DNA from: Gammaproteobacteria bacterium
GTDB lineage: Bacteria > Pseudomonadota > Gammaproteobacteria > SZUA-140
Direction of reading: 5' to 3'
NCBI GenBank assembly: GCA_021648525.1
Contig: JAKISP010000039.1
Location: 1-38,882, forward strand
DNA: 38,882 bases
The notes under the pieces were generated by a model. The model was given only the letters and a program-made list of their open reading frames with translations. It had not been told where the DNA came from and searched no databases. Position 1 is the stretch's first letter. Every line of letters begins with the position of its first letter. Of the stretch, positions 1 through 38,882 are shown piece after piece. The position numbers were made by a program, and so were the translations under genes.

Positions 1-352
1 GGGGGTTTTGGATCTTTTGGGGAGTTTGTGTGTGTGGGTGGGGGGGGGGGGGCAGCTAAAAAAGCAGGCTTCATAAGAAGTCCTATTTCACCCGTGCTAT
101 ATATTTTATAACAGGAATTTTCTTTATCTAATGCTTTAATCTGATTAAATGTGCCTGAATTCGTATAATCAGTGCGAAGGCCAAACGGTGTTATTTTTTG
201 CGTGTTGGGTATTTTTATATTATGACTGTCTTCTTTAACGTTGCTTTATCTGGCGCCTTTTTAGCGTTGGCACTGGCGATTACATCCAGTGAGGGGATTG
301 CTTTGGAGCCAGGATCAAGGGGTAATATTGAAATCAATAAACGGGGAGTACC
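1..352. other. Contig-edge region with possible broken minus-strand ORF
   Basis: The first 52 bases are G/T-rich and include a run of 13 G (40-52), which looks like a poor-quality contig edge. On the minus strand two reading frames look protein-like but are out of register. One (about 337 down to 215, TTG possible start) contains the stretch IPSLDVIASANAKKAPDK. The other is open from 245 to the window edge and contains ITPFGLRTDYTNSGTFNQIK. Together they could be one gene with a frameshift, either a real lesion or an assembly error near the contig end, lying just downstream of the 307-aa gene. A 44-codon plus-strand ORF at 222-356 is the antisense of this region. I do not recognise the product. 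Confidence 0.3.
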
Positions 353-1276
353 TTAACGAATCATGATCCACTCACCTGCTTTGTTTTTGTAGAAACCGAA
401 TTTTTGGATACTTATAATTTTTGCTTTCCGGCTTAAATAAACAATAGGAGAGCGTTGTTTCTGATCCAGAATCCGAACAATTCTCCCATTTGAAATAATA
501 TCTAAACCATAATTAAATTTATTTAAGAAATTATCCATAGACCCTAGTTTCCAGTCATCATCACCAATCAATCCTCCCGTATTCATAATCCGGTGGCCTT
601 GTTTTTTATCCTGATAGTGGTAAGCATAAGCAAACTCTTCTGCCGCTGGGTCGTATAGCGCACGAACACGTTCCTTATCCCCATCATTTAACGCTGCCCA
701 GACTTGTTTATAAACAGCCAACAGGCTTTCAAAATTTTCAGGTGTATCGTCGATCACCTGGCCATCTTGCCAAGCCCAACGTGGAAAGGGAGATTGAATG
801 GCAGTGCGTCGTTCAGTAATGGTTTGCTTCCCTGCATGACTAAGCACAACAGCTTCTTTATCACCATATTCAGTGACAGTACCTTCAAGCAGGAGGTCCA
901 CCTCATTCGTTGGGTTGAGTTTTATTTGCAGAAGAGGTTTTCCTTCATTGGGTAAACCATCTTTCTCGCGCACTGAGATGATCGCCTCAATATGTGCCTC
1001 TTTCTCGTATTGGCCACCATCCTCATCAAGAGGAAAGCTTCTAACCGTTAACACATTCTCACCGTCAATAATCGATTCAGGCACCGGCTTTTGCGAGATA
1101 GTCTGCCCTTGGCCATCATGATAATAAACAGGAATATCATTAAACAGAATTTCAGCACCCGTACCGTAGATATTAAACTCTAGTGAGAAGGTTGGCTGGC
1201 TATAGTTAGTATCTGCGAACACAGTATTCATCATCGTTATACCTATTAATATTATATATAGTCTTATTTTTTTCAT
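353..1276 (-). CDS. Exported hypothetical protein, candidate immunity protein
   Basis: 307-aa protein of no family I recognise. The N-terminus is a clear Sec signal peptide: K2-K3 positive end, hydrophobic core at about 4-18, and a VFA cleavage motif at 19-21, so the mature protein is probably periplasmic. The N-terminal half looks beta-rich. The C-terminal half (about 185-307) has a helix such as SLLAVYKQVWAALNDGD followed by strands, loosely like an NTF2/SnoaL cone fold. It starts one base after the stop of the 748-aa gene (TGA-C-ATG on the minus strand), so the two are co-transcribed. A large protein followed directly by a small exported one beside a T6SS cluster is the usual layout of an effector and its periplasmic immunity protein. 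That role is inferred from context only. Confidence 0.6.
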   Translation of the reverse strand: MKKIRLYIILIGITMMNTVFADTNYSQPTFSLEFNIYGTGAEILFNDIPVYYHDGQGQTISQKPVPESIIDGENVLTVRSFPLDEDGGQYEKEAHIEAIISVREKDGLPNEGKPLLQIKLNPTNEVDLLLEGTVTEYGDKEAVVLSHAGKQTITERRTAIQSPFPRWAWQDGQVIDDTPENFESLLAVYKQVWAALNDGDKERVRALYDPAAEEFAYAYHYQDKKQGHRIMNTGGLIGDDDWKLGSMDNFLNKFNYGLDIISNGRIVRILDQKQRSPIVYLSRKAKIISIQKFGFYKNKAGEWIMIR

Positions 1277-1277
1277 G

Positions 1278-3524
1278 TCAGTGTTTTACAAAATAACGTT
1301 TGATTGACGCTTGCTTTTCAGTATCATTTTTTGGTTTCATCCAGCTCCAGCGCTGCTCTTCTTCTGCGTTAAGTGTTACCTCCCCCTTCACTTGACCATC
1401 TTTAAATTCAACGGAACCATCAATATCTGCACTTTCATAGCTAATCTCACCATCAGCTTCAAACATCTCATCAGTTTGGGATTCTTTACTTTCAACTTGA
1501 ACCTTAACCTCTTCATACTTAGTCAAGGTCACATCAATCCCTTTAAACTCAACGGTATTGGAAAAGTAAATGCCAACGTCATCCTGTCCGAATTCATAAT
1601 CACCAGACCACTCAGTTTCACCTTTCAGCCCATAATGCACAGAAAATGAGATAATAAACCATTTCCCTTCTGCCTTTACCGCCCCCTTTAGTTTGGCGGG
1701 TATTTTCAACTCTCCTTTTACGGGCGCAACCGTCACATCGTGCTCGTTGACATGATGAAGGCCTTTTATCTCACTGGATTGAATATCAAGGGTCGCTTTA
1801 ACGGTAAAGATGATATCCAGTTCACCCCGTATGCCAACTGCCTGTTCTTCTTCAAAGTCCTCTTCTATACGTTTTTTAGCGTAACGTATCAATTCCGCTA
1901 CGGGCAGCGGTGCTAATGAAATCATCGAGTCCAGTACATCAACCTGAATATCGATATCAAGCAGCGGTTTGGCTTCTAGTTTTATGCGGTAATCATGGTC
2001 AACATAGGTAGACAAGCCATTTTCAACCAAGGCTGAGTCATAATCAATGGATAGTTTGGGCCACTGGATGACCAAACGGGTTTCATTTCCATCTTTGTTA
2101 TCTTTGCCATCCGCAGGCTTTTTCTTATCGGTTTGCGTCGCAATACGCATTAATGCCGCTTGGGGGTCATTGATCACTTCCAGCACTTTCGCCACTGCAT
2201 CACAGATTTTTTTAAAGCCATCAAGTGGCTCGGTGATGTACTTTTTATATTTCTCTTTGGCGTCGTGCTTTGTGCCATCATAAGTAAGATCGACATTGCC
2301 ATCAATTGCCAGCGCACTATATTTGACTTTTGCTTTACCCGGCACAAAATCGAGTTTGCCAAAATTGATATTGGTGCTCCAGTGCCATTTCATAGCGGGG
2401 TAAACATTGATGGCTACCTTTTTGATTTTAATATCAGGTGCTTCACAGGTCTCTTTTATACGGATATGATAGGTTTTAGGCTTTATGCTGGGTAGCCAGA
2501 GTCGCTCAAAAAAGTTGCTGTAATTCCAGTGATCGCAGCTCACTTTGAATGTTGTTTTAGTGGCCGTCGTTGATTTTAATTTATGTTCTCTTGAGATTCT
2601 GAATGCGCCATTTTTATGTAATGTGCATAAGTCATCGGCCTGAATTTCAGCGCTGATGAGTTCAAGTCCTTTCTCTTTGGTTTCGGTTGAGATCACTGAT
2701 AAGCTCGGCGTAATGCTCGTCTCTTTGGTGATTTGAACACTGCGCCCATGTGAGCATTGGATGATGGCGCTTTGCAGTGTGCACAGTGGCTTTTCTGCCG
2801 CCTCATTTTCTTGCGCGATAATAGCTGCCGCTGCGACACCGCCTCCCATGTCATGCGGCCCCAGCGATGCAGGCCTGACGGCTATCTCCTCGACCGGTGC
2901 ATTATCAGCCGCCTGTGCAGCATCGGCGGCAGGGGTCTTAAGCAGGCTTACCTGCGTTCGCGCCACCACCACCTGGTCACTCGCGATCGCTTGCGCAAGC
3001 GCTGCGCTGCCTGTACCTGCGGCTACTAGCCCCAACGATTTAAGTACGTTTTCAAGCTGCACGTCCGTTAAGTTAAGCTGCTCGATAAAGTCATTCGCCT
3101 GCTGGGGGTCTCGCTGGAACCACTGGGGGTCTTGCACATCGCCCGCGAGGTGCGCTGACACGGGCATAAAACGGTACTGTTCACCTTGCTCCGCTGTGAT
3201 CGCGGGGTAATCCACCTTTCGTCCTGCGCGATTAAAACCGTCAATTCTATAAACTTTGATCACGCCTCTCACCAGCAACCTGGCAATCGCCTGACGGCAA
3301 TCGAGTGGAGTGAGCCGATAACCAGAGGCACCTGCATCCGCCTCCTGTAAAATATCCACCCAGCGCTTATGCGATATATTCAGCCTTGAGACAAAGCGCT
3401 CTGTAAAGAAGTCATCTGAAAAATACTCGGCCTCAACCGTGACCCCCAACGGAGGCGAACAGAACAGCTGTAGGCGATAGTGGCAACCCACCGGGTCTTC
3501 TACGATGATTTTCTGTTGCAGCAT
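1278..3524 (-). CDS. Large hypothetical protein, candidate T6SS effector
   Basis: 748-aa protein without a signal peptide and of no family I can name. Residues 1-150 form a mixed alpha/beta region. Residues about 165-245 are Ala-rich and low in complexity, like a linker. Then comes a Cys pair, C248 and C257, in CTLQSAIIQCSHGRS. The remainder (about 260-740) is strongly beta-rich with alternating Lys/Glu strands and no evident transmembrane segment. It is transcribed divergently from the T6SS operon and is followed one base later by a gene for an exported protein. Absence of a Sec signal, multidomain layout, T6SS adjacency and the exported partner make a T6SS cargo effector the leading guess. 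It has no PAAR, Rhs, VgrG or MIX-type motif that I can see. The start at 3524 has only a weak upstream AAGAGA. It could also be an accessory structural protein. Confidence 0.6.
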   Translation of the reverse strand: MLQQKIIVEDPVGCHYRLQLFCSPPLGVTVEAEYFSDDFFTERFVSRLNISHKRWVDILQEADAGASGYRLTPLDCRQAIARLLVRGVIKVYRIDGFNRAGRKVDYPAITAEQGEQYRFMPVSAHLAGDVQDPQWFQRDPQQANDFIEQLNLTDVQLENVLKSLGLVAAGTGSAALAQAIASDQVVVARTQVSLLKTPAADAAQAADNAPVEEIAVRPASLGPHDMGGGVAAAAIIAQENEAAEKPLCTLQSAIIQCSHGRSVQITKETSITPSLSVISTETKEKGLELISAEIQADDLCTLHKNGAFRISREHKLKSTTATKTTFKVSCDHWNYSNFFERLWLPSIKPKTYHIRIKETCEAPDIKIKKVAINVYPAMKWHWSTNINFGKLDFVPGKAKVKYSALAIDGNVDLTYDGTKHDAKEKYKKYITEPLDGFKKICDAVAKVLEVINDPQAALMRIATQTDKKKPADGKDNKDGNETRLVIQWPKLSIDYDSALVENGLSTYVDHDYRIKLEAKPLLDIDIQVDVLDSMISLAPLPVAELIRYAKKRIEEDFEEEQAVGIRGELDIIFTVKATLDIQSSEIKGLHHVNEHDVTVAPVKGELKIPAKLKGAVKAEGKWFIISFSVHYGLKGETEWSGDYEFGQDDVGIYFSNTVEFKGIDVTLTKYEEVKVQVESKESQTDEMFEADGEISYESADIDGSVEFKDGQVKGEVTLNAEEEQRWSWMKPKNDTEKQASIKRYFVKH

Positions 3525-3564
3525 TGTCTCTTGTCGGCTCGTTTTGCATCACTTTAGTTATAAC

Positions 3565-3609
3565 GAGACCTTTGCACGATACCGGTGTGAAAAATCGTGC
3601 AAAGGACTC
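3565..3609. repeat. Palindromic IS/MITE-end-like repeat, copy 1
   Basis: The left arm GAGACCTTTGCACGAT (3565-3580) and right arm ATCGTGCAAAGGACTC (3594-3609) are inverted repeats with one mismatched position, separated by 13 bases. The left arm plus the following GATACCGGTGTGAAA-like stretch recurs at 27959-27986 (GAGACCTTTGCATGATACAGG). Sequences beginning GAGACCTTTGCA resemble terminal inverted repeats of IS5-type elements, so this may be a decayed transposon end or a small non-autonomous derivative. As transcribed RNA it would fold into a strong hairpin about 40 bases upstream of the 748-aa gene. Confidence 0.55.
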
Positions 3610-4022
3610 AAGTTTAATATGGTATGCCATATTTACACAGCCTTCCAGCGGGGAATTATAAACCATACCTGAAAATTTTTAAGCGTCACCGCGTATCCGT
3701 TTTTTAAGGAAAATGATACAGTAAGGCCTTTGCGCAGTTGTCCTTTTGCCCTCTAGCGGTGTTAAAAGCACGTCAATCGATACAGCAAACACCACCCTCT
3801 CACTATCCACGAGAACAACGTTATCGAGCAAAAAAAATAATATAAAAAAATTACAGGTGGCTCTATAACTACCCATATTCAGAATAAACCGATAATAAAC
3901 AAAAGGTTAGCCAGCCTCTCTTTTTCAGCAATGGGGCGTTAGTGCAGTTTCATACAAAATAAGGAATAATGACGTCCTATAATTAGGCATACTGAGCATT
4001 TAATCAGGATGCACGCCTTGAT

Positions 4023-4069
4023 CGCCATTAATATGGCGGCATATAAAACGCCCCGTATAAGCATTATAC
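4023..4069. promoter_or_regulatory. Tandem inverted repeats upstream of tagH
   Basis: Two perfect short inverted repeats precede tagH: CGCCAT-TAAT-ATGGCG (4023-4038) and GTATAA-GCA-TTATAC (4055-4069). The second ends 47 bases before the tagH ATG. Operator-like symmetry in the leader of the first T6SS gene suggests a binding site for a dimeric regulator. No known consensus was matched, so the regulator is unknown. Confidence 0.3.
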
Positions 4070-4116
4070 AAACCTAACTGGTTGAGTAATAAAGAGATAA
4101 GTCAGGATTTACCGAT

Positions 4117-5541
4117 ATGCCAATTGATCTCACAATAGTTAAATCACCTGAAACAGCGAGTAATGAGAGCCCTCGTCACACATTTTCTGAAAATGGTGGC
4201 TCGATTGGGCGCGGGGCGAATAACGCCTGGGTACTGGATGATCCTGAAAAATACATGTCGTCCGTTCACGCCCGCATTGATTATGAAGATGGCCAGTACA
4301 CACTCACCGATTTAAGCACCAACGGCACCTTTGTTAATGGATCAGTGGAACCACTCGGGGGTGGTAATAAGGTCACGTTGAATGAAGGGGATCGCTTTGG
4401 GATTAGTGATTATGAGTTTGCCATCGCTATCCGCGAGGCCGATTTAGCTAGCGCTAACCCATATCCAGCAGCCAGTAGCATCGATCCATTCACCGCCAGC
4501 CCTTTCCCACAAAACGATCCGTTTGCGTCCCCTGCTGCCAGTTATATGCCATCGCAGGTCGAAACGCCCGATTTTAGCAACACAGAAACAGATCCACTTG
4601 CACTGCTAGATAAGGCGAGCACGTCCGCCACTCAGGAGGAAGCGTTCTTTAGTAATACCTTTGCCAATAATGGCGATGCGCTTAACGATGCAGTGCAGTG
4701 GCCAGACGCAACAACAGAAAATAACTTAATTCCTGATAACTGGGATGATGATCTGTCTAACCAGGCATCACCGCCAGCTGTCGCACCGGGCAGTAGCATG
4801 GTGAATAGTAATGCCCTGACTGCGCTTGAAAATGAATGCCGTACCCTTAAGGAGCGAAATAAGCAGCTCTCCACTGAACTGGCGATGCTCAGGAAAACAC
4901 TTGGCGAACAGGCTGCAGGCAGCCATCAGGCAAACCGCGCGGCCACCTTGCAGGACGCCACCTTAATCGAAGCGATGGGGCTTACGAAGTGGAACCTGAA
5001 TGATGATAAAGTGATTCATATCAATGGCATTGCTGGCCAGATGGTGCGTGAAACCATGGAAGGGATGATGCAGGTGCTAAGCTTCAGGAAGAAGATCAAA
5101 GAAGAGTTCAGAATCAATGTGACCACCATTCAACCGATCGAAAACAATCCGTTAAAATTCTCAGCTAACATTGAGGATGCGATGGAAAACATGTTCATTA
5201 AGGAGAACGATGCCTATAAAGCGCCACTGGATGCGCTGCGCGAAGGCTTTCAGGGCATCTCTGAACACCAGGTTGCGGTACTGGCGGGGATGCAGGCGGC
5301 ATTTCGTGGCATGCTGGAGCGGCTTGACCCTGAAACACTTGAACAGCGTTTTGAGAAGTATAAAAAATCAGGGGTGATCCAGCTGGGTATGAAGCGAAAA
5401 CACTGGGAATCTTATAAAGATTACCATGCTGAAATGACAGAAAATCTGGACAACTCATTTCAACACCTGTTTGGTTATGATTTTGTACAGGCGTACGAAG
5501 AGCAGATGCAGCGCCTGGTTGCGGCCAGGAAGCCCTCATGA
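4117..5541 (+). CDS. tagH: T6SS FHA-domain protein TagH/Fha
   Basis: 474-aa cytoplasmic scaffold that binds phosphothreonine and switches T6SS assembly on. The N-terminal FHA domain (about 1-107) has its key residues: G31-R32, S48 and H51 in SSVHA, and N69-G70 in STNGTFVNG. A Pro/Ser/Asn-rich linker (about 110-245) and a short coiled coil (about 235-265, LENECRTLKERNKQL) lead to the conserved C-terminal T6SS-FHA domain (about 275-470). Length and layout match full T6SS FHA proteins (TIGR03354 type). It is the first gene of the plus-strand T6SS run and overlaps the next frame by four bases. With ppkA, pppA and tagF downstream it completes the threonine-phosphorylation pathway. Its likely ligands include phospho-PpkA and phospho-TssL. 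Confidence 0.95.
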   Translation: MPIDLTIVKSPETASNESPRHTFSENGGSIGRGANNAWVLDDPEKYMSSVHARIDYEDGQYTLTDLSTNGTFVNGSVEPLGGGNKVTLNEGDRFGISDYEFAIAIREADLASANPYPAASSIDPFTASPFPQNDPFASPAASYMPSQVETPDFSNTETDPLALLDKASTSATQEEAFFSNTFANNGDALNDAVQWPDATTENNLIPDNWDDDLSNQASPPAVAPGSSMVNSNALTALENECRTLKERNKQLSTELAMLRKTLGEQAAGSHQANRAATLQDATLIEAMGLTKWNLNDDKVIHINGIAGQMVRETMEGMMQVLSFRKKIKEEFRINVTTIQPIENNPLKFSANIEDAMENMFIKENDAYKAPLDALREGFQGISEHQVAVLAGMQAAFRGMLERLDPETLEQRFEKYKKSGVIQLGMKRKHWESYKDYHAEMTENLDNSFQHLFGYDFVQAYEEQMQRLVAARKPS

Positions 5542-5591
5542 GCATAAAACAAATCGCTAACAACCCTAACAACCCACTGAAGGAAGATACC

Positions 5592-6116
5592 ATGCGCTTT
5601 TCACCCATCTTTAAATTTGCGCTGGTGAGTCTCGCGCTTTTAACCAGCGTGGCTTGTACGACCATGAACAGCAAGGTCGGCGAAGCATTTAATCTTGATA
5701 CCGATCTTAAACTCACCTTTGTCGTGAGCGCTGATGCCAACCGTGATGACGATAAGGTTCCATCACCTTTGATCATTAAAATGTATGAGCTAAAGTCGCC
5801 TGATATGTTCGAGAAAAGCAACTTTATCGATATTTTCGAGCGGGACAGTGAAATACTGGGTGCTGATTTAATCGATCAACATCGGCTAAAGCATCTGCAA
5901 CCCGGTGAGGAACGTATGGTTCGCTTTGTGCTCAATGAAAAGACCCGATATGTGGGGCTGTTCGCTGAATTTTTGATGTATAAAGATGCAAAATATAAAT
6001 TAGTCATCCCGATCGCTCAAACAAACGTATTTAGCTCTTCAGCTGAAATTAAAATATCGACTAACAAAATGACCATTATTGAAAGAGAACCAGCTAAAGC
6101 AAACGTGCTTAAATAA
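5592..6116 (+). CDS. tssJ: T6SS outer-membrane lipoprotein TssJ
   Basis: TssJ is the outer-membrane lipoprotein that anchors the periplasmic end of TssM. I place the start at ATG 5592 because AGGAAG (5581-5586) lies five bases upstream and translation from there begins directly with a lipoprotein signal. The frame is open back to ATG 5538, which overlaps tagH but would add 18 polar residues before the signal. From 5592 the protein has 174 aa. The hydrophobic core runs at about 7-20 and the lipid-bearing Cys is C22 in LLTSVAC, with S at -3, less common than Leu. Thr at +2 is compatible with outer-membrane sorting. The rest is the beta-sandwich typical of TssJ (KLTFVVSADANRD, SPLIIKMYELKSP motifs). 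Confidence 0.93.
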   Translation: MRFSPIFKFALVSLALLTSVACTTMNSKVGEAFNLDTDLKLTFVVSADANRDDDKVPSPLIIKMYELKSPDMFEKSNFIDIFERDSEILGADLIDQHRLKHLQPGEERMVRFVLNEKTRYVGLFAEFLMYKDAKYKLVIPIAQTNVFSSSAEIKISTNKMTIIEREPAKANVLK

Positions 6117-6239
6117 AGTAAACTGTGGATGTAAACCCAGTCAATAATAAAATGAAATCACGCTATTCGCGTAACAATATTTTCATGCGCGTTAGTCATA
6201 TAAGATCCATTGGTAGGATAAAAATCCAGGCGGGGCGGC

Positions 6240-7574
6240 ATGTCATTAGATAGCAAGGTAGTTTGGTCAGAGGGGATGTTCCTTAACCCCCACCATTTCC
6301 AGCAACAGGAGCGCTATTTCGAGCGCTACATCGATGGAAAACATTCGACACAAAATTCATATGGCTGGGGTGTTGAACACATTGAAGTGGATCGTACGTT
6401 ATTAAAACTCGGCAAACTTTCCATCGCCAGTGCCGCTGGCGTGTTTCCAGATGGCACACCCTTCAGCTTTCCAGACCAGAATGACTCTCCACCCGTCTTT
6501 GAAGTGCCTGAAAACACCCTTAATCAGATTGTCTATCTGGCGATTCCGGTTAAGCGCCCCGGTGCTGTCGACATACTCACAGAAGATGAAAGCCAGGGGC
6601 TGGCACGTTATTATTCGGGTAACCAGGAAGTGAGGGATGTCTCTACCGAAGGGGGTGATAGCGTTAAGGTAGCGGTGGGCAAACTGCGTTTCCGTCTGTT
6701 ACTGGAATCCGATGATATGAGTGGCTACGCCTGCATCGGTATTTTAAGAATCATTGAGGCTAAAGCCGATAAGAAGGTGCTGCTGGATGATGAATACATT
6801 CCTACCTGCATTGATTGCAACGCCTCTCAACGACTCACCCGTTTTCTCTCGGAACTGGCTGGGCTGATCCAGCACCGCGGTGATTCAATTGCCGCACGCC
6901 TGGCCGACATTCAACGTGGCGGCACAGCCGAAATTTCAGACTACATGCTGCTGCAATTGATCAACCGCATCGAGCCGCTTACCGCCCACCTCGCTTCAAT
7001 GAAAGGACTACACCCCATTCAACTATTCGCTGAAGCGATACAGATGACAGGCGAGCTTGCCACCTTCTCTGCAAAAGATAAACGACCACCGCGTTTCCCT
7101 GCTTATCTGCATGATGATTTACAGGCAACCTTTTCACCGGTGATCAACGCTTTAAGGCAGAGCATGAGTATGGTGCAGGAACAGACCGCTGCCGCGCTGC
7201 CACTGGTTGAGAAGAAATTTGGTATCCGTGTGGCACAGATACCAGACCCATCCCTGCTGAATAATGCCCTTTTTGTGCTGGCTGTACGCGCGGATGTTGC
7301 AGAAAATTCAATCCGCACACACTTTCCGGCGCAGGTAAAAGTGGGGCCGGTTGATCGCATTCGCGAGCTGGTGAATGCCGCCCTGCCCGGCATCCCACTC
7401 AAACCAATGCCGGTTGCACCACGCCAGATTCCTTATCACGCGGGTTTCACCTACTTTGAACTTGAGCGTAATAATGCTTACTGGAAAGCGCTTGAAAATG
7501 CGGGCGGTATTGCACTGCATATTGGCGGTGACTTCCCTGGGCTGGATCTTGAGCTATGGACCATTCGACAATAA
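6240..7574 (+). CDS. tssK: T6SS baseplate protein TssK
   Basis: 444-aa cytoplasmic baseplate subunit that links the TssJLM membrane complex to the TssEFG wedge. The N-terminus carries the hallmark KVVWSEGMFLNPHHFQQQERY-type sequence (residues 6 onward), and the length is typical (about 445 aa). The C-terminus ends in the ALHIGGDFPGLDLELWTIRQ region expected of the membrane-binding domain. A 123-base gap separates it from tssJ and holds no promoter I can defend. The Shine-Dalgarno is weak (CCAGGCGGGG). tssL follows after 29 bases. Confidence 0.96.
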   Translation: MSLDSKVVWSEGMFLNPHHFQQQERYFERYIDGKHSTQNSYGWGVEHIEVDRTLLKLGKLSIASAAGVFPDGTPFSFPDQNDSPPVFEVPENTLNQIVYLAIPVKRPGAVDILTEDESQGLARYYSGNQEVRDVSTEGGDSVKVAVGKLRFRLLLESDDMSGYACIGILRIIEAKADKKVLLDDEYIPTCIDCNASQRLTRFLSELAGLIQHRGDSIAARLADIQRGGTAEISDYMLLQLINRIEPLTAHLASMKGLHPIQLFAEAIQMTGELATFSAKDKRPPRFPAYLHDDLQATFSPVINALRQSMSMVQEQTAAALPLVEKKFGIRVAQIPDPSLLNNALFVLAVRADVAENSIRTHFPAQVKVGPVDRIRELVNAALPGIPLKPMPVAPRQIPYHAGFTYFELERNNAYWKALENAGGIALHIGGDFPGLDLELWTIRQ

Positions 7575-7603
7575 CGCCACACAGACCACTCGGAATATAA
7601 ACT

Positions 7604-8533
7604 ATGGCTTCAGATGATTCGGACAACCAGGATAAAACGGTCTTTAAGCAACCCGTTAACCGCGGCGATGGCACGATTGTGCGGCCAGTACCAGGCGGGC
7701 GGGCTGCCGGTGGCTATGCGACACCTCAACCAGCTGCCGCCGATCCGGCCTCTGTTCCATCAAACTACACACGGCAACCCAATATTGATCTCGGTTCCGA
7801 GCAATTTAAGAACACCTACGGTCTGAATAAGCTGGTTAATGCCGCATCAGTATTAATTGCCGTCTTTTGCAAAACCCGCACATCACTTAGCCATCCTGAT
7901 GTCGCTGGTTTACACCAGCAGCTGGTACGCGAAATAAGGGCATTTGATGGCAAGATGCGAGAAGCGGGGGTTAAGCAGGAGGTCCAGCTGGCGGCACGCT
8001 ATCTTATCTGTACGATTCTTGATGAAGCGGTACTCAATACGCCGTGGGGCGCAGAGAGTGCATGGACGCAAAAAACCCTGCTCAGCACCTTTCATAATGA
8101 GACTGCCGGTGGTGAAAAGTTTTTTCTGATTATTGACCGGATGCGCAGTTCACCAGCAGAAAACATCGAGATTTTAGAGTTGATGTATATCTGTATTAGC
8201 CTCGGCTATGAAGGCAAGTACCGCGTGATTAACCGCGGACGGGATGCATTGGAGCAGTTACGAGATGAACTGTTCCATATTATACGAACCCACCGCGGCG
8301 AGTATGAACGCTCACTTTCTCCCCATGGGCGCGGTCTGAACAGCGGACGTAACTCACTCACCCAGCATATCCCGGTATGGGTTGCTGCTTCGGTATTTAT
8401 TAGTGTTTTAATATTAGGTTACAGCGGCACAAGGTATTGGCTACACCAGAGCACCGATCACGTGGCTGAACAGCTGACTGAGATTGCGAACGTCGATAGC
8501 AGCAAAAAACCGAACCTGTTCGAATCTAAATAA
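7604..8533 (+). CDS. tssL: T6SS inner-membrane protein TssL (DotU/IcmH)
   Basis: 309-aa TssL with a cytoplasmic DotU domain (about 70-245) containing the conserved YLICTILDEAVLNTPWG region, and a single C-terminal transmembrane helix (about 256-280) followed by a short periplasmic tail. There is no OmpA-like peptidoglycan-binding extension, so this is the short TssL class. The first ~65 residues are polar and disordered and contain DKTVFKQP (T12) and DGTIVRP (T24). These match repeats in the N-terminal tail of the PpkA-like kinase encoded downstream. In Agrobacterium, phosphorylation of Thr14 in TssL by PpkA recruits Fha, so T12 and T24 are likely phospho-docking sites here. The phospho role is inference. 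Confidence 0.95.
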   Translation: MASDDSDNQDKTVFKQPVNRGDGTIVRPVPGGRAAGGYATPQPAAADPASVPSNYTRQPNIDLGSEQFKNTYGLNKLVNAASVLIAVFCKTRTSLSHPDVAGLHQQLVREIRAFDGKMREAGVKQEVQLAARYLICTILDEAVLNTPWGAESAWTQKTLLSTFHNETAGGEKFFLIIDRMRSSPAENIEILELMYICISLGYEGKYRVINRGRDALEQLRDELFHIIRTHRGEYERSLSPHGRGLNSGRNSLTQHIPVWVAASVFISVLILGYSGTRYWLHQSTDHVAEQLTEIANVDSSKKPNLFESK

Positions 8534-8553
8534 TTGTTTGATCCGAGTAATTT

Positions 8554-11500
8554 ATGAAAAAAATCGTCGCATTTTTTACCAATAGCATTGTTCTCTCCGT
8601 CATCGGACTAACCGCCATTTCACTGCTGATCTGGTTTGTCGGTGCAGAGTTCAAATTTGGTGAAGATAACGTCTCGCCGCTCGCCAGTGAAACCGCCAGG
8701 CTGCTCGCCATTATCATCGTCATTGTGATCTGGGGGCTTAATAATTTACGCATCCGCGCGCAGGAAAGCAAAAGCAATAACCAGCTGGTTGATGATCTAC
8801 AAACCAGCCAGGAGGAAGAAAAAAACCTCATCAACGATCAAACCTCTGGAGAAATCGCGCAGATTGATGAGCGCTTTAGCCAGGCATTAGCGACATTAAA
8901 AAAACTAAAGTTCAAAGGAAAGGGTTCCAGAAAAGCACTCTACGAGCTACCCTGGTACATCATCATTGGCCCTCCCGGTTCTGGCAAAACCACCGCTCTG
9001 ATCAATTCCAGCCTCGACTTCCCGCTTGCCGATCAATTTGGTAAAGGGGCACTCAAAGGCGTTGGCGGTACACGTAGTTGCGACTGGTGGTTCACCAATG
9101 AGGCGGTACTGATCGACACTGCCGGACGCTATACCACTCAGGATAGCCATAAGATGATTGATAGCTCTGCCTGGGAAGGGTTTCTTAATCTGTTGAAAAA
9201 ACACCGCCGTAGACGGCCTATCAATGGCGCCATCGTTGCGATTAGCCTGCAGGATCTGCTCACTCAGACTGAAGAAGAGCGGATTAAACATGCTAATACC
9301 ATCCGTACTCGTATTGATGAATTGATGGAGAAGCTAGAAATACGTTTTCCTGTCTATTTAATGTTTACCAAGTGCGACCTTGTCTCTGGTTTCACAGAGT
9401 TCTTTGAAGACCTTAGCAAAGATGATCGTGAGCAGGTATGGGGGATATCACTGCCTGATGCGCCACAGCATTCAGAAAGCCCCAATTTTAACGCCTTAAA
9501 CAATGAATACCAGAATATTATCAAGCGTCTCTATGATCGTGTGCTCTGGCGTGTTCACCAGGAGCGCGATGTAAAGCGACGTGCAGCGATACAGGGGTTT
9601 CCATTGCAGATGGAAAACCTGAACACCATTATCAATCAGTTTGTACAGCAGGCATTCATTAAAAACCGCTACCGCTTTCAACCCTATCTACGCGGCGTCT
9701 ATTTCACCAGCGGTACCCAGGACGGCACACCGATCGACCGCTTAATGTCGTCCGTTGCAGCCAGCTATGGTTTTAGTCGCGAAGCGGTCACCCCCGCAAT
9801 ACAGCAGGGGAAAAGTTATTTCCTTGGACAGCTGTTTCGCGATGTTATCTTTCCCGAATCCGAGCTGGTCGGTTCAAATTTAAAATACGAAAAGATCATC
9901 AAATGGGGCAAGCGCTCAGCTTATGCCGGGATGGCCGCCATCGTGCTCACCATGTCGTTGATCTGGGCTGATAGCTTTGTGCGCAACGAAGGTTACATGC
10001 AACAGGTCGCCTTGCACGTTGAGGAATACAACAGCGAGAAGGCAAAATTCAACGCACTCTCAAGCAGCATTCAGACGAGCCTGCCTACATTAAATGCACT
10101 TGCGCAGGCCAGCCAGGTCTATGACCAGGAGGCACACCCCTGGCTTTCAACTCTGGGGATGTATGATAGCCATGTTGATGATGCTGCCAACAGTGCCTAT
10201 CACGCTCAACTCAAACAACTGTTTTTACCAAAACTGATCACCTATATGGAGCGCCATTTAAGCCGTGGCCATAGTGGCGGCGACCTTTACAACTCATTTC
10301 GCACCTACGTGATGTTCAACAAGATCGACCATATGGACCCGCAATTAGTATTGAACTGGTTTACAGCAAGGTGGGACAAAGAATTTGAAGGTGAGGCGAC
10401 AAAAAGAAAAGCGCTCACGGCTCATTTAACAGCGCTGCTCAACCTTGAACTTGAACCTGCCAAACTAAATCCACGTATTCTCAGCGCCACCAGAAACCTG
10501 TTGTTACGTGTACCGGCCTCCCAGCGTATCTATCAACGAATTCGAACCGACCCAACCTACGCCCACCATTATGACCTGTTGAATGAGTTTGGCGAGTCGG
10601 TACGAAAAACATACGTCACCACTTCTGATGTGCTCAAAGCGCTGTCGATTCCGGTGCTGTTTACTAAAGAGGGCTACGACTCGATTGATTTCTCACCAGA
10701 GTCAAACATCATCGCCAGCATCACCAGCGAAAAATGGTTGTTCTCTGATAATGAAGATGCCAAAGTAGATTTCATCGAGGATGACCTGGATGAGGTCAGT
10801 AAAAAAGTTAAAGACCATTATTTATCTGAATATGTCACTCACTGGAAAAAGGTCTACGACGCCTTAGCGGTGAATCAATTTGATGATCTATCGCATGCCA
10901 ATGATGTGCTGAACTATTTTATCGACCCCGTCTACTCGCCACTGTTATCGATATTGCATATCACTTCAAACAATACGCAACTATCTAACCCGTTGGTAGC
11001 CGATCTTGCCGATGATAATCAGGAAGGTGCCAGCGGAAAGATTGCGGCATTCGCGGCTTCAAAGGCCGACTGGACCAAAGTAGACAGGGAGTTCAGAGAA
11101 CTCAATGTGATGCTGCGTGACTCTTCAAAAAAACCGGCGCCGATCAATGCGGTTTTATTAAAAGTTTCCGAACTGCAAACATTTGTTAATGAGATCGCGC
11201 TTGCGCCCGACCCTGCCAAAAAATCATTTGAGATCGCAAAGTCACGCTACCAGAATAATACTGGCAATGCGATCTCTTCACTGCAGGCCTTTGCCAATAA
11301 ATCACCAGAACCGATTCAGCGATGGTTAAACAGCCTTGCTAACCAGACATGGAAAGTGATCCTGCAAGCGGCTCACCAGCATATCAATGCCGAGTGGAAA
11401 ACAAATGTATTTGAGCCATACCGGCAGGGTCTGGCCAATCGTTATCCGCTAAAAACATCCGCACAGGATGAGCTGGCATTACATGACTTTGTCGCTTTTT

Positions 11501-12114
11501 TTAAGCCCGGCGGCACCATCGACGCATTCCACAAAGTGTATGTAAAACCATTTATCAGTACGCGTAACGGCTGGAGGAATCGCATCATTGATGGATATAA
11601 CCCAGGCCTGTCGCAAAAGACCATTAATCAGATAAGAAAGGCTCTGTCGATTAAAAACATCTATTTTAGAAAAAACGCCGAGGTTCCCTCGCTAACATTT
11701 CAGCTAAAACCACACTCAATGCCCAAGACCGATGCACGCTTCATACTAGAACTGGGTGACAATCGTATTTCATATAGCCATGGGCCTAAACTATGGAAGA
11801 CGTTAAGCTGGACAGGCGACGACGAACAGAATCGCGTTCGTATTATCTTTGAAGACCTGAATGAAGAACAACATAGCACAAGCTTTGAAGGGCCCTGGGC
11901 ATGGTTTAGATTGCTAAGTCAGTCAAAATTGGTTAAAACAGAAAAATCGAATGTCTACCTGGTCACTTATGGTATTACCAGGCGAAAGGAATCTTCTGAA
12001 TCACCAGGCTCCAATGTTAAACATGAAATCACATACAAGATTAAAGCGAAAAGCGTTAACAATCCATTTAATAACAATTTGCTAAGTTCGTTTAGATGCC
12101 CTGAGAATATATAA
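8554..12114 (+). CDS. tssM: T6SS inner-membrane protein TssM (IcmF)
   Basis: 1186-aa TssM, the core of the trans-envelope complex. Two transmembrane helices lie at about 11-31 and 48-62, then a cytoplasmic NTPase-like domain, a third helix at about 455-475, and a long periplasmic part that contacts TssJ. The nucleotide-binding motifs are intact: Walker A GPPGSGKTT (139-147), IDTAGRY (187-193) and the TKCD base motif (272-275). This places it among the TssM proteins with a potentially active NTPase. Length is normal for the family. It follows tssL after 20 bases and abuts tagF with no gap. Confidence 0.97.
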   Translation: MKKIVAFFTNSIVLSVIGLTAISLLIWFVGAEFKFGEDNVSPLASETARLLAIIIVIVIWGLNNLRIRAQESKSNNQLVDDLQTSQEEEKNLINDQTSGEIAQIDERFSQALATLKKLKFKGKGSRKALYELPWYIIIGPPGSGKTTALINSSLDFPLADQFGKGALKGVGGTRSCDWWFTNEAVLIDTAGRYTTQDSHKMIDSSAWEGFLNLLKKHRRRRPINGAIVAISLQDLLTQTEEERIKHANTIRTRIDELMEKLEIRFPVYLMFTKCDLVSGFTEFFEDLSKDDREQVWGISLPDAPQHSESPNFNALNNEYQNIIKRLYDRVLWRVHQERDVKRRAAIQGFPLQMENLNTIINQFVQQAFIKNRYRFQPYLRGVYFTSGTQDGTPIDRLMSSVAASYGFSREAVTPAIQQGKSYFLGQLFRDVIFPESELVGSNLKYEKIIKWGKRSAYAGMAAIVLTMSLIWADSFVRNEGYMQQVALHVEEYNSEKAKFNALSSSIQTSLPTLNALAQASQVYDQEAHPWLSTLGMYDSHVDDAANSAYHAQLKQLFLPKLITYMERHLSRGHSGGDLYNSFRTYVMFNKIDHMDPQLVLNWFTARWDKEFEGEATKRKALTAHLTALLNLELEPAKLNPRILSATRNLLLRVPASQRIYQRIRTDPTYAHHYDLLNEFGESVRKTYVTTSDVLKALSIPVLFTKEGYDSIDFSPESNIIASITSEKWLFSDNEDAKVDFIEDDLDEVSKKVKDHYLSEYVTHWKKVYDALAVNQFDDLSHANDVLNYFIDPVYSPLLSILHITSNNTQLSNPLVADLADDNQEGASGKIAAFAASKADWTKVDREFRELNVMLRDSSKKPAPINAVLLKVSELQTFVNEIALAPDPAKKSFEIAKSRYQNNTGNAISSLQAFANKSPEPIQRWLNSLANQTWKVILQAAHQHINAEWKTNVFEPYRQGLANRYPLKTSAQDELALHDFVAFFKPGGTIDAFHKVYVKPFISTRNGWRNRIIDGYNPGLSQKTINQIRKALSIKNIYFRKNAEVPSLTFQLKPHSMPKTDARFILELGDNRISYSHGPKLWKTLSWTGDDEQNRVRIIFEDLNEEQHSTSFEGPWAWFRLLSQSKLVKTEKSNVYLVTYGITRRKESSESPGSNVKHEITYKIKAKSVNNPFNNNLLSSFRCPENI

Positions 12115-12117
12115 GTG

Positions 12118-12834
12118 ATGCTTGAACAAAAAACTGGGCTATATGGAAAGTTGCCCATGCATGGCGATTTCATCCACCGTAATCTGCCCGTCTCTTTTCT
12201 CACCCCATGGGATGAATGGCTGCAACTCTATATTGCTGGCTCTCGTGAACAGATAGGTGATGAGTGGTTAAACATCTATTTAACCAGCCCCATCTGGCGC
12301 TTTGCCCTCTCTTCTGGTGTAATTGACCAGTACAACTGGGGCGGAATTATTTTGCCGAGTGTTGACCAGGTCGGGCGTTATTACCCATTTTCGATTGCGA
12401 CACCACTACCCACAGGGGTTAATCCAGTTGAGTTCATTTCATCTAATACAGCATGGTTCGAGTCGATAGAAGAACTCGCGTTACAGACACTCAATGAGCA
12501 ACATCAGATCGATGAGCTTAACGAAGCAATCAATATAATAGAAAATGACTTTTCGCCCAGCCGCCAGAAATCAACACAGAACATTGAAACGGATGCAATA
12601 CAGATAAACATGACCACAGATGACACGTTATCTGGCACCGCTTATAGCTGCCTGCTAGATTCTCTTTTAACAACAACGCATAATAGTTATAGCGTATGGA
12701 GCACCCAAGGCTCAGAATTAATAGCACCGTGTCTGCTCGCTACCCAGGGATTACCATCAATCGATAAAATACCGGCCATGATCGACGGCCAATGGGCCGA
12801 CAGTGGCTGGGCTCAACCTTACCGCATGATATAG
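12118..12834 (+). CDS. tagF: T6SS-associated regulator TagF
   Basis: 238-aa TagF (DUF2094/TIGR03373 family), a cytoplasmic post-translational repressor of T6SS that acts through the Fha arm in Pseudomonas. The N-terminus has the diagnostic GLYGKLPMHGDFIHRNLP pattern, followed by the FLTPWDEWLQ and IILPSVDQVGRYYPFSI motifs. The start may be GTG 12115, directly after the tssM stop, or ATG 12118; I use the ATG. A Ser/Thr/Gln-rich stretch (about 135-170) interrupts the C-terminal half. The 3' end overlaps the upstream-most possible start of pppA. In some bacteria TagF is fused to PppA; here the two are separate but adjacent. Confidence 0.92.
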   Translation: MLEQKTGLYGKLPMHGDFIHRNLPVSFLTPWDEWLQLYIAGSREQIGDEWLNIYLTSPIWRFALSSGVIDQYNWGGIILPSVDQVGRYYPFSIATPLPTGVNPVEFISSNTAWFESIEELALQTLNEQHQIDELNEAINIIENDFSPSRQKSTQNIETDAIQINMTTDDTLSGTAYSCLLDSLLTTTHNSYSVWSTQGSELIAPCLLATQGLPSIDKIPAMIDGQWADSGWAQPYRMI

Positions 12835-13607
12835 GCAGCAAATTTCAAGTGAATGACATTACAATAAGGCGCCCTGTTCTGTGGTCCAGCGCAGCTGCAA
12901 CAGACCCAGGTACAGTGAGGGCGATTAATGAAGACGCTATTTTTTCTAATCCTGAGATTGGCTTATGGGCGGTCGCTGATGGCATGGGCGGGCATGAAGC
13001 GGGGGATGTTGCCAGCAACATGATTGCTGAATCACTGAATCAAATCGGGGAACAAACCCAGATAGATGATTTTATTTCGACGATCGAGAATAGCATCAAA
13101 GATGTTAATTGCTGTCTACTTGAATATTCTCACACCCAGCATGAAGGACGAGTGATTGGTAGCACTGTCGCTGTCCTGTTTATTATGGAACAGACGGGGG
13201 TCTGTCTATGGGCTGGAGACTCGCGTCTGTACCGTTTTAGAAACAGTGAGCTAAAGCAGATGACGACTGACCATAGTCATGTTTCAGAACTGTTAAGAGA
13301 TGGGTTAATTTCACCTGAAGAAGCTGAAAACCACCCGGAAGCCAATGTCATCACGCGCGCAGTCGGGACCTATGAACATCTCCAGCTAGACGTGGAAGTT
13401 TTTGATGCAAGAGTCGGTGATGCTTTTTTACTCTGCAGCGATGGTTTATATAATGCAGTGGAGCACGAAAAAATTCGAAGCTGCTTGCTTAATGAGCACG
13501 TGACAGACTCAGCTGATTGCCTTATCGAGGCCGCATTGCACAATAATGCTGCCGACAACGTATCCGTGGTCGTTGTAAAAGGCACACACAGCAATATTGC
13601 TGATTAA
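12792..13607 (+). CDS. pppA: T6SS PP2C-type Ser/Thr phosphatase PppA
   Basis: PP2C-family metal-dependent phosphatase that reverses PpkA phosphorylation and so turns T6SS off. The metal-binding and core motifs are all present: RAINEDA, VADGMGGHEAGDVAS (D63-G64 from the first ATG), GSTVAVLF, WAGDSRLYRFR, ITRAVG, LLCSDGLYNAV and ADNVSVVVV. The start is uncertain. ATG 12792 gives 271 aa and overlaps tagF by 43 bases. GTG 12849 gives a protein starting 11 residues before the conserved DPGTVRAINEDA segment, which suits the domain boundary. Neither has a strong Shine-Dalgarno. It is soluble, with no signal or membrane segment, and is probably translated together with tagF and the kinase gene 27 bases downstream. 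Confidence 0.95.
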   Translation: MGRQWLGSTLPHDIGSKFQVNDITIRRPVLWSSAAATDPGTVRAINEDAIFSNPEIGLWAVADGMGGHEAGDVASNMIAESLNQIGEQTQIDDFISTIENSIKDVNCCLLEYSHTQHEGRVIGSTVAVLFIMEQTGVCLWAGDSRLYRFRNSELKQMTTDHSHVSELLRDGLISPEEAENHPEANVITRAVGTYEHLQLDVEVFDARVGDAFLLCSDGLYNAVEHEKIRSCLLNEHVTDSADCLIEAALHNNAADNVSVVVVKGTHSNIAD

Positions 13608-13634
13608 TTTTATCGCAAGCCACCCCATACGCTC

Positions 13635-16280
13635 ATGACTGATTCTGATAACAACAAAGATAAAGGTGATTCGCCACGAATTCCCAATCAATCGGGTGAG
13701 CAGGATAAAACAAGAATCTATCAGGAACCCGCCCAATCTGATAAAACACGCATCAGTCAGCGGCCGACAGCGCCTGTAGGCAAACCAGAACCATCAGGTG
13801 AACAGCCCTCGCAAGCAGCGAGTGATGTCACCCGATTCCAGCCGCCTGCTAAAGAATCAACGCATCTCAGAAGCAACCGCGAGGATAATAGCAATAACGC
13901 AAATGACAAAACCCAGTTTAGAGCGCCCGCCTCTCACCGGCCATCAGCCAGCGAAAAGCCGCAGCCAGCCTCAGACAAACAGATATTGAAGGGACGCTTT
14001 GAACTAGAATCAATCCTGGGTACGGGCGGCATGGGGGTCGTTTATAAGGCCAGAGATCGCTTAAAAGTTGAGGCTCAGGATAGAGACCCGTATGTTGCGA
14101 TAAAAGTGTTAAGCGAAGAGTTTAAAACACATCCTGAGGCATTTATTGCACTCCAGCGCGAATCACGTAAAGCACAGCGCATCGCACATCCCAGCACGGT
14201 GAAAGTCTATGACTTTGACAGGGATGGCGATATTGTTTTCATGACCATGGAGTATATGGTCGGCAAACCACTCGATCAAATGGTCAGGCAGTATCACGCC
14301 ACGGGGCTGCCTCGTGATGATGCGTGGGTAATATTGTCCGGTATCTGCTCGGCACTGGCACACGCCCACCATGAAAAAATTGTTCATTCAGATTTCAAAC
14401 CTGGCAACGTCTTTATAACGGACAGTGGTATGGCCAAAATTTTTGATTTCGGTATCGCACGTGCGGTTGCCAAAATCGACCGCCACGCAGATATCCCACA
14501 GGACCAGACAGTGTTTGATGCCGGTGGCCTCGGCGCACTCACCCCGGCATATGCTAGCCTTGAAATGCTACAGGGCAAAACCCCGGATATACGTGATGAT
14601 ATTTATGCGCTCGGCTGTGTCACCTATGAGATATTTACCGGTGAGCACCCTTTTGATCGGATTCCAGCGGATGAAGCGTATAAAAAGAAGCTCAAACCCA
14701 GGCGCATCACCGACATTAGTAAACCACAGTGGAAGGCAATTGAGGCCTCACTCGCATTCAAACGCGCAGATAGAATTGAGTCTGTTGATGAATTTTATCA
14801 TCAGTTAACCGTCAAAAAGAAACCAAAACTTTTTCTGACTGCACTACTACTCGCATCGATGGGTGGCGCATTCTTCGCATATACCCAGTTCATCAATACC
14901 CCCCTCCCTGACGCAGCTCCATCAGTTGATCTGAATGAATTTGAATTCAAAATCAGGTATCAGTTATCTCAGGAAAAAATCGAATCACTGTTAATCAAAC
15001 CCAGCTTCTCCGGTGAATGGGAAAACAGTATCTGGAACGAATTACGTGGACTCAATGACATGCTAAAGGGAATATCTGACGCATGGTACACCAGTACCCG
15101 CGACAAGATTTACCAGCTCTATGTTCAGAAGATTGCTCAAATGATGAGTGCGGGTAAATATAGCCACGCCAGGACCCTGATAGGGAATGGCTACCGCTAT
15201 ACTGATGACTCAACACGGCTCGACAATGAGACCATCAAACTAACCAGTGCAATCCAGTTGAAAGCCAACAAGGAAAAAGCAAAGGAAAGAGTGCGACAGA
15301 GGCTTGCAGATAAGAGACGGCAGTCCACTATAAATCAGGCAACCCGCTCTACTGAAAAGAAAAAGAATGTGGAACGATTTAACGTCGCATTAACCAATGT
15401 CAATCGACAACTGAAATGTATTGCGAAACTTAATATGCGTGATTTCAATATTGCAATCACCAAGCTGCGCACCCTGGATAATGCCAGATACAAAAAACTG
15501 GAGCCTGAACTCACCACAAACCTGGCGCAATGCATCTCTGCCATCGGTAAAAACAACCCTGAACATGCACTGGATGCCAGACGATACGCACTGCGTATTT
15601 TCCAGAATAATTCAGCTATCATGGCGGTAATGATCAAAGAGCGTGATGCCTGCGATCTGTCTATCGCAGGCCTCGGTTCAAATGGTGACCGTGCGGCGTG
15701 TCGAGACAAACTAACCAGTGGCGGTGAAGGCCCAACACTGGTTGTGATTCCCGGCAACAGGCGATTAAAACCATTTGCCATTGGCAAGTATGAGGTCTCT
15801 TATACTGATATTGCTGCTTTCTGTAAAATAACGGATCAATGCAATCTCAATAAAAGCGGTAATCAAAGTTATCCCGTTACCACCTTTGATATTTCAACCG
15901 TTAAGCGTTATCTGAATTGGCTAAGTAAACAGACCCAGAGAACCTATCGGCTACCGACTAAGCGCGAGTGGGTTTACGCCGCCAAATCCAGTAACTACCG
16001 ACTTGATCCCAACAGGAATTGCCACTTAAGCACGCGTGGTATTGAAAAAGGCGGTGAACTCGTTAGAACGACCATTGGCAAGCAAAATGGCTGGGGAATG
16101 GTTAATTATGCAGGCAACGTTCAGGAGTGGGTCTATCACACCAGAAAAAAACTGGTCGCGGTCGGTGGCTCTCATAACACGTCAATGGATGAATGTACGG
16201 TAATGACAACTGTAGAACATTCTGGTGAAGCCGATAAACAGACCGGCTTTCGAGTTGCAAGAGAGCTAGTGGATATATGA
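13635..16280 (+). CDS. ppkA: PpkA-like Ser/Thr kinase with FGE/SUMF1-like periplasmic domain
   Basis: 881-aa transmembrane kinase that should phosphorylate T6SS targets read by TagH. A disordered N-terminal tail (1-115) carries four related motifs: DKTRIYQEP (24-32), DKTRISQRP (36-44), DVTRFQPP (64-71) and DKTQFRAP (91-98). The kinase domain (about 120-385) has the glycine loop GTGGMG (129-134), K157 in VAIKV, catalytic HSDFKPGN (D253, with Ser in place of the HRD arginine) and DFG (271-273), so it should be active. One transmembrane helix lies at about 399-420. A charged helical periplasmic region follows, then a C-terminal formylglycine-generating-enzyme-like domain (about 703-878) with RLPTKREWVYAAK, GNVQEWV, GGSHNTS and GFRVAR. 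In Pseudomonas PpkA the C-terminus is a vWA domain, so the sensor differs here. The FGE-like domain is probably a sensor, not an enzyme. Confidence 0.93.
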   Translation: MTDSDNNKDKGDSPRIPNQSGEQDKTRIYQEPAQSDKTRISQRPTAPVGKPEPSGEQPSQAASDVTRFQPPAKESTHLRSNREDNSNNANDKTQFRAPASHRPSASEKPQPASDKQILKGRFELESILGTGGMGVVYKARDRLKVEAQDRDPYVAIKVLSEEFKTHPEAFIALQRESRKAQRIAHPSTVKVYDFDRDGDIVFMTMEYMVGKPLDQMVRQYHATGLPRDDAWVILSGICSALAHAHHEKIVHSDFKPGNVFITDSGMAKIFDFGIARAVAKIDRHADIPQDQTVFDAGGLGALTPAYASLEMLQGKTPDIRDDIYALGCVTYEIFTGEHPFDRIPADEAYKKKLKPRRITDISKPQWKAIEASLAFKRADRIESVDEFYHQLTVKKKPKLFLTALLLASMGGAFFAYTQFINTPLPDAAPSVDLNEFEFKIRYQLSQEKIESLLIKPSFSGEWENSIWNELRGLNDMLKGISDAWYTSTRDKIYQLYVQKIAQMMSAGKYSHARTLIGNGYRYTDDSTRLDNETIKLTSAIQLKANKEKAKERVRQRLADKRRQSTINQATRSTEKKKNVERFNVALTNVNRQLKCIAKLNMRDFNIAITKLRTLDNARYKKLEPELTTNLAQCISAIGKNNPEHALDARRYALRIFQNNSAIMAVMIKERDACDLSIAGLGSNGDRAACRDKLTSGGEGPTLVVIPGNRRLKPFAIGKYEVSYTDIAAFCKITDQCNLNKSGNQSYPVTTFDISTVKRYLNWLSKQTQRTYRLPTKREWVYAAKSSNYRLDPNRNCHLSTRGIEKGGELVRTTIGKQNGWGMVNYAGNVQEWVYHTRKKLVAVGGSHNTSMDECTVMTTVEHSGEADKQTGFRVARELVDI

Positions 16281-16370
16281 TACTAGCTATCAAATACAAT
16301 AGAAATTCCCGGGTGGCACCGATACCGCTACCTTTTAATAAAACATATTTGAAGAATCCCCAAACAGGAT

Positions 16371-16413
16371 AAATGGGTAAACTAGCCGTAACATGCGTAT
16401 GACTAGCCCATTT
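16371..16413. promoter_or_regulatory. Interrupted inverted repeat between ppkA and the motor genes
   Basis: AAATGGG (16371-16377) and CCCATTT (16407-16413) are inverted repeats. CTAG at 16382-16385 can also pair with CTAG at 16403-16406, giving an 11-bp stem with a four-base bulge. It lies 90 bases after the kinase stop. The 3' side has only TTTTAAG, so it is at best a weak terminator or attenuator separating the kinase from the ExbB-like cassette. Confidence 0.3.
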
Positions 16414-16478
16414 TAAGTATGTTGTTATGATCCAGACCAGCTTTGAAACTTATATAAATGCGTAAAATTGGAGGACAT

Positions 16479-16535
16479 ATGTCTCACTTACCCACCAAAC
16501 ACCACAGCATGGAACTGCTTATATGGAAATCGTAA
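16479..16535 (+). CDS. Possible 18-aa leader peptide overlapping the ExbB-like gene
   Basis: A short ORF, MSHLPTKHHSMELLIWKS, has the best ribosome-binding site of this region (GGAGG at 16470-16474, four bases before the ATG). It ends 12 bases inside the ExbB-like gene, whose own ATG at 16523 has no good Shine-Dalgarno. The arrangement would allow translational coupling: ribosomes finishing the leader could restart at 16523. No in-frame start for the ExbB-like protein exists upstream at the GGAGG. Whether the peptide itself does anything is unknown. Confidence 0.35.
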   Translation: MSHLPTKHHSMELLIWKS

Positions 16536-17140
16536 AATTATTCCAGGATGGCGGGCCATTTATGTACCCAATACTGGTGGTGTTTGCGATTGGTGTCGCA
16601 ATCGCGCTGGAACGATATTTCTATTTAAGCAAAACCACTCGCGCTACTAATAAAATATGGGGCCAACTGATACCGATGCTGAAGGCATCCGATTTTGAGC
16701 GCGCCTTTAAGCTAACAGAATCCGTTAACACACCGATCTCCAGTGTCCTGAACTATGGTTTTTCCCGGCACAATGAAAATAAGCGCAGAGAGATCATTGA
16801 GGCAGCCATGGAAGAAGGCATGATGGATGCAATGCCATCACTGGTGCAACGCACCCACTACCTTGCGACATTCGCTAACGTCGCTACCCTGCTGGGGCTA
16901 CTAGGTACTATCGTCGGACTGATACAGGCCTTTACCGCCGTTGCGGCTGCCAACCCCGCAGACAAAGCCGATCTACTATCAGCCAGCATCTCAGTTGCGA
17001 TGAACACCACTGCCTTTGGCCTGATGGCCGCCATTCCGCTGCTACTCGCTCACTCCTATTTAGTGACCAAAACAGCACACCTGGTCGACTCCCTGGAAAA
17101 GGCAGCGGTTAAATCCATTAATTTAATGGTCAAAGATTAA
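16523..17140 (+). CDS. MotA/TolQ/ExbB proton-channel protein, AglR-like
   Basis: 205-aa inner-membrane subunit of a proton-driven motor. It has three hydrophobic segments in TolQ/ExbB order: about 13-35 (MYPILVVFAIGVAIALERY), 115-137 (ATFANVATLLGLLGTIVGLI) and 156-179 (ISVAMNTTAFGLMAAIPLLL). The large cytoplasmic loop lies between the first two. The conserved LGLLGTIVG and NTTAFGLMAAIP motifs line the expected proton path. Two ExbD-like genes and a TonB-like gene follow directly. One TolQ-type plus two TolR-type subunits is the composition of the Myxococcus AglR-AglQ-AglS gliding motor, not the one-plus-one set of ordinary Tol or Ton systems. Assignment as AglR-like is by composition and context, not by alignment. 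Confidence 0.9.
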   Translation: MEIVKLFQDGGPFMYPILVVFAIGVAIALERYFYLSKTTRATNKIWGQLIPMLKASDFERAFKLTESVNTPISSVLNYGFSRHNENKRREIIEAAMEEGMMDAMPSLVQRTHYLATFANVATLLGLLGTIVGLIQAFTAVAAANPADKADLLSASISVAMNTTAFGLMAAIPLLLAHSYLVTKTAHLVDSLEKAAVKSINLMVKD

Positions 17141-17155
17141 AAAGCAACGCTAACC

Positions 17156-17668
17156 ATGAAGAAGTTCGCTTTTAAACGTATCCAGGAGACAGAAGAGCTC
17201 AACATCACTGCCTTTATGAATTTAATGGTGATATTGATCCCTTTTCTTTTGATCACGGCTGTTTTTTCAAGGATGACCATTCTTGAGTTAAATCTACCTG
17301 CGCTAGATGCTAAAAATAAAGACCAGGAAAAAATCGAACTACAGCTTGAACTCGTCCTACGCAGCAATAGCTTTGATATTCAGGATGCCAATATCGGCCT
17401 GATCAAACGCTTCCCTCGCTCTCAGGATGAAACACGTTGGGATCAGTTTACAGATCTGCTGATTGAAATAAAAACACGTTTCCCTGAAGAGGAAGAGATC
17501 GCGCTGTTATTAGAGCCGGATATCAACTATAAAACGCTCACGCAAGTGATGGATCATGTGCGCAGTGCGGAGGTGGTATCGGTATTAAGCGTAGAAACCG
17601 TCGCATTGTTCCCCAGTATTTCTATCGGTGATGCACCCGCAGAGATACTCAGCAGTGCAGAGAAGTGA
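17156..17668 (+). CDS. ExbD/TolR-like protein with Asn at the proton-site position
   Basis: 170-aa bitopic inner-membrane protein: short cytoplasmic N-terminus, one transmembrane helix (about 18-39, ITAFMNLMVILIPFLLITAV), and a periplasmic domain. In ExbD/TolR/MotB the helix begins with a proton-carrying Asp; the aligned residue here is N22 (AAT at 17219-17221), so this subunit probably does not carry protons. The periplasmic part ends in the TolR-like VMDHVRSAEVVSVLSVETVA region. It begins 15 bases after the ExbB-like gene and ends six bases before the second ExbD-like gene. It likely forms a mixed pair with that partner. Confidence 0.88.
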   Translation: MKKFAFKRIQETEELNITAFMNLMVILIPFLLITAVFSRMTILELNLPALDAKNKDQEKIELQLELVLRSNSFDIQDANIGLIKRFPRSQDETRWDQFTDLLIEIKTRFPEEEEIALLLEPDINYKTLTQVMDHVRSAEVVSVLSVETVALFPSISIGDAPAEILSSAEK

Positions 17669-17674
17669 TCAGAG

Positions 17675-18175
17675 ATGACAGCAAAAGCAAAATTATCTGA
17701 TCGATCCAGAAGAATGGCGCACTTTAGAGCACTGCACTCTCGTGGTGGTTTAAACCTGGTCTCGCTGATGGATATCTTCACCGTGCTGGTGTTTTTTCTA
17801 CTGGTAAGCTCGGGCACCCAGTTACCCAGCAATAAAGAGCTGACACTACCCACCTCTGTTGCCACCAAGGTCCCTCAGGAAACGCTGGTAATCACCATCA
17901 CCAGAAGCGATATATTGGTTCAGGGTGAAAAGATCATCGAAATCTCTCAACTGTTAGGTAGCGATATCACCGTGATTGAGGGGCTTAAAGAGGCGCTGAT
18001 CTTTCAGGCCTCAAAACAACGTCAGCCTCTAACAGGAGTAGTTGCAGGACATGCGGTCACCATTATGGGTGATGAAAATATCCCATATCAATTACTAAAA
18101 AAAATTCTCGCTACCTGTCGCCAGGCTAACTATACCCAAATTGCATTTGCTGCCATGCAAAAAGCCAAAGGCTAG
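17675..18175 (+). CDS. ExbD/TolR-like protein retaining the catalytic Asp
   Basis: 166-aa bitopic inner-membrane protein with a transmembrane helix at about 28-48 (LVSLMDIFTVLVFFLLVSSG). D33 (GAT at 17771-17773) is at the position of the essential proton-binding Asp of ExbD/TolR/MotB. The periplasmic domain contains the ExbD-like VAGHAVTIMGDENIPYQLL region. It follows an ExbD-like gene that has Asn at the same place, so the motor would contain one Asp-bearing and one Asn-bearing stator subunit. The TonB-like gene starts five bases after its stop. Confidence 0.9.
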   Translation: MTAKAKLSDRSRRMAHFRALHSRGGLNLVSLMDIFTVLVFFLLVSSGTQLPSNKELTLPTSVATKVPQETLVITITRSDILVQGEKIIEISQLLGSDITVIEGLKEALIFQASKQRQPLTGVVAGHAVTIMGDENIPYQLLKKILATCRQANYTQIAFAAMQKAKG

Positions 18176-18180
18176 CGTCG

Positions 18181-19176
18181 ATGCCTCCTGTTACTTATCA
18201 AGGGCTGGCCCTGTCATGGCATCCACAGAATAGCAACGACAAACCGTTCGCTATTTTTTTGACGCTGATTCTGACGCTATTCATCGGCCTCGGACTCTTT
18301 TTAAGCACCATAGAGGTGCCCGAAACCAGCAACAGAACAAAAGTGGAAGTGCCAGAGCGTATTGCCAGATTCATCATGGAAAAACCAAAACCGGCACCAA
18401 AGCCACCGGCACCCAAAAAAGAGATAAAAATCAAAGAAAAACCCAAACCAGAAATCAAACCTGAGAAGCCACCCAGGCCAAAACAGCCGACCGTTAAAAG
18501 GAAAAAACCAGAGAAGCCCATCAAGCTCACCAAAAAAGAGAGCACCGCGCGTGAAAAAGCAGCTAAAAGCGGCCTTATTGCGCTGAGTAATGAGCTATCC
18601 GATTTAATCGATACATCAAGTATTGATGCCATGATGGGCAAGCCACTTAAAAAGTCAGGTAAGCCGACACAGGTCGCGACGGTTAATACGGCACTCATCA
18701 CCTCCGATAGCGCTCAGGAAGCTAAGCATGTCGATATTGTTGCGAATCTACCCCATGTTATTAGTCACACCACACTGGATACTCAGCAGCGCGAAGCGGC
18801 GGCGCAGACGCTACTCGCCGCCAGGGCTGAAGAGTCAGTCGCTAGCAAGAAGGCCAGGGATAGCGAAGAGCAGCCGCGCGCCGGAAATCAGCGCTCAGAG
18901 GAAGCGATCGCCTACGTCATTGACCAGAATAAGAGCAAATTGCATGCGATTTATCGCAGTGCACGCAGAAATAACCCCGGTATCATGGGAATGATCGTGC
19001 TAGAAATCACTATTTTACCATCCGGCGAGGTTGAAGGGGTCACGATAAAATCGAGTGAATTAAATAATGCACGTCTTGAGGCGCGCCTGATCGCTCGCAT
19101 CAAGCAGTTCGACTTTGGCAGCAAGAACGTCAATAAAGTAACGGTAACATACCCCATTGAGTTTTTACCGTCATAA
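18181..19176 (+). CDS. TonB-like protein with AgmX/PglI-type C-terminus, GltG-like
   Basis: 331-aa inner-membrane-anchored, periplasm-spanning protein. One transmembrane helix (about 23-42) is followed by a Pro/Lys-rich rod (about 70-120, repeats like PKPAPKPPAPKK and KPEIKPEKPPRP), a charged middle, and a C-terminal domain (about 235-331) of the AgmX/PglI type. That domain has the TonB-like IYRSARRNNPGIMGMIVLEI and TILPSGEVEGVTIKSSEL segments and ends VTVTYPIEFLPS. AgmX (GltG) and PglI (GltJ) of the Myxococcus gliding complex share this C-terminal domain and couple the AglRQS motor to outer-membrane partners. This protein is shorter and lacks the cytoplasmic FHA/zinc region of GltG. It closes the motor cassette. 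Confidence 0.88.
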   Translation: MPPVTYQGLALSWHPQNSNDKPFAIFLTLILTLFIGLGLFLSTIEVPETSNRTKVEVPERIARFIMEKPKPAPKPPAPKKEIKIKEKPKPEIKPEKPPRPKQPTVKRKKPEKPIKLTKKESTAREKAAKSGLIALSNELSDLIDTSSIDAMMGKPLKKSGKPTQVATVNTALITSDSAQEAKHVDIVANLPHVISHTTLDTQQREAAAQTLLAARAEESVASKKARDSEEQPRAGNQRSEEAIAYVIDQNKSKLHAIYRSARRNNPGIMGMIVLEITILPSGEVEGVTIKSSELNNARLEARLIARIKQFDFGSKNVNKVTVTYPIEFLPS

Positions 19177-19659
19177 GGGAAGACAAATATTTAAAATAAA
19201 TCTTAAACGATCAACCTGGAACGACAAGTTTTACACTTATAATTCAGTGTTTTCCGTTCGATTGAAGCTTTTTCCAGTACTATTTATGGTATAAATAAGA
19301 TGTAAATACTGAACATTGTGAAATAAGTGAACTAAGATACAGGCCAAAATCAGTCGGAAATGGCAGGCAATGCTCCCTCTTAAAATGACTATAATCGCCT
19401 TATGAAGTGGAGCAGCCGTTAACAGATTGAATATTAACACTAATTAACAATATCAATAGTGAAGCCTAACAAAGGAAACGACTATCCATCCTGTATAATC
19501 CCATTTAATTCAGGTGAAGAGAGTCACATTCAAGGCTTACTCGCTTAATGGCCCGTAAAAGCCTGGACAGCGCTGACAATAATGCTCATGAATGATGACT
19601 TAACAAATTAAGCATATGATAAACAGAGCCCCGACAATCTGGCACCCAGGAGCAGGTAA
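19177..19659. other. Gene-free intergenic region before tssA
   Basis: 483 bases with no credible gene. It is AT-rich, with several TATAAT-like hexamers (for example 19238-19243) but no convincing -35 at standard spacing. No strong terminator follows the TonB-like gene. It probably holds the promoter of the tssA-tssH run. tssA itself has a GGAGCAGG ribosome site just upstream of ATG 19660. Confidence 0.4.
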
Positions 19660-20760
19660 ATGGCATCACCCGCAATAATTGATATCGACGAGCTGCTGAA
19701 ACCGATCTCAGAAGAGCGCCCTGTTGGTGAAAACCTGCGCTTGAATAATACACCTGCTTCCCAGTACTCAACCATCAAAGATGCGCGCAACGCTGCCAGA
19801 GCCGCTGAGCGCAAAAACATGTTTGATGACAGCAATACCGAAGCATCAGAGCACTGGAAAAAAATCATCACGCTGGCCCCGCAAATTCTGACCTCTGAGG
19901 CAAAAGACCTCGAAATTGCCAGCTGGTATACCGAGGCTTTAATCAGAAAATCGGGGTTTGCTGGCTTAAGGGATGGTTTCACTCTCCTTAGGCAGTTAGT
20001 TGAGCAGTACTGGGAAGCCGGCCTGTATCCAGCTGCCGATGAAGACGGTATTGAGACACGAGTCGCACCCATCTCAGGGCTTAATGGCGAAGGCAGTGAT
20101 GGCGTCTTGCTCGCCCCAATACGACGCACAGAGATCACTGACGACTTCGTTCCTGGACCTTTTAGCCTTTGGCAGTATAAACAGGCAATCGACCTTTCGC
20201 GCATGACTGACGATAATGAACGAGGCCAGCAGGCCTCAAAAATTGGCTTCAGTATGGAAGATATTGGCAATGTGGTGGAACAATCTTCATCGGACTATTT
20301 TGTCAATCTCAGAGATGACATCACCATTTGCCTGACTGAATACAGGGCATTAAGTGAGCTGCTGATTACTCACTGTAGCCACGATGCACCAGCGACCAAC
20401 AAAATTATTGAGCTACTGGAAGAGACGCTCAACGCAGTTAACCACATTGCCAAACATAAATATCCGGTAGAAGAGGAAGCGGTCAGTGACGATTCTCCTG
20501 AAGAAGCCCATACAAGTTCAACCAGTTCACCCGCTCAAAAAGGGCCAATCAGCTCACGAGATGAGGCTTTTCGGCAGTTAAAGAGCATTTCAGATTTTTT
20601 TCGTGGAACCGAGCCACATTCACCGATATCATATGTGCTCGATAAAGCCGTCAGATGGGGCGATATGCCACTGGATGAACTCATGAGTGAATTGATCCCA
20701 GATCGCTCCTCCCGAGCGACTTACAGTTCACTAACGGGAGTTAAAACAGATGATAATTAA
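19660..20760 (+). CDS. tssA: T6SS cap/baseplate protein TssA
   Basis: 366-aa TssA of the short class. The N-terminal ImpA domain (about 10-135) has IDELLKPISEERPVGENLR and the YWEAGLYPAADEDGIETRV signature. The C-terminal part (about 300-366) has FFRGTEPHSPISYVLDKAVRWG, typical of TssA with the Pseudomonas TssA1-like tail that stays at the baseplate. A Ser/Glu-rich linker lies at about 265-300. It starts the second block of T6SS structural genes and precedes tssB by 100 bases. GGAGCAGG provides the ribosome site. Confidence 0.94.
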   Translation: MASPAIIDIDELLKPISEERPVGENLRLNNTPASQYSTIKDARNAARAAERKNMFDDSNTEASEHWKKIITLAPQILTSEAKDLEIASWYTEALIRKSGFAGLRDGFTLLRQLVEQYWEAGLYPAADEDGIETRVAPISGLNGEGSDGVLLAPIRRTEITDDFVPGPFSLWQYKQAIDLSRMTDDNERGQQASKIGFSMEDIGNVVEQSSSDYFVNLRDDITICLTEYRALSELLITHCSHDAPATNKIIELLEETLNAVNHIAKHKYPVEEEAVSDDSPEEAHTSSTSSPAQKGPISSRDEAFRQLKSISDFFRGTEPHSPISYVLDKAVRWGDMPLDELMSELIPDRSSRATYSSLTGVKTDDN

Positions 20761-20784
20761 TAGTACACTGTCAACACACCACTA

Positions 20785-20853
20785 TTGATAAATAACCTAT
20801 TTTCACTTTAAAACGTCCCCTAAACTTATATAAACAGGGTACCTACGGAGGAG
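20785..20853 (+). promoter_or_regulatory. Candidate promoter and strong ribosome site for tssB
   Basis: TTGATA (20785-20790), 16 bases, then TTTAAA (20807-20812) is a weak sigma70-like pair in the 100-base gap before tssB. GGAGGAG (20847-20853), seven bases before the tssB ATG, is the strongest Shine-Dalgarno in the cluster, as expected for the abundant sheath proteins. The promoter call is tentative; the ribosome site is clear. Confidence 0.35.
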
Positions 20854-20860
20854 TAACACC

Positions 20861-21382
20861 ATGGCCGACAGCATACATGACAAGTTAAAACGAGTAAGAA
20901 AACCACGCGTACACATCACGTATGATGTAGAAACCAATGGCGCAGTTGCAAAAAAAGAGCTGCCATTTGTGATGGGGGTGATGGGAGACTACTCTGGCGA
21001 CAACACCGAAGCCAAAAAACCACTCAAAGATAGAAAGTTTTCACAGATTGACCGTGATAATTTTAATGAGATCATGGCAAAGACTGCACCAAAATTGAAC
21101 ATGAAAGTCGATAATACGCTAGCGAATGACGGTAGTGAGATGTCTGTTGCTCTGGACTTTAAAGAGATGGAAGACTTTGAACCCCATAAGCTTGTCGAGC
21201 AGGTTGAACCATTAAAGAAATTAATGGAAACCCGTAATAAATTACGTGATCTGCTAAGTAAAGCGGATCGCTCTGATGAACTGGAAAGCCTGCTCGAAGA
21301 GATCCTCAACAATACTGATACCATGGCAGCACTATCAGGTGAATTAGGGATTAATAAAGACGACAGCAAGGGTGACCAATAA
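20861..21382 (+). CDS. tssB: T6SS sheath small subunit TssB
   Basis: 173-aa TssB (VipA/ImpB), which pairs with TssC to build the contractile sheath. The N-terminus has [20 protein letters not shown] and [13 protein letters not shown], and the centre has the [19 protein letters not shown] signature. Length is typical. The stop overlaps the start of tssC by one base (TAATG), a strong sign of coupled translation and equal stoichiometry. Confidence 0.97.
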
Positions 21383-22869
21383 TGAGCGAAAAACAACAGG
21401 CAGATGGCCAGCAAGAAGCAGAAGCCACTGAAGGCAGTTTTTTAGAGCAGGCAATCGGGGCGACCAAACAGACCCCACGGGATGAGACTGAAGAATTACT
21501 CAAGACCCTGACCCAGGAAGCACTGAATGGCACGGTGACATGGGATAAAAATCTGACTATCACAATCAACTCTGCCATCGATGCCATTGATCAGGCCTTA
21601 TCAACACAACTTTCGGCCATTATGCAACATGAAAAACTTCAGAAGTTAGAAGGATCGTGGCGTGGTCTGAACCATCTGGTGATGAACTCTGAAACCAGTA
21701 GTCAGCTGAAAATCCGCGTGATGAATATCAGCAAAAAAGAGATCGCTAAAGACCTTGCAAAGGCGGTTGAATTCGATCAGAGCCAGACCTTTAAAAAAAT
21801 CTACGAAAGTGAATTCGGCACCGCCGGTGGCGAACCCTATGCCGCATTAATCGGTGATTATGAATTCTCATCCCACCCGGATGATATTGATCTACTCAGC
21901 AATATCTCAAATGTCGCCGCAGCAGGTTTTTGCCCCTTTATCGCCGCATCAGCCCCTGAGATGTTTGGTTTTGAGTCCTTCACAGAGCTATCAAAACCGC
22001 GCGACCTGGAAAAGATTTTCGACTCTTCTGAGTATGTAAAATGGCGAAGCTTCCGTGATAGCGAAGATTCTCGCTTTGTCACGCTGACCATGCCACGTGT
22101 CCTTGCCCGTCTACCTTATGGAGAGGCAACCAAACCCATTGAGGCCTTTAATTTTGAGGAAGGCAGTGTCGATCACGCTGGACAACAACTCGCTAACGAT
22201 CATGATAACTACTGCTGGATGAATGCCGCGTATGCAATGGGTGCTACCCTGGCACGTTCATTCGCAGAATACTCCTGGTGCACCAGCATTCGCGGTGCAG
22301 AAGGTGGCGGTAAAGTCGAAGGGCTACCCAGCCATGTTTTTACCAGTGACGATGGTGATCTGGATCAAAAATGCCCGACCGAAATTGGCATTACTGATCG
22401 TCGTGAAGCCGAACTCAGCAAACTCGGTTTCTTACCACTTTGTCACTATAAACATACTGACTACGCCGTCTTCTTTGGTGCTCAGACCACCCAAAAGGCG
22501 AAAAAGTTTGATGATCCGGATGCTACCGCAAATGCAGAAATCTCTGCGCGCCTGCCTTACATTATGGCCACCGCTCGTATCGCACATTTCCTGAAGGTAA
22601 TGGCGCGCGATAAGGTCGGCTCATTCCTGGAGGCCTCAGATGCTGAAGCATGGCTAAACAACTGGATTTCAAATTACGTCAATAGCGATCCTACTGCCAG
22701 CGCTGAAATGAAAGCACGCTACCCATTGGCAGAGGCATCAGTGGAAGTGAAAGAAGTACCGGGTGAGCCTGGTGTCTATAGCGCCATTGCAAGATTACGC
22801 CCGTGGCTACAAATGGAAGAACTGACCGCTTCTCTGAGACTCGTTGCCAAGATTCCGAAAGGGGGCTAG
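21382..22869 (+). CDS. tssC: T6SS sheath large subunit TssC
   Basis: 495-aa TssC (VipB/ImpC/EvpB). It has [38 protein letters not shown] and the C-terminal MARDKVGSF and [10 protein letters not shown] regions typical of the family. It should form the ClpV-recognised sheath with TssB. It begins on the tssB stop codon. A 10-bp hairpin follows its stop and a second TssC-family gene comes next. Confidence 0.97.
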
Positions 22870-22877
22870 GTACCAAC

Positions 22878-22909
22878 AGGGCTGCTTTTATTCAGGTAGA
22901 AGCAGCCCT
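22878..22909 (+). promoter_or_regulatory. Hairpin between tssC and tssC2
   Basis: AGGGCTGCTT (22878-22887) and AAGCAGCCCT (22900-22909) are perfect 10-bp inverted repeats with a 12-base loop, starting eight bases after the tssC stop. No T-run follows on the plus strand, so it is unlikely to be an efficient intrinsic terminator. It more likely stabilises the 3' end of the tssB-tssC message or partly attenuates transcription into the downstream genes. Confidence 0.6.
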
Positions 22910-22960
22910 TCATTATCAAATTAAAATAAGTTTGACGCTTTATAGGTCAATAATAGTGCG

Positions 22961-24478
22961 ATGTCAGAAACTCAAAACCATACATCATCCACCACGCAAC
23001 GAAACAGTGCCATCGACCTGGATGCGGTTCTTTCTCAGCCAGCCTATCTGACTAACCTAAACGCATTTCTCAATGAGCAGGATGATGGCAAAGCACTGCG
23101 TTACTGCGTTGAAAACTTCATACCCAAAAGAAGACTCACCTCAATTACTAATGTAAAAGGCGCGGCCTTTCAGTTAATTGCAGATATTGATGAGGCCATT
23201 AATGCACAGTTAAACACCATCATCCACCACCCCAGATTCCAGAAACTCGAAGCGTCGTGGCGAGGCCTGTGGTTTCTTATGAAAAAAACAGATGGTACCA
23301 AAAACATCAAACTAAAAATGCTGGATATCAGCTGGGCTGAAGTCACTAAAGATATTAGTAGAGCACTTGAATTTGACCAGAGTCACCTCTTTCAAAAAAT
23401 CTATAGCGAAGAGTACGGTTCCCCTGGCGGACAACCATACGGCGCGATCATTGGCGACTATGAAGTTAGCCATCGTATTTCCCCTAAACACCCACATGAT
23501 GATATTGCAACACTAGAGGGCATGGCACAGATTGCTGCAGCCTCACTCTCCCCTTTCATTGCCGCCGCCTCAAGCGAACTTTTTGGCATGGAGGATTTTT
23601 CAGGGCTTGGACAGCCGCTTAAATTAGAAACCATTTTCAAACAGAAAGAGTATATAAAGTGGAATTCACTAAGAGAAAAGGTAGATGCTCGCTTTGTTGC
23701 ATTGACCCTGCCCAGAATACTGATGCGGCAGCCTTACCGAAAGTTCGCTGGCAGCCACAAAGGAATTCACTTTCATGAGCACACGGATGCTAACAATCAT
23801 CATCACCTGTGGGGCAACGCCTGCTACGCCTTTGGCGGCGTTTTAATCAGAGAGTTTCAGCATGTGGGCTGGTTTGGTCACATCAGAGGGACACCGCGCA
23901 ATTATATTTCAGGCGGTCTGGTCTCAGACATCCCCATCGATACTTTTAACTCCGCGCCAGGTAAGATCGCATTCAAACCAGCCACCGATGTGATCGTCAC
24001 CGATGCGTTAGAAAAGGTGATCAGCGAACTAGGGTTCATGCCGCTATGTCAGGGCTACTTATCCCCTTACGCCACGTTTTATAATAATCAGACCGTGCAT
24101 CAGGCGCAATCATATAGCACTGCCGACGCACGTATTAATGGTCAACTTTCAGCGATGCTACAACATGTGTTATGTGGTGCTCGTATTGCTCATTACATCA
24201 AAGTGATGATGCGCGATAAAGTAGGTTCATTTTCCAGTGCCGAGCTATGCGAACGAGCACTGAGTGACTGGTTACTGAAATATACCGCAGGCCAGGAAGA
24301 CCTCGACTGGGAAACTCAGGCAAGATACCCATTAAAGCAGGCATCCGTTGATGTCAGAGAACACCCATCAAAACCAGGCGAATATATTTGTGTGATCCGT
24401 TTACAACCCCACTATCAACTCGACCAGCTGGTCTCTGAATTAGAGTTGATAACCGAACTTGCGGCATTAAAAAATTAA
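22961..24478 (+). CDS. Second TssC-family protein (ImpD/TssC2-like)
   Basis: 505-aa protein clearly of the TssC family but distinct from its neighbour. It shares LEASWRGLWFLM, FQKIYSEEYGSPGGQPYGAIIGDYEV and MMRDKVGSF. Rhizobium-type imp loci also encode two such proteins (ImpC and ImpD), and this corresponds to the second. Here it stands between tssC and tssE, where hcp lies in many clusters. A His cluster sits in a loop replaced by acidic residues in TssC: H270, H272, H274 and H280-H282. Its role may be as a sheath-associated or baseplate-proximal variant. No strong ribosome site precedes ATG 22961. tssE follows after two bases. Confidence 0.92.
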   Translation: MSETQNHTSSTTQRNSAIDLDAVLSQPAYLTNLNAFLNEQDDGKALRYCVENFIPKRRLTSITNVKGAAFQLIADIDEAINAQLNTIIHHPRFQKLEASWRGLWFLMKKTDGTKNIKLKMLDISWAEVTKDISRALEFDQSHLFQKIYSEEYGSPGGQPYGAIIGDYEVSHRISPKHPHDDIATLEGMAQIAAASLSPFIAAASSELFGMEDFSGLGQPLKLETIFKQKEYIKWNSLREKVDARFVALTLPRILMRQPYRKFAGSHKGIHFHEHTDANNHHHLWGNACYAFGGVLIREFQHVGWFGHIRGTPRNYISGGLVSDIPIDTFNSAPGKIAFKPATDVIVTDALEKVISELGFMPLCQGYLSPYATFYNNQTVHQAQSYSTADARINGQLSAMLQHVLCGARIAHYIKVMMRDKVGSFSSAELCERALSDWLLKYTAGQEDLDWETQARYPLKQASVDVREHPSKPGEYICVIRLQPHYQLDQLVSELELITELAALKN

Positions 24479-24480
24479 GC

Positions 24481-24978
24481 ATGCCACGCATCGATAAAAC
24501 AAAAAAATTACGCCCATCGGTTCTCGACCGCTTGTTTGACAATGAGCCTCATAATCAAACCGAACGTGACCTGGATGACCATCAGCTGCTAAAACAGTTA
24601 CGTTCAAGCATCCGTCGAGATCTGGAAAGTTTACTTAACACACGGTTTCATATCGCCGAACCCAGCGATGAATTCCCGCAATTGGACAAATCGTTACTGA
24701 ATTATGGCCTGCCAGATCTGGCCACCGTTAATATTATTGATATTGATAAAAGAAACGAATTCACCAGAGCGCTTGAAAAAACATTAAAACAGTTTGAACC
24801 GCGCTTTAAGTCGGTCAAGGTCTCTTTTCTTGAGCGTGATGACAATACAGATCGCACCTTGCGATTTAGAATAGATGCGGTCATTTATGCAGACCCACTG
24901 CCTGAAATTATCATCTTTGACTCAATCTTTGAATCAGTCACCAGAACAGTGAACGTTAAGGAAATTAGCCATGGCTGA
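24481..24978 (+). CDS. tssE: T6SS baseplate protein TssE (gp25-like)
   Basis: 165-aa TssE, the gp25-like wedge protein that starts sheath polymerisation. It has the RPSVLDRLFD N-terminus, the SIRRDLESLLNTR helix and the YGLPD motif near the centre, then FEPRFKSVKVSF and RFRIDAVI, all conserved in this family. It starts two bases after the second tssC gene and overlaps tssF by eight bases. Confidence 0.95.
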   Translation: MPRIDKTKKLRPSVLDRLFDNEPHNQTERDLDDHQLLKQLRSSIRRDLESLLNTRFHIAEPSDEFPQLDKSLLNYGLPDLATVNIIDIDKRNEFTRALEKTLKQFEPRFKSVKVSFLERDDNTDRTLRFRIDAVIYADPLPEIIIFDSIFESVTRTVNVKEISHG

Positions 24979-26806
24979 TGAACTACTTCCCTATTATGAA
25001 AAGGAACTCGCCTACATCCGCCAGCTTGGTGCTGAGTTTGCGAAAGAGCACCCGAAGGTGGCTGGCCGCCTGGGCATTAATAACGATACCATTGAAGACC
25101 CGCATGTCTCTCGTCTGGTCGAAAGCTTTGCCTTTTTAAATGCGCGCACGCAGCACAAACTTGACGATGATTTTCCTGAACTCAGCGATGCCTTACTCAG
25201 CGTGCTCTATCCACATTACCAGCGCCCAATTCCATCGATGTCGATCGTACAGTTTGAACCCGATGAAGAGATGCTAGATTCACGCTATCCCATCCACAAA
25301 GGAACGTTATTAGAAACTGCACAGTTCAATGGTGAGAACTGTCAATTCAATACTGCATACGATATTGAGTTACAGCCGATAAAAGTAGCAAGCGCCAGCT
25401 TAATCGGCAGCCCATTTTCAACCCCAGGTTCCGAAAAAATAAAAGGGGCCAATAGCGTATTAAAATTATCATTATCAACTTTTTCTGAAGAGATTAGTTT
25501 CTCCGATCTCTCCCCTGAAAAACTTCGATTTCACCTAAAGGGGCAGTCTCAACATATCAACCCACTTTATCAGATGCTGTTAAGTGGCTGCATCAACATT
25601 GCACTTAAAAATCCAGCCAACAGTACTCCAGCGACCCTACTGGGGCGGAACAAGATTAAACCGGTGGGCCTTAATCCAGATGAAGGCCTGCTGCCCTACC
25701 CACCATCATCTTTTATTGGTTATCGCCTCTTAACCGAATACTTTGTATTCCCTGAAAAATTTATGTTCATTGACATCACAGGGCTCACCGATAAGATCCC
25801 TGCTCAAACAGGAAATCAGCTCGATCTTTATATTTATCTCGACACCGCAGATATCGAACTGGAACATAACGTATCAGAAAGCACGTTTTTATTAGGCTGT
25901 ACCCCAGTCGTGAATCTTTTTTCACACACAGCGGATCCGATACGGCTCGACCATACCGATACTGAATACCAGGTTATTCCTGATGCCCGTCGCCCAGCAG
26001 GCTATGAGATCTACTCAATCGATGATGTCATAGCAACCTCATCGGCGGGCGAAGAAGAGACCTACACCCCTTTTTACGGCATCAACCACGAACAGCACAC
26101 ATCCGATACTCACTCGTTCTGGTTTGCCTCAAGAAGAGATTCCAGACAAGGGATCTTTGATCGTAACGAAGGAACCGACATGTACCTTTCACTGGTTGAC
26201 CTGGACTTCAATCCAAACCACCCGGATGATCGCACCATTACACTCAAAACAACCTGTAGCAACCGCGACCTGCCTGCCAGACTCCCCTTTACCGCCGACC
26301 AACCAGGACTGCAGTGCGCCAATATAGCCCCCCCCTGCAGTCGCGTTCGTTGCTTAATGCCATTCACTCCGGTTGTGCGTGCACCACTGCGTAACCACGC
26401 GCGCTGGCGATTAATCTCGCACCTGAACCTCAATCATCTCTCACTAACTGGTGGCGATAACGCGACGCTGGCACTAAAAGAGATCCTGCGTTTATATGAC
26501 TTCAAAGAGTCCGCAATTACCCAGGCACTGATTAACTCGATATTATCGGTACATGCTAAACCAATCAGTGCACCGCTGGAGATCGACGGGCGCGCCACCA
26601 TGTGTCGTGGTATGGAGGTTAAAGTAGAGCTGGATGACACCCAGCTAACAGGCAACAGTGCCTATCTGTTCGCGACCATACTGGAGCATTTTTTCGCCCT
26701 GTACTGCTCCATCAATTCGTTTACAAGGTTACTGGTTAAAGTTAACAATAGAGAAGGTTATCTAAAAAAATGTCCACCGAGAGCCGGCGAAAAAGTATTT
26801 CTATAA
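24971..26806 (+). CDS. tssF: T6SS baseplate protein TssF
   Basis: 611-aa TssF (ImpG/VasA). The N-terminus LLPYYEKELAYIRQLGAEFA and the following HPKVAGRLG, DPHVSRLVESFAFLNAR and YPHYQRPIPSM segments are diagnostic. The C-terminus has GMEVKVELDDTQLTGNSAYL and FAL(Y)CSINSFTRL, also typical. It forms the baseplate wedge with TssG. It overlaps both neighbours (eight bases with tssE, 37 with tssG), so the three are one translational unit. Confidence 0.97.
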   Translation: MADELLPYYEKELAYIRQLGAEFAKEHPKVAGRLGINNDTIEDPHVSRLVESFAFLNARTQHKLDDDFPELSDALLSVLYPHYQRPIPSMSIVQFEPDEEMLDSRYPIHKGTLLETAQFNGENCQFNTAYDIELQPIKVASASLIGSPFSTPGSEKIKGANSVLKLSLSTFSEEISFSDLSPEKLRFHLKGQSQHINPLYQMLLSGCINIALKNPANSTPATLLGRNKIKPVGLNPDEGLLPYPPSSFIGYRLLTEYFVFPEKFMFIDITGLTDKIPAQTGNQLDLYIYLDTADIELEHNVSESTFLLGCTPVVNLFSHTADPIRLDHTDTEYQVIPDARRPAGYEIYSIDDVIATSSAGEEETYTPFYGINHEQHTSDTHSFWFASRRDSRQGIFDRNEGTDMYLSLVDLDFNPNHPDDRTITLKTTCSNRDLPARLPFTADQPGLQCANIAPPCSRVRCLMPFTPVVRAPLRNHARWRLISHLNLNHLSLTGGDNATLALKEILRLYDFKESAITQALINSILSVHAKPISAPLEIDGRATMCRGMEVKVELDDTQLTGNSAYLFATILEHFFALYCSINSFTRLLVKVNNREGYLKKCPPRAGEKVFL

Positions 26807-27885
26807 TAGAGAGGCTGACAGAACGCCCTTACCAGCACTCCTTTATACAGGCTGTACGCTTGTTAGAGCGCTCAACGATGCTCAATAAAAAGCAAGGCAA
26901 GCGACAAGCTAACAAGCCGATTGCTCACTTCATGCCGCCGACCGCTGAGTTCTTGCGCTTTAAGACTCATCAATCGCTGGCTTTTCCCGCTTCGGAAATA
27001 AGTACCATCAGGCAGAACATCAACCATGATGATATTCACCAGTGGGAAATGATTGTTAATTTCATGGGCCTGAGCGGCAGCAGTGGCTATTTACCCTTTC
27101 ACTATACTGAAATGGCGCTACTGCGATTAAAACTCAAAGATGGCTCGATGATCGATTTCTTTGACCTCTTCAATCATCGCATCATCTCTCTATTTTACCA
27201 GTCGTCATGTAAATATAGCCTGCCGATTGAGTACGAAAGAAAACGATTTGAATCTCCAGATGAAAGCAGCAGCGATCATTTCACCCAGGCACTGCTTTCA
27301 CTGATTGGCTTTGGCACTAAAGGTGTTAAAAACCGTTTACATATAAAAGATGAATCGCTCGTCTTTTATGCAGGACTATTCAAGGAAAATGTGCGTTCCG
27401 CTTCTAGCTTAAAACAGATTTTACAGAATCATTTCTCTATTCCCGTTGAGATAGAAGATTTTATCGGGCAATGGCAGCCACTGATTGATGACGTACGCAC
27501 ACGACTTTCAGTCGAAAATAGTACCGCACAGAACAACTGCCTGGGGAAAAATGCGATATTAGGCAGTAAAGGCTGGTATGTGCAGGGGAAAATACGCATC
27601 ATACTGGGACCGCTTAATCAATCACAGCTAAGCACCTTTTCACCCGGTACCCGCACCTTAAGAGCGCTCGATGAGATTGTACAACTGTATCTGGGTATCG
27701 AACATGAATATGACTTTGTGATGCGGATTAAACGACAGGATATTCCGCAACAGGTGAGCCTCTCATCGCACCAACCAGCCGTTATTGGATGGAATACCTG
27801 GCTATCCAGCAAACCAGCAGAGAGTGATTTCGAGTACCAGAAAAAAACAGTAGACATCCCGGTTTCGCCCAGGCGACTTAATTAA
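26770..27885 (+). CDS. tssG: T6SS baseplate protein TssG
   Basis: 371-aa TssG (ImpH/VasB). It has ERPYQHSFIQAVRLLER near the N-terminus, FMGLSGSSGYLPFHYTE in the centre, and the C-terminal LDEIVQLYLGIEHEYDFVM region, all conserved in TssG. The start overlaps the end of tssF by 37 bases. It ends a tight block; a 168-base gap with a transposon-end-like repeat follows before clpV. Confidence 0.95.
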   Translation: MSTESRRKSISIIERLTERPYQHSFIQAVRLLERSTMLNKKQGKRQANKPIAHFMPPTAEFLRFKTHQSLAFPASEISTIRQNINHDDIHQWEMIVNFMGLSGSSGYLPFHYTEMALLRLKLKDGSMIDFFDLFNHRIISLFYQSSCKYSLPIEYERKRFESPDESSSDHFTQALLSLIGFGTKGVKNRLHIKDESLVFYAGLFKENVRSASSLKQILQNHFSIPVEIEDFIGQWQPLIDDVRTRLSVENSTAQNNCLGKNAILGSKGWYVQGKIRIILGPLNQSQLSTFSPGTRTLRALDEIVQLYLGIEHEYDFVMRIKRQDIPQQVSLSSHQPAVIGWNTWLSSKPAESDFEYQKKTVDIPVSPRRLN

Positions 27886-27958
27886 TCGCAATGGCGACTA
27901 AAAATCCAGCAAAATGAACTGTTTTCTTACGCCCAAATTACGATAATCATTATATAAT

Positions 27959-27990
27959 GAGACCTTTGCATGATACAGGTGCGAAAGAAA
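27959..27990. repeat. IS/MITE-end-like repeat, copy 2
   Basis: GAGACCTTTGCATGATACAGG and the following GTGCGAAAG match the left arm and loop of the palindrome at 3565-3609 with a few changes. This copy lacks the right inverted arm. Both copies follow TAA-C/TAAT-like sequence (TATAAT before this one). It sits in the tssG-clpV gap and looks like a solo decayed transposon end. Confidence 0.45.
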
Positions 27991-28053
27991 ATAGCACACG
28001 ACGCACGCTCAACCACAGACACTTTATAATATTGACTGAGAGGAATAAGTAAG

Positions 28054-30744
28054 ATGGTAACCATTGATCTCAAATCACTTGTTGGTAGATTAAACGAACC
28101 ATCTCGCAATGCGCTGGAAGGGGCGGCAGGGCTATGCCTCGGCCGCACCCACTACAATGTTGAAATTGAGCACTGGCTGCTGAAGCTGCTAGAGATACCT
28201 GATAGCGACCTTTTAGCGGTACTTGAAAAATTTGAAATCAATCTGGGGAAATTCACACAGGAGCTAAATCGCGAGTTAGACCGAATCAAGACAGGCAATA
28301 CGCGTGCACCGGCACTCTCTCCTACCATCGTTGATATCACTAAAAATGCCTGGATGCTGGCCTCTGTTGAGTATGGCCACCCTGTCGCCACGTCCGCCCA
28401 TATTCTGGCCGCACTTATGCTGGATGATGCCCTCCGAAGAAGCACCGAGCTCTCTTCGGGCGAGTTAAAGAAGATGCAACCAGAATCCCTGCGTGAAGTG
28501 CTGCGCGCCGTTGTTGGCTCCACCAGCGAATCCACCAGCGCAGCCGTTGGCGACACTTCCAGTGTAGGCAATCCAGCAGCACAGGGCATGCCAAGCAAAA
28601 CACCATCATTAGACAAGTTCACCATTAATATCACAGAGGATGCTAAGCAGGGAAAAATTGATGCGGTGCTTGGACGCGATGAAGAGATCAGGCAGATCAT
28701 CGATATTCTCACCCGCCGCCGCCAGAACAACCCCATTCTTACCGGTGAAGCAGGCGTGGGTAAAACGGCGGTAGTAGAAGGCTTTGCGCTGCGCATTGCC
28801 TCAGGCGATGTACCAACACCCTTAAAAGATGTTTGTGTACGCACACTTGATCTCGGTCTGCTACAGGCAGGTGCCAGTGTGAAAGGCGAGTTTGAAAACC
28901 GCTTAAAATCAGTGATTGCCGAAGTAAAGGCGTCGCCACAACCGATCATTTTATTTATTGATGAAGCACACACGCTGATTGGCGCAGGTGGGAAAGAGGG
29001 CCAGGGCGATGCCGCCAATCTGTTAAAACCTGCGCTCGCCAGAGGTGAGTTAAGAACGATCGCCGCAACCACCTGGGCTGAGTATAAAAAATATTTTGAA
29101 CGCGACCCCGCACTCACCAGACGTTTTCAGGTGGTTAAGATTGAAGAGCCTGATGAAGAGAAAGCGATCAACATGATGCGCGCCATTTCAATCATGCTAC
29201 AGAACCACCACGGAGTGCGTATCATGGATGATGCCATTGTCGATTCTGTCCGTTTATCCAGCCGCTACATAACCGCCCGCCAGTTGCCGGACAAATCGGT
29301 CAGCTTGCTTGATACCGCCTGCGCACGCGTCGCCTTAAGCCAGAGCGCTACACCGGCCGCTATCGAAGATACTCGCCGCAGTATTGAGCAGTGCCGAACA
29401 AATATAAAATCACTTGAACGAGAAAATGCCACCCATGGTCACTGCGAAGGGAGAATTTCAGAATTAACGACTCAGTTAGAGGGTCATACCAGTCGGCTTG
29501 AAACACAGGAAGTACAGTGGGATAAAGAGAAGGTGATGGTCGAACAGATTCATCAACGACAAAAACAGATCGAGGATGATTTTCATGCCCTGTCATTAAG
29601 CAGCCAAACACTGAACGATCAACAGACAGCCAGCCTGTTAAGCGATAGTGACCGAGATACCATCAAGGGTGAATTGCAGACACTCATGACCAGCCTGTGC
29701 GAATTGCAGGGTGAAGAACCGATGATTCAGGTTAATGTTGGCAGCCAGGCAATCGCCGAGGTTGTTGCTAACTGGACTGGCATCCCTGTTGGCAGAATGA
29801 TGTCCGATGAGATTCAGTCAATCTTAACGTTAGAACAGACGCTGGAAAAACGCGTGATCGGACAGTCTCATGCACTCAGCAGCATCGCGGAAAATATTCG
29901 CACTGCACGCGCAGGTTTAATGGACTCAAGAAAACCGATCGGGGTCTTTCTTATGGTGGGCCCGAGTGGCGTGGGTAAAACCGAATCTGCCCTCGCGCTG
30001 GCCGATACACTATACGGCGGCGAACAGAATATCACCACTATCAACATGTCTGAATTCAAGGAGGAACATAAAGTCTCGATGTTACTCGGCTCACCGCCCG
30101 GCTATGTCGGTTTCGGTGAAGGTGGGGTACTAACAGAGGCGGTGCGCAGGAAACCGTACAGCGTACTACTGCTGGATGAGATGGAAAAGGCACACCCCGG
30201 CGTACAGGATATTTTTTACAATCTGTTTGATAAAGGCACCATTAAAGATGGGGAAGGTCGAGACATCGATTTTCGCAACACCATTATCATCATGACCTCT
30301 AATGCGGGTGAAGAACATATCCGTGCAATCTGCGCTCAAAGTGAAGAGCTGCCCGATCCAGACGTACTGCTTGATAACTTTAGACCTCAACTGCTCAACC
30401 ACTTCAAACCAGCCTTTCTGGGTAGAACAACCGTTATTCCCTATTATCCACTCGACGATGAAAACTTACTGAAAATATGTAAAATCAACATGGATCGAAT
30501 CGCTAAGCGTGTCAAAGGGCACTATAATGCAACATTTAACTACCCTGAAGAGTTGCTACTACATATTGTCGCACGTAGCCAGGAGGTCGATACCGGCGCA
30601 AGAAATATTGAAAACATATTAAGCCGTACGTTATTACCTGAGATGGCAACAGAATGTTTATCACGGTTATCGAACAATCAGGAAATCAGCGACATTACCG
30701 TTGCGGTATCAGAGGATGGGCAATTCACATACACCATTTCATAA
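28054..30744 (+). CDS. tssH: T6SS sheath-recycling ATPase ClpV (TssH)
   Basis: 896-aa AAA+ unfoldase that disassembles contracted TssB/C sheaths. It has an N-terminal Clp-N domain (about 1-165), the first ATPase with Walker A GEAGVGKT (231-238) and Walker B LFIDEAHTLIGAGG, a coiled-coil middle domain (about 440-540), and the second ATPase with Walker A GPSGVGKT (636-643) and Walker B LLLDEMEKAHP. Length matches ClpV1-type proteins. A GAGGAAT ribosome site precedes ATG 28054. It is the last canonical T6SS gene of the cluster. Confidence 0.97.
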   Translation: MVTIDLKSLVGRLNEPSRNALEGAAGLCLGRTHYNVEIEHWLLKLLEIPDSDLLAVLEKFEINLGKFTQELNRELDRIKTGNTRAPALSPTIVDITKNAWMLASVEYGHPVATSAHILAALMLDDALRRSTELSSGELKKMQPESLREVLRAVVGSTSESTSAAVGDTSSVGNPAAQGMPSKTPSLDKFTINITEDAKQGKIDAVLGRDEEIRQIIDILTRRRQNNPILTGEAGVGKTAVVEGFALRIASGDVPTPLKDVCVRTLDLGLLQAGASVKGEFENRLKSVIAEVKASPQPIILFIDEAHTLIGAGGKEGQGDAANLLKPALARGELRTIAATTWAEYKKYFERDPALTRRFQVVKIEEPDEEKAINMMRAISIMLQNHHGVRIMDDAIVDSVRLSSRYITARQLPDKSVSLLDTACARVALSQSATPAAIEDTRRSIEQCRTNIKSLERENATHGHCEGRISELTTQLEGHTSRLETQEVQWDKEKVMVEQIHQRQKQIEDDFHALSLSSQTLNDQQTASLLSDSDRDTIKGELQTLMTSLCELQGEEPMIQVNVGSQAIAEVVANWTGIPVGRMMSDEIQSILTLEQTLEKRVIGQSHALSSIAENIRTARAGLMDSRKPIGVFLMVGPSGVGKTESALALADTLYGGEQNITTINMSEFKEEHKVSMLLGSPPGYVGFGEGGVLTEAVRRKPYSVLLLDEMEKAHPGVQDIFYNLFDKGTIKDGEGRDIDFRNTIIIMTSNAGEEHIRAICAQSEELPDPDVLLDNFRPQLLNHFKPAFLGRTTVIPYYPLDDENLLKICKINMDRIAKRVKGHYNATFNYPEELLLHIVARSQEVDTGARNIENILSRTLLPEMATECLSRLSNNQEISDITVAVSEDGQFTYTIS

Positions 30745-30828
30745 CGCATAATGCGCCCAGTATTTCATCATAATCCTGGGCAGTAATATGAAGCCATGCA
30801 CCACCGAAAAATGAAAGCTCTTACTTTT

Positions 30829-30857
30829 CAACACCCGTCACAGAATGACGGGTGTTG
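30829..30857. terminator. Perfect 12-bp hairpin after clpV
   Basis: CAACACCCGTCA (30829-30840) and TGACGGGTGTTG (30846-30857) are perfect 12-bp inverted repeats with a CAGAA loop, 84 bases after the clpV stop and 40 bases before the next ATG. There is no T-run on either side, so it is not a classic intrinsic terminator. It could be a weak terminator, an mRNA-stabilising stem, or an operator for the TPR genes that follow. Confidence 0.45.
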
Positions 30858-30896
30858 CTCATCTAGTCGTAAAGTACTCTCATATTAAAAACTTTT

Positions 30897-32294
30897 ATGC
30901 GCTATCTTTTAATTATCACAATAGGCCTGCTGGCATCTTCGGCGGTATATTCCTCATCTGATTCTGCTCGGGACACCCTTGCATCAGCGTTTGATAAAGC
31001 GGACCTGGCCCATCAAAATTTTTCCAGAAATTTTTATCAAAAACTATCACAGGAAGCCGTCACAAACAGCACGAACTATACAATGGCCTCTTTAGAAAGG
31101 GCGACTCAAATATTAATCGCCAATAAAGCGACCATTATAGCTGTAAATTTGATCATTAAAAATATGCCGTTATTAGCCGATAATTACGACCATCCTAAGA
31201 TAATTCAATTTATCGAAATTTTATTAGCGCAAAATGAAAAAGCCTCAGCTGAAATACTATACGGCTTAATAAAAGAAGAAGGCGACCAGCTGCTGTTCTC
31301 AAATGCATCTTACCTGTTTTCCACTTTTGAATTTAAACGAAACAGATGGAAGCAGGCATTAGAGTACCTGTCAGGCAATATCGATGAACTACCCATCGGC
31401 AACTATCATACAGCCTTGCTAATAAAAGGAATTTCACTACAACGCCAGGCACTGCATCGCAGTGCGATTGAAGCCTATGAGTTGATACCGCCATCGTCTG
31501 ACGAATACCTGGCCACCAGACTAAACCTGGCAATATCAAATATCCGCCAGGGCTGGTGGTCAGAAGGACATACGATCATCGAACAGGCGTTAAGCCACCC
31601 GGAAGCGCAAAAAAACAATGAAGCCATTAACCGCATCTACTTAACACTAGGGTATTCACTGATAAAGCAGCAATACTTTAGAAATGCGAGAGACACCTTT
31701 AGAAATATCACTATTGATAGCAGACACACCAATAGAGCCCTGCTAGGCATTGCTTTAGCCGCAGCAAGCCAGGAGGATTACAGCGGCGCACTCAGCGTGA
31801 TCAGCACGCTCAAAGAAAAGCAATCCTATGATCTACCCACCGATGAATCATACCTGCTTTTACCCTACTTTTATGAAAAACTATCTCAGTCAGCCACCGC
31901 ATCTGCTGGCTACTTTGAGGCAATCACTTACTACCAGGAAAAAATAGAAGCAATCGAGGCAACCATTCAAACCAGCACACCACACAGGAAAGAGCTAAAC
32001 CACACAGGTGACACGATATACATTAGCAAGATTCCCATTAAAACATCACCCGATGTGCCTAAATTTTTAATAGACAACTACCGATCACTCGACAACTACA
32101 GTCTGCATGTTAAAAAAATCAACAACAAAGCACTAACGATAGAATTTGAACTGTTAAAGGAAAAATACGAGGCCACTATCACAAAAATGATCAATACGGT
32201 TCTTGAGCAACGAATCGTTCATCTGAATAGCTATATGGATCAGGCCCGGTACGGGCTGGCAAGGCTATATGATAGCAACCTGGAACGTCATTAA
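30897..32294 (+). CDS. Periplasmic TPR protein, GltC-like
   Basis: 465-aa exported protein. Signal peptide at about 1-19 (MRYLLIITIGLLASSAVYS) with small residues before the cleavage site. The mature part is helical with TPR-like units (for example YHTALLIKGISLQRQALHRS at about 165-190, and INRIYLTLGYSLIKQQYFRN further on), followed by a more polar C-terminal tail. No enzymatic motif is visible. It is the first of four overlapping genes for exported proteins. Soluble and lipidated TPR proteins accompany AglRQS/AgmX-type motors in Myxococcus (GltC, GltD, GltE), and the same types are present here. The GltC label reflects size and context only. Confidence 0.75.
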   Translation: MRYLLIITIGLLASSAVYSSSDSARDTLASAFDKADLAHQNFSRNFYQKLSQEAVTNSTNYTMASLERATQILIANKATIIAVNLIIKNMPLLADNYDHPKIIQFIEILLAQNEKASAEILYGLIKEEGDQLLFSNASYLFSTFEFKRNRWKQALEYLSGNIDELPIGNYHTALLIKGISLQRQALHRSAIEAYELIPPSSDEYLATRLNLAISNIRQGWWSEGHTIIEQALSHPEAQKNNEAINRIYLTLGYSLIKQQYFRNARDTFRNITIDSRHTNRALLGIALAAASQEDYSGALSVISTLKEKQSYDLPTDESYLLLPYFYEKLSQSATASAGYFEAITYYQEKIEAIEATIQTSTPHRKELNHTGDTIYISKIPIKTSPDVPKFLIDNYRSLDNYSLHVKKINNKALTIEFELLKEKYEATITKMINTVLEQRIVHLNSYMDQARYGLARLYDSNLERH

Positions 32295-35107
32295 TGTTAA
32301 TCCGAAATATCATCATCGCAGTTGCATCCATTGCCCTGTTATCGTCCTGTGCAAACACAGATACCAAACAAGCAACATTGCATGATATTGACAGGGGTGG
32401 CGAACAGAAAAAACACCAGGAAAGCGCTGTCACAACAAAGTCAGATGATGACATCCGCTCTGCTTATGAAAATTATCTGAAACACGCCTCAAAAAATGAC
32501 AAATCCAGAATCAACGCGCTCACCCGTCTGGCTGAGCTTGAATTTGAGTTATCTGAAGAAATACTCAAAAATAATGAGGATGAAGTACTGCTAAACAACC
32601 AGCTATACAATGAAAAACTCGATAGAACCATCAGCCTGCTGAACACCACTTTACAGGACTACCCCGGTACAAAAGGCAATGACAAAGCGCTCTACCAGCT
32701 AGCAAAAGCTTACGATCAAAAAGGTGAAATAGCATTAAGCTATACGACGATGGAGAAATTAGCCAGTCTCCATCCAAAATCAAAGCACTACATTGAAATC
32801 CAGTTTCGTCTAGCTGAAGCCGCATTTAGCAAAAAACGGTACACCGTCGCTGAAGATAAGTACACTGAAGTCATTGGATCAAGAAAAAATAATATCTTTT
32901 ACGAGAAGTCACTCTACAAACGGGGCTGGTCAAGATTCAAGCAAGGGTTTCACACTGAAGCCATCGATGATTTCTCTCATGTCATTAACCTGAATAAATT
33001 CGATGATTACGAAAGCTTAACGCCCTCAAAAAAAGGTTTATTTGATGAATATTTTCGTGCCATCGGCCTCTCTTTTTCATACATGGACGGCGCCGAATCA
33101 CTCAATAATTATTTCAGCGGAAGCAGTGAATTTAAGCAGCTCTATTATGCCTACCGCAGTCTTAGCGAGTTATACCTGAAAGAGGATCGAAACAGCGACG
33201 CGGTAAATGCATTAAATAATTTCGCGCAGAATAACCCATACTCACCTCACGCACCGATAGCGTTATTAAAAACCATTGAAATATGGAAATCAGCAGGTTT
33301 TGCTGCCCAGGCAAATATGACGTTAGAAGCATTCTACACCAACTACCAACCCAACAGCACTTATTGGAATAACCATGCAAATATCAACATTAAAATCTTC
33401 AATCAAGTACAGAATACTTTAAAAGCTCACATATTAACCATCACTGCCAACCATCATCAGCAATACCTGAAGAGCCGTAGCCAGGTTGAGTACCTCCAGG
33501 CAGAACGATGGTATAAAAACTACCTGAAACATTACCGCTCATCATCGAGGAAAGATAATGTTCATTTTTTATACGCCTCATTACTTGCTGAAAGTAAGCA
33601 GTATGCTAATGCATTTCAGCAGTATGAACTCGCCGCGTATGATGAAAATATTATTATCAACAAAAATGCAGCCTATGAAACCATTTTGCTAAGCGCTGAA
33701 TTAATGGCTTTAAATAGTAATTCCCCCCACCAGACAACGCGCTGGATCGATAAATTGATCCATTACTCAACACTGTATAGCCAGCAATATGCTACTGATA
33801 CAAAAACCATCAGTATTATTTCGCATGCCAGTGAAACTGCATATAAAGATAAGCGTTACAATGCAACCATTGAATTAGCAGCGCTAATAGCAGGAACAGG
33901 AAACCTGGCATCAGGGCTAGTAGACAACATTAATGCCCTGAAGGCTCATTCATATATCAAGCTTAATCAATACCAGAGCGCAGAAGATATTTATCGCGCA
34001 CTGTTAAAAAGTGACCATCTAACCTTAAGCCAGCAATCCTCATTTTTTGATGGCCTGGCACTGTCAATTTATTATCAGGGGAAAATGGCAGCGGACAAAG
34101 GTAACCTGGATGAGGCCATTCAGCACTACGCACGAGTAAATCACTCGGCACCTAAAAACCCAACCGCAGCAACAGGTTTATATAACGCCATCACATTATC
34201 GATGACCAAAGAGTACTGGCAACAAGCCATTGGCTTTATAAAACGCTTCCAGGATCAATTTCCACACCACCAGCATTCACGGGATGTTTCAAAAAAACTG
34301 ACCATTATATATTTGAACTCAGAGCAAAACATTGCAGCCGCTCGTGAACTTGAAAAACTGTCAAAACCAGGACAGGATCAGGAATACAGTATCGCCGCAC
34401 TGTGGAAAGCGGGTGAGCTTTACGAAGCCAATAAAGACTATCACTCGGCCATTCGCACCTACACCCAGTTTTCAGAGACCTATACCCGACAGTTTTTACA
34501 ACAAATGGAAGCCATGATGAAACTGGTGGTACTTAACAGACTCATCGACGACACCGATAGAGAAAGCGCGTGGCATAAAAGGATTATTCAAGTAGATAAA
34601 ATGACGACTTCATCGTTAAAAACAGAAAGAACGATGTTTATCGCATCAACCGCAGCACTCCATTTGGCAGAAAAAAGCCATCTTGAATTCTCCAGCATAA
34701 AACTGGTACTACCGCTAAAAAGGCATTTAAAATTGAAAAAGGCAGCGATGCAAAAGGCCGTTAATCTCTACGCGAGAGCCGCCTCCTACAGCGCGATAGA
34801 AACCACCACCGAAGCCACCCATCAAATTGGCAATATATTTAATGAATTTAGCCGAGCATTGCTACAGTCAGAACGTCCCAAAGAGTTAAATAAAGATGAG
34901 TTAGAGCAGTACCAGTTTTTACTCGAAGACCAGTCATTTCCCTTTGAAGAGAAGGCAATTGAATTTTACGAAACAAATCTGGCCCATATAACAGACGGTA
35001 TTTATGATGAATGGGTGAAAAAGAGCCATGATCAATTAAGGCATTTATTCCCAGTGCGCTACCAGCGCGAGGCCATGCTCGATGGATACATCAATGTATT
35101 ACACTAA
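32294..35107 (+). CDS. Large TPR outer-membrane lipoprotein, GltD-like
   Basis: 937-aa lipoprotein. The signal ends in the lipobox LLSSC (C19), with Ala at +2 favouring outer-membrane sorting. The mature protein is an array of TPR-like repeats through most of its length (for example ALYQLAKAYDQKGEIALSY, EKSLYKRGWSRFKQGFHTEA and AALWKAGELYEANKDYHSA), resembling YbgF/BamD-type and Glt TPR proteins that scaffold envelope complexes. Its ATG overlaps the stop of the preceding TPR gene by one base (TAATG), and the next lipoprotein gene starts 26 bases before its stop. It is likely the main periplasmic/outer-membrane scaffold of the motor-associated complex. The assignment to GltD is by size and neighbours. 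Confidence 0.78.
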   Translation: MLIRNIIIAVASIALLSSCANTDTKQATLHDIDRGGEQKKHQESAVTTKSDDDIRSAYENYLKHASKNDKSRINALTRLAELEFELSEEILKNNEDEVLLNNQLYNEKLDRTISLLNTTLQDYPGTKGNDKALYQLAKAYDQKGEIALSYTTMEKLASLHPKSKHYIEIQFRLAEAAFSKKRYTVAEDKYTEVIGSRKNNIFYEKSLYKRGWSRFKQGFHTEAIDDFSHVINLNKFDDYESLTPSKKGLFDEYFRAIGLSFSYMDGAESLNNYFSGSSEFKQLYYAYRSLSELYLKEDRNSDAVNALNNFAQNNPYSPHAPIALLKTIEIWKSAGFAAQANMTLEAFYTNYQPNSTYWNNHANINIKIFNQVQNTLKAHILTITANHHQQYLKSRSQVEYLQAERWYKNYLKHYRSSSRKDNVHFLYASLLAESKQYANAFQQYELAAYDENIIINKNAAYETILLSAELMALNSNSPHQTTRWIDKLIHYSTLYSQQYATDTKTISIISHASETAYKDKRYNATIELAALIAGTGNLASGLVDNINALKAHSYIKLNQYQSAEDIYRALLKSDHLTLSQQSSFFDGLALSIYYQGKMAADKGNLDEAIQHYARVNHSAPKNPTAATGLYNAITLSMTKEYWQQAIGFIKRFQDQFPHHQHSRDVSKKLTIIYLNSEQNIAAARELEKLSKPGQDQEYSIAALWKAGELYEANKDYHSAIRTYTQFSETYTRQFLQQMEAMMKLVVLNRLIDDTDRESAWHKRIIQVDKMTTSSLKTERTMFIASTAALHLAEKSHLEFSSIKLVLPLKRHLKLKKAAMQKAVNLYARAASYSAIETTTEATHQIGNIFNEFSRALLQSERPKELNKDELEQYQFLLEDQSFPFEEKAIEFYETNLAHITDGIYDEWVKKSHDQLRHLFPVRYQREAMLDGYINVLH

Positions 35108-35684
35108 ACCCCTGTCAATCATCTTATTGCTATTAATAGCAGGGTGTAGCACATCACCCTCTAAGCAAATTCTAAAACAGGGAGGGGACTCCACCAGCAT
35201 TTCAGATACTGAAATATCACTCTACCGCCAGGCTATTACCGAGCTTAGCGACAACCATTTAGATAAAGCGACAACGAGTTTTCTAAAAATGAGCAAGACC
35301 AAGCCTGATCTTGCTGGGCCCTGGGCTAATCTTGCTCTCATCTACATAAAAAAACAACAATATGAAAAGGCAAATAATGCCGTTAAGACTGCACTTACAA
35401 ATAACCCGGACATGCCCCATGCGCTTAATCTCGCAGGCGTCATTGCAGAACAAGATGGCCGTATTGATGATGCGAGGGGGTTTTATGAAAAAGCGCTAAC
35501 CAACAAGCCTGATTATGCGATCGCACATTACAATCTAGCCTTGCTCTTTGATGTCTATCTACAGGATATTGCCAGTGCGCTGCCACATTACCAACGCTAT
35601 CTGGCATTGACGGGCGGCAAAGATAAAAACACCGCACTGTGGGTCAAAGAATTAAAATTCAACCTGGAGAATAATGGCTCATGA
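35082..35684 (+). CDS. Small TPR outer-membrane lipoprotein, GltE-like
   Basis: 200-aa lipoprotein with lipobox LIAGC (C22; Ser at +2 favours the outer membrane). About three TPRs fill residues 75-185 (PWANLALIYIKKQQYEKA, HALNLAGVIAEQDGRIDDA and AHYNLALLFDVYLQDIASA). ATG 35082 lies inside the preceding gene; ATG 35094 would remove four residues and leave the signal intact. The protein is of the PilF/NlpI/GltE type: small outer-membrane TPR adaptors for secretin, peptidoglycan-enzyme or gliding complexes. Context links it to the motor cassette upstream of tssA. Confidence 0.8.
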   Translation: MDTSMYYTKPLSIILLLLIAGCSTSPSKQILKQGGDSTSISDTEISLYRQAITELSDNHLDKATTSFLKMSKTKPDLAGPWANLALIYIKKQQYEKANNAVKTALTNNPDMPHALNLAGVIAEQDGRIDDARGFYEKALTNKPDYAIAHYNLALLFDVYLQDIASALPHYQRYLALTGGKDKNTALWVKELKFNLENNGS

Positions 35685-35923
35685 ACATAGCGCTTTTAGT
35701 TTTCACCACTGTATTAATGACGTTCACAAGCGCAGCCATTGCTGAAGATGCTGTGGAACTTGAAACCACCTTTATCAAGGGCAATAAAGAGCTGCCACAG
35801 ATCATCTATATCGTTCCCTGGCAATCGATAGAGAAGATCAATACCAGACAGGAGAAGCTCGTATTGCATAGCCTTTTTGGCGATATTTTTGATCCTGTCA
35901 CTTCAAAAGCGCTAGCGCATTAA
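35681..35923 (+). CDS. 80-aa exported protein of unknown function
   Basis: Small protein with a clear signal peptide (about 1-21, ending SAAIA) and a mature part of about 59 residues that contains ELETTFIKGNKELPQIIYIV. No domain recognised. It overlaps the TPR lipoprotein gene by four bases (ATGA), so it belongs to that operon. I have an impression that short proteins with a similar GN-x-ELP-x-x-x-YIVPW segment follow TPR genes next to ExbB/ExbD cassettes in other gammaproteobacteria, but could not check it. It may be a periplasmic accessory of the TPR/TonB-like complex. Confidence 0.7.
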   Translation: MNIALLVFTTVLMTFTSAAIAEDAVELETTFIKGNKELPQIIYIVPWQSIEKINTRQEKLVLHSLFGDIFDPVTSKALAH

Positions 35924-36005
35924 ATCTGATACGCCGATCTTTTAAATGATCTATCTACGACCAGAATGGCACAGTCAGCAATCAAAATTCTGAGCATCTG
36001 AATCA

Positions 36006-36037
36006 ATTATCACTATACTACTCATCCCATTATCACT
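36006..36037. repeat. Direct repeat ATTATCACT upstream of the SET gene
   Basis: ATTATCACT occurs at 36006-36014 and 36029-36037, 23 bases apart (about two helical turns), with a TATACT hexamer (36014-36019) between. Such spacing suits a dimeric regulator site or a chance repeat in AT-rich sequence. Confidence 0.25.
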
Positions 36038-36083
36038 TTGCTAAGATAGCCACATACATCAGGCAACCACATGGACATTTACT

Positions 36084-36374
36084 ATGTATCAAGTCTCTGA
36101 AAGCAGCATTCATGGCAAAGGGCTTTTCGCCACCAGGCGCATCAAGAAAGGAACTTTGATCGGGAACGTTGAGGGAAAAAAAACCAGACGCAACGGTGAT
36201 TATGTTTTATGGATTACCGATAAACAGGGTTTCCTGGTGCAGAATGAGATGAAATACATCAACCATTCATCAAAGCCCAATGCTGCCTATTACGATGACC
36301 TGACGGTGGTTGCATTGAAGAACATCAAGAAAGGTGATGAGATCACTCACCATTATCAAACCGACTTCGATTAA
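36084..36374 (+). CDS. Minimal SET-domain protein
   Basis: 96-aa protein that is almost entirely a SET domain, the fold of S-adenosylmethionine-dependent lysine methyltransferases. SET motifs are visible: GKGLFATRRIKKGTLIG at the start, YINHSSKPNA (the NHS-x-x-PN motif that binds cofactor) in the centre, and IKKGDEITHHY near the C-terminus with the conserved Tyr. It lacks any pre-SET or post-SET region, as do many small bacterial members. It stands alone between the TPR operon and hyuB. The substrate is unknown; relation to the T6SS is not indicated. Confidence 0.88.
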   Translation: MYQVSESSIHGKGLFATRRIKKGTLIGNVEGKKTRRNGDYVLWITDKQGFLVQNEMKYINHSSKPNAAYYDDLTVVALKNIKKGDEITHHYQTDFD

Positions 36375-36514
36375 ACCAATATAGATGTCGATCCAGGGCG
36401 CACCGGAATGACGGAAGTGCGCTGAAGAAATCACCATTAAATCCCAGAATGATCATTACGAGGAGTGCCACGACGCAGTACTCCCATAACTTGACAATAC
36501 TGATGACCTGAAGA

Positions 36515-38065
36515 TTATTCTTCTTTTCCCCAACCACCGCCACCCGGCGTATTGATGGTCAAGCGATCGCCAGCACGCACTTCTAAACACTGTTTGGCAT
36601 CCACTGTTCTGTTATCCAGGCAATTGATACCCACACTACCCGGCTCCCCACCCGCCAATCCCCACGGGGCGTGAAAACGGCGCTCTGTTAACAGCGTGAC
36701 GATGGTATCTGCCAGGAATTCATATTCGCGGATGATGCCATCACCCCCTTTTTGAAGACCAGCCCCACCGGAACCACCACGAATCGCATAACGTCGCAGG
36801 CGCAAGGGATAATGCATCTCCAGACTTTCAATCGGCGTATTGCGTGTATTGGTCATATGCGTCTGCACCGCACTAAGGCCATTCTCTAGCGCACCGGCAC
36901 CCATGCCGCCACCGATGGTCTCGTAGTAATCCCACGCCTGCTGTTGGCCATCTCGCAACTGCACGCCACCCATTGCAACATTATTCATACTGCCATGACT
37001 GGCCGCGGGAATTTTATCGGGGATCGCCTGTGCCAACGCCCCCATTACCACATCCACGGTGCGCGTACTGGTTTCAACATTGCCCGCTGCTACCGCAGCC
37101 GGACGACAGGCATTAAGTAGCGTTCCCTGGGGGATCGCTAATGTAATCGGACGAAAGCTTCCGGCACAGGCGGGGGTATGCGCTGGCATCAAACAACGGA
37201 AAACATAAAATACAGCAGCCGCGGCCACCGACAGTGGGCAGTTGATATTGCCCATCACCTGTTTTGCGGTACCGCTAAAGTCGAGATGCATTCGGCCTTG
37301 CATGGCATCAATGCAAACTTCGATTCGGATCTCTTTATGCCCCATACCATCATCATCCATCACGTCATGAAATCGATAGGTGCCATCCGGGATTTGACTG
37401 AGGCGACTCAACGCCAGCCGTTCAGCATAATCATTCAGCGCAACCAACGCTTCACGAAAAGGGGTAATGCCCATCAGTTTAATCAAGGCCTCAAGTCGCG
37501 CCACACCACAGCGGTTGGCACTGAGCTGCGCCGAGTAATCACCATGAGACTGAAAATGGTTACGACTCTGACTAGTGATATCAGACAGCACCACATCATC
37601 GACCACGCCTGCGCGTACAATAAAGGTCGGCGGGATGATTACCCCTTCTTCGTCAAGTGATTGCGAAATCGGCATTGAACCTGGTGTCGTCGCACCAATG
37701 TCGGCATGGTGTGCCCGGTTGGTAACAAAACCGATCAACTCATCATTGATAAAAAGTGGTGCAATCAACGTGACATCCGGCAGGTGTGTTCCACCTAGAT
37801 AAGGGTCATTAACCACGACCATATCTCCCGCTTGCCATATCAGCGTGCTGACAATCCCGGACATCGCGTAGGCCATGCTGCCAAGGTGCACCGGGATATG
37901 CGCCGCTTGTGCACATAACTCACCATCAGCATCAAACACGGCGCAGGAAAAATCGAGCCGATCTTTAATATTAGGAGAAAGAGCCGTTGATTGCAGCACC
38001 GCCCCCATTTCCTCACAAACTGCATTGATACGGCTGGCAAAAATTGAGAGAGCGATAGCATCCAT
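36515..38065 (-). CDS. hyuB: Hydantoinase B/oxoprolinase-family protein
   Basis: 516-aa HyuB-family subunit (PF02538), normally paired with HyuA to hydrolyse hydantoins, 5-oxoproline or related cyclic amides with ATP. Family signatures are present: SPNIKDRLDFSCAVFD, HIPVHLGSMAYAM, DMVVVNDPYLGGTHLPDVT and the C-terminal INTPGGGGWG. Length is normal for a separate B subunit. No hyuA is next to it: downstream is the convergent SET gene and upstream is the divergent sodB. It therefore stands alone here or has its partner elsewhere. Confidence 0.94.
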   Translation of the reverse strand: MDAIALSIFASRINAVCEEMGAVLQSTALSPNIKDRLDFSCAVFDADGELCAQAAHIPVHLGSMAYAMSGIVSTLIWQAGDMVVVNDPYLGGTHLPDVTLIAPLFINDELIGFVTNRAHHADIGATTPGSMPISQSLDEEGVIIPPTFIVRAGVVDDVVLSDITSQSRNHFQSHGDYSAQLSANRCGVARLEALIKLMGITPFREALVALNDYAERLALSRLSQIPDGTYRFHDVMDDDGMGHKEIRIEVCIDAMQGRMHLDFSGTAKQVMGNINCPLSVAAAAVFYVFRCLMPAHTPACAGSFRPITLAIPQGTLLNACRPAAVAAGNVETSTRTVDVVMGALAQAIPDKIPAASHGSMNNVAMGGVQLRDGQQQAWDYYETIGGGMGAGALENGLSAVQTHMTNTRNTPIESLEMHYPLRLRRYAIRGGSGGAGLQKGGDGIIREYEFLADTIVTLLTERRFHAPWGLAGGEPGSVGINCLDNRTVDAKQCLEVRAGDRLTINTPGGGGWGKEE

Positions 38066-38093
38066 AGAGGGATTCTATCAGAGTGGTTTACGG

Positions 38094-38104
38094 TATAATA
38101 TAAT
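38094..38104 (+). promoter_or_regulatory. Candidate -10 elements for sodB
   Basis: Two overlapping TATAAT hexamers (38094-38099 and 38099-38104) lie 37-47 bases before the sodB ATG, in the 75-base divergent gap with hyuB. No good -35 is seen at 17 bases. AAGGAG follows at the expected distance from the ATG. Confidence 0.45.
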
Positions 38105-38140
38105 ACAGAACAATCGCGACTATCAATCAAGGAGATCGAC

Positions 38141-38722
38141 ATGGCACATACACTTCCAGAGCTACCCTATGCAATGACAGCGCTTGAACCTCACATCTCA
38201 TCAGAGACGCTGGAGTATCACTACGGCAAACATCATCAGACATACGTTACCAATCTTAATAACCTGATTAAAGGAACGGCGTTTGAATCAAAGTCGCTGG
38301 AAGAGACCATCCTCTCATCCAGTGGCGGCATGTTTAATAATGCTGCCCAGATCTGGAATCACAGCTTCTACTGGAATTGCCTCAGCCCTAATGGCGGTGG
38401 TAAACCCAATGGCGAACTGCTTGATGCGATTAACAGCGCCTTCGGTTCGTTCGATGAATTCAAGACTCAGTTTAGCCAAACAGCCATCACCACCTTCGGC
38501 GCTGGCTGGGGGTGGCTGGTCAAAAACAGTGATGGTTCCCTTGCGCTAGTCAGTACCGGCAATGCCGCCACCCCGATGACATCGGGACAGACCGCACTAC
38601 TTACCTGCGATGTATGGGAGCATGCTTATTATGTTGATTATCGTAATGCTCGCCCCAAGTATGTCGAGGCGTTCTGGCAACTGGTTAACTGGGATTTTGT
38701 AGCACAGAATTTCAACTCGTAA
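38141..38722 (+). CDS. sodB: Superoxide dismutase [Fe]
   Basis: 193-aa iron superoxide dismutase, cytoplasmic, converting superoxide to hydrogen peroxide and oxygen. The four metal ligands are in place: H27, H74 (in IWNHSFYW), D157 and H161 (in [11 protein letters not shown]). The Gln in NNAAQIWNH and the overall length fit the Fe type rather than Mn. The N-terminus [26 protein letters not shown] is standard. An AAGGAG ribosome site precedes the ATG. A bidirectional terminator follows 23 bases after the stop. Confidence 0.97.
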
Positions 38723-38745
38723 CCACTCAAAAGCATGTCAAAAAC

Positions 38746-38784
38746 ATGGGGAAGGAAACGGTACCTTCTCCATCTTTTAGTTTT
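38746..38784. terminator. Probable bidirectional terminator after sodB
   Basis: ATGGGGAAGG (38746-38755) and CCTTCTCCAT (38764-38773) pair over 10 bp with one G-U, leaving an eight-base loop. CTTTTAGTTTT follows on the plus strand and GTTTTTGAC on the minus strand, so it can serve both sodB and the convergent minus-strand gene at the window edge. Confidence 0.65.
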
Positions 38785-38786
38785 AG

Positions 38787-38882
38787 TCATTTAATCCGCA
38801 CCCGGTAGCCCAGCGTAAAAGCAGGATCCGGTGATCCACCAAAATTAAAAATACCAGTGGAGGTCACCCTGATACTGGTCAC
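38787..38882 (-). CDS. 3' end of a minus-strand gene, possible outer-membrane beta-barrel
   Basis: The minus strand is open from the window edge to a TGA at 38787-38789, giving 31 residues that include TGIFNFGGSPDPAFTLGYRV and end in RIK. Alternating hydrophobic residues ending in an aromatic/hydrophobic strand (FTLGYRVRI) recall the last strand of an outer-membrane barrel, but the fragment is too short to assign. It shares the terminator with sodB. Confidence 0.4.
   Translation of the reverse strand: MTSIRVTSTGIFNFGGSPDPAFTLGYRVRIK

What the first reader, a model, noticed from the sequence alone, without database searches (positions are those of the whole stretch)
17156..18175. Paired ExbD-like subunits, one with Asn and one with Asp at the proton site
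At the position of the essential transmembrane Asp of ExbD/TolR/MotB, the first subunit has Asn (N22, AAT) and the second Asp (D33, GAT). A stator with one proton-competent and one silent subunit would be asymmetric, which could give directional force.
Basis: partly seen in the sequence, partly recalled or inferred. Interest (0 to 1): 0.6.

Follow-up and report, generated by a model that had tools for sequence, protein, structure and literature searches.

The report
Gliding-type motor with one proton site
A proton-driven membrane motor related to the one that powers gliding in Myxococcus has, in many bacteria, lost the key acid in one of its two axle proteins but never in the other, so it probably runs on one proton site instead of two; in this genome a copy of it also sits inside a type VI secretion gene cluster.

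Summary
ORFs 16523-19176 are an AglR-AglQ-AglS-GltG operon, the motor part of the 'core complex' related to Myxococcus gliding. N22 of the first ExbD and D33 of the second both align with ExbD Asp25. In 113 gammaproteobacterial operons the first subunit has Asn in 106, Asp in 1, Ser in 1 (5 unreadable); the second has Asp in 112 of 112. In 84 Myxococcota operons the first has Asp 58, Asn 24, Ser 1, Gly 1. ExbD/TolR outside this branch: Asp in 55 of 55. Myxococcus AglQ/AglS are Asp/Asp, and AglQ D28N, natural here, is published as killing that motor. Asn-type subunits usually carry Pro at +7.

Best reading: an obligate AglQ:AglS mixed axle in an AglR ring with one titratable site, at most 5 protons per turn rather than 10. 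The mixed axle is inferred, not shown. 'Asymmetry gives directional force' is not supported: symmetric motors are already directional.

Also found: in 8 genomes of 6 families, one clade of this operon lies inside a T6SS cluster (TssL-TssM-TagF-PppA-PpkA-AglR-Q-S-GltG). Its role there is unknown.

The parts
16523..17140 (+). AglR-like ring subunit (MotA/TolQ/ExbB family, P0003)
   Evidence: PF01618 98.6 bits; profile A2 finds Myxococcus AglR/NglR as best matches
16994..16996 (+). V158 codon, at the position of ExbB Glu176; Glu in most Asp/Asp relatives, Val/Ile in most Asn-type ones
17003..17005 (+). N161 codon, a near-invariant Asn of the AglR branch at the position of ExbB residue 179
17156..17668 (+). 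AglQ-like ExbD/TolR subunit with Asn at the proton site (P0001)
   Evidence: PF02472 50.2 bits; predicted helix 17-45 and a periplasmic alpha/beta domain, pLDDT 70.5
17219..17221 (+). N22 (AAT), aligned with ExbD Asp25 and Myxococcus AglQ Asp28
17240..17242 (+). P29, seven residues after N22; present in 108 of 116 Asn-type gamma rows, in none of 191 AglS-like rows
17675..18175 (+). AglS-like ExbD/TolR subunit with Asp at the proton site (P0002)
   Evidence: PF02472 66.6 bits; predicted helix 28-46
17771..17773 (+). D33 (GAT), the conserved proton-site Asp
18181..19176 (+). GltG-like force transducer (TonB-like, AgmX/PglI C-terminal domain, P0004)
   Evidence: NF033768 68.5 bits against 40; GltG model 32.9 bits; TonB_C 24.7 against 24.6
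30897..32294 (+). TPR protein, homolog of a gene next to aglRQS in 57 of 104 other gamma loci within the stretch fetched
32294..35107 (+). large TPR lipoprotein-like protein of the core complex (GltD-like by size and position; inference)
35082..35684 (+). small TPR lipoprotein-like protein (weak GltE match, 37.7 bits)
4117..16280 (+). first part of the T6SS cluster: TagH, TssJ, TssK, TssL, TssM, TagF, PppA, PpkA
19660..30744 (+). second part of the T6SS cluster: TssA, TssB, two TssC-type sheath proteins, TssE, TssF, TssG, TssH
   Evidence: TssB, TssF and TssG named by position and by matches among loci

Best explanation
The operon encodes an AglRQS-type proton-driven motor and its GltG-type transducer. 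Five AglR-like subunits form a ring round an axle made of one AglQ-like and one AglS-like subunit. Only AglS D33 binds and releases protons. AglQ N22 behaves as a permanently neutral, protonated-like site, and its Pro at +7 marks a helix remodelled for that role. The motor would then take up at most 5 protons per turn in 72-degree steps, not 10 in 36-degree steps. GltG and the TPR proteins would pass the force to the outer membrane. Shown: residues, conservation, gene order, family membership. Inferred: the mixed axle, the proton count, the force path.
For: Asn (or Ser, Gly; no Glu seen) at the AglQ site and Asp without exception at the AglS site across two phyla. The two genes are always next to each other in the order R-Q-S. 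Asn-type and Asp-type operons need only 3 changes on the tree, so the state is old and stable. ExbD/TolR outside this branch always has Asp (55 of 55). Asn-type helices carry Pro at +7. Published 5:2 motors have exactly two axle helices in a pentamer (PMC6778125), and MotB D22N is treated as a protonation mimic (PMC9389320). In M. xanthus aglR, aglQ and aglS are each needed (PMC3858216), which fits one complex with both axle proteins.
Against: No stoichiometry, structure or multimer model exists for any AglRQS complex; PMC9389320 says it is not known whether AglQ and AglS form hetero- or homodimers. M. xanthus AglQ D28N is dead although AglS keeps its Asp, so one Asp does not suffice in that Asp/Asp motor. 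In the scheme of Figure 6 of PMC9389320 the two sites must swap protons, which a fixed neutral site cannot do. My coupling analysis of Q and S had no power.
Confidence: 0.55

Rival explanations
1. Two homodimeric stators share AglR: AglR5-AglS2 with two Asp conducts protons, AglR5-AglQ2 with two Asn does not and serves as an anchor, plug or regulator.
For: Both ExbD proteins keep the whole ExbD domain layout; homodimers are the rule in ExbBD, TolQR and MotAB structures; homo- or heterodimer is open in the literature.
Against: Strict 1:1 adjacency of Q and S in every operon read; M. xanthus needs both AglQ and AglS, and AglQ D28N alone stops the motor. An unconstrained non-conducting homodimer would not obviously keep Asn so strictly.
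Confidence: 0.2
2. The Asn takes part in ion transfer in another way (for example a hydrogen-bonded or sodium-coupled path with the near-invariant ring Asn N161), so the motor differs in ion use and not only in the number of sites.
For: The AglR branch has an extra near-invariant Asn in TM3 and has mostly lost the Glu at ExbB 176 in Asn-type operons (Glu in 52 of 58 Asp-type Myxococcota operons, 4 of 26 of the non-acidic ones, 1 gamma Asn-type operon).
Against: Ser and Gly replace Asn in a few operons (L267, L362, L317), which speaks for 'not acidic' rather than a needed amide. The ring Asn is also present in Asp/Asp operons. The Glu link rests on 2-3 independent changes and is not significant.
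Confidence: 0.12
3. AglQ is not part of the pore at all but an accessory membrane protein bound beside the AglR-AglS motor.
For: It lost the residue that defines pore function.
Against: The pore-helix motif round the site (N-[IL]-T-x-[FM]-[ML]-N-L-M) is among the most conserved parts of the protein, which an outside helix would not need; Asp returned in separate lineages with the pore motif intact.
Confidence: 0.08
4. The Asn is a decayed or mis-sequenced site in a dying copy.
For: One base separates AAT from GAT.
Against: Same residue in 106 of 108 readable operons and in a second operon of the same genome.
Confidence: 0.01

Closest known systems
Myxococcus AglRQS gliding motor (MXAN_6862-6860)
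   Same: Gene order R-Q-S, families, AglS Asp, ring Thr residues; found as the best matches of the AglR profile in a Myxococcus genome
   Different: AglQ has Asp28 there, Asn here; ring TM3 has Glu there, Val here; glt genes are scattered there
Group B 'core complex' of Luciano et al. 2011 (PMC3169522): aglRQS with gltC, D, E, G in Gammaproteobacteria
   Same: The same gene set in one cluster; the second operon of this genome (contig C45) has the typical layout
   Different: In the window the motor genes and the TPR genes are split by T6SS genes; the paper's main text does not mention aspartate or T6SS
ExbB-ExbD-TonB and TolQ-TolR-TolA
   Same: Ring and axle families; pore Thr residues; TonB-like transducer
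   Different: Those have one kind of axle subunit with Asp; here two kinds, one with Asn
MotAB with a D22N/D32N protonation-mimic mutation
   Same: Asn at the ion site
   Different: Laboratory mutation in a homodimer, inactive; here natural, in one of two paralogs

Membership tests
ExbD/TolR (PF02472) | Family model above curated cut-off | tested here: met
   50.2 and 66.6 bits against 25.4
ExbD/TolR (PF02472) | Essential Asp in the pore helix | tested here: not met
   Not met by the first subunit (N22), met by the second (D33)
ExbD/TolR (PF02472) | Periplasmic ExbD-like fold | tested here: inconclusive
   Model pLDDT 70.5; solved ExbD periplasmic domain ranks 4th with probability 0.99 but E = 0.02, no match below 0.001
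AglRQS motor | Operon of one MotA/TolQ-like and two TolR-like genes in the order R-Q-S | tested here: met
AglRQS motor | Closer to AglR/AglQ/AglS than to other ExbB/ExbD | tested here: met
   In Myxococcus the aglR-type loci score 1e-48 and 1e-43, other ExbB about 1e-19; trees
AglRQS motor | Asp in both AglQ and AglS, as in M. xanthus | tested here: not met
   Asn in AglQ here; but 24 of 84 Myxococcota operons of the same family also have Asn
AglRQS motor | Proton conduction and movement of an envelope complex | not testable with these tools
   needs experiment
Luciano core complex | GltG-like transducer next to aglRQS | tested here: met
   NF033768 68.5 bits
Luciano core complex | gltC, gltD, gltE-like TPR genes in the cluster | tested here: inconclusive
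   Three TPR genes at 30897-35684 are homologs of the genes in front of aglRQS elsewhere; direct match to named Glt models only weak (GltE 37.7 bits)
TonB system | TonB C-terminal domain | tested here: inconclusive
   24.7 bits against 24.6
Type VI secretion cluster | TssJKLM, TssA, TssBC, TssEFG, TssH present | tested here: met
   hcp and vgrG not seen in the window

The most novel reading that the evidence does not exclude
A naturally one-sited 5:1:1 rotary motor: an AglQ(Asn):AglS(Asp) mixed axle that turns on five protons per revolution, against the stated expectation that ten-fold symmetry is universal in 5:2 motors, with one clade recruited to drive or position a step of type VI secretion.
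Probability: 0.3. Interest if true: 0.85.

Novelty: new variant of a known kind. Interest (0 to 1): 0.62.

Why it matters
Whether both sites of the axle are needed, and how many protons pay for one turn, is an open question for all 5:2 motors (flagellar stators, ExbBD, TolQR, AglRQS). A family in which nature removed one of the two sites and kept it removed in one branch after another, while relatives keep both, turns that into a direct comparison: same family, one site against two. [quoted passage not shown] a mixed axle with one site would be five-fold. It also tells experimenters that the AglQ D28N mutation used as a dead control in Myxococcus is the normal state elsewhere. The T6SS-linked clade raises the separate question of why an injection system would need a proton-driven envelope motor.

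Tried and rejected
Coupling analysis (mean-field DCA) on 195 joined R, Q, S rows to look for contacts between Q and S: within-protein pairs were not enriched either, so no power. Test of joint change of AglQ Asp and AglR Glu176: only 2-3 independent pairs, not significant. Fold comparison of the AglQ model: no significant match. Plasmid collection: no match to AglQ. Searching the library for earlier notice of the Asn/Asp pair or of a T6SS link: none found, but most subscription papers, among them the 2011 PNAS report of AglRQS, are not held. Considered and rejected: sequencing error or decay (conservation), another acid taking over the site (none in the helix), ordinary TonB uptake operon (no receptor nearby in the window, transducer closer to AgmX/PglI-type). 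The E. coli ExbD and TolQ rows were also from memory; repeat the alignment against solved chains.

Full report
What is there. The two ORFs of the finding are real and lie in a tight four-gene operon: 16523-17140 (MotA/TolQ/ExbB family), 17156-17668 and 17675-18175 (both ExbD/TolR), 18181-19176 (TonB-like with an AgmX/PglI C-terminal domain). The first ExbD has Asn22 (AAT) and the second Asp33 (GAT) in the pore helix. An HMM of the first subunit aligned to solved ExbD chains places N22 on Asp25.

What family it is. Gene order and sequence make it an AglR-AglQ-AglS-GltG operon, the motor part of the 'core complex' that Luciano and colleagues described in 2011 in Gammaproteobacteria and linked to the Myxococcus gliding machinery, with no known function outside Myxococcales and Bdellovibrio (PMC3169522). 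The AglR profile finds the Myxococcus aglR-type loci at 1e-48 and 1e-43 and other ExbB proteins only near 1e-19. The same genome has a second operon of the usual layout on another contig, also Asn/Asp.

Conservation of the Asn/Asp pair. I read 113 operons of the class: first subunit Asn 106, Asp 1 (L221), Ser 1 (L267), 5 not readable because the reading frame was cut or fused; second subunit Asp 112 of 112. Six more operons agree. In Myxococcota 84 operons give Asp 58, Asn 24, Ser 1, Gly 1 for the first subunit. Every second subunit that could be read there has Asp; ten that the alignment showed as gaps were read by eye. In the Myxococcus genome itself the first subunit has Asp at residue 28, counted from its start, and the second Asp too; the second Myxococcus system is also Asp/Asp. 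Outside this branch all 55 ExbD/TolR proteins looked at have Asp, including 7 tandem pairs. So the absence of Asp is a trait of the AglQ branch and not of tandem ExbD genes in general.

Age. On trees of the ring subunit and of all three proteins, with the trait columns left out, the acidic and non-acidic states of AglQ need 3 changes against about 42 and 23 in shuffles. Asn-type operons occur in both phyla and lie at the base when ordinary ExbB is the outgroup, but the outgroup branches are long, so whether Asp was lost once and regained or lost several times is open.

Further marks of the Asn type. Pro stands seven residues after the Asn, on the same face of the helix, in 108 of 116 gamma rows and 11-12 of 24 Myxococcota rows, in 1 of 60 Asp-type rows and in none of 191 AglS rows. 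The ring subunit has Glu at the place of ExbB Glu176 in 52 of 58 Asp-type Myxococcota operons, in 4 of 26 non-acidic ones and in 1 gamma Asn-type operon; it is otherwise Val, Ile, Leu, Ala or Thr, with Lys in one Myxococcus group. This pattern is suggestive only: it rests on two or three independent changes. The ring Thr residues (ExbB 148 and 181) are kept throughout.

How it probably works. Solved ExbBD has two axle helices in a pentamer with their Asp residues facing the ring Thr residues (PMC6778125). In the published model a 5:2 motor passes one proton per 36 degrees, ten per turn, the two sites taking turns, and ten-fold symmetry is called almost certain to be universal (PMC9389320). MotB D22N is treated there as a protonation mimic. 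If AglQ and AglS share one ring, as their constant pairing and the need for both in M. xanthus suggest (PMC3858216), the axle has one working site and one that is always neutral. That fits a variant in which rotation is allowed when both sites are neutral and is paid for by AglS alone: five protons per turn. It does not fit the swap scheme as drawn. It is also at odds with the dead M. xanthus AglQ D28N, which must then lack what the Asn-type motors have gained, perhaps the Pro and the changed ring. The mixed axle itself has not been shown here or in the papers read; the review says it is unknown.

The T6SS link. In 8 of the 113 operons (window, L188, L191, L193, L196, L200, L216, L272; eight genomes, six families) the order is TssL-TssM-TagF-PppA-PpkA-AglR-AglQ-AglS-GltG. 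These eight form one supported clade among gamma operons (98 by SH-aLRT). Nearly all other operons follow two or three TPR genes instead. In the window those TPR genes lie at the other end of the T6SS cluster, and a TPR protein of the same close kind (45-55% identity) lies on the T6SS contig in four further genomes, and at 87% in G003 on a contig that begins with a T6SS sheath gene. All eight genomes also hold an ordinary copy. So the motor seems to have been taken into a T6SS cluster once and kept. I found no earlier mention in the papers held. What it does there is not known; moving or placing the secretion apparatus, or acting as a sensor upstream of PpkA signalling, are guesses.

Limits. 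Many are draft assemblies. No multimer modelling was possible. The single-chain AglQ model (pLDDT 70.5) has the expected helix and periplasmic domain but no significant fold match.

Noticed in passing
window 21382-24478: Two tandem T6SS sheath large subunits (TssC type); the same doubling occurs in the other genomes with the T6SS-linked operon.
   Followed up: partly
window 13635-16280: PpkA-type Ser/Thr kinase fused to a C-terminal FGE-sulfatase domain, directly upstream of aglR; the same neighbour in all eight T6SS-linked loci.
   Followed up: partly
L158-L160 (Myxococcus and relatives): The second Myxococcus AglR-type ring subunit has Lys at the position of ExbB Glu176.
   Followed up: no
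L010, L011, L016, L017, L021, L023, L025, L028 in front of aglR: A conserved, probably secreted protein of about 90-130 aa with the motif ELPKVLYIVPW stands between the TPR genes and aglR in ordinary gamma loci; it is not seen in front of aglR in the window. It may be the additional gene mentioned by Luciano et al.
   Followed up: no
L221 (G036): The only gamma operon with Asp in both subunits; it has also lost the Pro at +7.
   Followed up: partly
L322, L338, L348, L349: A Myxococcota group with Asn in AglQ but Glu kept in the ring, the main exception to the Glu pattern.
   Followed up: no
L148-L164, paired loci L150/L162 and L152/L161: In Sorangium and Minicystis two AglR-type operons lie head to head within about 1 kb.
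   Followed up: no
L069: A record titled Comamonas sp. KCTC 72670 carries Myxococcus-type MglA (98%) and AglRQS, so it is probably a mislabelled myxobacterium.
   Followed up: no
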